In this document: piece after piece, positions 1-64,000 of the stretch
Numbering within the stretch: the first letter of the stretch is position 1
How the letters are laid out: each line of letters starts with the position of its first letter
Source of the DNA: Roseibium aggregatum
Lineage (GTDB): Bacteria > Pseudomonadota > Alphaproteobacteria > Rhizobiales > Stappiaceae
Direction of reading: 5' to 3'
DNA length: 64,000 nt
Assembly: GCF_017309185.1 (NCBI RefSeq)
Contig: NZ_JAEKJZ010000001.1
Location: 1,612,001 to 1,676,000, forward strand
Made by a program: the position numbers and the translations under genes
The notes under the pieces: generated by a model
The model's input: only the letters and a program-made list of their open reading frames with translations
Told to the model about the DNA's origin: nothing
The model's database searches: none

Positions 1-496
1 TCAGGAACTGATAAGCGTCGCGCAGGTGGGTCACGTCGGCGAGCGCGTATTCGAGCTGCTTGTTCGTCAGCGGGCGGCGGGCCCAGTCGGTGAAGCGGGA
101 GGATTTGTCGATTCGCGCGCCGGTCACCTTGTAGACGAGCTGATCGTAGGAAATCGAATCGCCGAACCCGCAAACCATGGCGGCGACCTGGGTGTCGAAC
201 AGGGGGGCGGGGATCAGTCCGCCCAGATGGTAGATGATTTCAATGTCCTGACGGGCCGCATGAAAGACCTTTGTCACATTGCCGTCGCGCATCAGTTCGA
301 AAAAGGGTTCCAGGTCAAGCCCTTCCGACAGGGCGTCGACAATGAAAGCCATGTCCGGACCGGCCATCTGGATGACGCAGAGCTTGGGCCAGAAGGTGGT
401 CTCACGGAGAAACTCCGTGTCCACTGTCACATACTCGTTGGCGGCAAGACGTTGGCAGGCAGCGGCGAGATCTTTTGTTTTTGTAATCACATGCAT
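1..496 (-). CDS. rnd: Ribonuclease D (partial, N-terminal part)
   Basis: 3'-5' exoribonuclease of the DEDD family acting in tRNA 3' maturation. The visible 165 residues hold the three exonuclease motifs: DTEF near residue 26 (Exo I), the Exo II segment [10 protein letters not shown] near residue 80, and YALADVTHL near residue 150 (Exo III). The start is the ATG at 496. The C-terminal part, including any HRDC domain, lies beyond the left edge of the window. It is divergent from the ParA-like gene, and the 146-bp spacer carries the promoter and palindrome described separately. In many alphaproteobacteria rnd sits beside aspS, which fits the position here. Identification is firm; only the missing end is unseen. 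Confidence 0.93.
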
Positions 497-568
497 GGTG
501 ATCGTCAGCTATACCCGAGTTCTGCCGCTTTGTCGCCACGAAATGGAAAATTTTACCCGCCACGCCAC

Positions 569-598
569 TTGAAAAGGTGCAAAATGTGCACCTATGTT
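569..598 (+). promoter_or_regulatory. Promoter of the ParA-like gene with embedded operator
   Basis: A 19-bp perfect palindrome at 575-593 (AGGTGCA-N5-TGCACCT) sits between a -35-like TTGAAA at 569-574 and a -10-like TATGTT at 593-598. A regulator bound there would block RNA polymerase. The ParA-like gene starts 45 bp downstream. The regulator is not identifiable from this window. The half-sites are in the reverse order to the classical NtrC box. Confidence 0.55.
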
Positions 599-642
599 GG
601 GGCGAGAACGAACAGCGGGACGGATCGTCAGGGGGAGTGTAA

Positions 643-1266
643 ATGCGCAAGATACTGGTGGTGAACTCGAAGGGCGGGTGCGGCAAGACCACTGTCGCCA
701 CGAACCTTGCCGTTGCCCTTGCCTCGCGCGGAGACGATGTTGCACTTGCTGATGCGGACAGGCAGAAATCGAGCCTGTCCTGGGTGAAGAGGCGTCCCAA
801 AGGCCTGGCACCGATCGAGGCGCTCAACTGGACCAAGGAAGACTCCATCGGTGACAAGGACAAGAAGCTGGATGCCATCGTCATTGACGGTCCTGGAGGG
901 TTGCGGTCGGAACTGGCTAGGAACCTGATCGCCGAGGCAACAGACATCGTGGTGCCCGTGCTGGCCTCCGCGTTCGACTGGGACGCGACGCTCAAGTTCC
1001 TCGATGGCATCTCCGACATCAAGCGCGTGCGCAAGGGCAAGGCGGATATCTATGTGGTCGCCAACAGGATCAACCGCCGCTCGACACAGGTGGCGGACCT
1101 GGAGCACACCTTTTCCGACAAAGGCTACCCGTTGTTGTGCCGGATCTCGGACCGTGTCCTCTATGCAAGACACGCGGCGGCGGGGTCAGGGGTCTTTGAC
1201 TACTCCGATGCGCGCTCGCACGAAATTCGCGGCCAGTGGCATCCGCTGCTGCAGGCCGTGGACTGA
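643..1266 (+). CDS. ParA/Soj-like P-loop ATPase (orphan)
   Basis: A 207-residue deviant Walker-A ATPase. Residues 9-16 read SKGGCGKTT, with the signature lysine near the N-terminus, followed by the ADADRQKSS segment (near residue 45) where Walker A' lies and by IDGPGG (near residue 83) as Walker B. These proteins dimerise on ATP and position cargo such as plasmids, chemoreceptors or the division plane. No parB or parS site is adjacent, so it is an orphan ParA and its cargo is unknown. It is shorter than chromosomal ParA and than MipZ. The ATG at 643 is preceded by a purine-rich AGGGGGA ribosome site. A terminator-like hairpin lies 160 bp downstream, so it is probably monocistronic. Confidence 0.85.
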   Translation: MRKILVVNSKGGCGKTTVATNLAVALASRGDDVALADADRQKSSLSWVKRRPKGLAPIEALNWTKEDSIGDKDKKLDAIVIDGPGGLRSELARNLIAEATDIVVPVLASAFDWDATLKFLDGISDIKRVRKGKADIYVVANRINRRSTQVADLEHTFSDKGYPLLCRISDRVLYARHAAAGSGVFDYSDARSHEIRGQWHPLLQAVD

Positions 1267-1427
1267 GCCTCATGGAGCGCATGGGCGCGCGGTAGCGTCC
1301 GGCGCACAGTGAGGCTGGGCGAACAATCAGATCCTTCCGCCGCTTCCTTCAAGAAGGGGAACAACGGAGATCGCTTGAGCCTCTCCCTTGACTTTCGCCC
1401 CGCGACATGGCTTGTGCAGCCCGGTGC

Positions 1428-1460
1428 GGCCCGCCTTCGGTGGGCCGTCATGGTTTTTTT
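1428..1460 (+). terminator. Rho-independent terminator or attenuator before aspS
   Basis: Arms 1428-1435 and 1439-1446 form an 8-bp GC-rich stem with one G-U pair and a 3-nt loop, followed 7 nt later by a run of seven T at 1454-1460. It ends 27 nt before the aspS start. It may end the ParA-like transcript or act as an attenuator in the aspS leader. Confidence 0.6.
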
Positions 1461-1486
1461 CAAAGACAAGTCGTCGAGGAATGAGA

Positions 1487-3268
1487 ATGCACCCCTACCG
1501 TAGTCACACATGCGGTGATCTCCGTCTGTCCGATGAGGGGCAGACCATCCGTCTTTCCGGCTGGGTCCACAGGGTCCGCGATCATGGCGGGGTGCTGTTC
1601 ATCGATCTGCGCGATCACTACGGCGTCACCCAGTGCGTGGTCGATCCGGATTCCGGTGCCTTCGCACTGGCGGAAACGGTGCGCTCCGAATGGTGCATCC
1701 GCATCGACGGCAACGTGAAGAAACGCACCGACGAAACCGTCAATCCGGATCTGCCCACCGGCGAGATCGAGGTTTTCATCCGCGAGATGGAAGTGCTCGG
1801 TTCGGCGAAGGAACTGCCGCTCCCGGTCTTCGGCGACCTGGATTACCCGGAAGAAGTGCGCCTGAAATACCGCTTCCTCGACCTGCGTCGCGAAAAGCTG
1901 CACGACAACATGATCCTGCGCTCCAACGTGGTGCGCGATCTGCGTGACCGTATGTGGGACATTGGCTTCAACGAATTCCAGACCCCGATCATCACGGCGT
2001 CGTCGCCGGAAGGCGCGCGCGACTTCCTGGTGCCGTCGCGTCTTCATCCCGGCAGGTTCTACGCGCTGCCGCAGGCGCCGCAGCAGTTCAAGCAGCTTCT
2101 GATGGTGTCCGGCTTCGACAAGTATTTCCAGATCGCGCCCTGCTTCCGCGACGAGGACCCGCGCGCCGACCGCTCGCCGACCGATTTCTATCAGCTCGAC
2201 ATGGAAATGTCTTTCGTCACCCAGCAGGACGTGTTCGACACGATCGAACCCGTGATCGCGGGCTGTTTCGAACGCTTCGGCAAGGGCCGCCCGGTCAACC
2301 GCGACTGGCCGCAGATTTCCTACAAGGATTCCGCGCTTTGGTATGGCACCGACAAGCCGGACCTGCGCAACCCGATCAAGATGCAGATCGTTTCCGAGCA
2401 CTTCGCCGGTTCCGGCTTCGCCATCTTCGCGAAGCTGCTGGAACAGCCGGGTACGGAAATCCGCGCCATTCCCGCTCCCAAGGGCGGCAGCCGCAAGTTC
2501 TGCGACCGGATGAACAAGTTCGCGCAGGACGAAGGCCTGCCGGGCATGGGCTATATCTTCTGGCGCAAGGCCGAGGACGGGTCCACGGAAGCTGCCGGCC
2601 CGCTTGCCAAGAACATCGGCCCGGAGCGGACCGAGGCGATCCGCGCCCAGCTCGGCCTGGATGTCGGTGATGCCGCCTTCTTCCTTGGCGGCAAGCCGAA
2701 ACAGTTCGCACCGGTGGCCGCGAAAGCCCGCGTGATCATCGGCGAGGAACTCGGCCACACCGACAAGGACCGGTTCGAGTTCGCCTGGATCGTCGACTTC
2801 CCGATCTACGAGAAGGACGAGGAAACCGGCGAGATCGATTTCGAGCACAACCCGTTCTCCATGCCTCAGGGTGGCATGGAAGCCCTGGAAGGCGACCCGC
2901 TGGAGGTTCTCGGCTATCAGTACGACCTGACCTGCAACGGCCACGAACTGGTCTCCGGCGCGATCCGGAACCACAAGCCGGAAATCATGTACAAGGCTTT
3001 CGAGATCGCAGGCTATCCGAATGAGGAAGTCGACAAGCGTTTCGGCGGCATGGTCACGGCGTTCCAGTACGGCGCGCCTCCGCACGGCGGTTGCGCGGCC
3101 GGCATCGACCGCATGGTGATGCTGCTTGCCGACGAGGCGAATATCCGCGAAGTCATGCTCTTCCCCATGAACCAGAAGGCGGAAGACCTCATGATGGGCG
3201 CGCCGAACGAGGCAACCGCAGCCCAGCTGCGCGAGCTGCATTTGCGATTGAACCTGCCGGAGGCGTAA
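1487..3268 (+). CDS. aspS: Aspartyl-tRNA synthetase
   Basis: Class IIb aminoacyl-tRNA synthetase, 593 aa, close to the bacterial length. It has an N-terminal anticodon-binding OB fold (about residues 1-110), motif 2 with [11 protein letters not shown] near residue 220, a bacterial GAD insertion (about 290-410) and motif 3 GIDRMVML near residue 538. The ATG at 1487 was chosen because GAGGA at 1476-1480 lies 6 nt upstream and alphaproteobacterial homologues begin with M-H followed by YRSHTCG; the ATG at 1481 has no room for a ribosome site. Whether the enzyme also charges tRNA-Asn, as in bacteria that use GatCAB, cannot be decided here. Confidence 0.97.
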
Positions 3269-3316
3269 GCTCCGACCTTGCGAAAGGCATGGATTTGGGA
3301 GTACCCCTCCTGAGAA

Positions 3317-3339
3317 AGGTCCGTCTGTTTGGCGGACCT
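3317..3339 (+). other. Intercistronic stem-loop after aspS
   Basis: A 7-bp perfect stem (3317-3323 with 3333-3339) lies in the 105-bp spacer between aspS and the ABC exporter gene. It has no T-tract, so it is more likely an RNA processing or stabilising hairpin than a full terminator. Confidence 0.35.
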
Positions 3340-3373
3340 TGGGGCGCAAGATCCTCCGGAAAGGCGTAACTGC

Positions 3374-5161
3374 GTGCGAAATCCGTTCAAATCCAAGACG
3401 TGGACCGATCCCAACGGAACGGTGCAACTGGTCAAGAGGCTGTTCGGCGAGAACTTCAAAACCTACTTTCCGAAATACGCATTGGCCTTCGTCTTCATGG
3501 GCCTGATCGCGGCGACGACGGCGGCCAGTGCATGGATCATGCGCGACGTCATCAACGAGGTCTTCGTCAACAAGGACGAAGCCATGGTCTATGTGATCGC
3601 GGCGGCGGTTCTGGTGATTTTCAGCGTCAAGGGTGTTGCGACCTTCGGACAGATGGTGGTTCTGTCGCGGGTCGGCAACCTGATCGTCTCCGACCTCAAG
3701 AGGCGGATGTTCTCACATCTGCTGCAGCAGGATCAGGCTTATTTCGACAAGCATTCGCTGGCGGAAATCGGGGTTCAGGTCAACCAGGGCGTGAATTCCA
3801 CACGTTCGGTTCTGGATCTCGTCATCGTCACCCTCGGCCGGGATGTGCTGACGCTGATCGGCTTGACCTTCGTCATGATCGCGCAAAACCCGCTTCTCAG
3901 TCTGTTTGCCCTGATCACCATGCCGCCCGCGGTTGCCGGGGTTACCTTCCTGGTGCGCCGGGTGAAGCGATATGTGAAGCGTCAGGTGGTGTCGAACGCA
4001 AAGGTCAATGCGACGCTGCAGGAATCGGTCCTGGGAATACGCATCGTCAAGGCGTTCGGCATGGAAGACACCATGCACGCGCGTATGGAAACGGATGTTC
4101 TGGACGTTCAAAAACAGGCCAACAAGATCGCCTCGCTGACGGCGCGCACATCGCCTCTGATGGATACGCTGGGCGGTTTCGCGATTGCTCTGGTCATCTT
4201 TTACGGCGGCTATTCCGTGATCGAGCTCGGAAAGGATCCGGGCGCCCTGTTTTCGTTCATCACCGCTTTGCTTCTGGCCTACGATCCGGCAAGGCGTCTG
4301 GCGCGCCTGAACGTCAATCTGGGCAAACAGATTGTCGGTTTGCGCATCATGTACGAGCTGGTCGACCGGGAACCGGACCTGAAGGACGCGGAAGGGGCAA
4401 CCGATCTTGTCGTGAAGGAAGGCAGGGTGGAGTTCGAGGACGTCGCGTTCTCCTATGGCAAGCGTCCGGCCCTTCACGGTACGAGCTTCACGGCGGAACC
4501 CAGGAAGATGACTGCGCTGGTCGGGGCATCGGGGGCTGGAAAGTCGACGGTCTTCGCCCTGCTGGAACGGTTTTACGATCCTCAGTCTGGCCGTATCGCG
4601 ATCGACGGCCAGGAGATAGGCTCTGTAACGCAGTCGTCCCTGCGCGGGGTCATGGCCTTTGTCGGGCAGGAGGCATTTCTGTTCAACATGAGCGTGCGGG
4701 ACAACATCGCGGTCGGCCGGCCCGATGCCACGCAAGCCGAGATTGAAGCCGCGGCCGCAGCGGCCAATGCCCATGACTTCATTTTGGACCTGCCGGAAGG
4801 ATATGGAACGAAAGTCGGTCAGGGTGGCAGCAGCCTGTCCGGTGGCCAGAGGCAGCGTGTCGCCATTGCCCGCGCGATCCTGCGCGATGCGCCGATCCTG
4901 CTGCTGGACGAAGCGACATCCGCTCTGGACGCGGAGTCGGAAGCCAAGATCCAGGAGGCTCTGGACAATCTCATGGAGGGCCGTACCACACTGGTTATCG
5001 CCCACAGGCTCAGCACGGTCCGCCATGCCCACCAGATCCATGTCATGGATCAGGGCAGGGTTGTGGAAAGCGGCACCCATGATGAATTGTTCGATCACGA
5101 TGGCATCTACCGCAAACTCTGCGAGTTGCAGTTTCAAAGCCGCAAGAACGCCGCAGCCTGA
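3374..5161 (+). CDS. MsbA-like ABC exporter (fused permease-ATPase)
   Basis: A half-transporter of 595 aa with a six-helix exporter domain (about residues 20-310) and a C-terminal ATPase. The ATPase shows Walker A GASGAGKST near 383, the signature LSGGQRQR near 488, Walker B ILLLDEATSALD near 510 and the H-loop in VIAHRLS near 545. Such proteins flip lipid A core, glycans or drugs as homodimers, and sequence alone does not give the substrate. The GTG start at 3374 follows GGAAAGG; the upstream TTG at 3329 lies inside a hairpin region without a ribosome site. It could be the msbA orthologue, but the symbol is withheld because paralogues are common. Confidence 0.85.
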   Translation: MRNPFKSKTWTDPNGTVQLVKRLFGENFKTYFPKYALAFVFMGLIAATTAASAWIMRDVINEVFVNKDEAMVYVIAAAVLVIFSVKGVATFGQMVVLSRVGNLIVSDLKRRMFSHLLQQDQAYFDKHSLAEIGVQVNQGVNSTRSVLDLVIVTLGRDVLTLIGLTFVMIAQNPLLSLFALITMPPAVAGVTFLVRRVKRYVKRQVVSNAKVNATLQESVLGIRIVKAFGMEDTMHARMETDVLDVQKQANKIASLTARTSPLMDTLGGFAIALVIFYGGYSVIELGKDPGALFSFITALLLAYDPARRLARLNVNLGKQIVGLRIMYELVDREPDLKDAEGATDLVVKEGRVEFEDVAFSYGKRPALHGTSFTAEPRKMTALVGASGAGKSTVFALLERFYDPQSGRIAIDGQEIGSVTQSSLRGVMAFVGQEAFLFNMSVRDNIAVGRPDATQAEIEAAAAAANAHDFILDLPEGYGTKVGQGGSSLSGGQRQRVAIARAILRDAPILLLDEATSALDAESEAKIQEALDNLMEGRTTLVIAHRLSTVRHAHQIHVMDQGRVVESGTHDELFDHDGIYRKLCELQFQSRKNAAA

Positions 5162-5183
5162 TCGATCAAAACATACTAAAAAA

Positions 5184-5460
5184 CCGGATTTTTGTCCGGG
5201 CTTCAGATTGCTGACAAACCTCAGGTAGTCATTCCGGCCCGCGCGCGGCGAAGCGGTGTCGCGTGAGCCGGAACCCTGCTGACAAGCGCGAGCGGCAGCG
5301 AGCACCTTCTCTCATATCTGTCTGATGCAATTTGAGGGATGAGGGCCTTTGGCGCAGAAGATTTCCGGGTTCCGGATCTGCGCGCAGGTCCGCTGCACTT
5401 GTCCTGAATGACCGTCTGAGGGTTTGTCAGCAGCCTGAAAGCCCGGATCTTTGTCCGGGC
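5184..5460. repeat. ~270-bp element bounded by long imperfect inverted repeats
   Basis: Bases 5195-5233 and 5407-5447 are inverted copies of each other. Aligned by eye they share about 34 of 39 positions with two single-base gaps. Each arm continues into a CCGGA/TCCGG hairpin (5184-5199 and 5441-5460). The ~170 bp between the arms has no open reading frame of substance. This looks like a non-autonomous palindromic repeat or MITE inserted between the converging ABC exporter gene and the gene at 5490-6665. I saw no second copy in the window and no clear target duplication. Confidence 0.6.
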
Positions 5461-5466
5461 TTTTTT
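5440..5466 (+). terminator. Rho-independent terminator
   Basis: A perfect 7-bp stem (5441-5447 with 5454-5460, 6-nt loop) is followed by TTTTTT at 5461-5466. It can end rightward transcripts from the ABC exporter gene. It is also the outer part of the right arm of the inverted-repeat element, so the terminator may have come with the insertion. Confidence 0.75.
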
Positions 5467-5489
5467 CTTTGGAGTATGGCCGGTCGTGC

Positions 5490-6665
5490 CTACTGATTGG
5501 CCGTGATTCCAACCGACAGGATTTGCGGGATCATCTGGGGAGCCAGCATGGCCGTACCCACGATTTGCGCAATGGGTACCGGAACGCCGGGGGTGGCGGT
5601 CACTTCCAGCGAGCCCGGAGTGGTCAGGTATTCCGTCACGGCCGTCGAAACCTTTGCTTCCAGCTCCTTGTTTTGCAGCATGCCCAGCATCATGGGGAGG
5701 CTGCCGGTCAGCCGGGAAACATAGTCAGAGGTTTCCACCCCTGCGTTCTGCGCCTCCTTGTCGAGAATGCGACCGGTCAGAGAGGCATCGTCGAGGCGGA
5801 TTTTCGCGGTTTCGATGGTGACGTTTTGCAGGAGTGCCATCGCCTCTTCGGGATTGTTCGTTTTCTTGTTGAGCTTGGCGATCACATCGCGCGTCACGCC
5901 GCCGAGGGAAAGCGACACGGAGAGGCTTGCGGCATCTTCGGCGTCGACTTTGAGTTCGGGAACGTTGAACTTTGCGGTTTCCGGATCCCAATTCAACGCG
6001 CCGGACACATTCAGCGTCAGGGTGTCGTAGCCAAGCTGCGACAGGCTTTTGCCTTCCTTGCTGTCGAGCTGTTTGACCTCGAGGGCCGCACCGGTTATCG
6101 CGAATTTCCCGGAGGTCGGCAGGCCTCCGTCAAGGGCGTCGATGGACGAGGCGATTTTCTCGATGTCGGCGACTTTGCCGTTTTCCTTGCGGATCTGAAC
6201 CTTGTTGACTTCAAGCGTCTTGTAAGCCGGACCGACAGGCCCGGTTTTGGCGGCAACTTCCTCAGGAGTTGGCAGCAACAGACCGGTGACTTTCAGGTTC
6301 GCAAGTGAGAGCCCGCCATCGTCCGCGGCCAGTGTCAGCTTTTGAAGCTCCAGGCTGGAGAGCTGGAGGCGGCCGCTGTCCAGGACCTCGCCGTCACTCA
6401 GGACGGATGAGCCGATCGTGACCTTGCTGTCCTTCTTGTCCTCGTTGGTGAGCACGAGATCGGTGATCGTAACGTCGTCTCCCGAAGTGTCGACGGACCC
6501 GTAGCTTTCCACGGTACCTTTGTCGGCTTCCAGGAGTGTCAGAAAAGCATCCGCAACGTCATTTCCCGACGGATCGAAGGCAAGGGCAGGGGCGGCTTGA
6601 AACGCAAGCAGGCTGACGGCTGTCGACAGTCTGACCGCCAGATTTGGCGTGCGGGCAAATGGCAT
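5490..6665 (-). CDS. Secreted protein of unknown function
   Basis: A 391-residue protein that I do not recognise. It has a typical Sec signal peptide (residues 1 to about 30, ending PALAFDP). The rest is rich in short beta-like segments such as LQLSSLELQKLTL, reminiscent of repetitive beta proteins of the AsmA kind, but I cannot assign a family. There are no transmembrane segments after the signal and no cysteines in the mature part. The ATG at 6665 is preceded by GAGGAG at the right distance; the ATG five codons upstream has no ribosome site. It is convergent with the ABC exporter gene and lies 107 bp downstream of the PfkB kinase gene, possibly co-transcribed. Confidence 0.7.
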   Translation of the reverse strand: MPFARTPNLAVRLSTAVSLLAFQAAPALAFDPSGNDVADAFLTLLEADKGTVESYGSVDTSGDDVTITDLVLTNEDKKDSKVTIGSSVLSDGEVLDSGRLQLSSLELQKLTLAADDGGLSLANLKVTGLLLPTPEEVAAKTGPVGPAYKTLEVNKVQIRKENGKVADIEKIASSIDALDGGLPTSGKFAITGAALEVKQLDSKEGKSLSQLGYDTLTLNVSGALNWDPETAKFNVPELKVDAEDAASLSVSLSLGGVTRDVIAKLNKKTNNPEEAMALLQNVTIETAKIRLDDASLTGRILDKEAQNAGVETSDYVSRLTGSLPMMLGMLQNKELEAKVSTAVTEYLTTPGSLEVTATPGVPVPIAQIVGTAMLAPQMIPQILSVGITANQ

Positions 6666-6772
6666 TTGAAGTCTCCTCATGAAAAGGCTGGCTTAATCTG
6701 GGGTATGTTCGTTTGAAGGGCAAGATGAGATTGACGTAAGGAAACATTGTGGCGGGGACGGCACGAATGCGC

Positions 6773-7672
6773 TCACGCCTCGGCTTTCTCCGGAAAACTT
6801 TCCATGGCCCGTTCGATATTCTCCACGGTCGGTAGGCTGGCCTCGTTTCCAAGGTGCTGAATGGCGTGAGTCGAAGCGCCGCGGGCAAAACGGAAATGCA
6901 TGTCCCAGCTCTTTTCGGGCCAGCGGAGGTAGGACGCGATATAGGCGCCGTGGAAAACATCGCCGGCGCCGTTTGAATCGATGACCTTGTCGAGCGGCAC
7001 GTCCAGGGAAGGCATGACCTTTTCCGGACCGCCCGCTTCGTACCAGAGAATACCGTGTTCACCCAGCGTGACGGCTCCGACGGGGCAGTTCTTGGAACGC
7101 AGATATTCCAGCGTGCCACCCGGTGTTTTCCCCAATTGCTCGCAGAAGCGTTCCGAAACGACGGCGATATCGATGAAGTTCAGCAACTCGTCCGTGTTTT
7201 CTCTGATCCCGCCTCCGTCAAGCGACGTCAATATGCCCTGGCTCTTGCAGGTCGTCGCATAGTGAAGTGCTGCGTCGGGCATGTGTCCATCCACATGGAG
7301 CGCCTTCGTGCCTGCGATCGTCAGCGGTGGAAAGGGATGGAGAAAATCGTTGTCCCGGCATCTGACGATGGCGCGTTTGCCGCCTTTCGGCATGATGAAG
7401 GAGAGAGAGGATTCGCGAACCTTCCGGCCGTGGACGGAGATGCCGTAAGCGGCGGCCATGTCGAGAAACATGCGCGCAAGCCAATCGTCGGCCAGGGAGC
7501 AAAGAAGATCGGGTTTGCCGCCCAGCTTGGCGCAGCAGAAAGCGGCGGTGACGGCGTTGCCGCCGAAGCTGATCGCGTAGTCTTCCGCAATTGTCTTTTC
7601 GTCTCCCGTCGGAAGGCGGTCCGTCAAAAAAGTCACGTCGATATAGGCCTGACCGATAAACAATGCCTGCAT
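6773..7672 (-). CDS. PfkB/ribokinase-family carbohydrate kinase
   Basis: A 299-residue sugar or nucleoside kinase. The N-terminal glycine-rich segment SFGGNAVTAAFCCAKLGG (about 35-52) matches PfkB signature 1. Near residue 240 DSNGAGDVFHGAY is signature 2, with the catalytic aspartate and anion hole. The substrate cannot be deduced; ketohexoses, 2-keto-3-deoxygluconate, ribose or sulfosugars are all possible in the family. The start at 7672 (MQALFIGQ) has GGAGAG upstream and aligns with the first beta strand of the fold; the longer reading frame to 7762 has no support. It is divergent from the EAL gene. Confidence 0.88.
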   Translation of the reverse strand: MQALFIGQAYIDVTFLTDRLPTGDEKTIAEDYAISFGGNAVTAAFCCAKLGGKPDLLCSLADDWLARMFLDMAAAYGISVHGRKVRESSLSFIMPKGGKRAIVRCRDNDFLHPFPPLTIAGTKALHVDGHMPDAALHYATTCKSQGILTSLDGGGIRENTDELLNFIDIAVVSERFCEQLGKTPGGTLEYLRSKNCPVGAVTLGEHGILWYEAGGPEKVMPSLDVPLDKVIDSNGAGDVFHGAYIASYLRWPEKSWDMHFRFARGASTHAIQHLGNEASLPTVENIERAMESFPEKAEA

Positions 7673-7769
7673 CTCAATCTCTCCAATCCGATTTCTGACG
7701 TTCGTCGAGCCTGTTGGAAGCGGCCCGGTTGATGTTCCGGCATCTGCGAAACGCCAGTGCATTCAGTCC

Positions 7770-9470
7770 TTGTTTACCCAGATAAGCCATGGTCAGAAAG
7801 AGAGAAATCACGAACGGGCCTGCAATTTGTCTGACAAGTATGTTGGTTTCGCGAAGACGGTTTTGATCGCCCTTGTGCTGGCGACAACGCCTTTGTTTGC
7901 GATCAATATGATCCTGAACCAATATGCCGAGAGCCGCGCCATGACCGAAATGGAGGCCATGGGGCAGGCATCGATCCGTCGTGCCGAGGAGGCGATCAGC
8001 TCCACCGTGTCTCTGCTGCAGCGCCTGGACCGGGACGACGTCCAGACCTGCAATGCGGAAGACCGTACGATATATGAAAAGCTGATCATCGAAAGCGGCA
8101 TGATCGACGCCATCGGCCTGGTGGACGCATCCGGCCAGCGCATGTGCATCATTCCCGACCGGGAACTCGCGGGCGAGATCATCTTGCCGCCTGTGCGCAG
8201 CGACGGTCCGCTTGTCGGCATCGGCATGCTGGACCGCAACTATCTCGGCGCGCGCGCCGCGGTGATCAGCTGGGACCTGAAAGACCAGACCAGGCTCTTC
8301 GCGGAAGTAACGCCCGCAGTCATTGCTTTGGATCCGGGGCCGGAGTATTTGCGCTCCTATCGGCGGTCGGAGCTTCGGCTGGGCAACAATCTGCTCTGGT
8401 ACAGCGTCGGCGGATACAATTCCGAAGGCAACGATCCCGGCAACATGCTGTCCGTCGAGGTGTCTTCAGAACTCTATCCGCTTGCGGCAACGGTGACCTC
8501 GCCCGCCTCCGCCGCCGGGCATGTCGTGCAGGAACTGAAGGTCGTCGCGGCGGCCGCCTGTGCTGGGGGGGCGGTGTTGTTTGTCGCCGTCGGTATCTGG
8601 TTCTCCTGGAGACCGGAAAGCGAGGCGAACGACGAATTTGTCGCCGCCATTCGCAACGGGGAGTTCATTCCGTTTTACCAGCCCGTCATGGACATCGAGA
8701 CCCTGCGGTTGCGCGGCTGCGAAGTGCTGATGCGTTGGCGCCGTCCGAACGGCATGATCGTATCGCCGGGCCAGTTCATGGCCTACGCGGAAAACAATGG
8801 TCACATCTTCGATATGACCCGGCACATGATGCGTGTTTCCTGCGACGAGGTCGGGGAACTCTATGGCGAAAACCCGGATTTCAAGCTGTCCATCAACCTG
8901 TTCGCCGGACACTTCCTGGACCGGGAGGTCATCTCCGATATCAAGTCGATCTTCGAGAAGTCGCAGATCTCCTTCCAGCAGATCGTCGTGGAGGTGACGG
9001 AACGCCATCCGCTCCAGGATATGGAACTGGCCAGGAAGATCATTGCCGAGCTTCAGGCTCTCGGCGTTCGCGTCGCGCTCGACGACGTCGGAACAGGCCA
9101 TGGCGGCATGGCTTATCTGCAAAAGCTCGGTGTCGATATCATCAAGATCGACAAGATGTTCATCGATTCAATCAGCTCCGACGACAGTTCAACGACAATC
9201 GTCGACAGCATGGTCGAGCTCGCGGATAACCTCGGCATGGGCATTATCGCCGAAGGGGTGGAGCAGGAAGAACAGATCGAACGCCTGCTCGAGCTTGGCG
9301 TGACGGCGGCGCAGGGGTACTACTTTGCACCGCCCATGCCCGCGGACGAATTCATCGCCTTCGCAGAACGCACGGAAGAAGAAGCCGAGGAGCGCGCGCG
9401 CCTGGCCGCCGAAGCGGCCGCGGCCGAACAGGCGGCGTCCGAAGCCGCGCTGGCTGACGCCGCAGCCTGA
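7770..9470 (+). CDS. Membrane-anchored EAL-domain c-di-GMP phosphodiesterase
   Basis: Predicted cyclic-di-GMP hydrolase with a periplasmic sensor. Helix 1 (about residues 27-47) and helix 2 (about 255-275) bracket a ~200-residue periplasmic domain. This resembles CSS-motif sensors in layout, although only two cysteines 31 residues apart are seen. The cytoplasmic EAL domain keeps the catalytic set: EVLMRW (EVL instead of EAL, near 319), the N in LSINLF, E in EVTER, DDVGTG, K in IKIDKMF and E in AEGVEQ, so it is probably active. The last ~35 residues are an Ala/Glu-rich tail. The start is uncertain: no ATG occurs before the first helix, and TTG at 7770 or TTG at 7827 are the options, both without good ribosome sites. 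Confidence 0.85.
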   Translation: MFTQISHGQKERNHERACNLSDKYVGFAKTVLIALVLATTPLFAINMILNQYAESRAMTEMEAMGQASIRRAEEAISSTVSLLQRLDRDDVQTCNAEDRTIYEKLIIESGMIDAIGLVDASGQRMCIIPDRELAGEIILPPVRSDGPLVGIGMLDRNYLGARAAVISWDLKDQTRLFAEVTPAVIALDPGPEYLRSYRRSELRLGNNLLWYSVGGYNSEGNDPGNMLSVEVSSELYPLAATVTSPASAAGHVVQELKVVAAAACAGGAVLFVAVGIWFSWRPESEANDEFVAAIRNGEFIPFYQPVMDIETLRLRGCEVLMRWRRPNGMIVSPGQFMAYAENNGHIFDMTRHMMRVSCDEVGELYGENPDFKLSINLFAGHFLDREVISDIKSIFEKSQISFQQIVVEVTERHPLQDMELARKIIAELQALGVRVALDDVGTGHGGMAYLQKLGVDIIKIDKMFIDSISSDDSSTTIVDSMVELADNLGMGIIAEGVEQEEQIERLLELGVTAAQGYYFAPPMPADEFIAFAERTEEEAEERARLAAEAAAAEQAASEAALADAAA

Positions 9471-9593
9471 TTTCTCATCCTGTTTCCATTTGAGCACCTC
9501 GAGAGCCGCCGGGTTTCTCACGGTGGATGTTGCGTTGCATCAAGGTGGCGTTCGGTAATCCGAAACAGTTTGAATGCAGTTTTGTATTAGTTC

Positions 9594-9650
9594 TTGTCTG
9601 TACCGACTGGACGGTTTATATAGCTCGAAATCTGTACTGACTGGACGGTA
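9594..9650 (+). promoter_or_regulatory. tetR/RND promoter with duplicated operator
   Basis: A -35-like TTGTCT (9594-9599) and a -10-like TATATA (9617-9622) are 17 bp apart. A 19-bp direct repeat, differing at one base, occupies 9597-9615 and 9631-9649 (period 34). One copy fills the -35/-10 spacer and the other covers the expected transcription start. This fits autorepression by the adjacent TetR protein. Confidence 0.65.
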
Positions 9651-9658
9651 TAAACAAG

Positions 9659-10222
9659 ATGACGTCGCGTACCACGCGAAACTCTCGGGATTCGAAATCG
9701 GATATCCTCGACGCCGCCGTCGAAGTCATCCGGCGCTCGGGCGCTCCCGGACTGACCATCGACGCGGTGGCGGAAGAAAGCGGCTTTTCCAAGGGCGGCG
9801 TTCTTTACAATTTTCCGACCAAGGACGCGCTCATCAAGGGGATGGTGAAACATCTCGCCGGCCAGTTCGAGGTTGAGATTGCGGCGGCGAGGGAGCGTAA
9901 TCTTGCCTCTTCGTGCCCGACCTTGAGCGCGATGGTCGATGTGACCGAAGGCTGGCTCCGGGAGCATCGCGACGTTGCCCAGGCGGTGCTTGCAACCAAG
10001 GCCGACCGTCCGGAACTGAGCGAGCCCTTCGTGGAAGCCAAGCAGAGACTGAAGGCAGCAATCGAGGCGGAAACGGACAGTCTGGGCAAAGCCTGGGCAA
10101 TATGGTCCTGCCTGGAGGGCCTTCATTTTTCTGAAGCCCACTGCATTTCGCTCTTTTCCGATCAAGAGCGCGCCTCGGTCTTTGCCGAGCTCCGGCAGCG
10201 ACTGAAAAATGACAAGAATTAG
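9659..10222 (+). CDS. TetR/AcrR-family repressor of the RND efflux operon
   Basis: A 187-residue regulator. The helix-turn-helix lies at about residues 15-60 (ILDAAVEVIRRSGAPGLTID, then VAEESGFSKGGVLYNFPTKD), the TetR_N pattern. The C-terminal ligand-binding part is helical and not assignable to a ligand. It is the first gene of an operon with the RND adaptor and pump, whose reading frame overlaps or abuts its stop. Loss of DNA binding on drug binding would therefore relieve both its own expression and that of the pump. The repeated operator lies directly upstream. The start ATG at 9659 is weakly supported by ribosome-site sequence but agrees with the HTH position. Confidence 0.9.
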   Translation: MTSRTTRNSRDSKSDILDAAVEVIRRSGAPGLTIDAVAEESGFSKGGVLYNFPTKDALIKGMVKHLAGQFEVEIAAARERNLASSCPTLSAMVDVTEGWLREHRDVAQAVLATKADRPELSEPFVEAKQRLKAAIEAETDSLGKAWAIWSCLEGLHFSEAHCISLFSDQERASVFAELRQRLKNDKN

Positions 10223-10235
10223 AACGGATGACCCG

Positions 10236-11354
10236 ATGATGGTATTTCGAAACGCACCGTTTGCGCGTTGGACCGGGGTTTTGCTGGCCGCGTCGCTTTT
10301 GGCCGCCTGCCAGGAGAGTGGACCGGACCCGTTCGCGGAAGCGGAAGCCAAGCTTCATGCCGAGCCCAGGCCGGCGAAGATCTTTGAGGTCAGCGACCAG
10401 ATCGGCATGATCGAGCGCCGTTTCGCGGGGCGGGTGGCCGCTGTCCAGACCGTGGACCTGTCGTTCCAGGTGCCGGGAAAGCTGCTTGAACTGCCGGTGC
10501 TCGAAAGCCAGCAGGTCAAGAAGGGGGACGTGATCGCCAGGCTCGATACGACCGACTACGATCGGGCGGTCCGGCAGGCAACGATCAATCTCGATCAGGC
10601 AAGGCGGGAACTTGACCGCCTCGAAACCCTTCGCGACCGGTCGGTGATTTCCCAGTCGGCCTACGACGAGCAAAAAAACACTTACGACCTTGCGGCGGAG
10701 AGCCTGAAGGAAGCCAGGCAGAACCTTGAATACACGACATTGCGGGCGCCATTCGACGGCATCGTCTCTGTCAGGCTGATCGACAACTTCACCACGGTGA
10801 GCGTCGCGACGCCGGTGGTGCGGGTACATGACCTGTCCGAGGTCCAGGTCGACATCAATGTCGCCGAAGCGCTTTTCGGCCGTGTGACCGCCTCCGAGGT
10901 CGCCTCGATCGAGGCAAAGTTTCCGGCCTACGCCGACCGGCTCTTTCCGCTCGAATATCGGGAACACTCAAGCCAGGTGGATGAGGTTACCCAGACCTAT
11001 CGGATCACGCTGGCAATGCCTCGGGAAGGGGTCGAACAGCTTTTCCCCGGCATGACGGCCTCCGTCATCGTCAAGCTGCAGCCGCACGGCCTCGCGCTCG
11101 GCGAGCGGTTTCTGGTGCCAAGCGCGGCAGTGGTCGCCGACGGCAACGGCAAGGCATTCGTCTGGAAATACGAGGAAGGCTCCGGAGAAGGGGGCGGCCC
11201 CGGCATCGGCAAGGTCACCAGGCAGCCGGTCGAAATCGACACTGTTATGGGAGATTTCATCCCCGTCGCGTCCGGTCTGGAGTCAGGCGATGAGATCGTG
11301 TCCGCCGGTGCCGCATACTTGAGCGACGGCCAGACCGTGCGTCGTATGAATTGA
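10236..11354 (+). CDS. RND efflux periplasmic adaptor (membrane fusion lipoprotein)
   Basis: Membrane fusion protein that joins the RND pump to an outer-membrane channel. A lipoprotein signal ends in LLAAC within the first 25 residues. Next come a barrel-sandwich hybrid half (KGDVIARLDTTDYD), a short coiled-coil hairpin (about 105-165), the second lipoyl half (LEYTTLRAPFDGIVSVRLID) and a beta-barrel. The length of 372 aa is usual. The ATG at 10236 is preferred because it places the lipobox correctly; the ATG at 10209 would overlap tetR and lengthen the signal. No outer-membrane factor gene is in the operon, so a shared TolC-like protein is presumably used. Confidence 0.92.
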   Translation: MMVFRNAPFARWTGVLLAASLLAACQESGPDPFAEAEAKLHAEPRPAKIFEVSDQIGMIERRFAGRVAAVQTVDLSFQVPGKLLELPVLESQQVKKGDVIARLDTTDYDRAVRQATINLDQARRELDRLETLRDRSVISQSAYDEQKNTYDLAAESLKEARQNLEYTTLRAPFDGIVSVRLIDNFTTVSVATPVVRVHDLSEVQVDINVAEALFGRVTASEVASIEAKFPAYADRLFPLEYREHSSQVDEVTQTYRITLAMPREGVEQLFPGMTASVIVKLQPHGLALGERFLVPSAAVVADGNGKAFVWKYEEGSGEGGGPGIGKVTRQPVEIDTVMGDFIPVASGLESGDEIVSAGAAYLSDGQTVRRMN

Positions 11355-11388
11355 TCCCAGATACGATCACACAAGAGGATCAGAGACC

Positions 11389-14300
11389 GTGGACATAGCA
11401 CGTTATTCCATCGAAAAACCGGTCAACACCTGGATGATCGTCATCATGTCCCTGCTGGGGGGGCTATGGGGGCTTTCCACGGTCGGTCGGCTTGAGGATC
11501 CGGCTTTCACCATCAAGGAAGCGCAGGTCATCACGAGTTATGCGGGGGCAACGTCCGCCGAGGTCGAAAACGAGGTCACCGAGATTCTCGAGACGGCGAT
11601 CCAGCAGATGCCGCAACTGGATCTCATCAAGTCCGTTTCGGAGCCCGGACTGTCGCGGATCGGCGTTGAAATCAAACCGACCTATGACGGAACCGAATTG
11701 CCGCAGGTCTGGGACGAATTGCGCCGCAAGGTGAACGATCAGGTCCGCAATCTTCCTGACGGTGCGGGGACACCGCTCGTTTATGACGACTTCGGCGATG
11801 TTTACGGACTTTTTTATGCCTTCACGGCCGACGGCTATACCAACAGGGACATTCGCGAAACGGTCAAGCAGATCCGCCGCGAACTGCTGACCGTCACCGG
11901 CGTCGGCAAGGTCGAGATCGCCGGCGAACCGGAGGACGTGATTTATCTGAATGTCGACCAGGACAAGATGGCCGGCCTGGGTATTTCATTCGATGACGTC
12001 ATCGGCGTGCTGGACGCTGAAAACCGCATTCAGACAAATGGCTCTGGGATTTCCGGCAAGAAGCGCATCCGTCTGATGACGGCCAGCGCCTTCGACGACT
12101 ACCGCGGCATTCAGGACCTCGTTATCGGCCGGGCCGGTTCGACCGCGATGATCCGCCTGTCCGACATTGCCACACTGGAACTGGGCGAACCGGAGCGGCC
12201 CACCCGCCTGATCCGCCACGACGGTCACGAAGCGGTCACGATCGGCGTCTCCCAGGTGGACGGCACCAACATTGTCGAGGTCGGGGCAAGGGTCATCGAG
12301 AAACTCGCAGAGGTCGAGGCACGCCTGCCGGTCGGAATGCAGCTTCATCCGATCTACGAACAGAACGTGGTGGTGGACGAATCCGTCAATGGGTTCATCG
12401 TCAATCTCGCCGCCTCGGTGGTTATCGTCATCGCGGTTCTTGCGCTTTTCATGGGGTGGCGGGCCTCGGTGGTGGTCGGCACCGTGCTGCTTCTGACCGT
12501 GATGGCGACCGTTCTCTTCATGCGCCTTTTCGCCATCGAAATGGAGCGAATTTCGCTCGGCGCCCTCATCATCGCCATGGGCATGCTGGTGGACAACGCC
12601 ATCGTTGTGGCCGAAGGCATGATGATCAACATGCAGCGCGGCCAGAAGGCCATCGAGGCGGCAAGCCGGGTGGTCGCTCAAACCATGTGGCCGCTTCTGG
12701 GAGCCACGGTGATCGGCATCATGGCCTTTTCGGGGATCGGTCTGTCGCCGGATGCCACCGGCGAGTTCCTTTTCTCCCTGTTCGCTGTCATCGGCATCTC
12801 GCTGCTCTTGTCCTGGGTCTTTGCCGTCACCGTCACCCCTCTGTTCGGCAAGTATTTCTTCAGGACCGCGACGGGCGATCTGGAGGGGCACGATCCCTAC
12901 AAGGGGTTTCTCTATGCGATTTATCGCGGATTTCTGGTCGGCGCGCTCCATGTCCGTCTGCTGACGGTCGTTGCCCTCATCGGCATTACGGTTGCCTGTG
13001 TGATGGCCTTCGGAAATGTGAAACAGGCCTTCTTTCCCGACAGCAACACACCGATTTTCTATGTCCACTACTGGACGCCACAGGGCACGGATATCCGTGA
13101 GACGGCGGCCGATCTCAAGGAGATGGAAGAAGTCGTTCTGGCGGATGAGCGGGTTGAGACCGTCAGCAGCTTTGCCGGCGGTGGCGCCACGCGATTCATG
13201 CTGACCTACGGGCCCGAGGACGCCAATCCCGCCTATGGGCACATGATCATCCGCACAAAGAGCAGAGACGTGATCGACATGCTGGCGCTCGACCTCAGAC
13301 GTCAGTTCGCGGACCGGTTTCCCTCCGCCCAGGTGATCACGAAGCGGCTTGTGTTCGGACCGGGCGGCAATGCGAAGATCGAAGCCCGTTTCTCCGGTCC
13401 CGACGCCGATGTGCTCAAGCGGCTTGGCGACGAGGCCAAGGCGATCTTTTCCCTGCCGGACAACAAGCTGGCCGATGTGAACACGGACTGGCGCCAGCGC
13501 GAACTGGTCGTGCGGCCGATCTTCGACGAGGATCGTGCGCGCATTTCCGGCGTGACCCGCGAGGAATTGTCGCTTGCCCTGCGCTTCGCAACCGAGGGCG
13601 TGAATGTCGGTTCCTACCGCGATCAGGACGAGAGCATTCCGATTGTGGCTCGCAAAGCGGGGGTCGAAGGTATTTCGGTCAATGAAAGCGTCGCGGACTC
13701 ACTCGTCTGGAGTTCCAGCCAGCGCGAATATGTGCCGGTGGATCAGGTGGTCGAGGAGTTCCTGATGGAACCGCAGGACACGCTGATCCATCGGCGCGAC
13801 AGGGTGCGCACGTTGACGGTGAAAGCCGAAACGACAGCCGGTGAAACCGCGTCCGCGGCCCTTGCCCGCGTCCGTCCGCAGATCGAGGCGATGGAACTTC
13901 CCCAGGGATACGAGCTGGAATGGGGAGGCGAATATGAGAGCACCAACGATGCTCAGGCCTCGCTCGGGGCGCAGTTGCCACTCGGCTTTCTGGTGATGCT
14001 GATCATCTCGATCCTGCTCTTCGGATCAGTGCGCCAGCCCTTGATTATCTGGCTGATGGTGCCGATGTCGATCAACGGTGTCGCGATCGCGCTCCTTGCC
14101 ACGGATACGCCGTTCGGCTTCATGTCCCTTCTCGGGTTTCTGTCCCTGTCGGGCATGCTGATCAAGAACGCCATCGTGTTGCTCGAGGAGATCGATCTTC
14201 TGATCGGGGAGGGCAGGGAGAAATACGCTGCGATCGTCGAGGCCAGCGTGTCGCGTATGCGGCCGGTGATGCTGGCGGCGATCACGACCATTCTCGGCAT

Positions 14301-14505
14301 GGCTCCGCTGCTCTCGGATGCGTTTTTCCGGGGCATGGCCGTTACGATCATGGGCGGTCTGGCCTTCGCCACCATTTTGACCCTGATCGCGGCCCCGGTG
14401 CTCTACGCCCTGTTTTTCGGTGTACGTCCGGTAAAAAAGGCCGGGGACAAAAACAAGGATGCTTCCGCAGGCTCCGGAACGGCAACGCCGCTTCCGGCAG
14501 AGTGA
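11389..14505 (+). CDS. RND-family efflux pump, inner-membrane permease
   Basis: Proton-driven exporter of the hydrophobe/amphiphile efflux type, 1038 aa, the full family length. The duplicated layout is visible: helix 1 at residues 10-30, a large periplasmic loop, helices 2-6 at about 335-490, the second helix 7 at about 525, a second periplasmic loop and helices 8-12 at about 860-1020. The segment LGALIIAMGMLVDNAIVVAEGM in helix 4 carries the conserved Asp of the proton relay. The GTG start at 11389 follows AGAGG. It is the third gene of the tetR operon. The substrate is unknown; the sequence resembles MexK- or AcrB-like divisions rather than metal exporters. Confidence 0.95.
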   Translation: MDIARYSIEKPVNTWMIVIMSLLGGLWGLSTVGRLEDPAFTIKEAQVITSYAGATSAEVENEVTEILETAIQQMPQLDLIKSVSEPGLSRIGVEIKPTYDGTELPQVWDELRRKVNDQVRNLPDGAGTPLVYDDFGDVYGLFYAFTADGYTNRDIRETVKQIRRELLTVTGVGKVEIAGEPEDVIYLNVDQDKMAGLGISFDDVIGVLDAENRIQTNGSGISGKKRIRLMTASAFDDYRGIQDLVIGRAGSTAMIRLSDIATLELGEPERPTRLIRHDGHEAVTIGVSQVDGTNIVEVGARVIEKLAEVEARLPVGMQLHPIYEQNVVVDESVNGFIVNLAASVVIVIAVLALFMGWRASVVVGTVLLLTVMATVLFMRLFAIEMERISLGALIIAMGMLVDNAIVVAEGMMINMQRGQKAIEAASRVVAQTMWPLLGATVIGIMAFSGIGLSPDATGEFLFSLFAVIGISLLLSWVFAVTVTPLFGKYFFRTATGDLEGHDPYKGFLYAIYRGFLVGALHVRLLTVVALIGITVACVMAFGNVKQAFFPDSNTPIFYVHYWTPQGTDIRETAADLKEMEEVVLADERVETVSSFAGGGATRFMLTYGPEDANPAYGHMIIRTKSRDVIDMLALDLRRQFADRFPSAQVITKRLVFGPGGNAKIEARFSGPDADVLKRLGDEAKAIFSLPDNKLADVNTDWRQRELVVRPIFDEDRARISGVTREELSLALRFATEGVNVGSYRDQDESIPIVARKAGVEGISVNESVADSLVWSSSQREYVPVDQVVEEFLMEPQDTLIHRRDRVRTLTVKAETTAGETASAALARVRPQIEAMELPQGYELEWGGEYESTNDAQASLGAQLPLGFLVMLIISILLFGSVRQPLIIWLMVPMSINGVAIALLATDTPFGFMSLLGFLSLSGMLIKNAIVLLEEIDLLIGEGREKYAAIVEASVSRMRPVMLAAITTILGMAPLLSDAFFRGMAVTIMGGLAFATILTLIAAPVLYALFFGVRPVKKAGDKNKDASAGSGTATPLPAE

Positions 14506-14596
14506 CGGCTTTCAGGTTCCGGCGGTTTCAGCAGCTGCCGGGACCTGGAAAGCTATTCCTGGTCAATGCCTGGGGCGGAGAACCGGATTCATTTTC

Positions 14597-15094
14597 TCAA
14601 GTCCGCTTCAGTACTCGATAGGGCGTCTCGAACCAGAATTCTTCCAGGTTGTCTCCATCGCCGATCCGGTCGACGACCGCAAAGAGACCGGGATCGCTCA
14701 AGGGGGTGAGAACGCCGTGCCAGGTGTTGCGGTAAAAGTTCACCCCCTGACCGGGCGCGGTGACGAAGGCGCGCGGCCGGCCGGGCTTTCCGGCCTCGTC
14801 CGGACACACGATGACGAGAAACGGTTCTTGGGTCATTGGCAGGAAAGCCTGACTGCCGAGCGGATGACGTTCGACCATTTCGAGCCGGTAGGGCAGGGTA
14901 CGCTTTTCCGACAGGAACAGGCTGATACCTGCGCGGGCTTCCTCACCGGCGAAGTCGAGCGCAGCCAGATCGTGGTAGCGCCCGCATTTGCCCTGGTTGA
15001 TGATTTTCGCCGGTTCGCCTCGGGCCTCCAGGACCTCGCCGAAAACGGCGAAGGTGTCCTCGGTCAGCGGTTCGATGAGGATATCGGTTGTCAT
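14597..15094 (-). CDS. allA: Ureidoglycolate lyase
   Basis: Cupin-type enzyme that splits ureidoglycolate into glyoxylate and urea, the last step of allantoate breakdown. It has 165 residues, as in the AllA family, with conserved segments such as INQGKCGRYHDLA near residue 32 and VNFYRNTWHGVLTPL near residue 113, which carry the active-site histidines. The ATG at 15094 overlaps the stop of the aminohydrolase gene (15091-15093), so the two are translationally coupled and act in sequence on ureidoglycine. The rest of the allantoin pathway is not in this window. Confidence 0.93.
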   Translation of the reverse strand: MTTDILIEPLTEDTFAVFGEVLEARGEPAKIINQGKCGRYHDLAALDFAGEEARAGISLFLSEKRTLPYRLEMVERHPLGSQAFLPMTQEPFLVIVCPDEAGKPGRPRAFVTAPGQGVNFYRNTWHGVLTPLSDPGLFAVVDRIGDGDNLEEFWFETPYRVLKRT

Positions 15095-15915
15095 CGGCGC
15101 AGCTTCATGTGGCGATTGACGTCCTTGTAAAGCAGATACCGGAATTTGCCGGGTCCGCCCGCGTAACAGGCCTGCGGACAGAAGGCGCGCAGCCACATGT
15201 AGTCGCCGGCTTCCACCTCGACCCAATCCTGATTGAGCCTGTAGACGGCTTTGCCTTCAAGAACATAAAGGCCATGTTCCATGACATGCGTCTCGGCGAA
15301 GGGAATGACCGCGCCGGGCTCGAAGGTAACGATGGTGACATGCATGTCGTGGCGCAGGTCCTGCGGGTCGACAAAGCGTGTGGTCGCCCATTTGCCGTCC
15401 GTTCCCGGCATCGGTGTCGGTGCGATTTCCTTCTCGTTGGTGACGAAGGCTTCCGGGCTGTCCAGACCCTCGACCGGTTCATAAGCCTTGCGCAGCCAGT
15501 GGAACCGGGTGGCACTGCCGCCCTGGTTCGTCAGGGTCCAATCGCATCCGGCGGGCAGATAGGCGTAACCGCCTTCTTCCATCCGGTGAGGTTTGCCGTC
15601 GATCGTCAGGTCCAGGGATCCCTCGACCACGAACAGCACCGCTTCGGCGCCGGAATCGGTTTCCGGACGGTTGCTGCCTCCTCCCGGCTGCACCTCCATG
15701 ATGTATTGGGAAAAGGTCTCGGCGAAACCGGAAAGCGGCCGCGACAGCACCCAGAGGCGTGTCTTTTCCCAAAACGGCAGGAAGCTTGTAACGATGTCGC
15801 GCATCGTGCCCTTGGGAATCACCGCATAGGCGTCCGTGAAGACGGCCCGGTCCGTCAGGAGTTGCGTTTGCGGCGGGTGTCCGCCGGCAGGTGCGAAATA
15901 GGGAGGGGGTGTCAT
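15091..15915 (-). CDS. allE: (S)-ureidoglycine aminohydrolase
   Basis: Bicupin enzyme that releases ammonia from ureidoglycine to give ureidoglycolate, using Mn2+. It has 274 aa with two cupin domains. The N-terminal one (about 60-140) is partly degenerate. The C-terminal one (about 185-262) carries the metal-binding pattern with E, H and H in PFAETHVMEHGLYVLEGKA and the distal cupin motif GDYMWLRAFCPQACYAGG. It is coupled to allA by a stop/start overlap, which gives the product directly to the lyase. The start ATG at 15915 fits homologues, which begin shortly before the YAVIPKGTMRDIVTS segment. Confidence 0.93.
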   Translation of the reverse strand: MTPPPYFAPAGGHPPQTQLLTDRAVFTDAYAVIPKGTMRDIVTSFLPFWEKTRLWVLSRPLSGFAETFSQYIMEVQPGGGSNRPETDSGAEAVLFVVEGSLDLTIDGKPHRMEEGGYAYLPAGCDWTLTNQGGSATRFHWLRKAYEPVEGLDSPEAFVTNEKEIAPTPMPGTDGKWATTRFVDPQDLRHDMHVTIVTFEPGAVIPFAETHVMEHGLYVLEGKAVYRLNQDWVEVEAGDYMWLRAFCPQACYAGGPGKFRYLLYKDVNRHMKLRR

Positions 15916-16053
15916 GGAGCGTTCCTGTACTGCCGCTTTGATTTTGCAACGACTTTACGAACGGCCCCAAGGGGAAGGCAACGGAAAATTCCTCTGGGCC
16001 GTCAGATGAGACACGGTCGACGGCACGGAGTGTGCCCGCTGGCGGCGCGGAAG

Positions 16054-16087
16054 GAAAAACCCGCCCGTGGGGTGGGCACGGGCGGGT
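16054..16087 (-). terminator. Rho-independent terminator of the small-protein pair
   Basis: An 11-bp perfect stem (16059-16069 with 16077-16087, 7-nt loop) is followed, read leftward, by five T (16055-16059). It lies 53 bp after the stop of the 66-aa gene and separates that unit from allE/allA. Confidence 0.8.
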
Positions 16088-16139
16088 CGGTCCACGTAGA
16101 TGGGCGCTTTGCAACCGGAATTGAAAAGCGGGAAGACGC

Positions 16140-16340
16140 TTAGTCAGCCCCTGCCATCTCACGCTGGATGTCGGCCTTCGCGGCCTTGATGTTGTCGAGC
16201 ACCCGGGGGCTAGGGGTGCCCGACGCCTGCTTCTGGGACAAAAACGCCGTCATTCGGGAGTCGATGTCCTGCAGCCGTTTCCGGCGGATGGAACGCGGCC
16301 GCAAGGCAGGTAAACTCGGATAAGGCCAAAACGGGATCAT
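16140..16340 (-). CDS. Small conserved-looking protein of unknown function (66 aa)
   Basis: I do not recognise a family. The N-terminus is hydrophobic and proline-rich (MIPFWPYPSLPALRP), then basic (RSIRRKR), and the remainder is helical with a charged C-terminus. It lies 41 bp downstream of the YdcH-like gene on the same strand and is followed by a clear terminator, which supports it being a real, co-transcribed gene. The ATG at 16340 has AAAGAACG upstream. There is no signal peptide by eye; a membrane-peripheral role is only a guess. Confidence 0.6.
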   Translation of the reverse strand: MIPFWPYPSLPALRPRSIRRKRLQDIDSRMTAFLSQKQASGTPSPRVLDNIKAAKADIQREMAGAD

Positions 16341-16381
16341 GATCGTTCTTTCTGTAACAGGTGTTGCCGGAGTTTCGCCCG

Positions 16382-16567
16382 TCACCAGGCGAGGCGGCTT
16401 GCGGCGTGAGTGCCTTCGATCCGATGAATCTCGTCCCGCAGCCGGAGCTTGAGTTTCTTGAGGGTCCGGAGGTGCTGGGTATCCGGATAGGGGTGCATTT
16501 GTTCCCGGCGGATCAGGTCGTTCAAAGAGTTGTGCTGATTGCGCAAGGATATCAAACGTCGATGCAT
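16382..16567 (-). CDS. YdcH/DUF465 family small protein
   Basis: A 61-residue all-alpha protein with the DUF465 pattern: an N-terminal helix with L-x-x-x-H-x-x-L (LRNQHNSLNDLIRREQ) and a basic C-terminal helix LRTLKKLKLRLRDEI. Several copies are common in alphaproteobacteria; the molecular role is unknown. The start at 16567 is set by a strong GAGGAGGAAACC ribosome site; an in-frame ATG 12 codons upstream lacks one. It is divergent from the OxyR-like regulator, with a 122-bp AT-rich spacer. Confidence 0.85.
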   Translation of the reverse strand: MHRRLISLRNQHNSLNDLIRREQMHPYPDTQHLRTLKKLKLRLRDEIHRIEGTHAASRLAW

Positions 16568-16627
16568 GGTTTCCTCCTCTCGGGTTGGCTGCGGTTCTGA
16601 CACCCCAGATATGGTGAGGAAAATTGG

Positions 16628-16673
16628 ATAGATGAAATATATTGTTTGAATTATATTGATAGTGAAAAACTAT
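16628..16673. promoter_or_regulatory. OxyR-type double site upstream of the LysR gene
   Basis: ATAG-N7-CTAT at 16659-16673 matches the OxyR half-element, and ATAG-N7-ATAT at 16628-16642 is a near match that fits the inner T and A of the consensus. The ATAG starts are 31 bp apart, about three helical turns, instead of the 22 bp of classical OxyR sites. It lies 17 bp before the regulator start and may serve both divergent genes. Confidence 0.5.
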
Positions 16674-16689
16674 CGATGAGGTGCTGGTC

Positions 16690-17625
16690 ATGAGTTTCCG
16701 TCCCTCTCCGCGGCAATTGGAGTATTTCGTCACCCTTGGGGAGACGCTGCATTTCGGGAAGGCGGCGGAGCGATGTCACGTGTCCCAGCCGACATTGTCG
16801 TCACAATTCAGGCTCTTGGAGGAACAACTCGGCTGTTCGCTGGTGGAACGGGGAAGCGGCGCCGTCAGTTTGACCGCCGCAGGTGAACGTCTTTTGCCGG
16901 TCGCCCGGCAGACGCTTGAGAAGCTTGACGAAATTGTGGCATTGGCGCAGGCGGGCAGGTCAAATATGGGCGGTTTGATCAGGCTGGGCGTATCCCCCAC
17001 ATTCGGGCCATATTTCATGCCGTTTTTGCTGCCGCGCCTGAAACGCGAGTTTCCGGAGCTGGAGCTCTATATCCGCGAGGATCGGCCGAGTCTGTTGGAA
17101 GAGAGCCTGTCGTCTGGAAAGCTCGACTGTATCATCACACCGGACATGCCACCGAGCGGTCATCTGACGGATCGGATTCTGTGCCGGGAAAACGTCTCGC
17201 TGGCGGTTCCAAGAACGCATCCGCTCGCCGGTCTCGACGTCGTCCCCGTCTCTCTTCTCAAGGGGGAGAAGCTGCTGTCGCTCAGTCAGGGGTTCCGCCT
17301 TCACGACGACGTGCAGGCGCTTGCCAGGGCGGCAGGGGCGGAGTTTCTTCAGGACTACGAAGGAACGAGCCTGGACGCCTTGCGCCAGATGGCTTCCATC
17401 GGCATGGGCCTTGCCCTGTTTCCCGCCGCTTATATCGCTTCGGAGTTCCCGAAAGAACCGGACCTGCTCCTGAAGCGGGTTGAAGGCGCCGCGATGAAGC
17501 GAACGATTCATCTCGTCTGGCGCGCGGGAAGCTCGCGTTCGGACCACTTCGAGGAGCTTTTGGTGCACGCGCGTCAGACCCTGACGGACATGCAGGTCGA
17601 AGGACTGGAGGCAGTGGACGGCTGA
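16690..17625 (+). CDS. LysR-family regulator, OxyR-like but without the redox cysteines
   Basis: Transcription factor of 311 aa. The winged helix-turn-helix is at residues 1-65 (CHVSQPTLSSQFRLLEEQLG) and the effector domain at about 90-300, overall close to OxyR. The stretch that in E. coli OxyR carries Cys199 and Cys208 reads LSLSQGFRLHDDVQAL here, so both redox cysteines are replaced. It is unlikely to sense peroxide by disulfide formation and may sense a small molecule instead. The ATG at 16690 has GAGGTG upstream; the GTG at 16681 overlaps that site. The sulfur-transport cluster follows on the same strand after a 311-bp gap. Confidence 0.85.
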   Translation: MSFRPSPRQLEYFVTLGETLHFGKAAERCHVSQPTLSSQFRLLEEQLGCSLVERGSGAVSLTAAGERLLPVARQTLEKLDEIVALAQAGRSNMGGLIRLGVSPTFGPYFMPFLLPRLKREFPELELYIREDRPSLLEESLSSGKLDCIITPDMPPSGHLTDRILCRENVSLAVPRTHPLAGLDVVPVSLLKGEKLLSLSQGFRLHDDVQALARAAGAEFLQDYEGTSLDALRQMASIGMGLALFPAAYIASEFPKEPDLLLKRVEGAAMKRTIHLVWRAGSSRSDHFEELLVHARQTLTDMQVEGLEAVDG

Positions 17626-17936
17626 GACCGGACGGCGCGCGTGAGCGGATCGATTGGCAACGGGAGCGATGAAGCGGCACTTGTCGTCGTGGCGCTCAAC
17701 GCATAGACGCGGTTTGGCAGACGCGCGGCCATCACACCGACGCCACTCATCGGCAGTTTGGCGACGCGCGCGTGAGCGACGGTTTTCCGCATGGCCTTGG
17801 GGGAACAGGGCACAATGTCCTGACACGGGACAAGCTCTGCGAGCCGGGAAGGGCGGTGGCGTTGAAAACACCATTGACGGACTCGGTAATTTCATAATAT
17901 TCATAAATTCGAAATTACATATACCGGAGCAAACCG
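17626..17936. other. Intergenic region before the sulfur cluster
   Basis: 311 bp. The first ~240 bp are GC-rich, with stop-interrupted reading frames on both strands that look partly codon-like, possibly a decayed gene end. I cannot name a parent gene. The last ~70 bp are AT-rich and hold the candidate promoter and operator of the downstream cluster. Confidence 0.4.
17874..17918 (+). promoter_or_regulatory. Promoter with inverted-repeat operator for the YeeE cluster
   Basis: TTGACG at 17874-17879 is a good -35 and TAATAT at 17895-17900 a possible -10 (15-bp spacing). The perfect 8-bp inverted repeat GTAATTTC (17886-17893) and GAAATTAC (17911-17918), 17 bp apart, overlaps the -10. Sulfur clusters of this kind are often controlled by ArsR-type BigR/SqrR repressors; no such gene is adjacent. 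Confidence 0.5.
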
Positions 17937-18452
17937 ATGACCTCAAGTCCTCGTCCGTTCTGGCCACCGCTCGTTGCCGGGGCCGCACTCGGGATCGCCC
18001 TGCTGATTTCCTTTCTGATCACCGGACATGGCCTTGGCGCTTCCGGCTTCGTCACCCGGCTGAGCGCGCAGATCAGCGGTTGGCTCGCGCCGGACCTGAC
18101 GACGGCAAATGCCTATTTCGGGCCGTTCCTGACGGCCGGAGCACCGCTTGCATCCTGGATCACATGGGAAGTCATCGGTGTCCTGATCGGCGGATATGTC
18201 GGGGCCCGCACGGCGGGCCGGTCCCGTCTCATGGTCGAGCGCGGCCCCCAGGCTTCCGTTGGCCAGCGCTTCGCGTTCGCATTCATCGGCGGCGCCCTGG
18301 TTGGGATCGGCGGGCGTTTGGCCCGCGGCTGCACCAGCGGACTCGGCCTGTCGGGCGGCGCGACGCTTGCGGTCGCCGGCTTCGTCTTTCTCGCCGGTTT
18401 CTTCATTGCCGGCTTCGTCGTCAGCGCATTGGTCCGGAGGGCATGGCAATGA
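17937..18452 (+). CDS. YeeE/YedE family membrane protein, N-terminal half type
   Basis: A 171-residue inner-membrane protein with four to five hydrophobic helices (about 12-28, 65-75, 80-92, 112-130, 140-165). The conserved segment RGCTSGLGLSGG near residue 128 carries the cysteine used in YeeE (TsuA) proteins to relay thiosulfate or another sulfur species across the membrane. It is half the size of fused YeeE proteins; the other half is the next gene, coupled through an ATGA overlap. A GGAG site precedes the ATG. Probable role: import or export of thiosulfate-like sulfur; the direction is unknown. Confidence 0.88.
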   Translation: MTSSPRPFWPPLVAGAALGIALLISFLITGHGLGASGFVTRLSAQISGWLAPDLTTANAYFGPFLTAGAPLASWITWEVIGVLIGGYVGARTAGRSRLMVERGPQASVGQRFAFAFIGGALVGIGGRLARGCTSGLGLSGGATLAVAGFVFLAGFFIAGFVVSALVRRAWQ

Positions 18453-19105
18453 GCGTACCGTTTTACGATTCCGGCGTTGCCAGCGGCCTTTTGAGCGGCA
18501 TTTTGTTCGGTTACGTCCTCGAGGCGGCCGGGTTCGGCAGCGCGCGTAAACTCACCGGCCAGTTCTCGCTGAAAGACTGGTCCGTGTTCAAGGTGATGTT
18601 CACCGCGGTTCTGGTCGCCGCCGTCGGTCTTTATCTGCTCCGCCTGGGCGGGATGATCGCGGGCAATTCGGTTTACATCCCGACCCTTTACCTCTGGGCG
18701 ATGGCCGCGGGCGGACTGTTGATCGGCGCCGGATTTGCCATGGGCGGTTATTGCCCGGGCACGTCTCTGGTCGGCATCGTGTCCGGGCGCGTCGACGCGG
18801 TGGTATTCGTCGTCGGCATGATCGTCGGAACGATGGCCTTCGCCGGGGTCTATGAGCCGATCCAGGGATTTTATTTCGCGGCCAAAGGGCCTGACGCCCA
18901 GCGGTTGCCGGATCTGCTCGGCCTGCCGGAGTGGCTCATTCTGGCCGTCTTGATCGTTGTTGCGATTGCCGGGTTTGTGCTTGGCAGCAGACTTGAGCGC
19001 GCCCGAGGCGGACCGTTCACCGCCGAGGATGTCAATGGTGAAGACACGTCCAAGGCCAAAAACCAGAACACGACCTTCAACACCGAGGCAGGAATCGTCC
19101 CATGA
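18449..19105 (+). CDS. YeeE/YedE family membrane protein, C-terminal half type
   Basis: A 218-residue membrane protein completing the YeeE/YedE pair. It has about five helices and the second conserved cysteine in GGYCPGTSLVGIVSGR near residue 101, followed by a Thr/Lys-rich cytoplasmic tail after about residue 195. The ATG at 18449 lies 8 nt after GGAGG and overlaps the upstream stop; an alternative ATG sits two codons earlier. Its own stop overlaps the next start (19102-19105), so all three genes are coupled and should be made in similar amounts. Confidence 0.88.
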   Translation: MSVPFYDSGVASGLLSGILFGYVLEAAGFGSARKLTGQFSLKDWSVFKVMFTAVLVAAVGLYLLRLGGMIAGNSVYIPTLYLWAMAAGGLLIGAGFAMGGYCPGTSLVGIVSGRVDAVVFVVGMIVGTMAFAGVYEPIQGFYFAAKGPDAQRLPDLLGLPEWLILAVLIVVAIAGFVLGSRLERARGGPFTAEDVNGEDTSKAKNQNTTFNTEAGIVP

Positions 19106-19818
19106 AGAAATCTCTCCGCAAAAGTCTTCTGACGGCCGCGCTCGTTCCAGCCGCCGCCGTGGCCGTCGGCGCCGCGCAGCCCTCCTCTGTGAAGGCGCAG
19201 CCGGCAAACCCGTGTGCGCCGGTTGCCGCACCCGTCAATCCCTGTGCCCCGGCCGCCGCGCCCGCCAACCCTTGCGCCCCCGCGGCCGCTCCGGCGAAGG
19301 CTAAGGCAGATGAGGCGGCGCTGCCCAGGGACATGTTCGACACCACGACCAAGTTTCCCCAGGCGCCATACGGCAACAAGATGCCTGATCTGGTGAAGAA
19401 TTATCTGCGCGCCACGCCCTACATCGGCACTGGCGGTGTTCTGGAACCGACTGGGCTGGATACCCTGGCGGGGCTCGGCTTCAAGACGATCGTGAATCTG
19501 AACACCGCCGAAGAAGGCTCGGTCACGGAAGGTCCGATGGTTGAGAAGGCCGGCATGACCTACATCAACATCGAGGTGCCGACCACGGCGCCGAACGCCG
19601 AACAGGTGGCGGAATTTGCCAGGATTGCCGAGGATCCGGCTTACTATCCGATCCTGCTGCATTGCGAATCCTCCAACCGCGTCGGTGCGATGTGGGCCCT
19701 TTACCGTGCCGCGTCCGGCATTCCGAAAGAGATCGCCATTCAGGAAGGCCGAACAGTCGGAATGAAAACCAGCCGCGAAGGGGCCGTGCGCGAACAGCTC
19801 GGCATGGAGCCGCTCTGA
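19102..19818 (+). CDS. Secreted DUF442/TIGR01244-type protein with NPCAP repeats
   Basis: A 238-residue exported protein. A signal peptide (1 to about 33) is followed by three tandem ten-residue repeats of the form NPCAP-x-AAP-x (about 34-64), each with one cysteine. The C-terminal domain (about 100-238) resembles DUF442/TIGR01244, a PTP-like fold called sulfur transferase in some databases. It has the active-site loop HCESSNR near residue 190 (Cys-X4-Arg, as in that family, not the CX5R of true phosphatases). Coupling to the YeeE pair suggests that it handles persulfide or thiosulfate sulfur in the periplasm. The repeats may bind metal or carry sulfur; that is inference. Confidence 0.85.
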   Translation: MKKSLRKSLLTAALVPAAAVAVGAAQPSSVKAQPANPCAPVAAPVNPCAPAAAPANPCAPAAAPAKAKADEAALPRDMFDTTTKFPQAPYGNKMPDLVKNYLRATPYIGTGGVLEPTGLDTLAGLGFKTIVNLNTAEEGSVTEGPMVEKAGMTYINIEVPTTAPNAEQVAEFARIAEDPAYYPILLHCESSNRVGAMWALYRAASGIPKEIAIQEGRTVGMKTSREGAVREQLGMEPL

Positions 19819-19978
19819 AATCCGACAGGTCCCGGTCGGACAGCTTGTGCATCTCGGTTGAGAGCGTGCCGCCCATTCTTCGCGGCGGCTCTTCATTTCG
19901 TTGAGGCAGAGGCGAATTCAGGCTTAGGCTCCGCACGAAAGGCATGTGACCCGTCGTCCTGAGCGCAAAGGAGCGACA

Positions 19979-20728
19979 ATGAGTAAAACGACGCAAAAGG
20001 TCCCGTGCTTGCCTGACGTTCCGGACCTTGCCGACCTGCCGGTGGAGCGGTTGGAGGCCATGCACGACGCGGCGGCGGCCGTTCTGGCCAGCGAGCGGGA
20101 GCTCGCCGAGACGGGCTCCAGCGTCGTCATGGAGGTTCTGCGCGGGCAGGGGGACTTTCTGACCTGGGAACGCTATCCGAAAGGCGACCAATTCGATCTG
20201 GAAAACCACAGCCACTACTTCTATCACGCTCATGCGCCGGAAGAGATGGCCGAGGACGAGAACGGGCATTTCCACCTCTTCGTCCGGCCGGCGGGTGTGA
20301 ACAGGCGGATGGACCCGTGGCGGCTTCCCGGTGCGACCGTTCCCGAAGAGCCGGGTGATCGCTTCGTGCATATCGGAGCCATCAGCGTCGATAGTTACGG
20401 CCGCCTGATCCGCATCTTCGCGACAAACCGCTGGGTTACCAACGAAACCCTTTACCGCTCCGAAGACGTGATCCCCCTGCTTGAGCGTTTCCGCGTCGAG
20501 ACCGGCGAGCCCAGCCAGGTTCTGAACGACTGGCTCACCAATCTGGTCATTCTCTATCGTCCGCAGCTTGAAGCGCTATTGAGGCAACGCGACGTGACCC
20601 TGCAGACCTGGATGAGCGAGTATCCGGACAAGGACGTTCTCGAAGACCGGACTTTGCAGAACACCGGCGAGGTCTTCGTCAATCACGCCGGCCAGATCGC
20701 CGCGATCGAGGCGGCACTCGGGATATAG
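19979..20728 (+). CDS. Conserved protein of unknown function (DUF6969-like)
   Basis: A 249-residue soluble protein with no signal or membrane segment. It contains distinctive blocks (GDFLTWERYPKGDQ near 58, NHSHYFYHAH near 76, and FVTNE-like FATNRWVTNETLYRSEDV near 152) that I associate with an uncharacterised alphaproteobacterial family, probably DUF6969; I have not verified this. Several His residues around 77-100 could form a metal site. The ATG at 19979 has AAAGGAG upstream. It is convergent with the three-gene secreted operon, with 37 bp between the stops. No function is proposed. Confidence 0.75.
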   Translation: MSKTTQKVPCLPDVPDLADLPVERLEAMHDAAAAVLASERELAETGSSVVMEVLRGQGDFLTWERYPKGDQFDLENHSHYFYHAHAPEEMAEDENGHFHLFVRPAGVNRRMDPWRLPGATVPEEPGDRFVHIGAISVDSYGRLIRIFATNRWVTNETLYRSEDVIPLLERFRVETGEPSQVLNDWLTNLVILYRPQLEALLRQRDVTLQTWMSEYPDKDVLEDRTLQNTGEVFVNHAGQIAAIEAALGI

Positions 20729-20765
20729 TGCCTGTTTTGAATCAACTGTCTTGACCGCTGAGAGG

Positions 20766-23027
20766 TCAACGGCACCGGTACATGATCATGGTGTCGCCGC
20801 TGGTTGGATCGACCAACGAAACCTGATTGGGCCGCCGTTCCAGAACTCGGGCCCGGCTGACTTTGCTTTTGCCCGTTTCGCTCGTGATCAGATAACCGTT
20901 CTCAACACGCCAGTTTCCAACCGGGTGTGCTTCGCCGCCAGGCAACACCATGTAAAGCTCGCCCGTGTCGGCAAATCTCATTCTAGCAACGGAAATAATG
21001 GTTTCCACGGCTTTGCCGATGCCTTCCGCAACCGCGTCGCCGACCGATCCGGGAGCAATGTCAGAGGGGCCGGTTTCGGGAGGTGGCAGAGAGCCGGTGC
21101 AGGCATTTCGCGAAAGCCCCCAGGTTCCGGCGAAATAGGAGGGGTCGACGGGGCCGGACGGCGTTTCTGGAGCGGATGCCCCATCGGCCGAGGGTCTGGT
21201 GTCTTTTGCCCCCGTTTTCACGCCCGAGACGCAACATTGCGCGTTACGTGGATTTGGAACGCGCGACTTGAGCCAGCATTTCGCCTGGCTTCCCTGGTGA
21301 CCGGGGACGACATAGGTCCAGGCGCGGCATTGCTCCTCCTGCTCACACTGCTTCTGGCAAAGGGCCGGTTCGGGCCGCGGCAGCCAGAAGCTCCGGTAGT
21401 CGCCCCCCATCCGGTCAACCCCGACCTCGAATGTGCCTGCGCCCGCTTGTTCGGTGTGGCCTTGAACCTTTGCAAGCGCTTCATTGATCCTCGTTACGTA
21501 ACGCTCGCAGCGGGTATTGGCTTTCGCGGCCTCCAATCTGGTAAGTGCTGTGCTGAAATCCTTTTGGCCGAACAGCCGGTTGGCTTCCGAAAAGAGAATT
21601 TTGGTCCGGGCTTCCCGCGTGCTTGCGGCACCGATTTTTGCAGCGAGGGATTTGACGCTGTCTTTGTGATCGGGGCACTGGCTGTTTCGCCTTGCGTCGT
21701 CGAGCCGGGCCTGGGCTTCTTTAAAGTCGCACATGCCGATCAGCCGGTCGGCATCGCTGAGAAGAGTGGCCGTTCTTGCCGCGTGGCTCGATGCGGCCGC
21801 GATCTTTTGCAGGGAGTCCGCGATTTTCGTGCGGTACCGCTCGCAGCCGGTGTTGCGGGCAGCCTCCGAGAGCTTTGCCTGTGCGCCGCTGAAGTCGCAG
21901 GCGCGGTAAAGTGCGTTGGCCCTGTTGAACAGGTCCCTGGTCTTCTCCTCACGCTGAAAAGCGCTGCCGTAGAGACGTGTAAACGGTGCACGCGCCGTGT
22001 CGGTGTCGATGGCGGCGATCAGGCTGTTGGCCTGCTCGAACCGGCAGCTGCCGAGCGCTGCTTCGATCTGCGCGCGCGTGCCCGCGGGCACGACGTAGTC
22101 GCTATAGACGGTCAGCGTGACCGTTTGCCCCGGCTCGACCGCCGTGCCCGGGCGGGGCGCTTGTGTCAGGACTGTCTTCTCCAGCGCGCCGGAAGGCGCC
22201 GGATCGCCCGGTCTGATCGCCACCTTCAACTGCTTTTCGCCTAGAGCGCGGCGCGCAATGCCTAAGGTTTGACCGGTGAAGTCGGCCAGGACAACCGTCT
22301 CAAGGGCCGGAGAACGGCCCCGGCAGCCATCGATGGCGGTCCCGGCCAGCTTCGCCGTGACGAAGTCGCGCAACGAACAGTGGTTCAACGATGGCAGGTC
22401 GGGGTACCGGGTCCAGAGATACATGTCGTAGTCGAGCCCACCGGTGTTGTCCGGCTTGGCGTTGAGGGTGATGGTCCCGGTCGGCGTTGACCCGTAGATC
22501 TGCGCCCAGTTCGAGTACTTCAGCCGATAGCCGGGTTTGGCGTTGTCCGGCGGCTCTGCAAGGGCAATCCATTCCCGGACCAGCGGCAGGATCCGGCCGA
22601 GGTCCCCTGCGCCATCCGCCTGCGCAACGCCATCGGCACCGGGGAGCGTGAAATTGGGTTTCAGGTCGCCAACCGACATTCCGACCGCCCCGTCCAGGCC
22701 GACCCCGCCGCCGGTCGCGGTGTCGCCGTCTTCGATGATCTGGACGATAACCGGACCGGCTTTGAGGGGACTTTCGGTCTCAATTGTGATGACCGAACCG
22801 TCGGTGGCGGTCACGGTGGCAAGGCCGGAAGCGGTCGATGCGCCGAGGATCTCGTTTTGCGCTACGGTCAGCCGGGCATTCGTGCCGGGCACAGGTTCCT
22901 CCGCTATGAGGATCTGCGCCTGACCGGAGCCGGCCGATATCACGACGCCGGAAAGGCTTTGCGCCAGGGCGGACGGGCTGCAAACCAGCAGCCCGAGGAC
23001 GAAGAGGAGGCGTAGGATCGGTTTCAA
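20766..23027 (-). CDS. Secreted multidomain protein: PASTA-like, four helical repeats, PAN domain
   Basis: A 753-residue exported protein, last of a coupled operon. Residues 1 to ~23 are a signal peptide. About 243-310 resemble a PASTA domain (DFTGQTLGIARRALGEKQL ... LTVYSDY). About 318-525 hold four related ~60-residue helical units with the pattern L-x3-A-x2-L-x3-CDF-x2-A and NxxC-ERY. About 533-605 match a PAN/Apple domain with paired cysteines. About 630-753 form a beta-rich C-terminal domain with a GxW start (FAGTWGLSRNAC). All point to an extracytoplasmic binding or adhesion role, with peptidoglycan or glycan as possible ligands. The TTG at 23027 overlaps the upstream stop (TTGA) and leaves room for AGGCGG; the TTG two codons earlier is the alternative. 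Confidence 0.75.
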   Translation of the reverse strand: MKPILRLLFVLGLLVCSPSALAQSLSGVVISAGSGQAQILIAEEPVPGTNARLTVAQNEILGASTASGLATVTATDGSVITIETESPLKAGPVIVQIIEDGDTATGGGVGLDGAVGMSVGDLKPNFTLPGADGVAQADGAGDLGRILPLVREWIALAEPPDNAKPGYRLKYSNWAQIYGSTPTGTITLNAKPDNTGGLDYDMYLWTRYPDLPSLNHCSLRDFVTAKLAGTAIDGCRGRSPALETVVLADFTGQTLGIARRALGEKQLKVAIRPGDPAPSGALEKTVLTQAPRPGTAVEPGQTVTLTVYSDYVVPAGTRAQIEAALGSCRFEQANSLIAAIDTDTARAPFTRLYGSAFQREEKTRDLFNRANALYRACDFSGAQAKLSEAARNTGCERYRTKIADSLQKIAAASSHAARTATLLSDADRLIGMCDFKEAQARLDDARRNSQCPDHKDSVKSLAAKIGAASTREARTKILFSEANRLFGQKDFSTALTRLEAAKANTRCERYVTRINEALAKVQGHTEQAGAGTFEVGVDRMGGDYRSFWLPRPEPALCQKQCEQEEQCRAWTYVVPGHQGSQAKCWLKSRVPNPRNAQCCVSGVKTGAKDTRPSADGASAPETPSGPVDPSYFAGTWGLSRNACTGSLPPPETGPSDIAPGSVGDAVAEGIGKAVETIISVARMRFADTGELYMVLPGGEAHPVGNWRVENGYLITSETGKSKVSRARVLERRPNQVSLVDPTSGDTMIMYRCR

Positions 23028-25240
23028 CGGCAAGCCGCCTTTTTCAGTTCCATGAAGGAAGGCCCCCTTTGCTCATCGCGTCTCCAGGTATCCTCAAGCC
23101 GCGCCCGGTCGATTTCCGGAGCCGGTCCCAGGACAAACTCGATCCGGGGGCCGCTGGCCCAGAATGTCGGCAGCTTCGCCTGACCCGGTATGGCCGGTAT
23201 CTGGGCTTCGCAAGGGTCTCTGGTGAGAGCGTCCTTCACATTGGCGAGAAGTTCGTTCAAGGAGGCTTCGGTCGGCGGCTCCTTTAGCGTCACGAGCACA
23301 TCGTGATGGCCCTTGGTGAAATTGCTGGCGCCGCCGTAATGCGGGATGAAACCGCTTCCGGTGACACGATAGACGACCTGAAGGTTTTGCGACGCGGGCC
23401 GCGCGGCGGGAGCGACGCCGCATTCGGGGCGCTGCAGTTTACGCGAAAGCGCGAGCAGAAGGTCGTTCCGGCTGCTGACACCTTTCAGGGAAGCGCAAGG
23501 CAGATCGGAGAGTAGGGCATGCGCTTTCCACAGGGTATCGGTCGCCTTGGGCTTGTCGCAGGCCGCAACCTCCTTGCCCAGAACGCCGATAACGTCGTCC
23601 AGGTCGGCCAAAGCGCCGGAGAAATTATCGATATCCGCGATAATCTGCCTTTCGCGTTCACCGCTTAGGCAGGACATCATGTTCGCGGCGGTGCCGAAGC
23701 TCTCTCTGACGGCTGTTTGGTATCTCTCGTGCAACTGGCGGAAGCCATGTGAGGAACAGGCGCGTCCGGAGCGTAACGTGTATTGGGCCCAGGACAGGAA
23801 ATCGGACCATTTCCGGTAAGGGTAGTCGACTTCGAACTGGATCCCGGACACCACGGAATTGGCCACGGGTATGGAACAGCCCTGTCCCAGAAGGCTTGCT
23901 TTCAGGTCGCGGATCCGATGGTTCATCTCTTCGGCCGGACTGTCGGACAGCGGGCTGATCAGCGCATTGGGAGCAAGCAGTATTCCGCACTTCCGGATAT
24001 TGGCGCGGGCCAGTGCCTCAAGCTCTTTGGCCCGTTTCAGAAACGGTGCGAGCTCCCTTGCACGGGCCTGGAACTTCTCCTTGAACGCGGCCTCCTTCTT
24101 CAGAAAGTCGGAATAGGCCAAATGCGCGCGCTCGTAGTCGCGTTGAAAACGCGCCCATTTCTGGAAATGGGTGACGTGGGACTTGCGTTGGCCGGCCATG
24201 TCGTGGCCTTCCAGCAGATAGGTCTTGTCGCGGATCGACATCGTATCGAAAGACTGCGAGCCGGCCGTGATCTGGCAGTAAGTCAGGTGACGGTAATGCT
24301 CCATGGAGATCCTGGCGTCGGCGACGGCGGTCGTCAGAGACGCCCGGCGCGTGGCCCAGATGACTTGTGCGTCGCCCAGATTGCATTGCCGCAGAAGCTC
24401 ATCCGTTCCGCCGAGCGGCCGGTCCGGATCCCAGTAGGTCTGCAACTGCTCGATGGTCTCGGTCGGGTTCATCACCGCGTTGGCGACGGCGGCCGTCAGA
24501 CCGGTTTTGATCTTGTCCGTCGAGACGGAACGCGCATAGGCAGCCGGGTCCGCGGCGACCTTGTCCGCTTCCATCAGCCAGTCACCGATGCTGAGCGAGG
24601 TGTTGTCGCCGTCGTTGCCGCTGAAATCGATCACCAGGAATTCCGGTATGACATCGGGGCCGCCGGTCGCCAGTTTGCCGGCGAGTTTCGCCAGTTTCTG
24701 GTATTCGTCATAGGTCGCCTTGACGCCGTCGATGACCCCCATTGCCGTGCGTTGTTCCTGCGGCGACAGATTGGTGGACTGGACGACGCTTTTCGCCATG
24801 CAGGCAATGGATCCCTGCAACGCGCCGGTTATCCGATCGACAGGTTCGGAAAAATCGAGCTGCTCGGTCAGATTTTCAAAGCAGTCGGCCGCGCCGGTCA
24901 TGACGCCGGGACCGATCTTTCCGTCGGTAGCCACCTTGCACTTCTTCAAGGTCTCCGCGACCGAAGGCGAAATGCACTGCTCGACCAATGCCGAGGGAAA
25001 TTTCCAGAAGGCGTCCAGCATCGTCGGGCAGACGCCTCCGACGTCGGGCCGGGGCCCTAGGTCCGGGCGCAGGTTATCCGGCGCTTCCGCCGCTTGTGTC
25101 ATTGCGGCGTTCAGTTGGTCGACCGTCAGATAGGTGTAGGGAATGCCGAAAGGGCTGGTGGCTTTGGCCGGCACGGCTGAGAGCAAGATTATCACAGCGC
25201 ACGCGACCAGGCGGTCGAAAGGCAACCGGATCGTTTTCAT
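23024..25240 (-). CDS. Large secreted Cys-rich protein of unknown function
   Basis: A 738-residue protein that I do not recognise. It has a signal peptide (1 to ~28, cleavage near PAKATS), about 18 cysteines scattered through the mature part, which suggests disulfides in the periplasm, a helical middle with a likely coiled coil (about 375-415, KKEAAFKEKFQARARELAPF), and a C-terminal mixed domain from about 630 with VVYRVTGSGFIPHYGG. There are no transmembrane segments after the signal. It is the middle gene of the operon: its ATG overlaps the stop of the Sel1 gene (TGATG) and its stop overlaps the start of the PASTA/PAN gene. Such tight coupling suggests that the three proteins form a complex. 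Confidence 0.75.
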   Translation of the reverse strand: MKTIRLPFDRLVACAVIILLSAVPAKATSPFGIPYTYLTVDQLNAAMTQAAEAPDNLRPDLGPRPDVGGVCPTMLDAFWKFPSALVEQCISPSVAETLKKCKVATDGKIGPGVMTGAADCFENLTEQLDFSEPVDRITGALQGSIACMAKSVVQSTNLSPQEQRTAMGVIDGVKATYDEYQKLAKLAGKLATGGPDVIPEFLVIDFSGNDGDNTSLSIGDWLMEADKVAADPAAYARSVSTDKIKTGLTAAVANAVMNPTETIEQLQTYWDPDRPLGGTDELLRQCNLGDAQVIWATRRASLTTAVADARISMEHYRHLTYCQITAGSQSFDTMSIRDKTYLLEGHDMAGQRKSHVTHFQKWARFQRDYERAHLAYSDFLKKEAAFKEKFQARARELAPFLKRAKELEALARANIRKCGILLAPNALISPLSDSPAEEMNHRIRDLKASLLGQGCSIPVANSVVSGIQFEVDYPYRKWSDFLSWAQYTLRSGRACSSHGFRQLHERYQTAVRESFGTAANMMSCLSGERERQIIADIDNFSGALADLDDVIGVLGKEVAACDKPKATDTLWKAHALLSDLPCASLKGVSSRNDLLLALSRKLQRPECGVAPAARPASQNLQVVYRVTGSGFIPHYGGASNFTKGHHDVLVTLKEPPTEASLNELLANVKDALTRDPCEAQIPAIPGQAKLPTFWASGPRIEFVLGPAPEIDRARLEDTWRRDEQRGPSFMELKKAACR

Positions 25241-26856
25241 CAGTCCAACTCTCCCAGGCCTTCCTCTATAGAGGGCAATGTCTCCGATGACGGTGCAGCC
25301 GTCTGCGGCTCCACGGCAACGGGAGCTTCGACGGTCTCAGTCCGGTCGAGCCCGGTTTCAACGGAGGAGGCGGGAGGCTCGGCGAGAAATTCCGCCGCGA
25401 CCCAACCGCAATAACGATGGGTGCAAACGCGTGCCCACTGGTCGCCGTTGTGGTCGGTTTGCCGTTGCCGGACAACAACTGTATCGTCCATGATCACCGA
25501 CCCGAGCCGTTGGCTCCGGACGCTTGCGCGGGGAAAGACATTGAGTTCGGGAATGTTGACCCGCATCTCCCGGTTCTCGGTGTCGTTGTCAGATACTCTT
25601 GCATCGCTGTCTTCAAGCGCCCAGGAAAGAGCTTCCATCGCCTTTTTCGTTTGCGAACCGAAACTTCCGTCGATCGCTCCGTCGTAAAAGCCTTCCTCCT
25701 TCAATATCTGTTGGAAATCCGAACGGAAGCGCGCACCCCAGGGGCGTGTTTCGGAGGCCAGTTGGGCCGGGCTGATCCGGTAGCCATCCTGTATGGCCCG
25801 GAACAGATGCTCGGCGGACGCGCGATCGTCACGCTCGACAACGAGGCTCTTCCGGTAAATCTGGGCGAGACGGTAATGGGCGTAGGCGCTGCCGTGATCG
25901 GCTGCCTTCCGGTACCAGTGAAAGGCTTTCTGCAGGTCTTTTCGTACGCCTCGGCCCTTTTCGTGAATGAGGGCAAGTTCCAGAGCGGCTTCCCAGTCAC
26001 CTTTTTTGGATGCCTTTTCCAACCACCGGATCGCACTGGACGTGCTTTGCTGAACGCCGTCGCCTTCCAGATACGCAAACGCGAGAAGATACATGGCGTC
26101 GACATCGCCGTTTTCAGCTCCCTTGAGGAGCCATCCGGCTCCGCGATCGGGATCCTTTGGAACCTCCTTGTCTTCCATGAACGCGATGCCGAGGAGTGTC
26201 ATTGCCTGTGCGGAACCACGCGCGGCTGCCTTTGTGAGCCAGTCAATTCCCTTGCCCGTGTCGAGCGGAAATTCGACACCGGTCAGGTAACGCTGCCCGA
26301 TTCTGGTCATGGCTGCCGGATAGCCGCCATTCGCCGCAGCCAGAAGATGCTCCGATGCTTCGCTTGACCCTGCTTTTTCCAGTGCCCGCCCGAGCTGATA
26401 GCGGAACCGGAGTTCTTCCGGAAAAGCTGCCACGGCTGTACGGCAGGCTGGAACCGCACGGGCAGTATCGATCCAGTCGTAGTCGACCCCCACGGTCACC
26501 CTTTTTGCATCGAGCGGATGCGTTGCAAGCCTGTCGCAGTCCTGAACGGGTGCTGTTTTCTTCGAACCCGGCGCGGCGGCAGTCGTCAAACCGGAGGAGG
26601 ACGGCACTGTACCGGGTGACTGTCCGGAGAGCTGTCCGGCGGCCGACCCTTGCAACTTGTTCAATCTGAGACGCGCGAGCGGTGCGAACTGGCCGTTCGG
26701 ATAGGCGCTCAGGTAAGCTTCCAGCTCAGCCCGGTCGCTGCTGTCGCGTACGCTTTCCCAAAAAGTGATCTCCCCGGAGCCGGATTGCGCGACCGCGGAA
26801 AGAGGAACGCCTCCCACCAAAAGAAGTCCGACAAGAAAAGCGCCTAACCGGTGCAT
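25240..26856 (-). CDS. Secreted Sel1-repeat protein with peptidoglycan-binding-like and SH3 domains
   Basis: A 538-residue exported protein, first gene of the operon. A signal peptide (1-24) is followed by FWESVRDSSDRAELEAYLSAYP (about 33-54), the segment usually found C-terminal to bacterial caspase domains. Then come about six Sel1-like repeats (about 155-360; for example AQAMTLLGIAFMEDKEVPKD), a peptidoglycan-binding-type motif EGFYDGAIDGSFGSQTKKAM (near 390) and a bacterial SH3 domain (about 435-495). This is the layout of cell-wall-associated scaffold proteins. The ATG at 26856 follows a G-rich ribosome site; the GTG six codons upstream is weaker. It is divergent from the histidine kinase gene. 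Confidence 0.8.
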   Translation of the reverse strand: MHRLGAFLVGLLLVGGVPLSAVAQSGSGEITFWESVRDSSDRAELEAYLSAYPNGQFAPLARLRLNKLQGSAAGQLSGQSPGTVPSSSGLTTAAAPGSKKTAPVQDCDRLATHPLDAKRVTVGVDYDWIDTARAVPACRTAVAAFPEELRFRYQLGRALEKAGSSEASEHLLAAANGGYPAAMTRIGQRYLTGVEFPLDTGKGIDWLTKAAARGSAQAMTLLGIAFMEDKEVPKDPDRGAGWLLKGAENGDVDAMYLLAFAYLEGDGVQQSTSSAIRWLEKASKKGDWEAALELALIHEKGRGVRKDLQKAFHWYRKAADHGSAYAHYRLAQIYRKSLVVERDDRASAEHLFRAIQDGYRISPAQLASETRPWGARFRSDFQQILKEEGFYDGAIDGSFGSQTKKAMEALSWALEDSDARVSDNDTENREMRVNIPELNVFPRASVRSQRLGSVIMDDTVVVRQRQTDHNGDQWARVCTHRYCGWVAAEFLAEPPASSVETGLDRTETVEAPVAVEPQTAAPSSETLPSIEEGLGELD

Positions 26857-27005
26857 CTTTACCCCCCAATTCACTCCCCGCCTGGATTTTTACACAAAGG
26901 GTTTCCCGTGGTTTTGATGCAAATCATTTCCAAGTTTTTCTGTAGACTGCCGCGCAAGAGGGACGGTTTCCCTAGAGGGCGACCGCCAGGACGCGGGAAA
27001 AATTA

Positions 27006-27022
27006 TGAGCGGTTTCCGCTCA
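27006..27022. promoter_or_regulatory. TGAGCG-N5-CGCTCA palindrome upstream of the kinase operon
   Basis: A perfect 17-bp dyad, TGAGCG-GTTTC-CGCTCA, lies 72 bp before the histidine kinase start. The same 6-5-6 architecture recurs at 31367-31383 upstream of the transport operon. The layout is that of NtrC-class binding sites with a different half-site. It is the probable site of the response regulator encoded at 28764. Confidence 0.6.
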
Positions 27023-27093
27023 AAAAAGACGTCCGGGGAGTTTGCTGGAACAGGGCGTTGGCATAGTGTGCTGCCGGGAGGAACGGCAACTTG

Positions 27094-28767
27094 ATGCCAT
27101 TGCGGGCCAACAGGCTCAATCTCGCCAGGAGGTATCTCTGGGGGGCACTTGTTGCCGCCCTGATTCCGCTTGTTTTCATCGCCGCCCTCTACGACCGTTA
27201 CAGCGCCGACCTCGTCGACAATCTCGTGACCAACCGCGTCAACGCCAATCTGGAAGCGGCGGCGGTTCGCATGAGCAATTTCATGGCCGTGCAGGTCAAC
27301 AAGCTGGAAAGCATCGTCGACCTGCCGGACACGACGGACTTTTTCCTGGAAGAAGAAGGCAGCGCGATTTCACCGCTCCTCAGGGATTTTCTCCTGTTGG
27401 AAGTCGAAAGTCCGGACGTTTACGCGATTGAGCTTTCCAGGGTGTCCGGGGAAACGGTCGCGACGGTTCCGGCCAACCGCACCCGCGAAGACCCGGCCGG
27501 TCTCAATACGTTGCCGCTTGTCCAGCACGGCGCCGTTGAAATTCTCGGGCCGGTTCTGCCCGGACAGGGACGGCCGGGCTGGTTCCTGATCCGCATGCCC
27601 GTTTTCCTCAATCAGCAAAAGATTGGCGTCGTCTCGCTGCGCATGCGGCTGTCGTCGCTGACGGAACTCGCGGCACAACTTGTCGAGCCGGATGTGTACC
27701 AACCGCAGATCGTCGTCTTCGAGCGGGTACGCATGACCCCGGTCGGAACCGAAGCCTTCTCAACCAAGGAACTGGCGCGCTCGCGCCAGTTCCTGCCCGG
27801 TTGGCGCATCCATCTTGTCGAAGGCGGCGGCGATCTGGAAGAGCCGCGCGAACGGATACGCTTTGTCCTGCTCTTCGCCGCCGTTGTGTCGGCGCTTGTG
27901 CTTGTGGCCCTGTTCCTCAAGATGTCTCAAAGGCTGTCCAGCTATCTCGTTCCGCTGAACGAAGGCGCGAAAGCCATCGCCGACGGCAATTTCAATGTGC
28001 CTGTTTCCGAGGACGGGCCGGGCGAACTGGGCACGCTTGCGCGGTCCTACAATCGGATGCGCGAGCAACTGGAAACCCTGATCGCCTCCCGGGTGGAGGT
28101 CGAACGCCGCGCGGCGCTCGGTGGCATGGCGGCAGGCATCGCCCATGAAATCCGCAATCCTCTGGCGACCGTCGTCACCACCGTGCACGGCCTGAAACGG
28201 AACGAGAACGACCCCGAACGCCGGCAGATGTTCGACGTTATCTCCTCGGAGATCACGCGCGTCGACAAGACGATCGGCGAATTCCTCAACTACGCCAAAC
28301 CCAGCCCGCCGGTCCGGGAACCGGTGCTGATCCGGGACGCGTTCCGGTCGATCCGGACGCTGCTGGCAACCAGCGCGCACGAAAAGAACATCGTCATCGA
28401 TCTCTCCGGGGATTCCAGTCTTCAAATCGAAATCGACCCGGCGCACTTCAGCCAGATCCTTTTGAACCTGGCGCTCAACGGTTTCGACGCCATGCCGGAC
28501 GGCGGCCACCTGAAACTGCGTGCCTACCGGGACGGCGGCAGCATTCACGTCACCGTGTCCGACGACGGTTCGGGAATGGATGACGCGACCAGGGAAAGGG
28601 TGCTCCGGCCGTTCTTCACCACGCGCGCCAAGGGATCGGGGCTTGGCCTGCCGGTCACGAAGCAGCTTGTGGAGACCAATGGCGGCGAGTTCTTCATCGA
28701 GAGCGAGGCCGGTCACGGAACCACGGTTACGCTCGTATTTCCAAGGGGGAGTGGGGGGCAACAATGA
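27094..28767 (+). CDS. Membrane sensor histidine kinase of the three-gene sensory operon
   Basis: A 557-residue kinase. Transmembrane helices near residues 15-33 and 265-287 bracket a ~230-residue periplasmic sensor. A HAMP linker follows (about 288-340), then HisKA with the phosphorylated His in GIAHEIRNPLATV near 350 and an HATPase_c domain with N (LNLALNGFDAM), G1 (SDDGSGMDD) and G2 (KGSGLGLPV) boxes. The whole resembles NtrB/ZraS-type kinases that pair with NtrC-class regulators. The ATG at 27094 has GGGAGG upstream (TTG at 27091 is the alternative). Its stop overlaps the regulator start (ATGA), and the next gene but one is a periplasmic binding protein that may present the ligand to it. 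Confidence 0.92.
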   Translation: MPLRANRLNLARRYLWGALVAALIPLVFIAALYDRYSADLVDNLVTNRVNANLEAAAVRMSNFMAVQVNKLESIVDLPDTTDFFLEEEGSAISPLLRDFLLLEVESPDVYAIELSRVSGETVATVPANRTREDPAGLNTLPLVQHGAVEILGPVLPGQGRPGWFLIRMPVFLNQQKIGVVSLRMRLSSLTELAAQLVEPDVYQPQIVVFERVRMTPVGTEAFSTKELARSRQFLPGWRIHLVEGGGDLEEPRERIRFVLLFAAVVSALVLVALFLKMSQRLSSYLVPLNEGAKAIADGNFNVPVSEDGPGELGTLARSYNRMREQLETLIASRVEVERRAALGGMAAGIAHEIRNPLATVVTTVHGLKRNENDPERRQMFDVISSEITRVDKTIGEFLNYAKPSPPVREPVLIRDAFRSIRTLLATSAHEKNIVIDLSGDSSLQIEIDPAHFSQILLNLALNGFDAMPDGGHLKLRAYRDGGSIHVTVSDDGSGMDDATRERVLRPFFTTRAKGSGLGLPVTKQLVETNGGEFFIESEAGHGTTVTLVFPRGSGGQQ

Positions 28768-30098
28768 CCAGTCCGAATGTCCTCATCATCGATGACGAAA
28801 TCAATCTGACCCGCTCGCTGGCCTTCACGCTGCGCCAGGCGGGCATGGACTGCAAGGAAGCGCATAACGGTCATATCGGCTGCAAGATCGCGCAACGGGA
28901 GACGCCCGATATCGTCCTTCTCGATGTCCGCATGCCCGGCATGGGCGGACTGGAGGTGCTCGGCTGGTTCAACGAGGAGCTGCCCGGCGTTCCGGTGATC
29001 ATGATGTCGGCCCTCGACGACACGCAGGATGCGGTTTCCGCCATCAAGATGGGCGCGGTCGACTATGTCTCGAAACCGTTCGACGTTGACGAACTGATCC
29101 ACCTGCTCAACGAAACGGAGACGAGACGGCAACTGGCGTCTGAGGTCCGCTACCTGAGGGAACGGTCCATAGAGTTCGACTTCATCGGAGGCAGTGCGGG
29201 GATCGCTCAGCTCCGCCGCGATATCGAACGGATCGCGGCGAGCCAGGCGCAGACGGTTTTTCTGACCGGAGAAACCGGTGTCGGCAAAGCGGTGGTCGCG
29301 CGCGAACTTCACCGGCAGGGCAGCGGCCTCGACGCGTCCTTCGTCGAGGTCAATTGCGCCACTTTGCCCGTCAGGCAGATCGACACGGAACTGTTCGGAG
29401 CCGAGAGAGGCGGAGGGCACGGTTCGCCGTCAAGGCCGCGCGGACTGGTGGAGATCGCCAATGGCGGCACGCTCTTTCTTGATGAAATCGGGGAAATGCC
29501 GCTCGAGGTTCAGGCGAAATTGCTGAACTTTCTGGAAACGAGATCCTACAGGGTCGCCGGCAGCAATCGGGAGTATCATGCCGATGTTCGGGTGATCGCG
29601 GCGACCAACAAGGATCTCGCCGCCTCGGTCGACGCGGGAGATTTCCGCCGGGACCTGTTTTTCCGGCTGAACGTGGTTCCCATCGCCATTCCTCCGTTGA
29701 GGGAGCGGGAAAAGGATATCGAACTTCTGGCGGTACACTTCGCGGTCAAACACGCGCAGTCGTCCGTGTCCGCCCCGATCGGATTCGACAAGACCACGCG
29801 CGAGTTCTTCCTGAGTTACGACTGGCCCGGCAATGTCCGCGAACTGAAGAACCTGGTCGAGCGGCTTTCGATTCTCTACCCCGGCCAGACGATCACGGCG
29901 GACAGGTTGCCGCCTGAAATCAAATCGGTGGAACCCAAACGGGCACTCTCGATCGAACAGTCGATGGAAAATGTCGAACGCGACCTCATTCGAGAGGCCC
30001 TCATGCGCAGCAAGGGTAAAAAGGGGCTCGCCGCGGACCGGCTTGGTATTTCCCGCCATGCCTTGAAACGCAAGATGCAGCGGCTGGGGCTGGCATGA
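28764..30098 (+). CDS. NtrC-class response regulator lacking the GAFTGA loop
   Basis: A 444-residue regulator: receiver (1-120, phospho-Asp in VLLDVRMPG near 53, Lys in VSKPFD), AAA+ domain (about 140-370; Walker A GETGVGKAVVA, Walker B GGTLFLDEIGEM, arginine-finger region FRRDLFFRLNV) and a Fis-type HTH (about 405-444, GLAADRLGISRHALKRKM). The sigma54-contacting loop, normally GAFTGA, is replaced: after ELFGAERG the sequence is GGHGSPSRPRGLVEIA (about 214-232). Proteins without this loop, such as Rhodobacter capsulatus NtrC, work with the sigma70 polymerase. Overlaps with both neighbours (ATGA) indicate translational coupling. It is the likely binder of the TGAGCG-N5-CGCTCA sites. Confidence 0.92.
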   Translation: MTSPNVLIIDDEINLTRSLAFTLRQAGMDCKEAHNGHIGCKIAQRETPDIVLLDVRMPGMGGLEVLGWFNEELPGVPVIMMSALDDTQDAVSAIKMGAVDYVSKPFDVDELIHLLNETETRRQLASEVRYLRERSIEFDFIGGSAGIAQLRRDIERIAASQAQTVFLTGETGVGKAVVARELHRQGSGLDASFVEVNCATLPVRQIDTELFGAERGGGHGSPSRPRGLVEIANGGTLFLDEIGEMPLEVQAKLLNFLETRSYRVAGSNREYHADVRVIAATNKDLAASVDAGDFRRDLFFRLNVVPIAIPPLREREKDIELLAVHFAVKHAQSSVSAPIGFDKTTREFFLSYDWPGNVRELKNLVERLSILYPGQTITADRLPPEIKSVEPKRALSIEQSMENVERDLIREALMRSKGKKGLAADRLGISRHALKRKMQRLGLA

Positions 30099-31330
30099 CG
30101 ACGATGTGCCGGGCATTCCTTGCCTTTTTTTGCATCCTTCTGGCGACACTGCCTGTCGCGGGCGAAAGCCTGCGCATCAAGGCGGGGTGCCTTTTCCCCC
30201 TGACCGGACCGGGAGCTCTTTACGGGCGCGACAGCACGGTTGCGATCAAGCTTGCCCAGAAGCACCTAGAAAGCCTCGAACCTTTCGGTTATCCGCAGGT
30301 CGACGTCATCGTCGAGGATACGCGGTCAAAGTCCCTTCGCTCGCTTCAGATCGCGCGGCGGCTGATCGACGAAGACCGGGTCGATTTTCTCTGTGGCGTC
30401 GTCAACTCCAGCGTCGCACGGGCCGTTTCCGGTCTCGCGCGGGACGAGGAGGTGTTTTTCATCGGAACAGATCATGCCTCACCGGCGCTGACCTCCGAGG
30501 ACCTGCATCCCTACTACTTCCGCGTGAACAACGGCACCCGCCTGTCGATGCGCGCCGGCGCCAAGTATATTCGCGAAACCTATGGAAACCGGAGCGAGCC
30601 GGTGAAGATCGCTTTCATCGGTCCGGATTACGAATACGGCTATCAGGCCTGGGACGACCTGCGCAGATTTTTGCAACAGCAAGGCACGGAATTCGAGATC
30701 GCCGGTGAATACTGGCCGAAGGTTTTTGAGACGGACTTCTCACCCTATATCCAGTCGTTGCTTCGCACCGACGCGGATATTGTCGTCAACGGCCAGTGGG
30801 GGCTCGACTTCGTCACCTTCGTCAAGCAGGCCGCACAACTCGGTCTCTTCGATCGCCTGCAGTTCATGAACTTCGATGCCGGCGGCAACTACGAGCTTTT
30901 GGCCGAACTGGAAAACGACATGCCGCTCGGGCTCGTCCTGTCGGCGCGCCATCATGTCAATTGGCCGCCGACGGAGCGCAACCGCGCTTTTGTCGAGGAG
31001 TTCCGGGAGGAGGCCGGGCGCTACCCGAGCTATGCCGCGCAAGGAGCCTATGCCGGAATACTGGCCATGGCGGAAGCCGTGCGGAACGCCGGCGGGACCG
31101 GAGACAAGGACAGGATCCGCGAGAGCCTGGAACACCTGACCTTGAGCCTGCCGGAGGATCCGGACGGGTTCCGCTCGAAAATGGACCCGGTCAACCATCA
31201 GATCCTGCAGGTCCAGGCCATCGGCAAGACCATCTTCAACAACAGTTTCGCTCCGGCCAAGGTCATGCTGGGCGATTGGCGGATCTACTATCCTCCGGAA
31301 AGCTGGCCGACCTTCAAAAACGGCAGTTGA
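30095..31330 (+). CDS. Periplasmic binding protein of the sensory operon (Leu/Ile/Val-type fold)
   Basis: A 411-residue exported type I binding protein of the branched-chain amino acid/amide family. It has a signal peptide (1 to ~23, VAGES), then an LTGPGALYGRDSTVAIKLA segment typical of the N-lobe, the hinge region around 190-200 (IGPDYEYGYQAWDD) and a C-lobe ending near WRIYYPPESW. Its start overlaps the response regulator stop, so it is made with the two-component pair rather than with the transporter. The likely role is ligand capture for the kinase's periplasmic domain, or delivery to the LivHMGF system as a second receptor. A different binding protein follows at 31563. Confidence 0.85.
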   Translation: MTTMCRAFLAFFCILLATLPVAGESLRIKAGCLFPLTGPGALYGRDSTVAIKLAQKHLESLEPFGYPQVDVIVEDTRSKSLRSLQIARRLIDEDRVDFLCGVVNSSVARAVSGLARDEEVFFIGTDHASPALTSEDLHPYYFRVNNGTRLSMRAGAKYIRETYGNRSEPVKIAFIGPDYEYGYQAWDDLRRFLQQQGTEFEIAGEYWPKVFETDFSPYIQSLLRTDADIVVNGQWGLDFVTFVKQAAQLGLFDRLQFMNFDAGGNYELLAELENDMPLGLVLSARHHVNWPPTERNRAFVEEFREEAGRYPSYAAQGAYAGILAMAEAVRNAGGTGDKDRIRESLEHLTLSLPEDPDGFRSKMDPVNHQILQVQAIGKTIFNNSFAPAKVMLGDWRIYYPPESWPTFKNGS

Positions 31331-31335
31331 CGGTT

Positions 31336-31383
31336 TGAGCGCTCTCCGCGCAGGAATGAAGCCGAATGAGCGCCAACCGCTCA
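31336..31383. promoter_or_regulatory. Tandem TGAGCG-N5-CGCTCA sites before the transport operon
   Basis: Site B at 31367-31383 is TGAGCG-CCAAC-CGCTCA (perfect arms). Site A at 31336-31352 is TGAGCG-CTCTC-CGCGCA (one mismatch). Their centres are 31 bp apart, about three helical turns, which suits cooperative binding of dimers on one DNA face. They lie about 180-230 bp upstream of the second binding-protein gene, in the spacer after the sensory operon. No -24/-12 sigma54 promoter was found downstream. Confidence 0.6.
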
Positions 31384-31562
31384 TTTTCCTTCTCTCTCCG
31401 AATGGCTCCGGCCCCCCGTTTCGCGAAAACTGATCGCAGTGCACCGGCAAGGCGCACGGGGAGGAAATCCGCATCGCAACACGTAAACCGGCCGCACATG
31501 TCGACGCGCGCCGACCCTTGCGGGTGCCTTCCCCTCGACAGACCATTGGAGGAGGACTGATC

Positions 31563-32888
31563 ATGGCATCAGCCAACAAGGGGGCGCGCGCACGCGCGGC
31601 TAGAAGCTCAAGAAACATTCTCATGGCGGCAACGGCGCTCGGCCTGGCTGCGTCTTTCGTCGCTGCAGGCAGCGCCCAGGCGCAGGAAGAGCCGGTCAAG
31701 ATCGGACTGGTGACCTTCCTGTCCGGTGGAGCCGCGGGGCCGTTCGGCGTTCCGGCGCGAAATGCCGCCGAACTGGTGATCGGTGCAATCAATGCCGGGT
31801 CGCTTCCCGCGCCCTACGACAGCGCGGGTTTTGCCGGCAGGCAGATCGAGACCATCTTCGTCGACGAGAACTCCAAGCAGAAGAACGCCGATTTCCAGAA
31901 ACTCGTCGAAAAAGACGGTGTCGACATGGTGCTCGGCTATATCTCCTCAAGCAGTTGCAAGGCGATCGCACCCGAGGCGGAGAAGGCTGAAAAGCTGACG
32001 ATCCTGTTCGACTGCGGCACACCGCAGATTTTTGAAGAGATCGTCACGGATCCCAAATACACCTTCCGGACCGGCGCTCATGCGACCATGGATAACGTTG
32101 CCGCGGCCCGTTACCTTGTCGACACCGGCGTCAAGACCGGCTCCTATGCGGGCATCAATCAGAATTACGCCTTCGGTCAGGACTCCTGGCGCGACTTTTC
32201 CGCGTCCATGGCCCAGGTCGACGGCGAGGCGACCATTGCCACGGAACAGTTTCCGAAAATCTATGCCGGACAGTACGGCTCCGAGATTTCGGCGCTGCTG
32301 ACCTCCAAGCCGGATGTCATTCATTCCAGTTTCTGGGGGGGCGACATGGAGGCATTCGTGATCCAGGGTTCCGCTCGCGGCGTGTTTGAGCGCTCGAAAG
32401 TCGTGTTGACCACGGGCGAGACCGCCATGCACCGGCTGGGCGCCCAGATGCCGGATGGCACGGTGATCGGCGCGCGCGGCCCCCACGGCGATCTCGCCCC
32501 GGAGTCCGACCTCAACGACTGGTTCCGCAAGGCTTATTTCGACCGTTTCGGCACCTTGCCGACCTATCCCTCCTACAAGATGGCACAGGCTCTGCTTGGC
32601 GTGAAAGCGGCCGCCGACAAGGCCGGAAGCGCCGATCAGGATGCCGTTATCGGGGCCTTGAAGGGGCTTGAGTGGGAAGGTCCGAGCGGCAAGGTTTCCA
32701 TGGCGCTAGCCAATGGCCACCAGGCCATTCAGGGAACGGCTTACGGCACCTACAAGTTCGACAAGGAGACCGGCAAGGCCGCGCTGGTCGACGTCGTTCG
32801 CTACGATGCCGAATGCGTGAACCCGCCCGCCGGCATGAATTCCATCGACTGGATCGAAAGCGGCTTCGAAGGCGCCAAGTGTGAGTAA
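31563..32888 (+). CDS. ABC transporter substrate-binding protein (branched-chain amide/carboxylate type)
   Basis: A 441-residue periplasmic receptor for the adjacent LivHMGF-type importer. It has a long basic signal peptide (1 to ~41, ending GSAQAQEEP), a mature N-lobe beginning VKIGLVTFLSGGAAGPFG, and three internal cysteines (about 137-156 and near the C-terminus) suggesting a disulfide. It is longer than amino acid LivJ/LivK and closer to the amide/urea/aromatic acid receptors. The ATG at 31563 is set by GGAGGAGG. The downstream permease gene is separated by a stem-loop that would let this gene be expressed at a higher level, as is usual for receptors. Confidence 0.9.
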   Translation: MASANKGARARAARSSRNILMAATALGLAASFVAAGSAQAQEEPVKIGLVTFLSGGAAGPFGVPARNAAELVIGAINAGSLPAPYDSAGFAGRQIETIFVDENSKQKNADFQKLVEKDGVDMVLGYISSSSCKAIAPEAEKAEKLTILFDCGTPQIFEEIVTDPKYTFRTGAHATMDNVAAARYLVDTGVKTGSYAGINQNYAFGQDSWRDFSASMAQVDGEATIATEQFPKIYAGQYGSEISALLTSKPDVIHSSFWGGDMEAFVIQGSARGVFERSKVVLTTGETAMHRLGAQMPDGTVIGARGPHGDLAPESDLNDWFRKAYFDRFGTLPTYPSYKMAQALLGVKAAADKAGSADQDAVIGALKGLEWEGPSGKVSMALANGHQAIQGTAYGTYKFDKETGKAALVDVVRYDAECVNPPAGMNSIDWIESGFEGAKCE

Positions 32889-32943
32889 CGCCGAAAACTT
32901 GCCTGTCAGGGGCTTCCTCCCGGGACGTTCCGTCTGACGCATC

Positions 32944-32979
32944 GCCGGGTCTCCGAAGGCAATGCCTCCGGGACCCGGC
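32944..32979 (+). other. Intercistronic stem-loop between receptor and permease genes
   Basis: Arms 32944-32951 and 32972-32979 pair perfectly (8 bp), with an inner 4-bp hairpin (32957-32960 with 32964-32967). No T-run follows. It is probably an RNA-stabilising or partial-termination element that raises receptor over permease expression. Confidence 0.5.
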
Positions 32980-33039
32980 CCTTTCCCGGCGGTGCCGCCG
33001 CCCGGCACCGTTCGATTTCTGACTGTTATGGAGTTTCAA

Positions 33040-33936
33040 ATGCTTACCGCTGTCGCGATAGCAGTGGATGGGCTCGGCTTTGCCGCGTGGCTCTTCCTGT
33101 CTTCGGTCGGCCTCACGCTTATCTACGGCGTGATGCGGATCCTCAACATCGCCCATGGCGGTTTCTATGCTCTTGGCGCCTACACGGCAGCCTGGGCGGT
33201 CGGTCTCTACACACAGACCGGCAGCACGATCGCGCTGACCTATCTGATCATTCCGCTCGCGGCCCTGGTTGCCGGCGTCGTCTCCGGTCTGCTGGTCGAG
33301 CGCGGCATCCTGCGCTTCATGTATGGCCGGGACGAGGTCCTGATGGTTCTCGTGACCTATGCGATTTTCCTGATTTTGGAGGACGTGACCAAACTCATCT
33401 GGGGAACCGACTCCTATGTCTCCTATCAGCCGGCTTACTGGCTCGGGACGATCGACGTTTTCGGCCTGCCTTACACGGTCTACAAGTTTCTCATCATCGC
33501 CGTCGCCATCGCGGTCGGAGCGGCGCTCTATGTCACGCTCAATCACACGAGGGTCGGCAAGCTCCTGCTGGTCGTGATCGAGGATCGGGAGGTCAGCAAG
33601 GCGCTCGGCATCAACGTGACCCTGTTCTTCACGGTGACCTTCGTCATCGGGGCGACGCTCGGCGCGCTCGGCGGCGCTCTGACCGCGCCCGAGATTTCCG
33701 TTGTCCCCGGGATCGGCGCGGAAATCATTGTCATGGCCTTCGCCGTGATCGTCATCGGTGGCATGGGGTCTATCGGGGGCGCGATGCTCGGTGCCCTGAT
33801 CGTCGGCTTTTCGAGAGCCGCCTTCGTTCACCTATACCCGCCGGCCGAACTCTTCTCGATCTATCTCGTCATGGCCGCCGTGCTGGCCGTGAAGCCTTAC
33901 GGATTGTTTGCACTCGCGGAGAGCAGAAAGATATGA
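33040..33936 (+). CDS. livH: Branched-chain-type ABC permease (LivH family)
   Basis: A 298-residue inner-membrane permease with about eight helices. The conserved LivH N-terminal segment LIYGVMRILNIAHGGFYALG (about 30-49) and the coupling region with the conserved glutamate-glycine motif IGGMGSIGGAMLGALIVG (about 245-262) are present. It pairs with LivM. The start at 33040 has GGAG 6 nt upstream; the ATG at 33028 has no ribosome site. Its stop overlaps the livM start (ATGA). The symbol denotes the family; the real substrate is probably not leucine, given the downstream catabolic genes. Confidence 0.9.
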   Translation: MLTAVAIAVDGLGFAAWLFLSSVGLTLIYGVMRILNIAHGGFYALGAYTAAWAVGLYTQTGSTIALTYLIIPLAALVAGVVSGLLVERGILRFMYGRDEVLMVLVTYAIFLILEDVTKLIWGTDSYVSYQPAYWLGTIDVFGLPYTVYKFLIIAVAIAVGAALYVTLNHTRVGKLLLVVIEDREVSKALGINVTLFFTVTFVIGATLGALGGALTAPEISVVPGIGAEIIVMAFAVIVIGGMGSIGGAMLGALIVGFSRAAFVHLYPPAELFSIYLVMAAVLAVKPYGLFALAESRKI

Positions 33937-34913
33937 CCAAGTCCTTCGACAAAACGGAATGGGGGCTCATGGTCGCGCTTCCCGTTCTCATCTGCCTGAT
34001 TTTCGTCCTGCCGGCCTGGGTGGTCAATTATGTTCAGGTGTCGCTCGGCACCGGTCTGGTCGCCCTGGGTGTCACGATTCAAATGCGCGCCGGGCTCGTT
34101 TCCTTCGGGCAGGGGCTCTTCTTCTGCGTCGGCGGTTACTCGGCGGGGCTTGCCGGGAAATTCCTCGGCATTTCGGATGTTTTCCTGCTTCTGGTCCTGG
34201 GGTTGGTCTCCGGTATCCTGATTTCCTTCGTGCTCGGTTTCCTTCTGCGCCGCTATCGGGAGATCTTCTTCGCCATGCTCAGCCTGGCGGTCTCCATGAT
34301 CTTGTTCGGTCTGTTGTCCAGCACCGAGGAACTCGGCAGCACGGACGGTTTCAACCTGCCTCAGGCGACCTATTTCGGCTGGGCGCCGGAGGGCGACACG
34401 GGCAAAACGATGCTCTACGCCGTAACGTGCGTCGTCACGGTGATTTGGGCAATCGCGCTCAACAGGATCCTGCGCAGCCCGCTGGGATACATCAACGAAG
34501 CCATTCGCGAGAACGAATTGCGCGTGGAATATCTCGGCACCTCGGCGCGCCAGGCTGTTCACGTCACCTATGTGATCGCCGCGGCCGTCTCGGCAACCGG
34601 CGGGGTTCTGTGGGCCATGGCGCTGGGCCATGTCGACCCGGAAATGACGAACTGGACCACGTCCGGACAGTTCGTGTTCGTTTCGATCCTTGCCGGAACC
34701 GGAAACATCGTCGCCCCTCTGATCGGGACCTTCATACTGGAAATTGTCCGCGTCTACGCGGTCGAGGTCTCTCCCAATACCTGGCAGATGATTCTCGGCA
34801 CCTTGATGCTGCTTACCATCGTCTTCCTTCCCAAGGGGCTCTGGTCTCTGATGAATACCGCAAAGAAGAAAACCGGCACGGTCCCGGCTGCGGAAGCCGT
34901 TGCGGGAGAATGA
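33933..34913 (+). CDS. livM: Branched-chain-type ABC permease (LivM family)
   Basis: A 326-residue inner-membrane permease with about nine helices. The LivM signature region lies at about residues 195-235 (LRSPLGYINEAIRENELRVE, then YLGTSARQAVHVTYVIA), with the EAA-like glycine loop SILAGTGNIVAPLIGTFILE near 250. The start overlaps the livH stop, and livG begins 1 bp after its stop codon, so the membrane and ATPase parts are a tight unit. The same reading frame stays open far upstream within livH, but that stretch is the shadow of livH and not an extension. Confidence 0.9.
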   Translation: MTKSFDKTEWGLMVALPVLICLIFVLPAWVVNYVQVSLGTGLVALGVTIQMRAGLVSFGQGLFFCVGGYSAGLAGKFLGISDVFLLLVLGLVSGILISFVLGFLLRRYREIFFAMLSLAVSMILFGLLSSTEELGSTDGFNLPQATYFGWAPEGDTGKTMLYAVTCVVTVIWAIALNRILRSPLGYINEAIRENELRVEYLGTSARQAVHVTYVIAAAVSATGGVLWAMALGHVDPEMTNWTTSGQFVFVSILAGTGNIVAPLIGTFILEIVRVYAVEVSPNTWQMILGTLMLLTIVFLPKGLWSLMNTAKKKTGTVPAAEAVAGE

Positions 34914-34914
34914 C

Positions 34915-35715
34915 ATGACGACCATTCTTGAAACCAAAAACCTGGAACGCACCTTCGGCGCCGTCGTCGCGGCAAAGGACATCAATATCCGGATCGACGC
35001 CGGCGAGGTGCTGGGCGTTATCGGGTCCAACGGGGCCGGCAAGACCACCTTCGTCAACATGGTGACCGGCTATCTGCCGCCGAGTTCCGGCGAGATACTC
35101 TATCGCGGAGCGCCGATCACGGGGAAGCCGACGCGCGAGATCATGCGGCTCGGCATCTGCCGGTCTTTCCAGATCCCGCAACTCTTTCCCGAAATGGGCG
35201 TCCTCGATAACATGCTGATCGCCCTGACGATCGCGAAACAGCAAAAGCCGGTTCTGTTCCGGCCGGCCATCGACCGTGTCGTCGAGGATGAAGCCATCGC
35301 GCTGCTGACACGTTTCAGGATCGAACGTTACGCCCATCAGGAAATCCAGACCCTGCCGCAGGGCGTTCGCAAGCTGGTCGATATTGCCATGGCCACGGTC
35401 TCCGATCCCGCGCTCCTGTTCCTGGACGAGCCGACAAGCGGCGTGAGCGCGGACGAGAAGATGGACTTCATGCGCGTCCTGATCGACGCCCTCAAATCGA
35501 CCGACACGGCCGTTTTGTTCATCGAGCACGATATGGAGATCGTCGAGGAATTCTCGCCGCGGTGCGTGGCCTTTTACGAGGGCACGATTCTGGCCGATGG
35601 ACCGACTGGGGACGTGCTCAAGGACGCGAAAGTGCGTGAGTTCGTCATCGGCAGCGAGTTCCACCGCAAGCCCGACGAAAGCGTGGAGACAGCCACCGGA
35701 AAGGGAGCCGCCTGA
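34915..35715 (+). CDS. livG: ABC transporter ATPase (LivG family)
   Basis: A 266-residue ATP-binding subunit: Walker A GSNGAGKTTF near 38, Q-loop FQIPQLFPEM near 88, Walker B LLFLDEPTSGVSADE near 165 and switch histidine in FIEHDME near 205. The signature is variant: instead of LSGGQ the sequence has LPQGVRKLVDIAMA. This shortened form occurs in some Liv-type ATPases of amide and aromatic-acid importers. The ATG at 34915 follows GGGAGA; its stop overlaps livF by one base. Confidence 0.92.
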   Translation: MTTILETKNLERTFGAVVAAKDINIRIDAGEVLGVIGSNGAGKTTFVNMVTGYLPPSSGEILYRGAPITGKPTREIMRLGICRSFQIPQLFPEMGVLDNMLIALTIAKQQKPVLFRPAIDRVVEDEAIALLTRFRIERYAHQEIQTLPQGVRKLVDIAMATVSDPALLFLDEPTSGVSADEKMDFMRVLIDALKSTDTAVLFIEHDMEIVEEFSPRCVAFYEGTILADGPTGDVLKDAKVREFVIGSEFHRKPDESVETATGKGAA

Positions 35716-36371
35716 TGCTGACCGTAACCGACATCAACTTGTCCATCCAGCGCGTGCCGATTTTGAGGGACGTCGATCTGGAGATCGATACGGGTACAAC
35801 CTGCGGGCTGATCGGCCGCAATGGCGCGGGCAAGACCACCTTGATGCGCGCCATCATGGGGCTTCTGCCGATCGAAAGCGGAACCATCCGGTTCAATCAT
35901 GCCTCCCTCGACGAAGCCAGGGCGCACGAGCGGGCGAAGCTCGGCATCGGTTACCTGCCGGAGGACCGGCGTCTGGTGCCGCATTTCACCGTCGAGGAGA
36001 ACATTCTCGTGTCGCTCTGGGCCACCGGCAACCCTGACCGATCCCGCGTGAGCTGGGTCTACGAGCTGATGCCGGAGATCGGCCGCTTCGCCTCGCGCAA
36101 GGCGATGACGCTCAGCGGTGGACAGCAGAAACTGGTGGCTTTGGGCCGGGCGCTCGTGGCCGGCTCGAATCTCCTGCTTTTGGATGAACCCTTCGAAGGG
36201 GTCGCGCCGGCTCTGGCGAAGCGATTGATGGAAGTGATTTCCGACCTGAAGTCGGAACATCTGACGGTCCTGATTTCCGAGTCCGACTACACCCATTCGG
36301 AAAATGTGGTCGACAAGGTCTATTCCATCGAGCGCGGTCAGATCAGTCTGATGAACGCGCTTGCAGCATGA
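35715..36371 (+). CDS. livF: ABC transporter ATPase (LivF family)
   Basis: A 218-residue ATP-binding subunit, slightly shorter than E. coli LivF. Walker A is GRNGAGKTTL near 36, the Q-loop region is YLPEDRRLVPHFTVEEN, the signature is LSGGQQKLVALGRAL near 134, and Walker B is LLLLDEPFEGVAP near 155. The usual switch histidine position reads ISESDY (SESD in place of SEHN-type sequence), a Ser-Asp change worth noting, because LivG retains its histidine and could support one active site of the heterodimer. It is coupled to livG, and the alcohol dehydrogenase reading frame begins at its stop. Confidence 0.9.
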   Translation: MLTVTDINLSIQRVPILRDVDLEIDTGTTCGLIGRNGAGKTTLMRAIMGLLPIESGTIRFNHASLDEARAHERAKLGIGYLPEDRRLVPHFTVEENILVSLWATGNPDRSRVSWVYELMPEIGRFASRKAMTLSGGQQKLVALGRALVAGSNLLLLDEPFEGVAPALAKRLMEVISDLKSEHLTVLISESDYTHSENVVDKVYSIERGQISLMNALAA

Positions 36372-36379
36372 GGCGAGCC

Positions 36380-37552
36380 ATGAACGACTTTATCTTCAAT
36401 ACAACGGCTTCTATTCGCCTGAAGAGCGGCGGCGCGGCTGAACTCGGCGATATTCTCGCGGATATGCCGATCGCCGCGCAGGAGCGCGGTGCAATGCTGG
36501 TTACCGACCCGGGCATCATGAAGCTCGGGCTTGCCGACGCGGCCCTGGAGAGCCTTGAGGCGCGAAAGATCAAGACATTGGTGTTCGACAAGGTGGAAGC
36601 CGATCCCAAGGCGGAAACCGTGCTTGAGGCGACTGCCATCGCGAAGGATGCCGGGATCGGCTGTATAATCGGCTTCGGCGGCGGCAGTTCCATGGACGTG
36701 GCGAAGGTCGTTGCGCTCCTGTGCGGGGCCGACCAGCCGCTGGACGCGCTTTACGGCGTCAATCTGGCGAAGGGAAAGAGACTGCCGTTGGTGCTTGTGC
36801 CGACCACCGCTGGCACGGGGTCGGAGGTCACCGCCGTCTCCATCCTGACGACGGGAACGGAGGAAAAGAAGGGGGTCGTCACCCCGATCATCCTGCCCGA
36901 TATCGCATTGCTCGACCCCGATCTGACCATCGGCCTGCCTCCGCACATAACGGCCGCAACGGGCGTTGACGCCATGGTTCACGCGATCGAGGCCTTCACC
37001 TCGCGAAGCGCCAACAACAATCCGATCTCACGAACCCTCGCCAAGCAGGCACTCGACCTGCTCGCCGCCAATATACGCGAAGCGGTCGCGAACGGTAGCA
37101 ACAGGGAGGCGAGAGTCAACATGCTGCTCGGCTCCATGCTGGCCGGTCAGGCCTTCGCCAATTCTCCGGTCGCGGCGGTGCATGCTCTGGCCTATCCGGT
37201 GGGCAGTCTCTTCCATGTCCCGCACGGTCTGTCCAACGCGCTCGTGCTTGCCGAGGTCATGCGCTTCAACGCGGCCGACTGCGGGGCCGAATACGCCGAA
37301 CTCGCCCCGCATGTCTTTCCCGATATCGACACGGGCCGGTCAAGTCAGGCGGTAACGTTGGACTTCATCGAAAGGCTCGTTTCACTCAACCGCGATCTGG
37401 GTCTCGAGCCGGGGCTGAGCCATGTCGGCATAACGAAGTCGGATATCCCAAAGCTGGCGTCCGACGCGATGAACCAGACCAGGCTCCTGGTGAACAATCC
37501 GCGCGAAGTCCGGGAGGAGGACGCGGCGCGGATCTATGAAGCCTCTCTCTGA
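36380..37552 (+). CDS. Iron-containing alcohol dehydrogenase (group III)
   Basis: A 390-residue NAD-linked, Fe2+-dependent alcohol dehydrogenase. The nucleotide loop is GFGGGSSMDVAK near residue 98, followed by TTAGTGSEVT near 143. The metal ligands are visible as D and H in DAMVHAIEAF (near 196-200) and two H in AVHALAYPVGSLFHVPHG (near 262-280). The group includes 4-hydroxybutyrate dehydrogenases and 1,3-propanediol dehydrogenases. With a succinate-semialdehyde-type dehydrogenase downstream, oxidation of an omega-hydroxy acid to the semialdehyde is likely. The ATG at 36380 follows GAGGCGA; the ATG at 36368 overlaps the livF stop. Confidence 0.92.
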   Translation: MNDFIFNTTASIRLKSGGAAELGDILADMPIAAQERGAMLVTDPGIMKLGLADAALESLEARKIKTLVFDKVEADPKAETVLEATAIAKDAGIGCIIGFGGGSSMDVAKVVALLCGADQPLDALYGVNLAKGKRLPLVLVPTTAGTGSEVTAVSILTTGTEEKKGVVTPIILPDIALLDPDLTIGLPPHITAATGVDAMVHAIEAFTSRSANNNPISRTLAKQALDLLAANIREAVANGSNREARVNMLLGSMLAGQAFANSPVAAVHALAYPVGSLFHVPHGLSNALVLAEVMRFNAADCGAEYAELAPHVFPDIDTGRSSQAVTLDFIERLVSLNRDLGLEPGLSHVGITKSDIPKLASDAMNQTRLLVNNPREVREEDAARIYEASL

Positions 37553-37633
37553 CGGGGAGTGCTTTGGCGCGGCAATATCGCGGTCGGTTGCCGTGACGCG
37601 ATGGAAAAGACCGCATGTTGGGAGGTAAATACG

Positions 37634-38578
37634 ATGAAATCCATTTTTCTGACCGCGGCGTTCTGCTGCGGGCTGACGGGCGCTGCCCTGGCCGAGGGCT
37701 GGCATACGTCCCCGTGGGGGCCGGAAGACGAACTCGGTGCGGCCAATCTCATCACGCCGGAAAGCGTGCTGGCGGCATCGAAGCTCGTCAAGACAGGCAA
37801 GACATACAATCTCGGCATCGAGGTCAGTAAAACGACGCCGGCCTTTTCCCCGCGATCCATGAGCATAACCGTGCTGCAGCCCAACCAGATCACGACTGAG
37901 GGCCTCGGCACGAACGGCATGACCTACAACGATGATATCTTCATGGGGTGGCTCGGCATCGGACCGCAGATCGACGGTCTCGGTCATATCGGCATCAAGC
38001 ATACCTACTATAACGGATTTGCCGGCGCGGAGGTCGCCAAGGCGGACGGGCTTGCCAAGCTGGGACTGGAAAAGCTGCCGCCGATCGTGACACGTGGCGT
38101 GTTGCTCGACATGGCCGCTTTCTATGGGCAGGACATTGTCGAGGAAGGCACGCCCTATACGAGGGAAGATATCATCTCAGCCGCCGAGGCGCAGGGAGTC
38201 GAGCTGAAAAAGGGAGATGTCGTTCTGTTTCACTCGGGCTGGCTGAACCTGCTCGACGGCGAGAACCCGGACCATGAGCGCTATGTGAAGGTGGAACCGG
38301 GACTGGGTATCTCCGGCGCGGAATATCTCGCCGAGGTTGGCGTCGTGGCGGCGGGGGCCGACACCTGGGGCCTTGAAGCTGTTCCTTTCGAGAAAGGATC
38401 CGATGGTGTCTTCGCCGTTCATCAGATACTAATTCCGCAAAATGGTATTTACATTCTCGAAAACATGGATACCCGTGAACTTGCCAAAGACAAGGCGTAC
38501 GAGTTCATGTTCGTTCTGGGCGTCACCCGCATGAAGGGGGCCGTCCAGATGATGATCAATCCGACGGCCATCCGCTGA
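37634..38578 (+). CDS. Exported cyclase-family (PF04199-type) hydrolase
   Basis: A 314-residue protein of the kynurenine formamidase/isatin hydrolase fold family with a signal peptide (1-20, AALAEG), so it acts in the periplasm. The metal motif region, usually H-x-G-x-H-x-D-x-x-x-H, reads IGPQIDGLGHIGIKH (about 117-131): the Asp and last His are kept and the first two His are replaced, as in a divergent subgroup of the family. DVVLFHSGW near 195 and AGADTWGLEAVPF near 240 are other family blocks. Placed between the alcohol and aldehyde dehydrogenases, it may open a lactone or amide before uptake. A GGAGG ribosome site supports the ATG at 37634. Confidence 0.85.
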   Translation: MKSIFLTAAFCCGLTGAALAEGWHTSPWGPEDELGAANLITPESVLAASKLVKTGKTYNLGIEVSKTTPAFSPRSMSITVLQPNQITTEGLGTNGMTYNDDIFMGWLGIGPQIDGLGHIGIKHTYYNGFAGAEVAKADGLAKLGLEKLPPIVTRGVLLDMAAFYGQDIVEEGTPYTREDIISAAEAQGVELKKGDVVLFHSGWLNLLDGENPDHERYVKVEPGLGISGAEYLAEVGVVAAGADTWGLEAVPFEKGSDGVFAVHQILIPQNGIYILENMDTRELAKDKAYEFMFVLGVTRMKGAVQMMINPTAIR

Positions 38579-38652
38579 CCGTTCGGAACATTCGGCCCGG
38601 CCCCGCGTTCATGCAGGACACGGGGCCGTCAACTGTGAAAAGGAAGTTTCCG

Positions 38653-40137
38653 ATGCCAACCATGTATGAAAGCCTGACCCAGCGGCTGCAGCGCCCGGAT
38701 TTGCTCTGCACCCAAGCGTTCCTGGGAGGTGAATGGGTTGGAAGCGGCGGTTCCGGCGAAGAATTCGGCGTGACGAACCCGGCGACGGGGGAACTTATCG
38801 TCAACCTCCCGGATCTGGGCGTGGAGGAAACCAGGGCGGCGATCGACGCGGCCTATGTTGCGCAGAAGGACTGGGCCGCGAAAACCGGCAAGGAACGCTC
38901 CGCTGTCCTGCGCAAGTGGTACGATCTCATGGTGGCAAATGCCGACGATCTCGGCGCCATCCTGACCGCCGAAATGGGCAAGCCGCTTGCCGAGGCCAAG
39001 GGTGAGATCCTGTATGGAGCGAGCTTCATCGAATGGTTTGCCGAAGAAGCAAAGCGCGTCTATGGCGACGTCATTCCGGGGCACCAGGGCGACAAGAGGA
39101 TTGTGGTCCTGAAACAGCCGGTCGGGGTGGTCGCTTCCATCACGCCGTGGAACTTCCCCAATGCCATGATCGCCCGCAAGGTCGGGCCGGCGCTAGCCGT
39201 TGGCTGTGCCTTCGTGGCGAAGCCTGCCGGTGAAACCCCTCTGTCGGCGCTCGCCATGGCGAAGCTTGCCGAAGAGGCCGGGTTGCCCAAGGGGCTGTTT
39301 TCGGTGATCACCTCGAGCAGGTCCTCGGATATCGGCAAGGAGTTCTGCGGCAACGACAAGGTCCGCAAGATCACCTTCACGGGCTCCACCGAGGTTGGCC
39401 GGATCCTGCTGCGCCAGGCGGCCGACAAGGTGCTCAAGGCGTCCATGGAACTGGGTGGTAACGCGCCGTTCATCGTCTTTGACGACGCGGATCTCGACGC
39501 CGCCGTGGAAGGGGCCATGATCTCCAAATACCGCAACAACGGCCAGACCTGCGTCTGCGCCAACCGCATCTACGTCCAGGCGGGCGTCTATGACGCTTTC
39601 GCCGAAAAGCTTGCGGAGGCGGTTGAAAAGATGAAGGTCGGCGACGGATTCGAGGACGGCGTTGTTGCCGGCCCCCTGATCGATGAAAAAGCCCTTCAAA
39701 AGGTCGAGGACCACGTTGCCGACGCGCTGTCCAAGGGCGCGCAGCTCGTGACGGGAGGCAAGCGCCACGACAAGGGCGGCACGTTCTTTCAGCCGACCGT
39801 CCTGACCGGCGTCACCAAGGACATGAAGGTATCCACCGAAGAGACCTTCGGTCCGGTCGCGCCGCTCTTCAAGTTCGACACCGTGGACGATGTCATCGAG
39901 CAGGCGAACGACACGATCTTCGGTCTGGCGTCCTATTTCTATGCCAGGGATCTGTCGCGCGTCTGGCGCGTTGCCGAGGCGCTGGAATACGGCATGGTCG
40001 GCATCAACACCGGTCTGATCTCTACCGAAGTGGCGCCCTTCGGCGGCATCAAGCAGTCCGGTCTCGGCCGGGAAGGGTCCAAATACGGCACGGACGACTT
40101 CACCGAGATGAAGTATCTCTGCTTCGGCGGGATCTAG
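38653..40137 (+). CDS. gabD: Succinate-semialdehyde dehydrogenase-type aldehyde dehydrogenase
   Basis: A 494-residue NAD(P)-dependent aldehyde dehydrogenase of the GabD group. TPWNFPNAMIARKVGPALAVG near 165 is the cofactor and substrate region, FTGSTEVGR near 235 the Rossmann loop, the catalytic Glu is in MELGGNAPFIVF near 260, and the catalytic Cys is in NNGQTCVCANR near 295. A second Cys two residues later matches the redox pair seen in many GabD enzymes. It would convert succinate semialdehyde, or a similar semialdehyde made by the upstream dehydrogenase, to the dicarboxylate. The ATG at 38653 has AAGGAAG upstream. It is the last gene of the operon. Confidence 0.9.
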   Translation: MPTMYESLTQRLQRPDLLCTQAFLGGEWVGSGGSGEEFGVTNPATGELIVNLPDLGVEETRAAIDAAYVAQKDWAAKTGKERSAVLRKWYDLMVANADDLGAILTAEMGKPLAEAKGEILYGASFIEWFAEEAKRVYGDVIPGHQGDKRIVVLKQPVGVVASITPWNFPNAMIARKVGPALAVGCAFVAKPAGETPLSALAMAKLAEEAGLPKGLFSVITSSRSSDIGKEFCGNDKVRKITFTGSTEVGRILLRQAADKVLKASMELGGNAPFIVFDDADLDAAVEGAMISKYRNNGQTCVCANRIYVQAGVYDAFAEKLAEAVEKMKVGDGFEDGVVAGPLIDEKALQKVEDHVADALSKGAQLVTGGKRHDKGGTFFQPTVLTGVTKDMKVSTEETFGPVAPLFKFDTVDDVIEQANDTIFGLASYFYARDLSRVWRVAEALEYGMVGINTGLISTEVAPFGGIKQSGLGREGSKYGTDDFTEMKYLCFGGI

Positions 40138-40158
40138 GAGCGACTGTCTTCTGACTTC

Positions 40159-40187
40159 ACGGGGCGCCGGAGAAACCGGCGTCCCGT
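40159..40187 (+). terminator. Stem-loop at the end of the catabolic operon
   Basis: A 12-bp stem with one mismatch (40159-40170 with 40176-40187) and a 5-nt loop, 22 bp after the gabD stop. No T-run follows, so termination may be partial or Rho-assisted. Confidence 0.45.
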
Positions 40188-40268
40188 ACGCCGGTCCGTG
40201 TGACTGCGGATATTGCCCGGCCTCTCAAATCGTGACAGCCTTCTCCATAGCCTTGGAGGAGGAGAGCC

Positions 40269-40589
40269 ATGCCGGAGATTTCCAGCGACCGCGATTGCCA
40301 GACCGTCATCACGACCTTCGAGATGACCCCGGGCACATGTTTCGATCTTCTTGACGAACTGAAGGACGCCTACGAGAGCTTCATTCGTCACCAGCCGGGA
40401 TTTATCGGCGCGGGACTTCACGTGAACGACGCCCAGACCCGGATCGCCAATTATTCGCAGTGGCGCAAGCGGGAGGATTTCCTGGCCATGCTGCGCTCTC
40501 CGGAAATGCGCGAGCGGAACAGGCGCATCAGCGCGCTGTGCAAAAGCTTCGAGCCGGTCATGTATGACGTGGCGGAGAGTTTCGGTTAG
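40269..40589 (+). CDS. ABM-type (antibiotic biosynthesis monooxygenase fold) protein
   Basis: A 106-residue ferredoxin-like alpha/beta protein of the dimeric ABM superfamily. It has the usual strand-helix-strand order with GFIGAGLHVNDAQTRIANYSQW (about 46-67) and a DFLAMLRSPEM helix. Members degrade quinones or haem or act as small oxygenases without cofactors; the specific reaction cannot be inferred. A strong GGAGGAGGAG site supports the ATG at 40269. It stands alone between the gabD operon and the acetyltransferase gene. Confidence 0.8.
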   Translation: MPEISSDRDCQTVITTFEMTPGTCFDLLDELKDAYESFIRHQPGFIGAGLHVNDAQTRIANYSQWRKREDFLAMLRSPEMRERNRRISALCKSFEPVMYDVAESFG

Positions 40590-40645
40590 ACAAGGCCCGG
40601 GTCGCGAAGGTTTGCCGCTTGTTCTCCGGAGTTACGAGCACTTGC

Positions 40646-41500
40646 ATGACTGACGAGATTGTCGATTGCCGGGCCTTGACCGATGACAGACTGTGTGCCG
40701 CCATGAATGCGGCGTTTTCCGACTATGTCGTTCCCGTAACCATGACAGCGGAGACGTTTACGACTTTTCGGCTTCAGCGGGGTTTCTCCGCCGAACACTC
40801 CTTCGCCGTACTTGCGGATGGAGACATCGCGGCATTCTGGTTTTCCAGCGCTCCGCTTCCCGCCTATGGAAACAGGGCCTATACGCTTTCCGTCGGCACC
40901 GACCCAGCCCATCGGCGCAAAGGATTGTCCCGACGGCTTTTTCAGGCGGTGGTGAACAAGCAGAAGCAGGCAGCGGGGCAAGGTCTGCAGCTGGAAGTGA
41001 TAACCACAAATCGGCACGCCATATCAGCCTATGAGACCTTCGGCTTCCGGACCTGCCGCGATTTGCGTATCTGCGAAGTTCCGGCCAACGCCGGATCTTC
41101 CGCGTGTCTGGAAGGTCTGACATTCGAAACTGCGCGCGTCGAGGACCTTCCGGTGGACGAAACGCCGTTCTTCGACACGGATCCCACCCCACAGAACGCT
41201 CGAACGGCGCTTGAAGGCCTGACAGAGCGTGTCGTCATCGTCGTGGCCCGCACGGATGAAGAGATGCTTGGCTGGATTGCGGTCTACGAGGATTTCTCGG
41301 TGGCGCAGCTAGCCGTCAAAAAGGGACGCCGGAGGCAGGGCATCGGAAGCGCGCTGCTGCGTGAGGTCAGCCGGAGAATGCAAGCCGTGACCTTCAGGCT
41401 GGTCAATGTCGACCGGAACGCCACGGCGCTCAATGCCTTTTTGGACCGGGCAGGAGCGCAGGACATCTTGCGACAGTACGATATGCGCCTGGTCTTTTGA
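40646..41500 (+). CDS. Tandem GNAT acetyltransferase
   Basis: A 284-residue protein with two GNAT folds. The first (about 1-145) carries the acetyl-CoA loop GTDPAHRRKGLSRRLF (R/Q-x-x-G-x-G/A type). The second (about 160-284) has VKKGRRRQGIGSALLREV and the following NVDRNATALNAFLDRAGAQ strand-helix. Both loops look intact. The substrate is unknown; such pairs acetylate amines, antibiotics or protein N-termini. The ATG at 40646 is preferred on length, though its ribosome site is weak (GGAG 14 nt upstream); the TTG at 40619 is the alternative. It is convergent with the FemAB-like gene. Confidence 0.82.
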   Translation: MTDEIVDCRALTDDRLCAAMNAAFSDYVVPVTMTAETFTTFRLQRGFSAEHSFAVLADGDIAAFWFSSAPLPAYGNRAYTLSVGTDPAHRRKGLSRRLFQAVVNKQKQAAGQGLQLEVITTNRHAISAYETFGFRTCRDLRICEVPANAGSSACLEGLTFETARVEDLPVDETPFFDTDPTPQNARTALEGLTERVVIVVARTDEEMLGWIAVYEDFSVAQLAVKKGRRRQGIGSALLREVSRRMQAVTFRLVNVDRNATALNAFLDRAGAQDILRQYDMRLVF

Positions 41501-41522
41501 AGTCGCGCCTTGGCGGGGCCGC

Positions 41523-42839
41523 TCAGTCGCCCTTCTTGAAGGGCGCGTTTTCGGCGAGTGCCTCGTTCTCGCGCTCAACGGCGCGGCGTTCGTGCTCCAG
41601 ATAATCCGCAACCGCTTCATGAAGCCCTTCGTGGGCGATCCAGTGCGCGGAATAGGTGGTGGTCGGCAGGTAGCCGCGCGCAAGCTTGTGCGCGCCTTGC
41701 GCGCCTGCCTCCACGCGCTGCAGGCCTTTGGCGATGGCAAAATCGATGGCCTGGTAGTAGCAGAGCTCGAAATGCAGGAACGGGTGATGTTCCGTACAGC
41801 CCCAGTGGCGGCCGAACAGCGTTTCCGATCCAATGAAATTCAGCGCGCCGGCGACGTAACGCCCATCCCGTTTGGCCAGCACCAGTAGCGTGCGCTCCGC
41901 GAGCCTTTCGTTGATGAGCGAGAAGAACTCGCGGTTGAGATAGGGGCGTCCCCACTTCCTGGAACCGGTGTCCATATAGAAGGAATAAAAGGCATCCCAG
42001 TGGGCCTCCGTCAGGTCGGAGCCGGTAACCCACTCCACCTCCAGGCCTTCCGTGCTCAGCGCCTCCCTGCGTTCCTTCTTGATGGCCTTGCGTTTGCGCG
42101 AGGCGAGATCGGCCAGGAAATCCTCGAAGCTCTCGTAACCCTTGTTTTCCCAATGAAACTGCTGGTCTGTGCGCTGCAGGTAACCGAGTTCTCCCAGTGC
42201 GTCCCATTCCGGCTTTGTCAGGAAGGTGGCATGGACCGACGAGGCGTTGTGGCGCTGGCACACCTGAACAAGCCCGGCGGCAAGCGCCTGCAGTCCGGCC
42301 TCCCGGTTGATGCCCGGCCCGGTGAGAAACCGGCGTCCCGTCGCCGGCGTGAACGGCACGGAAATCTGCAGCTTCGGATAATAGTCGCCACCGGCCCGGT
42401 AGAATGCGTCTGCCCAGCCGTGGTCGAACACGTATTCGCCCTTCGAATGGCTTTTCAGATAAGCGGGGACCGCCCCGAGCACCAACCCTTCGTCATCCAT
42501 CAAAAGCGTATGCCGGGCGTACCAGCCGGTTTCGTTCGTTGCGCAGCCGGAGGCTTCAAGTGCCTCGAGAAAATCGTAAGAAAGGAAAGGGTTGAATGAC
42601 TTTTCTTGAGAAAGTGGATGAAGATTGTCTTCCACCAGACCGGCCAGCTCGCCGAGAGGCGTACAGTGCGGGTCCTTTTCCAGCAGTCCGCGACCCGTAA
42701 GACGCCAGCCCGGATTGGCCACCCGATCCCAGTCCGCCGCCGCGACATCCTTGAGGGAGGTCACGATCCGCAGGGAGTATGTCGGCTGAGGCCGGGCGGC
42801 TTCCGGGGTCTTGCCGCCCTTTGCACCGGTGAAGGTCAT
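41523..42839 (-). CDS. FemAB-like/PF04339 acyltransferase-fold protein
   Basis: A 438-residue protein of the family sometimes called peptidogalycan biosynthesis protein (PF04339, earlier DUF482), related to GNAT/FemAB enzymes. Typical blocks are NPFLSYDFLEALEASG near 83, LASRKRKAIKKERREAL near 255, and FGRHWGCTEHHPFLHFELCYYQAIDFAI near 345 (only part is the core motif). No member has a settled reaction; transfer of an amino acid or acyl group to a cell-wall or lipid acceptor is the usual guess. It lies upstream of no other gene on its strand; 80 bp separate its start from the stop of the glycerophosphodiesterase gene. Confidence 0.85.
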   Translation of the reverse strand: MTFTGAKGGKTPEAARPQPTYSLRIVTSLKDVAAADWDRVANPGWRLTGRGLLEKDPHCTPLGELAGLVEDNLHPLSQEKSFNPFLSYDFLEALEASGCATNETGWYARHTLLMDDEGLVLGAVPAYLKSHSKGEYVFDHGWADAFYRAGGDYYPKLQISVPFTPATGRRFLTGPGINREAGLQALAAGLVQVCQRHNASSVHATFLTKPEWDALGELGYLQRTDQQFHWENKGYESFEDFLADLASRKRKAIKKERREALSTEGLEVEWVTGSDLTEAHWDAFYSFYMDTGSRKWGRPYLNREFFSLINERLAERTLLVLAKRDGRYVAGALNFIGSETLFGRHWGCTEHHPFLHFELCYYQAIDFAIAKGLQRVEAGAQGAHKLARGYLPTTTYSAHWIAHEGLHEAVADYLEHERRAVERENEALAENAPFKKGD

Positions 42840-42919
42840 GCGTCGAAAAAACCAGAGTACGGAGCCATATCAGGAATGTAGAGCTGCCATTTTGCAGTGC
42901 AAGAGGCAAGACTCCGTGC

Positions 42920-43699
42920 CTATGCGATTGCTCGGTCGGTTTTGTCCGGGTCGAAGCCTTCGAAGACGATCTGATCGGCGTGGCGGGCTGCGATTTCACG
43001 CTGATCCCGGGTGCGGACGGTCCAGCACATGAGCGGGGTCTTGAATATTGTCCGGAAGACGCTCGGCCCGATCGCCGGCAGATCGTTGACGCCGTAGGAG
43101 ATGAAATGCGGCCGCGTGCGCGGCGCATGCAGAATATGCCTGAGAATGAACCGGTCCGTGCGGCTGCATCCGGCATAGTCCGGGCCTGGGCGGGCGCTGT
43201 CGGCCACGATGCCCCGCAGCACGGACGGATTGTGCCGTCTTGCGATCGAGAGCATGTCCGGGTCGAAGCTCTTGATGCAGACCGGGCCCTTGTAGGCCGC
43301 GACCTGGTCCACGACGCGTCGCACGAAGTCACCCTGCGCGTCCCGGCGCAGCAGCGACTTGATCTCGATCACGAGCGGCACCTTGCCGCCGACAAGCTCG
43401 AAAAGATCCGGCAGCAGCCAGAGCGTGTCGGTGCCGGTCTTCATGTGGATTTGAACGAGCTCCGTCGAATCGCGATCGATGACCTTGCCCGTACCTTCCG
43501 CCAGCCGGTCGAGCGTGTAGTCGTGAAAGACCAGGGCTTCGCCATCCGAGGTTTCCTGAACATCGACCTCTATGCCGAAGCGCCGGTCCATCGCGTGCTG
43601 GATGGCCGTGGGCGTGTTTTCGATGATGCCGTTGTCCGCGTCGTGATAGCCGCGATGGGCGATCGGGCGGGCGAATAGGGCCTGAAGGTCTGGCGGCAT
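42920..43699 (-). CDS. ugpQ: Glycerophosphodiester phosphodiesterase
   Basis: A 259-residue GDPD TIM-barrel enzyme that hydrolyses glycerophosphodiesters to glycerol-3-phosphate and an alcohol. The active-site residues are visible in PIAHRGYHDADNGIIENTP (His near 15, Glu near 27), FGIEVDVQETSDGEALVFHDYTL (Glu/Asp and the general-acid His) and VIEIKS near 112. There is no signal peptide, so it is cytosolic like UgpQ. It is 54 bp downstream of the RidA gene and probably co-transcribed with it and with the FemAB-like gene. Confidence 0.9.
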   Translation of the reverse strand: MPPDLQALFARPIAHRGYHDADNGIIENTPTAIQHAMDRRFGIEVDVQETSDGEALVFHDYTLDRLAEGTGKVIDRDSTELVQIHMKTGTDTLWLLPDLFELVGGKVPLVIEIKSLLRRDAQGDFVRRVVDQVAAYKGPVCIKSFDPDMLSIARRHNPSVLRGIVADSARPGPDYAGCSRTDRFILRHILHAPRTRPHFISYGVNDLPAIGPSVFRTIFKTPLMCWTVRTRDQREIAARHADQIVFEGFDPDKTDRAIA

Positions 43700-43753
43700 G
43701 AAACGGGTCTTTGCGGTAGCGGGCCTGTCGAGCGATTGCGCGCGGGGCGGCAG

Positions 43754-44221
43754 TCAGTCCACGATTTCGAAGATGGCCTCGATTTCGACGGCCGCGCCGA
43801 AGGGCAGGGAGGCGGCGCTGACCGCCGAGCGGGCGTGACGCCCCTTGTCGCCCATCGCTTCGACCAGAAAATCGGACGCTCCGTTGATCACCTGCGGCTG
43901 ATCGCCGAAGTCGGCTGTCGAATTCACGAAGCCGACGATTTTGACAAGCCGCGCCACCTTTTCGAGGTCGCCGGTCGCGGCCTTTGCCTGAGCCAGCAGG
44001 TTGATTGCGCAGAGTTTCGCGGCCGCCTTGCCGCTGTCGACGGAAAGATCCGCTCCGAGTTTGCCGGTCACCTGCAGCTTGCCGTCTTCCATGGGCAATT
44101 GTCCGGAAACGAAAAGCTGGTTTCCGGTCCGGACGAAGGGCACATAGTTCGCCGCGGGAGCGGCGGCTTCCGGCAGATTGATCCCCAGGCTCGCGAGCCG
44201 GTTCTCGATTGTGTTGCTCAT
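43754..44221 (-). CDS. RidA/YjgF-family deaminase
   Basis: A 155-residue member of the larger RidA subgroup (about 150 aa rather than 128), with the N-terminal ENRLASLGINLP extension. The family fold motifs are FVSGQLPMEDGKLQVTGKLG near 38 and a C-terminal GRHARSAVSAASLPFGAAVEIEA. The arginine that binds the enamine/imine carboxylate appears as R in HARSAV near 131. The probable role is clearing 2-aminoacrylate-like imines made by PLP enzymes, though this subgroup is not fully characterised. It is divergent from the EipB gene. Confidence 0.9.
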   Translation of the reverse strand: MSNTIENRLASLGINLPEAAAPAANYVPFVRTGNQLFVSGQLPMEDGKLQVTGKLGADLSVDSGKAAAKLCAINLLAQAKAATGDLEKVARLVKIVGFVNSTADFGDQPQVINGASDFLVEAMGDKGRHARSAVSAASLPFGAAVEIEAIFEIVD

Positions 44222-44536
44222 GCGACGACTCCTTGGCGGACTGACTTTTTCGTGTCTTGGCGCAATTCAACGGTGGTGACAAGGCAGAAATTCACCGGTG
44301 CGCGGGAGACGAACCTGTGGAGGACTGAAGGCCGGGTTGGCGGAAAGCTCTTCATTCCTTTGAAAACTGTGAAATAAGGCGTTCAGGTATCGATAATGCC
44401 GCCAGCCTGAATATTCCCGGTGACGGAAAAAACCGATTGCCGCATAATGGCAAGGCAATGATCCAGCGGTTCAAGGCATGGAGTTCACGAGTTCTCCGAG
44501 ATCCTTTAAGCGCCTGGCGAGTAAGAGGTTCGTTAA
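44222..44536. other. Divergent intergenic region RidA / EipB
   Basis: 315 bp with no convincing coding sequence on either strand. It should hold the promoters of both divergent genes; AT-richer patches occur near 44340-44450, but I could not pick a clear -35/-10 pair. Nothing else is seen. Confidence 0.4.
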
Positions 44537-45415
44537 ATGCACTGCGATCGCAAGTCCCTGTCCCCGTTCTGCCTCATGGTCACCTTGGCGTGCATGTCGG
44601 GTGTCCTGTCCGGGACCGGCAGCTTCGCGGGAACCGTCGGTGGAGCAGCGGGTGTCAAACTCGTTCCCCACAGGGTGGTTTACGACATGGAACTCGCCGA
44701 AAAGGAAGAGAAATCCGGGATAACGGCCTTGAACGGGCGCATGGTCTACGATTTTTCCGGGAATGCCTGCGAGGGCTACAGCGTCAACTTCCGGTTTGTC
44801 ACGGAATTCCAGGACGTAGACGGCGGATCGCAGATCACGGATCTGCAAACCACCTCCTTTGAGGAGCCGAAGACGGCGAGCTATCAGTTCTTGTCAAAAA
44901 CCTATGTCGATCAGGAACTGGTCGAAGAAACCCGCGGCACCGCTCGTGTCGACAATGGCAGCAGGACCGTGGAACTCAAGGTGCCTTCCGAGAAATCGCT
45001 TCAGATCAAGCGCGAAGTTCTGTTTCCGACGGAACACCTGTTGGCGATCCTGAAGGCCGCCGGGGAGGGACGGTCTTTTCTGCCGGCGGACATTTACGAC
45101 GGGGCCGAGACCGGCGAAAAGGTGTATGCCACCACCAGTGTCATCGGCGCCAGGTCCGTCACTCCGGCAAGCACCGTGAAGGACGGCCCGGACGCGCCGC
45201 TGGCCGGGCAACCCTATTGGCCGGTGACGGTTGCCTATTTCGATCCGGGCGAAGAAAACGCCTCCGGGGAACTTCTTCCCGTCTACCAGCTTTCCTTCTG
45301 GCTTTATCAGAACGGCATAAGCTCCCATCTGAAGCTGGACTATGGCGATTTCATCATTCAGGGCAGAATGGCGTCTCTGGAGTTTCTGGACGAGACGGCC
45401 TGTCCTTTGCCGTAG
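44537..45415 (+). CDS. eipB: EipB-like periplasmic envelope integrity protein (DUF1849)
   Basis: A 292-residue exported protein. An extended N-region leads into a hydrophobic signal (about 10-31), then LVPHRVVYDMELAEKEEKSG, the start of the beta-spiral fold of Brucella EipB. The two conserved cysteines that form its disulfide are present in SGNACEGY near 77 and DETACPLP at the extreme C-terminus. In Brucella and relatives EipB is needed for envelope integrity and works with TPR and penicillin-binding proteins. The ATG at 44537 has AAGAGG upstream; a later in-frame ATG would still leave a signal peptide. It is convergent with dinB, with 14 bp between the stops. Confidence 0.87.
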   Translation: MHCDRKSLSPFCLMVTLACMSGVLSGTGSFAGTVGGAAGVKLVPHRVVYDMELAEKEEKSGITALNGRMVYDFSGNACEGYSVNFRFVTEFQDVDGGSQITDLQTTSFEEPKTASYQFLSKTYVDQELVEETRGTARVDNGSRTVELKVPSEKSLQIKREVLFPTEHLLAILKAAGEGRSFLPADIYDGAETGEKVYATTSVIGARSVTPASTVKDGPDAPLAGQPYWPVTVAYFDPGEENASGELLPVYQLSFWLYQNGISSHLKLDYGDFIIQGRMASLEFLDETACPLP

Positions 45416-45429
45416 TGGCCCTTCTCGAA

Positions 45430-46725
45430 TTACGATTTCTTCGGAGTTTCCACCGTTCGGGCCGCGTGGACCAGGCCGAGTTCCACGGCGGATTTTCCAA
45501 ACTTGTCCCGAAGCTTGTCCATGGCGTGTTCCGCGTGTTTGCGCCGTTCGGCCGATTGATCGACGAGATCCTGAGGGTCGGCGCGGTCCTCGCTTTCAAG
45601 GTCGCTCACGCCGATTCCGATCAACCTGAAGCGGCGGCCGTCCGCCTCGTTCTCAAGCAGGGCGACGCCGGCCGCGAAAATTCTGTCTGCAAGCTGTGTC
45701 GGGTCGGTGAGATGGCGGGCTCTCGTGACCGTCTTGAAGTCCGCGGTCTTCAGCTTCAAGGTGACGCCACGCCCGGAAAGTCCGGATTTCTTGAGCCTTG
45801 CGGATACCTTTTCCGAAAGGTCTCGAAGGATGGGCCGGAGGGTGTCGAAACTGGAAATGTCCGTTCTGAAGGTTGTTTCGGTTGACACGCTCTTCGCCCC
45901 GCGCTCCGGTTTCACGAGACGGCTGTCTTCGCCATGAGAGAGCTGGGCGAGGCGCAGTCCGATGGAGCCGTAGCGGCGCGCGAGATCGTTCGCTTCCATG
46001 TCCTGCAACTGGCCGATGGTCCTGATCCCGTCCCGTTCCAGCTTTTTCTGAAAGACCTTGCCAACGCCCCAGATGCGGCCGACCGGCATCGCGGCCAGCA
46101 CCGCTTTCGCTTCCGCGGCTCCGATGACCGAAAAGCCGCGCGGTTTTTCCAGATCCGACGCCAGTTTCGCCAGGAATTTGTTGGGCGCGAGGCCGACCGA
46201 CGCGGTGATGCCGATGTCGGTTTCCAGATCGCGAACGAACTTTGCGAGCGTTTCGGCCGGCGTCGCCCGGTGCAGGCGCTCGGTGCCGGTCAGGTCGAGA
46301 AAGGCTTCATCGATGGACAGCGGTTCCACCAGCGGTGTGAGGGAGCGCATGCGCTCGCGGATGTCCTTTCCGACCCGGGCGTATTTTTCCATATCCGGAC
46401 GGATGACCACCGCGTCGGGACAAGCCTCCAGGGCCTTGAACATGGGCATTGCGGAGCGCACACCGTAGATCCGCGCGATGTAGCAGCATGTGGATACAAC
46501 GCCCCTTTGACCGCCGCCAACGATCACCGGCCGGTCCTGAAGCTCCGGATTGTCGCGCTTTTCGATCGCTGCGTAGAAGGCGTCGCAGTCGATATGGGCA
46601 ATCGCGAGACCGTCCAGCTCCAGATGCGAAACGGCACGCGGACTGCCGCAGGACGGACAACGCGGTGACACGACTGCGAACCGGGCGCCACAATCCCGGC
46701 AGAGCGCTCGATTTTCCGAAGCCAT
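45430..46725 (-). CDS. dinB: DNA polymerase IV with N-terminal zinc finger
   Basis: A 431-residue Y-family translesion polymerase. It begins with a small zinc ribbon (CRDCG near 10 and CPSCG near 23), a feature of many alphaproteobacterial DinB proteins. The palm carries the catalytic carboxylates in [17 protein letters not shown] (near 43-50) and [11 protein letters not shown] (near 137). A thumb with the helix-hairpin-helix segment [21 protein letters not shown] follows, then the little finger domain (about 280-400). The beta-clamp binding peptide is not obvious by eye. The ATG at 46725 is used; the GTG six codons earlier is the alternative. It lies 52 bp from the HAD gene on the same strand. 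Confidence 0.93.
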
Positions 46726-46777
46726 TGGTGTCACGGTTCTCACGGTCCTGGGCTTCCGCGGAAGGGGGGCGGGGTTT

Positions 46778-47446
46778 CTAGCCGTCTAAAATAGCGCTGA
46801 TATAGGTTTCGGTCTCCTGCCAATTTCCGGTCAGGAGATCGATATGGCTTTCTTTCTTCATGGCGTTGCGAAACCGGGGATCGGCGATGAACTGGATCTG
46901 CACCGCTGAGGGAAACGAGGCGCTCACGGAAGAATGATTGGCCGGACTGTCGTCGATGAAGACCACGGGTGAGGGCCGTCTGGCAGCAAGTGCTGCGACA
47001 GCGCCGCCCTTGGGACCGGAATTCGTCACGAGCGGATAGGAGATGTCGAAACCGGCCAGCAGTTTCTCGCGCACGGGTTTGTTATGCGAGCCTGGCAGGT
47101 TTGTGAGAAGAACGATGTCCCAATCGCCGGCAAGCTTGGCAAGGGCCTCGTTGGCACCGGGAACCATATCCTGCCGGTCGCAATATTCTTCGAAAAACAA
47201 AAGCAGATGATTGCGCACTGTCACGGACGATAAGGGCGTTCGGCTGTCTTTCGGTGCGATGTTTCCAGTCAGGCGGAACTCGTCGTTCAAGAACATCAGC
47301 CCGTATGTGTCGAGGTAGTCCTCAAGGTGGCTGATCATATGCAGGATTACCTCGTCGACGTCGCAGATGATCAAAGGCCTTCCCGAAACCTCAAGCTGCC
47401 GGATTTGCGCCAGAACCTCCGGTTGGACGGGCGTAGGTTTAGGCAT
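46778..47446 (-). CDS. HAD-superfamily hydrolase-like protein
   Basis: A 222-residue HAD fold protein: motif [12 protein letters not shown] near 28 (the nucleophile Asp and, two residues on, a second Asp), motif [11 protein letters not shown] near 113, the Lys of motif III in NSGPKGGAV, and motif [12 protein letters not shown] near 163. The residue set suggests an active phosphatase; the substrate is unknown. Its start overlaps the DUF3572 gene by 8 bp, so the two are coupled. They probably form an operon with dinB. Confidence 0.85.
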
Positions 47447-47735
47447 TTTCCATCCCTCCCGAAAGCGCGAAACGCGCGGCGGCCATCATGGTTGGCCGGA
47501 CTCCGGCGTTCTCGCAGAAGGCAAGCAGCAGGGGCTCGTCCATCATGTAGAACTCGAGTACGCCGGCTAAAAATCCGGGTTCTCCCGCGGCCTCCCGAAT
47601 CATTTCAGGGCCAATACCGGAAAACGCCAGAAACCGGCCGATTTGTTCGGGGTCACGGCTGAGATGCAGAAGCGCTTCGGTAGCGATTCCTTGAGCTTCT
47701 TCAATGGACAATGACTTTCCGGGTGTATTTTGCAT
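47439..47735 (-). CDS. DUF3572 family protein
   Basis: A 98-residue helical protein with the pattern of the alphaproteobacterial family DUF3572: EAQGIATEALLHLSRDPEQI near 13, FLAFSGIGPEMIREAA near 36 and FLAGVLEFYMMDEPLLLAFC near 55. The function is unknown. The family is commonly found beside divK in the Hyphomicrobiales, and here it is divergent from divK across 139 bp. Its stop overlaps the start of the HAD gene. Confidence 0.85.
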   Translation of the reverse strand: MQNTPGKSLSIEEAQGIATEALLHLSRDPEQIGRFLAFSGIGPEMIREAAGEPGFLAGVLEFYMMDEPLLLAFCENAGVRPTMMAAARFALSGGMENA

Positions 47736-47874
47736 TGTGTTTTTTTGCCTTTCTGAAACGATTCCGGGTTAGAACAACCCTAATGCGGGCTGGAGAGGGG
47801 TTCCACCGCGGAGAACAAATCGCAAGGTCGAGACTAGTGGGACCGGCGGATGGCCGGGTAAAGGGCCGGACAAG

Positions 47875-48246
47875 ATGGCGAAAACCGTGCTGATCGTGGA
47901 AGATAACGAGCTGAACATGAAACTGTTTCATGATCTGCTCGAAGCGCACGGCTATCAGACCTTGCAGACACGCACCGGAATTGAGGCGCTTCGACTTGCC
48001 AGGGACCACCATCCGGATCTCATTTTGATGGACATCCAGTTGCCGGAAGTTTCGGGACTGGAGGTGACGAAATGGATCAAGGAAGACGAAAGCATTTCCT
48101 CCATTCCCGTTATCGCGGTGACCGCTTTCGCCATGAAAGGCGATGAAGAACGCATCCGGCAGGGCGGTTGCGAGGCTTATATATCCAAACCGATTTCAGT
48201 GGCGAAGTTTCTGGAAACAGTACGTGCCTATTTGGGAGAAGCCTGA
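47875..48246 (+). CDS. divK: Single-domain cell-cycle response regulator DivK
   Basis: A 123-residue stand-alone receiver that signals between DivJ/PleC kinases and DivL to control CtrA. The acidic pair is in VEDNELNMK near 9, the phospho-Asp in [10 protein letters not shown] near 53, Thr in [16 protein letters not shown] near 81 and Lys in YISKPIS near 103. The [13 protein letters not shown] segment is typical of DivK. Usually pleD follows in the same operon; here the next gene is the convergent rpmG after a 539-bp gap. A small dyad, GGGTT-N5-AACCC, lies at 47766-47780 in the promoter region. Confidence 0.95.
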
Positions 48247-48734
48247 CCTTTTCATTTCTTGACGGCCCTGCCGGGCAAAGAATTGGACAAGGTTTCAGGA
48301 AAGCGAACAGTTCCCACATCCGGACATGACCAACGTATCACGTTGTCACGCTTGTGAACGGGCATCATATTAAGGTTACAGATTTACTAAGAAGTGTATC
48401 TTCTGTGAATATTTCGCAGAAAATATTGCATTCGGGCAACAATAAGGTAGGGTGGCGACGCGTAAGGAAATTTCCTGATCGTTTGATTAACAGATTTTTC
48501 TGCTGCGATCGTTCAGCAGCTAAAGTTCCCCTCGGAGTGCTCAGGTCCGCCGCATCTCCTGGGTCCGTGGGGCAGGTCGGCAGGGAACCGGCCGATGAGT
48601 GGCCTCCTCGAATGCCGTGTTCCCGCCGACCACTATTTTTCCGGACAGATCGATCCGGCCAAATCCGGAAAACAGGTGATCCGTGACCGCAAAGCTTGCG
48701 CCGTCGGTTTCCTGTTCCCATCCCGGCCGACGAA
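48247..48734. other. Non-coding stretch after divK
   Basis: About 490 bp without a convincing gene. The part from 48340 to 48520 is unusually AT-rich for this genome and contains a small palindrome GGAAATTTCC near 48466. The rest returns to normal GC with only stop-poor shadow frames on the minus strand. It could carry a promoter or small RNA; I see no clear signature. Confidence 0.4.
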
Positions 48735-48760
48735 CAAAAAACCCGCCGTAAACGGCGGGC
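48735..48760 (-). terminator. Rho-independent terminator of rpmG
   Basis: A perfect 7-bp stem (48742-48748 with 48753-48759, 4-nt loop) is followed, read leftward, by a run of T (48741-48736). It starts 26 bp after the rpmG stop. Confidence 0.88.
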
Positions 48761-48785
48761 TTTGTCATTGATCGGGAAGACCGAA

Positions 48786-48953
48786 TTACTTGATCTTGGC
48801 TTCCTTGAACTCGACGTGCTTCTTGGCAATCGGGTCGTATTTCTTTTTGACCATTTTTTCGGTCATCGTGCGGGAGTTCTTCTTGGTGACATAGAAGAAA
48901 CCGGTGTCCGCCGTGGAGAGAAGCTTGATTTTGATTGTTGTCGCCTTGGCCAT
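48786..48953 (-). CDS. rpmG: Ribosomal protein bL33
   Basis: A 55-residue 50S protein of the proteobacterial, zinc-free type (no CxxC pairs), with [20 protein letters not shown] and the basic C-terminus [12 protein letters not shown]. The ATG at 48953 (MAKATT) is the standard start; the frame open to 49028 is leader sequence. It is followed by a strong terminator. The 277 bp upstream, to the end of the Nudix gene, hold its promoter and nothing else that I can identify. Confidence 0.97.
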
Positions 48954-49230
48954 GGCCTTGGATCCTGTTCTCGGTTGTCGGGCAAAGGGTTCTCGTGGCC
49001 AGATTGGCTGGCGGTGAATCTGCCCCAATGTCTGAAATCAGCGCGCAAACTACTCAAGAGAGCGCGAAAGTCAAGCGCTCCATATGCTTCACGAGACATT
49101 TTGCTGGGTGCTAGGCCGTTTGGTTTGCCCGGTCCGGCCAGGTTTGGGAGCACCAAGGCGAGCGCGGAACCCTGGTGCACCTGGCGATGAGTTTGAACCG
49201 GTTGACCGGTCCGGAGCGTTCCCACAGACC

Positions 49231-49977
49231 CTAAATCAACTCGCGCACGAACAACCCGTTGCGGACGAAGTAATAAGGTACCGCCGTTTTCGGAGACAGC
49301 TCCGGATCCGTTTCAAGACGGTGTTCCAGATCGGTCAGGATCTTGTTGGTGATCATCGGCAGTTCCTTTTCCCGCGCTTCCGCCAAGGTGAGCCAGGCAC
49401 AGTCTTCCAGCTCACCGGAGGGACCAGTGCCTTCCGGCAGGCGATCCGCGATCGCGTCCGCCCAGACCGCCAGAAAACGCGTGTCGTAGCGTCTTGGCCG
49501 CTGTGTGGGGGTAACGGCGCGGGCGATCATGCGAAGGCCGCCCAGGTCCGGCCGGATGCCTCTTTCGGCAAAGGCCTCGAAGCCGGTTCCGAGGCGCAGA
49601 GACCCGTCGTCCGCCTTCCTGCCGATAAACAGTCCGGCTTCCTCATAAGTCTCGCGGATTGCCGCAAGCGCGAATGCGCGCACGCGGGACGCGGTCTTGA
49701 CCCTTTTCAGTTCCTTGGAAAGTTTGCGCTCCACATCCGGATCGTAGGGAAGCACATTTGCGATCCTTGAGTCCGCCGGGTCCACCCGTCCGCCGGGAAA
49801 GACGAACTTTCCCGGCATGAATGTGTGGCGCTTATGCCGGCGTCCCATCAGAAGTCTGACCGTCCCGTCGTCCTCGCGATCGAGAATGAGGAGCGTCGCG
49901 GCGTCTTTCGGCCGGATGTAGGGATGATTGCCGGCGCGTTCGTCTTTCGCCAATTGTGCTTCGAAGGAACTGTTCAT
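49231..49977 (-). CDS. Nudix hydrolase
   Basis: A 248-residue Nudix protein. The box is GGRVD (near 62) with the catalytic helix AAIRETYEEAGLFIG (near 105) after a ~38-residue insertion between the Gly-Gly and the helix, as in larger CoA- or nucleotide-sugar pyrophosphatases. The REx2EE core is intact, so it is probably active; the substrate is not assigned. Its ATG overlaps the stop of the DUF983 gene. It is the last gene of the topA-rnr-DUF983-Nudix chain. Confidence 0.9.
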   Translation of the reverse strand: MNSSFEAQLAKDERAGNHPYIRPKDAATLLILDREDDGTVRLLMGRRHKRHTFMPGKFVFPGGRVDPADSRIANVLPYDPDVERKLSKELKRVKTASRVRAFALAAIRETYEEAGLFIGRKADDGSLRLGTGFEAFAERGIRPDLGGLRMIARAVTPTQRPRRYDTRFLAVWADAIADRLPEGTGPSGELEDCAWLTLAEAREKELPMITNKILTDLEHRLETDPELSPKTAVPYYFVRNGLFVRELI

Positions 49978-50444
49978 GAGGTCTTTTCGGATGGCTCGGG
50001 GATGGCAGGGATATCGTCATCCGCGTCGGGGTCGAAGCCGTGCATGTAAAGCGCCCATTGCAGTCCGATCAGCGCACCCTTGATCGGGCGCATCAAACTC
50101 AGGGACAGCAGGACGGTCAGCAGAGGCCAGACGGACATGTGAATCCACAGGGCCGGGCGGTAGAGGACCTCCACCAGCAGAAGCGCGGGAATGACGATAT
50201 GGCCGACGATGGTGATGGTGAAATAGGGCGGTGCGTCGTCTGCCCGGTGGTGATGAAATTCCTCGCCGCATTCGGCACAGGCATGACTGACCGCCAGAAA
50301 GCCGTTGAAGACACTGCCGCGACCGCACTGCATGCAGGAATTGCATGCGCCGCGCAGCATGGCCTTGAGTACGGGGCGATGAGGTTTCGGGGCCTCTTCC
50401 CGAGCGGCCTGGAATTCGTCGCTTGAGCGATAGCGGACCGTCAC
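49974..50444 (-). CDS. DUF983 family membrane protein
   Basis: A 156-residue protein with a treble-clef-like zinc-binding head (CNSCMQCGRGSVFNG, then CAECGEEFHHH, about residues 34-66) followed by two hydrophobic helices (about 75-95 and 102-120). DUF983 proteins are widespread in alphaproteobacteria and often sit near cytochrome oxidase or rnr genes; the role is unknown. GTG start, overlapping the rnr stop (GTGA). Confidence 0.88.
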   Translation of the reverse strand: MTVRYRSSDEFQAAREEAPKPHRPVLKAMLRGACNSCMQCGRGSVFNGFLAVSHACAECGEEFHHHRADDAPPYFTITIVGHIVIPALLLVEVLYRPALWIHMSVWPLLTVLLSLSLMRPIKGALIGLQWALYMHGFDPDADDDIPAIPEPSEKTS

Positions 50445-52762
50445 GAACTCCTCCTGCGGTTTCCTTTTCCTGCGGATTTCTTCGCGCGCGCGCCCTTGGG
50501 CGGACCACGCCGCGCCTTCGGGGCGGACGCCTTGCGGATCTTCTTTCCGGCAATCCGCCCGTGGCTGACCACTTCGAATGTCAGTGCTCCGGCGAAAGGA
50601 GCCGCCTCCACCAGCCGGACCTCCACCTGATCGCCAAGCTGGTAGGTTTCGCCGGTCTTGTCACCTATCAGGGCGTGCGACGCTTCGTCATACCGGTAAT
50701 AGTCGAGCCCGATCGTGGAGGCCGGCACAAAGCCGTCCGCGCCGCTTTCTTCCAGGCGGATAAACATCCCGGATTTGACCACGCCTGCGATCCGGCCCTG
50801 AAAGGTCGCCCCGATCCGGTCTGTCATCCAGAGCGCGATCAACCGGTCGATCGTGTCCCGTTCCGCCAGCATGGCGCGGCGTTCCGCCGATGAAATCTCC
50901 GCGCCGATGGCTTCCAGCTTGCTTTCGATGCCTTCCGGCAGCCCGTCACCGCCAAGACCGAGTGCCGATATCAGGCCGCGATGAACGATCAGGTCGGCGT
51001 AGCGCCGGATCGGTGAGGTGAAATGGGCGTAGCGGCGAAGGTTGAGGCCGAAGTGCCCGATGTTCTGCGGAGCGTACTCCGCCTGCGCCTGGCTGCGCAG
51101 TACCACTTCGTTGACAAGATGTGCCTGGGGCGTGTCTTTCACTTTCGCCAGGATGGCGTTGAAGACCGAAGGTCTCAGCCCGCCGGTCGACGGCAGCTTC
51201 ATGTCAAGCGTCGACAGAAAGTCCTTGAGGCTCTCCAGCTTTTCCGGAGTGGAGGCGTCGTGAATGCGGTAGAGCAGGGGGCTCTTTTTCTTTTCCAGCG
51301 TTTCGGCGGCCGAGACATTGGCCTGGATCATGAATTCCTCGATCAGCTTGTGGGCGTCGAGACGCTCCGGCACATAGACATGATCGACCGTTCCGTCGTC
51401 CTTCAGCTTGATCTTGCGCTCGGGCAGATCAAGGTCCAGGGGCTCGCGTGCCTCCCGGCCCTTGTTCAGGACATCATAGGCGGCCCAGAGCGGCTTCAGA
51501 ACACCGTCGAGAAGCGTTTCGGTCGCTTCGTCGGTGGCGCCGTCGATCGCCTTCTGTGCCTGAATGTAGGAGAGCTTGGCGGCGGAGCGCATCAGGACGC
51601 GATGAAAACTGTGGCTGATCTTGCGGCCGTTCCTGTCGAAGACCATGCGCACGGCCATCGCCGGCTTGTCTTCCTTCTCGCGTAAGGAGCACAGCTGGTT
51701 GGAAATCCGTTCCGGCAACATCGGGATGACCCGGTCCGGAAAATAGACCGAGTTGCCGCGCAGGTTCGCTTCCCGGTCCATGGGAGACCCGGGTGTCACG
51801 TAGTGGGCGACATCCGCGATGGCGACATAAACGATCTGGCCGCCTTTGTTGTCTTCATCCGGATCCGGCTCCGCATAGACCGCGTCGTCGTGATCCTTGG
51901 CGTCGGGCGGGTCGATGGTGATCAACGGGATTTGGCGCCAGTCCTCGCGTTTCCCGAGCGTTTCGACCGGTCTGGCGGCCTCTGCCTGGTCAACCACGGC
52001 GGCGGGAAAGACATGGGGAATGCCATGGGACTGGAGCGCGATTTCGGAGACGGCCTTTTCCGAATGCATCGAACCGAACCGCTCCACAATGGAGGCTCGC
52101 GGGTGGCCGTAGCGTCCGGATCGGCTGACCTGGACGCTGACAAGATCGCCGTCTTCGGCGTCCTTCAGGTCGGTGGGATCTACATCGAGCTCACGTTGCT
52201 TGCGGTCGATGGGCTCCAGATAGGGCGGACGGTTGCCGTCGCGCTGGCGCAAAATGCCGAGGATCGCGCCCTGGCGTTTTTCCAGAACCCGGATGACGCG
52301 CGCAGCGTACTCGGCTTCCGGACCGGTTTCCGCCTCCGTTAAACGAATCAGGGCCCGGTCGCCCAGGCCGGGCTGCGTGGTCTTGGTCTTGCCCGTCAAA
52401 ATGAGGATCTTCGGCGGATCGCCTTCCTCGTCATCCCAGTCGAGAGGCGTGCCCAGAAGATCGCCGTCGCTGTCGCGGGCAACCAGGTTGGCCACGAACA
52501 CGGGCGGCAGGTCACCCGGACGGATCATGCGCTTGTTGCGTTTTTCAAGAAGCCCCTCGTCGGAAAGGTCCCTGAGCATCTTCTTCAGATGGATGCGCGC
52601 ACCGCCGATGATGCCGAAATGGCGGGCGATCTCCCGTTTGCCGGCCCGGCCCGGATTATCCGCGACAAAGGCGAGAATATCTTCCTTCGAAGGCATCTCG
52701 CCAGGGATCTTGGCGTGTTTGCGATGGGTATGTTTGCGCGTGTTGATCCGTTTTGGGCTCAA
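50441..52762 (-). CDS. rnr: Ribonuclease R
   Basis: A 773-residue processive 3'-5' exoribonuclease. It has an N-terminal winged-helix part (about 25-75, GKREIARHFGI), cold-shock domains (about 80-240), an RNB catalytic domain (about 260-590) with the Asp cluster in TIDPPDAKDHDDAVYAE, and an S1 domain (about 640-725, FQGRIAGVVKSGMFIRLEES). A Lys/Arg/Ala-rich tail follows, as in E. coli RNase R, where it aids structured-RNA binding. The TTG at 52762 overlaps the topA stop (TTGA); a start at the internal ATG before PSKEDI is possible. Confidence 0.96.
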   Translation of the reverse strand: MSPKRINTRKHTHRKHAKIPGEMPSKEDILAFVADNPGRAGKREIARHFGIIGGARIHLKKMLRDLSDEGLLEKRNKRMIRPGDLPPVFVANLVARDSDGDLLGTPLDWDDEEGDPPKILILTGKTKTTQPGLGDRALIRLTEAETGPEAEYAARVIRVLEKRQGAILGILRQRDGNRPPYLEPIDRKQRELDVDPTDLKDAEDGDLVSVQVSRSGRYGHPRASIVERFGSMHSEKAVSEIALQSHGIPHVFPAAVVDQAEAARPVETLGKREDWRQIPLITIDPPDAKDHDDAVYAEPDPDEDNKGGQIVYVAIADVAHYVTPGSPMDREANLRGNSVYFPDRVIPMLPERISNQLCSLREKEDKPAMAVRMVFDRNGRKISHSFHRVLMRSAAKLSYIQAQKAIDGATDEATETLLDGVLKPLWAAYDVLNKGREAREPLDLDLPERKIKLKDDGTVDHVYVPERLDAHKLIEEFMIQANVSAAETLEKKKSPLLYRIHDASTPEKLESLKDFLSTLDMKLPSTGGLRPSVFNAILAKVKDTPQAHLVNEVVLRSQAQAEYAPQNIGHFGLNLRRYAHFTSPIRRYADLIVHRGLISALGLGGDGLPEGIESKLEAIGAEISSAERRAMLAERDTIDRLIALWMTDRIGATFQGRIAGVVKSGMFIRLEESGADGFVPASTIGLDYYRYDEASHALIGDKTGETYQLGDQVEVRLVEAAPFAGALTFEVVSHGRIAGKKIRKASAPKARRGPPKGARAKKSAGKGNRRRSS

Positions 52763-55437
52763 GTCGCATCATCCCAGGGCACATCCTCTGATGCCGCATC
52801 GACCTTGGCCTTGGCGCTTTTCTTGGTCGCCGGCTTCTTGGCCGTCGTCTTCTTCGCAGCGGTTTTCTTCGCGGCCGGTTTCTTCGCCGCTGTCTTTTTC
52901 TTGGTGCCGCTCTTTTCCGCCTTGGCGGCAATCAGCTCGAGCGCCTTTTCAAGCGTGACCGACGTGGGGTCCGTGTCCTTCGGCAGGGTCGCATTGATCT
53001 TGCCGTGCTTGACGTAGGGCCCGTAGCGGCCGTCATAGACATTGACCGGTCCGCCTTCTTCCGGATGCTCGCCGAGTTCCTTCAGCGGGGTTGCCGCCGC
53101 CCGGCCGCGCCCGCCGCCCTTGGCCCGTTTTTCCGCCAGTGCATCGACCGCCCGGTTGATGCCGACCGAAAACACTTCATCGGGTGTCGAGAGGTTCGCG
53201 TAGGTTCCCTCGTGCAGAACAAAGGGGCCGTAGCGGCCGATCCCGGCGGAGATCATCTTGCCGTCTTCCGGATGCGGTCCGACCTCTCTGGGCAGGGACA
53301 GCAACTGCAAGGCCTTTTCGAGGTCCAGATCGGCGGCGGACCAGCCCTTCGGCAGCGAGGAGCGTTTCGGCTTGGCTTCTTCGCCGAGCTGCACATAGGG
53401 ACCGAACCGGCCGGTGCGCAGGGAAACGTCCAGTCCGGTTTCCGGGTCCGTTCCGAGAACCTTCGGCCCCTCGTCGGCGTCGCCGTTTTCTCCGTTCGGC
53501 TTGCCGAGCTGGCGGGTATAGCCGCATTCGGGATAGTTGGAACAGCCGATGAATGCGCCCCAGCGGCTGACCTTCAGGGACAATTGGCCCGAGTCGCAAG
53601 ACGGGCATTTGCGCGGATCGGAGCCGTCTTCCTTGGGCGGGAAGATATGCGGGCCGAGCAATTCGTTGAGTGCGTCGATCACTTCGGCGACGCGCAGGTC
53701 CTTGATCTCGTCCACCGTTCCGGAGAATCCGGTCCAGAAATCGCGCAGAACGTCGAGCCAGGACAATTCGCCGGCCGAAATCTTGTCGAGCTGTTCTTCC
53801 AGGCTGGCAGTGAAGTCGAACTCGACATAACGGCGGAAGAAGCTTTCCAGAAACGCCGTGACGATGCGCCCCTTGTCCATGGGAACGAGCTGCTTCTTGT
53901 CGAGTTCGACATAGTCGCGGTCGCGCAGGGTCTGCAGCGTCGAGGCGTAGGTGGATGGCCGGCCGATGCCCAGCTCTTCCATCTTCTTCACCAGGCTTGC
54001 TTCCGTATAGCGCGGCGGCGGCGTGGTGAAGTGCTGCGAGGCGTCGATGGCGTCGGTCTTGCCGTCGACCGAGGCCGCGGTCAGGGACGCGCCCTGGTCG
54101 ACCGCCGGCAGGCGTTTGGAGTTCTCGTCCTCGTCGTCGTCCCGGCCTTCCTGATAGAGCGCCAGGAAACCGTCGAAGCGAATAACGGAACCGGTGGCGC
54201 GCAGGTTGGCGCGCTTGCCGGAACCGTCGGCCAGGATCTCGATGGTGGTGCGTTCCAGAACGGCCGATTCCATCTGCGACGCCATGGTCCGTTTCCAGAT
54301 CAGCTCATAAAGCTTGGCCTGGTCCGGATCGAGAAAACGCGCGACATCCTTGGGGCGTCGCGACAGGTCAGTCGGGCGGATGGCTTCGTGGGCCTCCTGG
54401 GCGTTTTTCGCCTTCGAGGAGTAGACACGTGGTTTTTCCGGCACGTATTTGTCGCCGAAGTCTTGTCCGATCACCGAGCGTGCGGCGGCAATGGCTTCGC
54501 CTGCGATCTGAACGCCGTCGGTACGCATGTAGGTGATCAGACCCGAGGTCTCGCCACCCATGGCCACCCCTTCGTAGAGCTTTTGGGCCACTTGCATCGT
54601 CCGGGAGGCGGCGAAGCCGAATTTGCGCGAAGCTTCCTGCTGCAGCGTCGATGTCGTGAACGGCGCTGCCGGGTTCCGCTTGGCCGGTTTCGAGGCGACG
54701 CTGTCGACCTTGAAGCTGGCGCTTTCCAGCATCGTCTTGATCGCGGTCGCGTCCGCTTCCGTCTTGATATCGAGGCGGCCGATCTTCGTGCCGTCGAATC
54801 CCGTGAGCCCTGCCTGGAACATGTCGCCGCCGGGCGTCTTCATGTTGGCGAGGATCGTCCAGTATTCCTGGGGGTCGAAGGTTTCGATCTCCATTTCCCG
54901 GTCGCAGATGAGGCGCAGAGCGACCGATTGCACGCGGCCCGCGGAGCGCGCGCCCGGCAGTTTGCGCCAGAGAACGGGGGAGAGGGTGAACCCCACCAGA
55001 TAATCAAGTGCCCGGCGCGCCAGATAGGCATCGACGAGCGGCGCGTCCAGTTCACGTGGATTGTCCATCGCCTCCAGGATCGCCGATTTTGTGATGGCGT
55101 TGAACACCACACGCTCGACGCGCTTGTCTTTCAGGACACGCTTTTTCTGCAGGACTTCCAGAACGTGCCAGGAAATGGCTTCGCCTTCGCGGTCGGGGTC
55201 GGTCGCCAGAATGAGGCGGTCGGCTTCCTTGACGGCATTTGCGATCTCGGACAGGCGCTTCTGGGACTTTGAATCCACTTGCCAGCTCATGGCGAAATTA
55301 TCGTCCGGCTGCACCGATCCATCCTTCGGCGGCAGATCGCGCACATGGCCGTAGGAGGCGAGCACCGTATAGTCGGAGCCAAGATACTTATTGATCGTCT
55401 TGGCTTTAGCCGGCGATTCCACAATGACGACGTTCAT
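52759..55437 (-). CDS. topA: DNA topoisomerase I
   Basis: Type IA topoisomerase of 892 aa that relaxes negative supercoils. The TOPRIM domain begins MNVVIVESPAKAK, with DPDREGEA near 113. The active-site Tyr is in GLITYMRTDGVQ near 310. One canonical zinc-ribbon is seen near 610 (CPSCDS, then CSNYPECGY). The C-terminal part has several Topo_C repeats with R-x-GP-Y/F motifs. The final ~45 residues are Lys/Ala-rich (repeats of the KK-x-AAKK kind), a basic DNA-binding tail common in alphaproteobacteria. It is coupled to rnr. Confidence 0.97.
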   Translation of the reverse strand: MNVVIVESPAKAKTINKYLGSDYTVLASYGHVRDLPPKDGSVQPDDNFAMSWQVDSKSQKRLSEIANAVKEADRLILATDPDREGEAISWHVLEVLQKKRVLKDKRVERVVFNAITKSAILEAMDNPRELDAPLVDAYLARRALDYLVGFTLSPVLWRKLPGARSAGRVQSVALRLICDREMEIETFDPQEYWTILANMKTPGGDMFQAGLTGFDGTKIGRLDIKTEADATAIKTMLESASFKVDSVASKPAKRNPAAPFTTSTLQQEASRKFGFAASRTMQVAQKLYEGVAMGGETSGLITYMRTDGVQIAGEAIAAARSVIGQDFGDKYVPEKPRVYSSKAKNAQEAHEAIRPTDLSRRPKDVARFLDPDQAKLYELIWKRTMASQMESAVLERTTIEILADGSGKRANLRATGSVIRFDGFLALYQEGRDDDEDENSKRLPAVDQGASLTAASVDGKTDAIDASQHFTTPPPRYTEASLVKKMEELGIGRPSTYASTLQTLRDRDYVELDKKQLVPMDKGRIVTAFLESFFRRYVEFDFTASLEEQLDKISAGELSWLDVLRDFWTGFSGTVDEIKDLRVAEVIDALNELLGPHIFPPKEDGSDPRKCPSCDSGQLSLKVSRWGAFIGCSNYPECGYTRQLGKPNGENGDADEGPKVLGTDPETGLDVSLRTGRFGPYVQLGEEAKPKRSSLPKGWSAADLDLEKALQLLSLPREVGPHPEDGKMISAGIGRYGPFVLHEGTYANLSTPDEVFSVGINRAVDALAEKRAKGGGRGRAAATPLKELGEHPEEGGPVNVYDGRYGPYVKHGKINATLPKDTDPTSVTLEKALELIAAKAEKSGTKKKTAAKKPAAKKTAAKKTTAKKPATKKSAKAKVDAASEDVPWDDAT

Positions 55438-55613
55438 TCTTACCCAATAATATTGTCCCGAAACGGAGCCCCCGCCCGGTGAAGAAGTTGCCTGATTTGG
55501 TGCTGACGATCAGGGATCGGACGCCATGTGTCAAATGGACCTTTGAGGAATTCCGGTCAACCCGTCCGGTCCGGGGAGGGGTTATCCACTGAGTTTAAAA
55601 ACAAATCCTTGTT

Positions 55614-56750
55614 TCACATCAGTAGTGAAATTTTGTTTCCGCGGTGGCGTTCCAGCCGCCCGGCAAGTTCCAGTTCCAGCAAAATGACATGCACGGTCCT
55701 TGCCTCCGCGTCCGCGTACCGGATGAGTTCGTCCAGATCGAGCGGAGCGGGGCCAAGTGCCGTGATGACTCTGTCGCGCACAGCCTCGTTCGGGCTTCGC
55801 TGACCTGACGGTCGCGCGCGATCCGGTTCCAGCAGGCCTGTGCCGAGAGGCAGTTCCGGCTCCAGCCGTCCGGCCAGGCTCTCCAGTATGTCTTCCGCGG
55901 AGGTCACAAGGGCCGCGCCCTGCCGGATCAGGCCGTTGGCGCCTTCGGATCGCGGGTCCAGGGGCGAGCCGGGCACCGCGAAAATATCGCGGTTCTGCTC
56001 CAGGGCAAAGCGCGCGGTGTGCAGGGAGCCGGAAGCCTTGGCCGCTTCGATCACGATAACGCCGAGAGAAGTGCCGGAAATCAGGCGGTTCCTGCGCGGA
56101 AAATCGCGTCCGCGCGGTTTCCAGCCGAGTGGCATTTCGCTGATGGCACTGCCGCCCGTTTCCAGGATCGCATCCAGCAGCCGGGCGTGTTCCGGTGGAT
56201 AAAGCCTATCGATGCCGCCGGCGAAAACCGCGACCGTTCCGGTCGAAAGTGCTGCTTCATGGGCCGCGGCATCGATGCCGCGTGCCAGGCCGGAGGCAAT
56301 CGCGAAGCCATGGGCGCCGAGGTCGCGCGCGAACATCCCGGAAAGCTTGCGCCCGGAAAGCGAAGCGTTTCGGGCGCCGACGACAGCCAGCATTTTGGGC
56401 CGGGCCAGGGTGTCGCCGCCTTTGACCGACAGCAGTGGCGGCGGCCCGTCAATGTGCCGGAGGTGGGGCGGGTAATCCGCTTCGCCGAGCGCCACGAGCC
56501 GGGCTCCGTGCTTGCGGTGCGCTTCCATTTCCGCCTGGGCGTCATCCTCGCTGCAAAGCTGGTAGCTTTTGCGGCCTCCGCGCCTCGAAAGTTCCGGCAG
56601 CAGTTCCAGCGCGTCTTCCGCGGAGCCGGCGTGGCTCAGCAGGTCGCGGAAAGTCGCCGGGCCGATGTTCTCCGATCGTATAAGGCGCAGCCAGGCAAGC
56701 CGCTCGGCCTCCGAGAGGCGGACAGTTTTATCCTCGTCCAGGCCGGTCAC
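55614..56750 (-). CDS. dprA: DNA processing protein DprA (Smf)
   Basis: A 378-residue protein that loads RecA on incoming single-stranded DNA. An N-terminal SAM/HhH-like region (about 15-65) is followed by the DprA Rossmann fold, with the conserved [16 protein letters not shown] near 122, [17 protein letters not shown] near 151, [12 protein letters not shown] near 217 and [21 protein letters not shown] near 260. A C-terminal winged helix (about 310-378) is present. The GTG start overlaps the plsY stop (GTGA). Its presence does not prove natural competence. Confidence 0.95.
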
Positions 56751-57412
56751 GCGCCTCCGCCATCCGGTTCCGTGCCAGGCTCCGCAACCGGTTTGGTTTT
56801 CGCCCCGATCCTGCTTTCTTCGCCCCGGAGCAGACGGCCGATATTCTCATGGTGTTTCAGCCATAGGAAAACGGTCATGAGCGACGTCATCTCCGCCAGT
56901 TGAGCCTGGTTAAACACCAGATACAGCAGGACGGGCGTAACAAGGCTCGCGGCCAGCGCCGACAGGGACGAGAAGCGGAAGCTGAAAGCCATCGCGAGCC
57001 AGACCACGGCAAACGCCAGTCCGGCCGGCCAGAAGAGCGCGAGAACGATACCGAGATAGGTGGCGACACCCTTGCCGCCGCTGAATTTCAGCCAAACCGG
57101 ATAAAGGTGACCCAAAAAGGCGCCGAAGCCTGCGACGATCGCCATTTCCTGACCGTAGAAGTGCCGAACGATTAAAACGGCAACGGTCCCCTTGAGGGCG
57201 TCGCCAAGAAGTGTCGCCGCGGCCAGGGACTTCCTGCCCGTGCGCAGCACGTTGGTGGTGCCGAGATTGCCCGAGCCGATCTTGCGGATGTCTCCAAGAC
57301 CGGCCATCCGGGTCAGGATCAGGCCGAACATGACCGACCCGAGCAGATAGCCGAAGGCAAGAGCTGCGAGATAATAAGGCCAGGCAAGGCCCCAGCTGAT
57401 CGGATCCGGCAC
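56747..57412 (-). CDS. plsY: Acyl-phosphate:glycerol-3-phosphate acyltransferase
   Basis: A 221-residue integral membrane enzyme that makes lysophosphatidic acid from acyl-phosphate, the first step of phospholipid synthesis. The three conserved cytosolic motifs are present: [15 protein letters not shown] near 43, [10 protein letters not shown] near 108 and the C-terminal [14 protein letters not shown] near 185. Seven hydrophobic helices fit the family. GTG start at 57412 with GGGAGGAG upstream. It is coupled to dprA. Confidence 0.96.
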
Positions 57413-57436
57413 CCGGATACTCCTCCCTAGATCGGT

Positions 57437-57465
57437 CGCCTTTCAGGCCGGTGCCCTGAAAGGCG
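57437..57465. other. Intercistronic hairpin upstream of plsY
   Basis: A perfect 11-bp stem (57437-57447 with 57455-57465) and a 7-nt loop lie between the DUF3108 gene and plsY. There is no T-run in either direction. It is a possible RNA-stability element or Rho-assisted stop after the DUF3108 gene. Confidence 0.5.
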
Positions 57466-57541
57466 CAACTTAAGGTGCTTGGTAGGGGATTTGCGCCCGG
57501 TCTGTAAAGGCCCGAATGTCTGGAACGACACCAGGCGTGGC

Positions 57542-58321
57542 TTACTTGGAGAATTTGAACTTTTCCGCCTCGACCACAAGGGCGCCGAACGGCACCTTGA
57601 TGCTGGCCTTGAGCGGAAAGAGATACCCCGACTTCCCGACCGGCGCGAGCCAGAGTTCGAGAGACTTGTTGGCGGCCAGTTCCTCGATGGACTTCCGGTT
57701 CCGCCGGTGTCCGGCCACAGGCTCGTAGCGGGCGCCGCAAACCAGCACCTTGCCATTGAACCGGCCATCGGCGGTCTTGGCCGTGTCGCGCTTCTTGTAG
57801 GAAAGATGGACGTTGTAGCGCTCCTTGCCGTCGAAGAGCTGCAAGGTTCGATTGCAGCTTTCCGGATTGAGGCCCTTGGGGGCCGGTAGGACGGCTGCAC
57901 TCAGGGGGTCGAGGACATCCGTGAGGTGATCCTGGGTGACCTTGACCCGCTGCTTCATCCTGTCCTGCGGCGGGTTCACCGAAACCTCATCGATCTTACC
58001 GCCGTTCATCTTCATTGAAATTTTGCCGGAGTCGTCGGAACTGGTCATTTTGAAGTTGTAGCTTTCCGGGGTGAAACGGCCGTCGCCGATGCCGCCTTTC
58101 ACCTTGACGGTGCCCTTGCCGTCGGAAACGAGGCGGCCGAACGCGGACGTCTCGCCACTGCCGCTCAACGTGTAGCTGTCCTTTGACAGGCCGAGGTTGA
58201 GTACACCGGAACCGATAGGCAGCCCCACGGCGTAGAGTTTGTATTTGACATAGAGGCTATCTGCCGGAGCGGCACCGGTAAAAGACACAAGGAAAGCAAG
58301 AAAAACAACAAATTGGCGCAT
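57542..58321 (-). CDS. DUF3108 periplasmic protein
   Basis: A 259-residue exported protein with a signal peptide (1-20, APADS). The beta-rich mature part follows the DUF3108 pattern: an early LYVKYKLYAVGLPIGSGVLN segment, FTPESYNFKMTSSDDSG in the middle, and LWLAPVGKSGYLFPLKASIKV near the end. The two cysteines (about 158 and 197) may pair. Function unknown; the fold resembles envelope lipid-binding or beta-spiral proteins such as EipA/EipB relatives, which is only an analogy. It lies 87 bp after the pyrC-like gene on the same strand. Confidence 0.85.
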   Translation of the reverse strand: MRQFVVFLAFLVSFTGAAPADSLYVKYKLYAVGLPIGSGVLNLGLSKDSYTLSGSGETSAFGRLVSDGKGTVKVKGGIGDGRFTPESYNFKMTSSDDSGKISMKMNGGKIDEVSVNPPQDRMKQRVKVTQDHLTDVLDPLSAAVLPAPKGLNPESCNRTLQLFDGKERYNVHLSYKKRDTAKTADGRFNGKVLVCGARYEPVAGHRRNRKSIEELAANKSLELWLAPVGKSGYLFPLKASIKVPFGALVVEAEKFKFSK

Positions 58322-58408
58322 CAGTTACATCCAGAATAAAACGACTTTGCGCGCATTTATAAAGAGAATTGTGGCGTGAAATGGGATGTTTCAGCGCGAT
58401 GACTCAGC

Positions 58409-59710
58409 TCAAGCGTATTCAAACACCGTTTTCCCGCTGACGACGGTGCGCAGGGTTCGCCCCGAAAAGCGAGCATCCTCGAAGGGGGAGTTCTTCGACC
58501 GGGACCGGATCGCGCTCTTTTCCAGGACCCACGGCCGGTCCGGGTCGAATACGATGACGTCTGCGGGAGCCCCTTTCGACAGGCGTCCGGTCTCAAGGCC
58601 CAGCCGGTCCGCTGGGCGGCTGGTCATGGCACCGAGCAGGGTAACCAGGTCGACCTGACCGGAGTGATGGAGACGAAGCGCGGCCGCAAGGAGGGTTTCA
58701 AGGCCGATCGCGCCATCTTCCGCCTCTGCCCAGGGATGACGCTTGGTCTCCACGTCCTGCGGATCGTGGTTGGAACAGATAATGTCGATCGTACCGTCGG
58801 CGACCGCGGCAATCATCGCCTGCCGGTCGTCCTCGTCGCGCAAGGGAGGCGACATTTTGAAGAAGGTCCGGTAGGCCCCGATATCGTTCTCGTTGTGGGT
58901 GAGGTGATTGATCGAGACGCCTGCGGTGATGTCCAGCCCGCGGCTCTTGCCGAGGCGTATGACGTCGGCGCTGTCGGAGGTGGATATCAGGTTCGCGTGG
59001 TACTTGCTCTTGGACATGCCGACGAGGCGCAGGTCCCGTTCCAGCATGATGATCTCGGCCTCGCGCGGCACCCCGGAAAGACCCTTCCAGCTTGCGTTCA
59101 GGCCGGCATTCATGACACCGCCGGCAAGGTCCGGATCTTCCGTGTGATGGATCACCAACGCGCCGAAATCGCGGGCGTAAGTCATCATGCGCCGCATGAC
59201 CTGGGCATTCTTGACGGACCTGTTGCCGTTGGTAAAGGCAGCGGCGCCAGCTTCCTGCAGGAGACCGATCTCAGCCATTTCCTTGCCCTCAAGGCCTTTG
59301 GTCAGGGCCGCAAGAGGGAGCACGTTGACGATGGCTGTGTCGCGCGCCCGGCGCAGGATGAAATCGACCAGGGCCGGATCGTCGATCACCGGGTCCGTGT
59401 CGGGCATCGTGCAGATGGTGGTCACGCCGCCCGCCGCGGCCGCTTTCGAGGCGCTGGCCAGCGTTTCCCGGTGCTCCGCGCCCGGTTCGCCGACAGAAAC
59501 GCACAGGTCTATCAGGCCGGGACAGGCGATCGCGCCCTTGCAGTCGTAAACCTCGGCGCCGTATGGCGTGCCCTGATTGGCCGCTTCCGGCCCGGCGGCC
59601 AGGATGGTCCCGTCGGCGATGATCACCGAGCCCGGAGCGTCCAGGCCGCGCGCCGGATCGATGACCCTGGCATTGGAGAGAACCAGGGGTTTGGGTGCGT
59701 CGGCTGCCAC
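58409..59710 (-). CDS. pyrC: Dihydroorotase-like protein without metal ligands (pseudo-dihydroorotase)
   Basis: A 433-residue amidohydrolase-fold protein in the type I dihydroorotase family, downstream of pyrB. The metal-binding motif usually written D-x-H-x-H reads LIDLCVSVGEPG here (near 67), so both histidines are missing. The late active-site block reads ICSNHDPQDVETKR instead of the DHAPH pattern. The GEPGAEHRETL and TTICTMPDTDPV substrate-region blocks are still recognisable. Such pseudo-enzymes are known to scaffold aspartate transcarbamoylase; an active dihydroorotase must be elsewhere in the genome. GTG start at 59710, 13 bp after the pyrB stop. Confidence 0.88.
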   Translation of the reverse strand: MAADAPKPLVLSNARVIDPARGLDAPGSVIIADGTILAAGPEAANQGTPYGAEVYDCKGAIACPGLIDLCVSVGEPGAEHRETLASASKAAAAGGVTTICTMPDTDPVIDDPALVDFILRRARDTAIVNVLPLAALTKGLEGKEMAEIGLLQEAGAAAFTNGNRSVKNAQVMRRMMTYARDFGALVIHHTEDPDLAGGVMNAGLNASWKGLSGVPREAEIIMLERDLRLVGMSKSKYHANLISTSDSADVIRLGKSRGLDITAGVSINHLTHNENDIGAYRTFFKMSPPLRDEDDRQAMIAAVADGTIDIICSNHDPQDVETKRHPWAEAEDGAIGLETLLAAALRLHHSGQVDLVTLLGAMTSRPADRLGLETGRLSKGAPADVIVFDPDRPWVLEKSAIRSRSKNSPFEDARFSGRTLRTVVSGKTVFEYA

Positions 59711-59723
59711 TTTTTCAGGTCCT

Positions 59724-60680
59724 CTAGTTATTCGGCAGGTTCGCGGCGAGCGCTTCCAGCACGGCCATGCGCACCGCGACCCCCATTTCGACCTGCTCCC
59801 GGATCAGGCTTTGCGCGCCGTCGGCGATGGAGGCGTCGATCTCGACGCCGCGGTTCATCGGTCCTGGGTGCATCACGAGAGCGTCCTCCCGGGCGTAGGC
59901 GAGCTTTTCCGCGTCGAGGCCGTAGTACCGGTAATACTCGCGCACGGAGGGGATGAAGGCGCCGCTCATGCGCTCGCGCTGCAGGCGCAGCATCATCACG
60001 ATATCGGCTCCCTTGAGGCCTTCGCGCATGTCGGTGAAGACCTCGACCCCCATTTTCGCGATTCCGGAGGGAAGCAAAGTCGAAGGCGCCACGACACGCA
60101 CTCGGGCACCCAGGGCGTTAAGCAGGATGATGTTGGAGCGGGCGACGCGGGAATGGGCGATGTCGCCGCAAATGGCCACCGTCAGCCGGGCGATCTTGCC
60201 CTTGTGCCTGCGGATGGTCAGAGCGTCGAGAAGGGCCTGGGTCGGATGTTCGTGCGGCCCGTCGCCGGCATTGACCACGGAACAGCCGACCTTGCGCGCC
60301 AGAAGATGCACCGCGCCGGCCGCGTGATGGCGCACCACGAGCAGGTCGGGATGCATGGCGTTCAGGGTCGCCGCGGTGTCGATCAGCGTTTCGCCCTTTT
60401 TGACCGAGGACTGGGACACCGCCATGTTCATCACATCCGCGCCGAGCCGTTTGCCGGCCAGCTCGAAGGAGCTTTGGGTGCGGGTGGAGTTTTCGAAGAA
60501 GAGATTGATCTGGGTCCGGCCCTGCAGAACCAGTTTGCGCTTGTGCACCTGCCGCGAAACCTCGACGGCTTCTTCGGCACGGTCCAGAAGACCCAGTATT
60601 TCGTGGGGGTGAAGGCCCTCGATACCCAGCAGATGGCGATGGGGATAAGGCGTGTCTCGATGGGTGTCTGTCGCGGTCAT
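59724..60680 (-). CDS. pyrB: Aspartate carbamoyltransferase catalytic subunit
   Basis: A 318-residue enzyme that condenses carbamoyl phosphate with aspartate in pyrimidine synthesis. The carbamoyl phosphate loop is [13 protein letters not shown] near 60, then [11 protein letters not shown] near 143, and the aspartate-side [11 protein letters not shown] near 273. No pyrI regulatory gene follows; instead a pseudo-dihydroorotase does, which fits the class of ATCase held together by a PyrC-like partner. The start is chosen at 60680 (MTATDTHRD) among three in-frame ATGs (60719, 60689, 60680); ribosome-site evidence is weak for all. Confidence 0.95.
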
Positions 60681-60801
60681 CGAGATCATTGCTTTACGGG
60701 GAATCGGCGCACGGAACAAGACCAGAAATCAACCCGTACCCGCTGTCCACACATGTGCGGCATCCGACCGGGCCTGGTCTGGTGCCCGGCGCACCGTCTG
60801 T

Positions 60802-61728
60802 TCACGTGAGAAGAAAGAGTGCGAGCGGCGTCGTAACCGTGGCCGCGAGTGTCTGTAACGTTATGATTTCCGCCATCAGTTTGGCGTCACCGTTCATCTG
60901 CCGGGAAAGCAGGTAGGAATTGCTGGCGCAGGGCACGGAGCTGGCAATGACCACCGCGACCAGCGCCGGACCACTTACTCCGAAGAGCATCGCGCATCCG
61001 AATGCCAGGAGCGGCATGAAGGCCGGCCGCAGGAAAGTACCCATGGTGAGGGCGGGGCCTGGCCGGCGAAGCGCGCTCAGGTCGAGACCGGCGCCGACGC
61101 AAATGATGCCGATCGGCAGGGCCGCCCTTGAAAAAATCTCCACGGTGTCGCCGACGACGCCTGGCAGGGTCAGTCCGCTGAGATTGAAGAGAACGCCTAG
61201 TCCTATGGAGAGAATGAAGGGATTGGAGAAGAGGTCTTTCAGGATCTTCTGGGCACTCGGCGCCGAACCGCTGGCAAAATGGGACAGAACCAGAATGCTG
61301 AGAATGTTCACGACCGGGATAACGAACACCATGGCGACAGCCAGCGTCGCCAGCCCGGTCTTGCCCGCGACATTGTCGGCGATCGCCAGCGCGATCATCG
61401 CATTCCAGCGCAGCGTTCCCTGAAAGATCGAGGTGAACCGTACCGCCGGGATGCCCCAGATCCTCTCGATTGTCTTGCGGGCGCCAAGCAAAAGGGCCGT
61501 CATGAGGAAAATCGACATCAACAGGGCGCCGCCCATGTTCAGCGCATGGAAACTGGTGAAATCCGCTTGAGAGATCGTTCTGAAAAGCACCATCGGAAAC
61601 AGCACGAAATAGGCCAGTTTCTCGATGCCGCGCCATTGGTCTCCGGTGATCAGACCGGTTCGGGCGATCAGATAGCCGGAGGCGATCACGAGGATGACCG
61701 GCATCAGGGCGGCAAGTGTCGTCAGCAT
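60802..61728 (-). CDS. AEC-family transporter
   Basis: A 308-residue permease of the auxin efflux carrier superfamily with ten hydrophobic helices in two inverted five-helix bundles. The crossover-type segments include FVIPVVNILSILVLSH and ASSVPCASNSYLLSRQMNGD near 270. Bacterial members move malonate, malate or other carboxylates; no substrate can be assigned. It lies between ruvX and pyrB on the same strand, 93 and about 121 bp away, and is probably an insertion into an otherwise conserved ruvX-pyrB neighbourhood. Confidence 0.88.
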   Translation of the reverse strand: MLTTLAALMPVILVIASGYLIARTGLITGDQWRGIEKLAYFVLFPMVLFRTISQADFTSFHALNMGGALLMSIFLMTALLLGARKTIERIWGIPAVRFTSIFQGTLRWNAMIALAIADNVAGKTGLATLAVAMVFVIPVVNILSILVLSHFASGSAPSAQKILKDLFSNPFILSIGLGVLFNLSGLTLPGVVGDTVEIFSRAALPIGIICVGAGLDLSALRRPGPALTMGTFLRPAFMPLLAFGCAMLFGVSGPALVAVVIASSVPCASNSYLLSRQMNGDAKLMAEIITLQTLAATVTTPLALFLLT

Positions 61729-61821
61729 GAAGTGTTCCGGTCGGTGTCGAGGCCCTGCGGTGGACGTTCTGGTTCAAGCGTGTGCGAGCGCACCCCTTTG
61801 GCGGGCGACGAGAAAATCACC

Positions 61822-62307
61822 TCAACTATCCAGTCCCATGAACCCGAGACGGTCCAGAAACCCTTGAAGGATGAAGGCGGCCGCCATCTTGTCCACGGCC
61901 TCGGCGCGTTTGGCACGGCTGGAATCGGCTTCCAGCAAGGTTCGCGTCACGGCGGCGGTCGAGAGACGTTCGTCCCAGTAGGTGATCGGAAGCTCCGTCA
62001 TTTGCGACAGGTTGCGCGCGAAGGCCCGGGTCGCCTGGGCGCGCGGCCCTTCGCTGCCGTCCATATTGAGCGGGAGCCCGAGCACGATTCCGCCCACGTC
62101 CTGTTTGGCGCAGATTTCCAGCAGCTTTTCCGCGTCCGGCGTGAACTTTTTCCGACGGATTGTCTCCATCGGCGTTGCAATGCCCCGGCCAAGGTCGGAA
62201 AGCGCGAGTCCGATGGTCTTGGTGCCGAGGTCGAGGCCGATGAGCCTGCGGCCCGGTGGCAGAGCCGCAATGAAATCGTCTAGAGCAAGAGCTGGATCGT
62301 TCGCCAT
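61822..62307 (-). CDS. ruvX: Putative pre-16S rRNA nuclease / Holliday junction resolvase (YqgF)
   Basis: A 161-residue RNase H-fold nuclease. The motif near the N-terminus, [17 protein letters not shown] (about 23-39), holds the first catalytic Asp; [16 protein letters not shown] near 87 and [15 protein letters not shown] near 115 hold the others. The YqgF group trims the 5' end of 16S rRNA and is also annotated as a resolvase. It is divergent from the UPF0173 hydrolase across 231 bp. Confidence 0.93.
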
Positions 62308-62538
62308 GTCAGGGCTTTATCAGGGCTTTCCCGCAGAGGCCAGCAAAACCGGGGCGGTTCCATTCCCAGCCGTGCTTTTTGGCCGCAACTCGATTTTGTC
62401 TCCTCTGCTGGGTTCAAAAAAGTCGGTCACGATATTGTCTCAATGGCGAAAGAATGTCCGTAACGTAAAAAGCAGTTGCTGTCCGTGGCGTACACTCGAG
62501 CCATGGCTGGCAGACATTTTGATTTAGGAGCGATTTTG

Positions 62539-63243
62539 ATGAAACTCACCTGGTATGGCCACTCCAGTTTCAAGATTGAGACCGGAGAAGCATCGATCCT
62601 GATCGATCCGTTCCTGACCGGTAATCCGTCCTTCCCGGAAAGCCTGAGCGCCGATTCGGTATCGGAAGGCGTCACGCATGTGATCCTAACCCACGGCCAC
62701 AACGATCATGTCGGCGACTCGGTGGATATTTTGAAAAAGACCGGCGCGCAACTGACCGCCAATTTCGAGATCTGCATGTGGGCGAACCGGCAGGGCATAG
62801 ACAACATCAATCCGATGAATTCCGGCGGCAAGGTCGATACGGGGCCGTTTAGCGTTGCGATGACCAGAGCCGACCATTCGTCCTCCCTGCAGGGGGAAGG
62901 CGAAGCGATCTATCTCGGCAATCCGCACGGCGTGATCATCGAGGCCCCCGGCGAGAAAGTCGTCTACCACATGGGCGACACCGATATTTTCTCCGACATG
63001 GCTCTGATCAACGAACTCTACCAGCCGAAGGTCGGCATTGTGCCGGTCGGCGACCGCTTCACCATGGGCGGCAAGGCCGCGGCTCTGGCCTGCACGCGGT
63101 ATTTTCAGTTCGATGCCGTCGTACCCTGCCACTACGGGACGTTCCCGATCCTCGATCAGACGGCCGAGACATTTGTCGAGGAGATGGGTAGCAGCGCCGG
63201 TCTCGTCAAATCGATGGCGCCGGGCAGCAGTATCGACCTATAA
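62539..63243 (+). CDS. UPF0173 metal-dependent hydrolase (metallo-beta-lactamase fold)
   Basis: A 234-residue cytosolic MBL-fold protein. The metal motif is LTHGHNDHVGDSVD (near 53), with further ligands in TRADHSS (near 113), YHMGDTDIFSD (near 142) and CHYGTFPI (near 198). UPF0173 members are usually annotated only as hydrolases; the physiological substrate is unknown. The ATG at 62539 (MKLTWYGHSSF) is the conserved N-terminus; GGAG lies 12-15 nt upstream. In related genomes gatC/gatA often follow; here a cupin gene comes next. Confidence 0.9.
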   Translation: MKLTWYGHSSFKIETGEASILIDPFLTGNPSFPESLSADSVSEGVTHVILTHGHNDHVGDSVDILKKTGAQLTANFEICMWANRQGIDNINPMNSGGKVDTGPFSVAMTRADHSSSLQGEGEAIYLGNPHGVIIEAPGEKVVYHMGDTDIFSDMALINELYQPKVGIVPVGDRFTMGGKAAALACTRYFQFDAVVPCHYGTFPILDQTAETFVEEMGSSAGLVKSMAPGSSIDL

Positions 63244-63257
63244 TTGAATTGAAGCAG

Positions 63258-63290
63258 ACAGACGCCGGAGGGTAACCCGCCGGCGTCTGT
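63258..63290 (+). terminator. Strong hairpin after the UPF0173 gene
   Basis: A perfect 11-bp stem (63258-63268 with 63280-63290) and an 11-nt loop start 14 bp after the stop. Only CAAAG follows, with no T-run, so it is a hairpin with probable Rho-assisted or processing role. Confidence 0.5.
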
Positions 63291-63320
63291 CAAAGACACA
63301 CGCGCGAATGTGAGAAAAAG

Positions 63321-63866
63321 ATGCTCCTGTCCAGATTGCCCTTGAGCCTGTGCATTGCCTTGTTTCTGGCTGGCACGCCTTCGCTGGCCGCCGACAAGTC
63401 GGTCACGCCCGGCGGCAAGCCGGCGCCTTCCCAACCCCATGCCAAGCCTGGCTCAAAAGCGGCTCAGGACGCGGAAGCGGCTGACAAGGCCTATCGAAAA
63501 GTGCAGGAAGTCTTTTCCGGCGATACGACCGTGGCGGGTGAGAAGGTTGCGTTTCCGCAGACAAATCCTTCGGTGAAGGCGCTGGTCGTCACCATGCTGC
63601 CGGGAGAGGAAACCGAATGGCATCAGCATCATGCGCCGATGTTCGCCTATCTGCTGGAAGGTGAAATCACTGTTATCTATGAAGAACTCGGCAAAAAGAT
63701 CTATCGCGCCGGCGACGGGTTTCTCGAAGCCATGGATGTGACCCATCGGGGGGTGAATACCGGGGAGGGGCCGGCTAGAGTTCTGAGCGTATATATGCTT
63801 GGCGATGATGGCGTTCCCGTGGTCGAAGAAGACGCGCCGGGTGCCGAAATGGAAAAGGTCGAGTAG
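63321..63866 (+). CDS. Secreted cupin-domain protein
   Basis: A 181-residue exported protein. Signal peptide (1-23, SLAAD), a Lys/Pro/Ala-rich linker (about 24-55), then a single cupin barrel (about 70-165) with motif 1 EWHQHHAPMFAYLLEGEITV (two His and the Glu of the metal site) and motif 2 YRAGDGFLEAMDVTHRGVN (the last His). The metal site looks complete. No enzymatic role can be assigned. It lies 77 bp after the UPF0173 gene, across a strong hairpin. The 134 bp to the right edge contain no recognisable gene. Confidence 0.83.
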   Translation: MLLSRLPLSLCIALFLAGTPSLAADKSVTPGGKPAPSQPHAKPGSKAAQDAEAADKAYRKVQEVFSGDTTVAGEKVAFPQTNPSVKALVVTMLPGEETEWHQHHAPMFAYLLEGEITVIYEELGKKIYRAGDGFLEAMDVTHRGVNTGEGPARVLSVYMLGDDGVPVVEEDAPGAEMEKVE

Positions 63867-64000
63867 CGCGCAACCGACCGGAAGGCCGGTTAGCGGCGGT
63901 CTTGGAAACGACGAGTGGGCACCGCGAGGACGGAGGCCGCCGGACCGAGTTAAACCAGCTTATCCGGCGCCTGTCCTGAAAACGGCAGCTCCGTTTCGGT

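Follow-up and report, generated by a model that had tools for sequence, protein, structure and literature searches.

In the DNA analysed here, a 64,000-nucleotide stretch of the Roseibium aggregatum genome (the window), three copies of the dyad TGAGCG-N5-CGCTCA are likely to be operators through which the response regulator encoded at 28764-30098 would control both neighbouring operons, most likely via sigma-70-type RNA polymerase. Comparison with relatives suggests that this regulator kept its site and its genes and changed the type of RNA polymerase. The dyad itself, its rarity, its conservation, its presence at relocated operons, and the joint absence of the sigma-54-contact motif GAFTGA and of a -24/-12 promoter are established by sequence.

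A rare dyad precedes both operons

The features of the locus are as follows.

27006-27022, no strand: putative operator dyad before the sensor kinase gene, TGAGCG-GTTTC-CGCTCA, perfect
27094-28767, + strand: sensor histidine kinase (HAMP, HisKA, HATPase_c)
28764-30098, + strand: NtrC-family response regulator, probable dyad binder (receiver, AAA+, Fis-type HTH)
29409-29426, + strand: GGGHGS codons, at the GAFTGA position of sigma-54 activators
30095-31330, + strand: SBP1, a Peripla_BP_6 binding protein, proposed sensing partner
31336-31352, no strand: putative distal operator dyad of the importer operon, TGAGCG-CTCTC-CGCGCA, one mismatch
31367-31383, no strand: putative proximal operator dyad of the importer operon, TGAGCG-CCAAC-CGCTCA, perfect, kept in orthologous gaps
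31402-31405, + strand: A-T-G-G, weak candidate for part of a sigma-70-type -10 region
31563-32888, + strand: SBP2, the importer's binding protein, first gene of the second operon
32962-36371, + strand: two permeases and two ATPases of a urea/branched-chain-type ABC importer (second permease assigned through homology to the S. meliloti gene)
36368-37552, + strand: iron-containing alcohol dehydrogenase (Fe-ADH)
37559-38578, + strand: putative cyclase/hydrolase (PF04199), not constant across relatives
38611-40137, + strand: succinate-semialdehyde dehydrogenase (SSADH), above the TIGR01780 cut-off

All three dyads are present exactly at the coordinates and with the spacers claimed in an earlier sequence-only reading. 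The 31336 dyad lies directly 3' of the SBP1 stop codon, and its centre is 31 bp from that of the 31367 dyad; a 31-bp pair was also found in the related loci L108 and L109. We compared the window with 100 dinucleotide-preserving shuffles. The two perfect dyads had no counterpart in any shuffle, which bears out the view of a non-chance repeat, and none of the 100 reached the three dyads found with at most one mismatch (shuffle mean 0.38). When two mismatches were allowed, the signal was gone (6 in the window vs 6.00 expected).

In the whole genome (6,120,823 bp), the only two perfect dyads are those of the present locus. One-mismatch dyads occur at 12 places, including 31336, and the true dyad was found at 14 places with at most one mismatch vs 7 for the reversed control pattern. 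The few further copies that had been predicted thus amount to 11 one-mismatch places and no perfect one. Ten of these 11 overlap an open frame of at least 60 aa on either strand (open frames, unproven as genes), and the dyad is not frequent in coding DNA, the finding that would have spoken against a regulatory site. Base composition predicts about 0.64-0.72 perfect dyads per 6.12 Mb at an assumed 60-66% G+C, so the genome count of two is not striking in itself; the dyads are striking by their location and conservation. A frequent genome motif is ruled out by the two perfect copies in 6.12 Mb, and a chance repeat by the shuffles, the orthologous clusters and the dyads of other genomes. A literature search with the motif letters and 'regulator' gave nothing evidently relevant among the matches listed.

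The dyad follows the regulator and the importer operon in relatives

The product of 28764-30098 is an NtrC-family response regulator, with Response_reg, Sigma54_activat and HTH_8 all above their cut-offs. Across 22 aligned regulators, the receiver aspartate D54 and the HTH residues S430, R431, H432, L434, K435 and R436 are invariant. Orthologous clusters comprising the sensor kinase, the NtrC-type response regulator, a binding protein and the urea/branched-chain-type importer were found in other Alphaproteobacteria and in two groups outside the class, with Fe-ADH and SSADH as usual but not universal members. The dyad is kept in their promoter gaps, for the most part as pairs with 28-33 bp spacing. 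The helical phasing read from the 31-bp pair also recurs: 21 of 22 neighbouring pairs are spaced 28-33 bp and the remaining one 41 bp. Because the 52 dyads of this survey were picked at two or fewer mismatches within gaps of our own naming, part of their apparent conservation follows from the selection itself. Before the kinase gene, the dyad lies at -88 to -91 from the estimated start in 6 of 9 loci whose regulator is without GAFTGA; no dyad precedes the kinase in L021 and L114.

Perfect dyads number 25 in nine further genomes with the regulator, against none of the control pattern, and 17 of the 25 fall within gaps of the cluster or of a relocated operon. In three genomes the importer operon has been relocated away from the regulator, SBP1 remains beside the kinase and regulator, and dyads precede the relocated operon. 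In G1233, where about 27 kb separate the two, the genome's sole perfect dyad ends 217 bp 5' of the SBP2 match; it pairs at 32 bp with a one-mismatch copy and is followed by CTGGCCCCGCATTTGCT. Paired dyads were also found at the relocated operons of G1284 and G978. Counting against the reading, five further perfect dyads stand alone in G167 and a single one in each of G350, G1031 and G1284. Those of G167 lie near trpG-like, PTS and HrpF-like genes and look chance-like, which makes a larger regulon in that genome doubtful.

The negative control comprised 850,882 bp around other NtrC-type regulators, at 78 loci. It contained one dyad with a single mismatch and no perfect dyad; matches to the binding proteins, permeases, Fe-ADH and cyclase were absent, and SSADH gave one match, of 24%. 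Three loci with regulators of 39.6-41.3% identity (L117, L118 and L119), in which binding proteins, importer and dehydrogenases gave no matches, were excluded when promoters and pairs were counted. None of them contains a perfect dyad. L119 has two one-mismatch dyads, one starting 158 bp 5' of its regulator. From the dyads of the orthologous clusters, those at relocated operons and the absence from the 78 other loci, we conclude that the dyads are very probably operators of the 28764-30098 regulator. The proposal of a site common to both transcription units, with the regulator between them as likely binder, is thus strengthened by rarity, orthologous conservation and the relocated operons.

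Loci without the sigma-54 contact motif also lack a strong -24/-12 match

The window's regulator has GGGHGS in place of GAFTGA, and those of L108 and L109 are two residues shorter at this position. We applied a sigma-54 matrix built on consensus frequencies to a region of our own setting, which extended from the last dyad as far as the match to the next gene or, in L113, the end of the contig. Every one of the 11 loci whose regulator has a GAYTGA-type motif shows a -24/-12 match 3' of the dyads (best score 11.0-15.5), located 50-104 bp downstream. No match of such strength was found in the nine loci without the motif, where the best score is at most 9.8 (L109, shuffle fraction 0.03); L108 reached 6.6, and the window has no convincing -24/-12 promoter by its dyads (best score 5.1, shuffle fraction 0.325). 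The shuffle fraction of L071 was marginal (0.058). L108 also has an 11.3-scoring sigma-54-like stretch before its kinase gene, with no counterpart in the window or L109.

In the regulator tree, 27 GAFTGA-less rows form a clade with support 100/100 and L114 falls outside it. A single clade of all 28 GAFTGA-less rows was rejected (p-AU 0.002). The motif has been lost at least twice, not counting the outgroup GAFTDA sequences; the joint loss therefore offers only two independent contrasts, both in the same direction (sign test p 0.5, with significance unreachable with two and 0.05 attainable from six contrasts upwards). Intermediate forms of the motif, GAYTGS and GAYTSS, occur as well, as in the regulators P0093 and P0098.

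The best reading of these sequences is a switch from sigma-54 to a sigma-70-type polymerase with operator and operon kept. We lean towards a switch in place, in which the contact loop and the -24/-12 promoter were lost together at least twice, the recognition helix stayed unchanged, and a distant enhancer became a promoter-proximal site. A periplasmic ligand, probably presented by SBP1, would alter the sensor kinase, and the presumably phosphorylated regulator would bind the helically phased dyads as cooperating dimers, control the importer/dehydrogenase operon (31563-40137) and regulate its own operon through the 27006 dyad. Where relatives retain the motif, the regulator on its sites would be a classical enhancer-bound AAA+ activator at a sigma-54 promoter. 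The lineage of the window would have lost both the contact motif and the -24/-12 promoter and kept operator, recognition helix and operon.

The proximal dyad would lie approximately at the position of a -35 box relative to a short fixed-offset element, and for this reason the regulator most likely acts directly on sigma-70-type RNA polymerase. This element, A-T-G-G in the window, lies at offset 19-22 past the proximal dyad, and A-T-N-G occupies the same offset in seven of the nine GAFTGA-less loci; it is absent from L114, and with one row per group the shuffle fractions of its columns are 0.03-0.47. No good -35/-10 pair was found near the dyads, with one match in 26850-31700 vs 0.8 expected.

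Activation seems more likely than repression. It is possible, but rather unlikely, that the regulator is a repressor whose promoter-overlapping sites keep RNA polymerase out in the absence of the ligand signal. The proximal dyad does lie near the presumed promoter core in GAFTGA-less loci, and the available part of PMC1173090 describes TyrR as mostly repressing after GAFTGA loss; however, there is no strong -35/-10 pair near the dyads in need of repression, and intact-motif relatives keep an activator geometry. We regard it as improbable that the regulator of the window continues to depend on sigma-54 by way of a contact loop that has diverged and a -24/-12 promoter that has decayed. One candidate for such a promoter, CGGGGAGGAAATCCGCA, has its GG and GC still correctly spaced, and a GG-N10-GC stretch lies 73-74 bp 3' of the dyad in the window, L108 and L109. 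Their scores are low (5.1, 6.6 and 9.8), this stretch is not the best in the other six GAFTGA-less loci, and the available text of PMC3162934 describes a loss of activity in most cases when the F and T in the middle of GAFTGA are changed.

Other explanations of the dyads

That a transcription factor encoded elsewhere binds the dyads is very improbable. The tie to the regulator comes from sequence rather than biochemistry, and a gap of 27 kb lies between operon and regulator in G1233. Against this, the kinase and the response regulator recur as the regulators of every cluster, on an unsystematic view of the other genes nearby, the HTH is conserved along with the site, and the 78 other NtrC-type loci have no perfect dyad.

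Least probable of all is that the dyads are RNA hairpins, as intrinsic terminators or leader structures: the distal dyad 3' of the regulator gene lies in a long stem followed by T-runs in L115, L116, L140 and L141 (folded stretches at -21.4 to -27.3 kcal/mol), the window's proximal dyad folds at -15.4 before TTTTCC, and the 27006 dyad fits a terminator pattern on the minus strand (9 sites in the scanned region vs 5.3 expected), but the dyads are paired at 28-33 bp, the 27006 dyad lies between predicted divergent genes where no transcript end is expected, many copies are without extended stem and T-run (by eye), and the rest of the genome has no perfect dyad. In L115-type loci the dyads may have a double role. 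A known leader RNA was rejected, as 26900-32000 gave only two Rfam matches, both far under their gathering scores.

Comparison with known systems

Classical NtrC enhancer sites are paired 17-bp 6-5-6 dyads with the half-site TGCACC, upstream of sigma-54 promoters, and the intact-motif relatives resemble this arrangement. The sequence-only reading called the window's sites NtrC-class. The regulator is indeed of the NtrC family; in the sense of a sigma-54 enhancer the term fails here because GAFTGA is gone and there is no convincing -24/-12 promoter, and the half-site, TGAGCG, is not that of NtrC. GAFTGA-less NtrC-type regulators are already known, with R. capsulatus NtrC, HupR and TyrR as examples acting with sigma-70.

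The Agrobacterium blcABC (attKLM) gamma-butyrolactone operon encodes an Fe-alcohol dehydrogenase, an SSADH and a metallo-hydrolase. By this make-up rather than by sequence, the present operon is similar in its Fe-alcohol dehydrogenase and SSADH, and the S. meliloti cluster in a metallo-hydrolase, but the present locus has an ABC importer and two-component control. The operon's substrate is perhaps gamma-hydroxybutyrate. Fe-ADH scores under the cut-offs of all 17 NCBIfam families matched, and its best solved chains are methanol dehydrogenase, lactaldehyde reductase and 1,3-propanediol oxidoreductase, with the Cvir-Hbd2 chain lower. Exact equivalence to blcABC was rejected as anything beyond a hypothesis, as the solved structures leave the substrate undecided and the plasmid homologue L142 is without a lactonase. 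L142, one of at least 40 plasmid Fe-ADH homologues, has an SSADH gene (gabD), ABC transporter genes and acyl-CoA genes nearby.

NtrC of Rhodobacter capsulatus and Caulobacter, according to the available portion of PMC10274813, are GAFTGA-less alphaproteobacterial regulators on sigma-70 promoters. The window's regulator is likewise an alphaproteobacterial NtrC-family response regulator without GAFTGA; those proteins are nitrogen regulators in which a deletion includes the motif, whereas here it is substituted. Unlike for R. capsulatus NtrC, intact-motif relatives with a sigma-54 match and the same operon and operator can be compared here. The TyrR/PhhR family, in the part of PMC1173090 available, similarly has sigma-54-type and sigma-70-type members split by GAFTGA loss; TyrR was conscripted to a new biosynthesis role, whereas operator and operon are unchanged at the present locus.

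Within one type of gene cluster, the same 17-bp operator is thus accompanied by the sigma-54 contact motif and promoter in some loci and by neither in others. Because of this, exchanges of promoters and loops among orthologues offer a direct test of how an AAA+ enhancer protein turns into a sigma-70 regulator. A two-component system that received no name from any of the family libraries searched would also gain a specific operator of its own and a small regulon.

Dyad copies in the window and the genome

The sequence-only reading had placed three copies of the dyad TGAGCG-N5-CGCTCA around a regulator gene, and all three were found at those places. The genes between the dyads and the operon after them are arranged as follows.

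27006-27022, perfect dyad
27094-28767, sensor kinase gene
28764-30098, NtrC-family response regulator, the proposed binder of the dyads
30095-31330, binding protein SBP1
31336-31352, dyad with one mismatch
31367-31383, perfect dyad, proximal to the operon
31563-40137, importer/dehydrogenase operon: SBP2, two permeases, two ATPases, Fe-alcohol dehydrogenase (Fe-ADH), cyclase-family protein and succinate-semialdehyde dehydrogenase (SSADH)

No perfect dyad occurred in 100 shuffles, against two in the 64-kb window, and the window's three copies with at most one mismatch were reached in 0 of 100. Few further copies had been expected genome-wide, and this was borne out: the only two perfect copies in 6.12 Mb are those of the window. 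The 31336 copy is one of 12 one-mismatch places, and 10 of the 11 others overlap open frames 60 aa or longer. At up to one mismatch, the control pattern read backwards gave 7 places vs 14 for the dyad. Base composition alone predicts 0.64-0.72 perfect copies per 6.12 Mb at 60-66% G+C, so the count of two is weak by itself, and the argument is carried by place and conservation.

Conservation of the dyads in orthologous clusters

We compared the window with loci carrying the cluster (L108-L116, L120, L021, L071, L123/L145, L124, L137/L143, L138/L163, L139-L141). Footprinting of the spacers in relatives, as had been proposed, recovered 52 dyads with at most two mismatches in the chosen promoter gaps of 21 stretches (31 perfect, 18 with one mismatch, 3 with two). 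Among 22 neighbouring pairs, 21 were spaced at 28-33 bp and one at 41 bp, distances near three or four turns of the helix. By gene order, the dyad gap precedes SBP1 in L114, L115, L116, L071 and L139-L141, and SBP2 in the others. In three genomes (G1284, G1233 and G978) the importer operon lies away from the regulator; the dyads precede the operon, and SBP1 still adjoins the kinase and regulator. The sole perfect dyad of G1233 ends 217 bp upstream of the SBP2 match, ~27 kb from the regulator.

Nine further genomes contained 25 perfect dyads, 17 of which lie in gaps of the cluster or the relocated operon. The 8 outside such gaps belong to G167 (five) and to G350, G1031 and G1284 (a single copy per genome). 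The backward-read pattern had no perfect copy in the same nine genomes. The lone G167 dyads (L164-L168) are probably chance occurrences; one lies beside a gene matching HrpF, of the type III secretion translocator family. As a negative control, we took 78 loci whose NtrC-type regulator is a different one (850,882 bp) and found no perfect dyad, a single one-mismatch copy, and no match to the binding proteins, permeases, Fe-ADH or cyclase; one of the 78 had an SSADH match (24%).

The distal dyad 3' of the regulator gene sits within a long terminator-like hairpin with a T-run in L115 (7665), L116 (7598), L140 (7380) and L141 (7398), as though one sequence served as both operator and terminator; the strength of this hairpin makes a second role possible in these loci. 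By eye, GGGAGGA lies well upstream of the true SBP2 ribosome-binding site, with a leader between, in the window (31457-31562), L108, L109, L110, L120, L021 and L145, and L110 and L145 have an apparent hairpin immediately 5' of that site.

Distribution of the regulator

The regulator is patchily distributed across genome draws. With the window genome counted, it was found at E<=1e-90 in 3 of 87 genomes of the window's family, 6 of 297 drawn from the order and 6 of 385 drawn from the class, the last taking in three 40%-identical regulator loci without the cluster (L117-L119), and at 1e-105 in 7 of 398 drawn from the phylum. At 1e-120 it occurred in 1 of 43 genomes of the order of G669 and, with query P0007, in 2 of 394 genomes drawn from another family, which a 16S probe suggests is presumably Rhodobacteraceae. 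The cluster is also present on an S. meliloti plasmid (L120), where nearby integrases and transposases fit its patchy distribution. L119 has a one-mismatch dyad at 2583, 158 bp upstream of its 41%-identical regulator. A divergent Sel1-repeat gene of the window (25240-26874, minus strand), starting 132 bp from the 27006 dyad, was without a match in the rest of the cluster loci fetched.

Loss of the sigma-54 contact motif

The window regulator has GGGHGS at the position of GAFTGA, the contact motif of sigma-54 activators. Among 120 listed of 237 database proteins found, a motif pattern called 90 degenerate, 27 intact and 3 undetermined. In the tree, 27 GAFTGA-less rows including the window form one clade (support 100/100) surrounded by intact forms, with L114 outside it on a long branch. 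A single clade of all 28 GAFTGA-less rows was rejected (p-AU 0.002), a test that long branches may influence. P0093 (GAYTGS) and P0098 (GAYTSS), both among the 90, are one and two residues off GAYTGA; these possible intermediates of the loss look like an early third erosion of the motif.

According to passages of PMC10274813, R. capsulatus NtrC, Caulobacter NtrC and a V. cholerae protein (VspR in the paper's spelling) lack GAFTGA and act on sigma-70 promoters. TyrR vs PhhR is described in passages of PMC1173090, and those of PMC3162934 name TyrR, DhaR and HupR and report ~110 homologues with small deviations, the threonine being replaced preferentially by proline, which fits the GALPG-type loops in relatives. 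These passages of the three papers hold no case of operator and operon staying constant across a switch from sigma-54 to sigma-70-type control, a statement confined to them.

Between the dyad and the next gene, all 11 intact-motif loci have a -24/-12 match, the sigma-54 promoter type, beginning 50-104 bp downstream of the dyad (matrix score 11.0-15.5, shuffle fractions 0.002-0.058). The best score in the nine loci without the motif was at most 9.8, reached by L109 (shuffle fraction 0.03) and not equalled by the window and L108. L114 came next (9.5), with a stretch that falls within the first part of the SBP1 gene as its start is estimated. These 20 loci represent only two independent contrasts, both in the same direction (sign test p 0.5). 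Upstream of the kinase gene, L108 has a sigma-54-like stretch (score 11.3) that is absent from the window and L109, a result that counts against the proposed sigma switch. A TTGG-N9-TTGCG-like stretch upstream of the kinase in L111, L112 and L113 (6.6, 6.6 and 8.8) is a possible weak sigma-54 promoter of that gene.

Proposed action in motif-less loci

After the proximal dyad of the nine GAFTGA-less loci, base 19 is A in 7/9, base 20 T in 8/9 and base 22 G in 8/9; the A-T-N-G element is missing from L114. When each of the 7 groups was represented by a single sequence, 1.3% of shuffles reached the best adjacent pair and 3% reached column 22 alone. If this element belongs to a -10 region, the proximal dyad would lie about at the position of the -35 box, and from this geometry we infer that the regulator probably contacts a sigma-70-type polymerase directly. 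Against this stand the missing element of L114 and the lack of any good -35/-10 pair around the window dyads.

A dyad 88-91 bp upstream of the estimated kinase start in six of the nine suggests autoregulation of the kinase/regulator operon; L120 has a two-mismatch dyad at -56 instead, and L021 and L114 have none. Among nine intact-motif loci (L140 and L141 not included), pre-kinase dyads occur in L111-L113 and none in the other six.

Pathway genes of the operon

Fe-ADH and SSADH occur together in the window, L125, L126, L128, L130, L131, L124, L120, L140, L141 and L123; in other stretches searched, the operon end often lay outside the fetched sequence. The middle hydrolase differs, being the cyclase in the window and an MBL-fold protein in S. 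meliloti, with none between Fe-ADH and SSADH in L124 and L128. L129 (G167) has the cyclase alone of the three pathway genes, and the 18 kb of L127 (G256) hold Fe-ADH and cyclase with no SSADH match. At 8000-9000 of L127, after the cyclase gene, the place of SSADH in G256 may be taken by a different aldehyde dehydrogenase or by none. In the intact-motif loci L130 and L131, SSADH is followed by a second Fe-alcohol dehydrogenase, as for a diol pathway. Among the pathway enzymes, the SSADH assignment alone passed its curated cut-off. As judged from these genes, the set would fit a route that oxidises gamma-hydroxybutyrate, or a diol related to it, to succinate.
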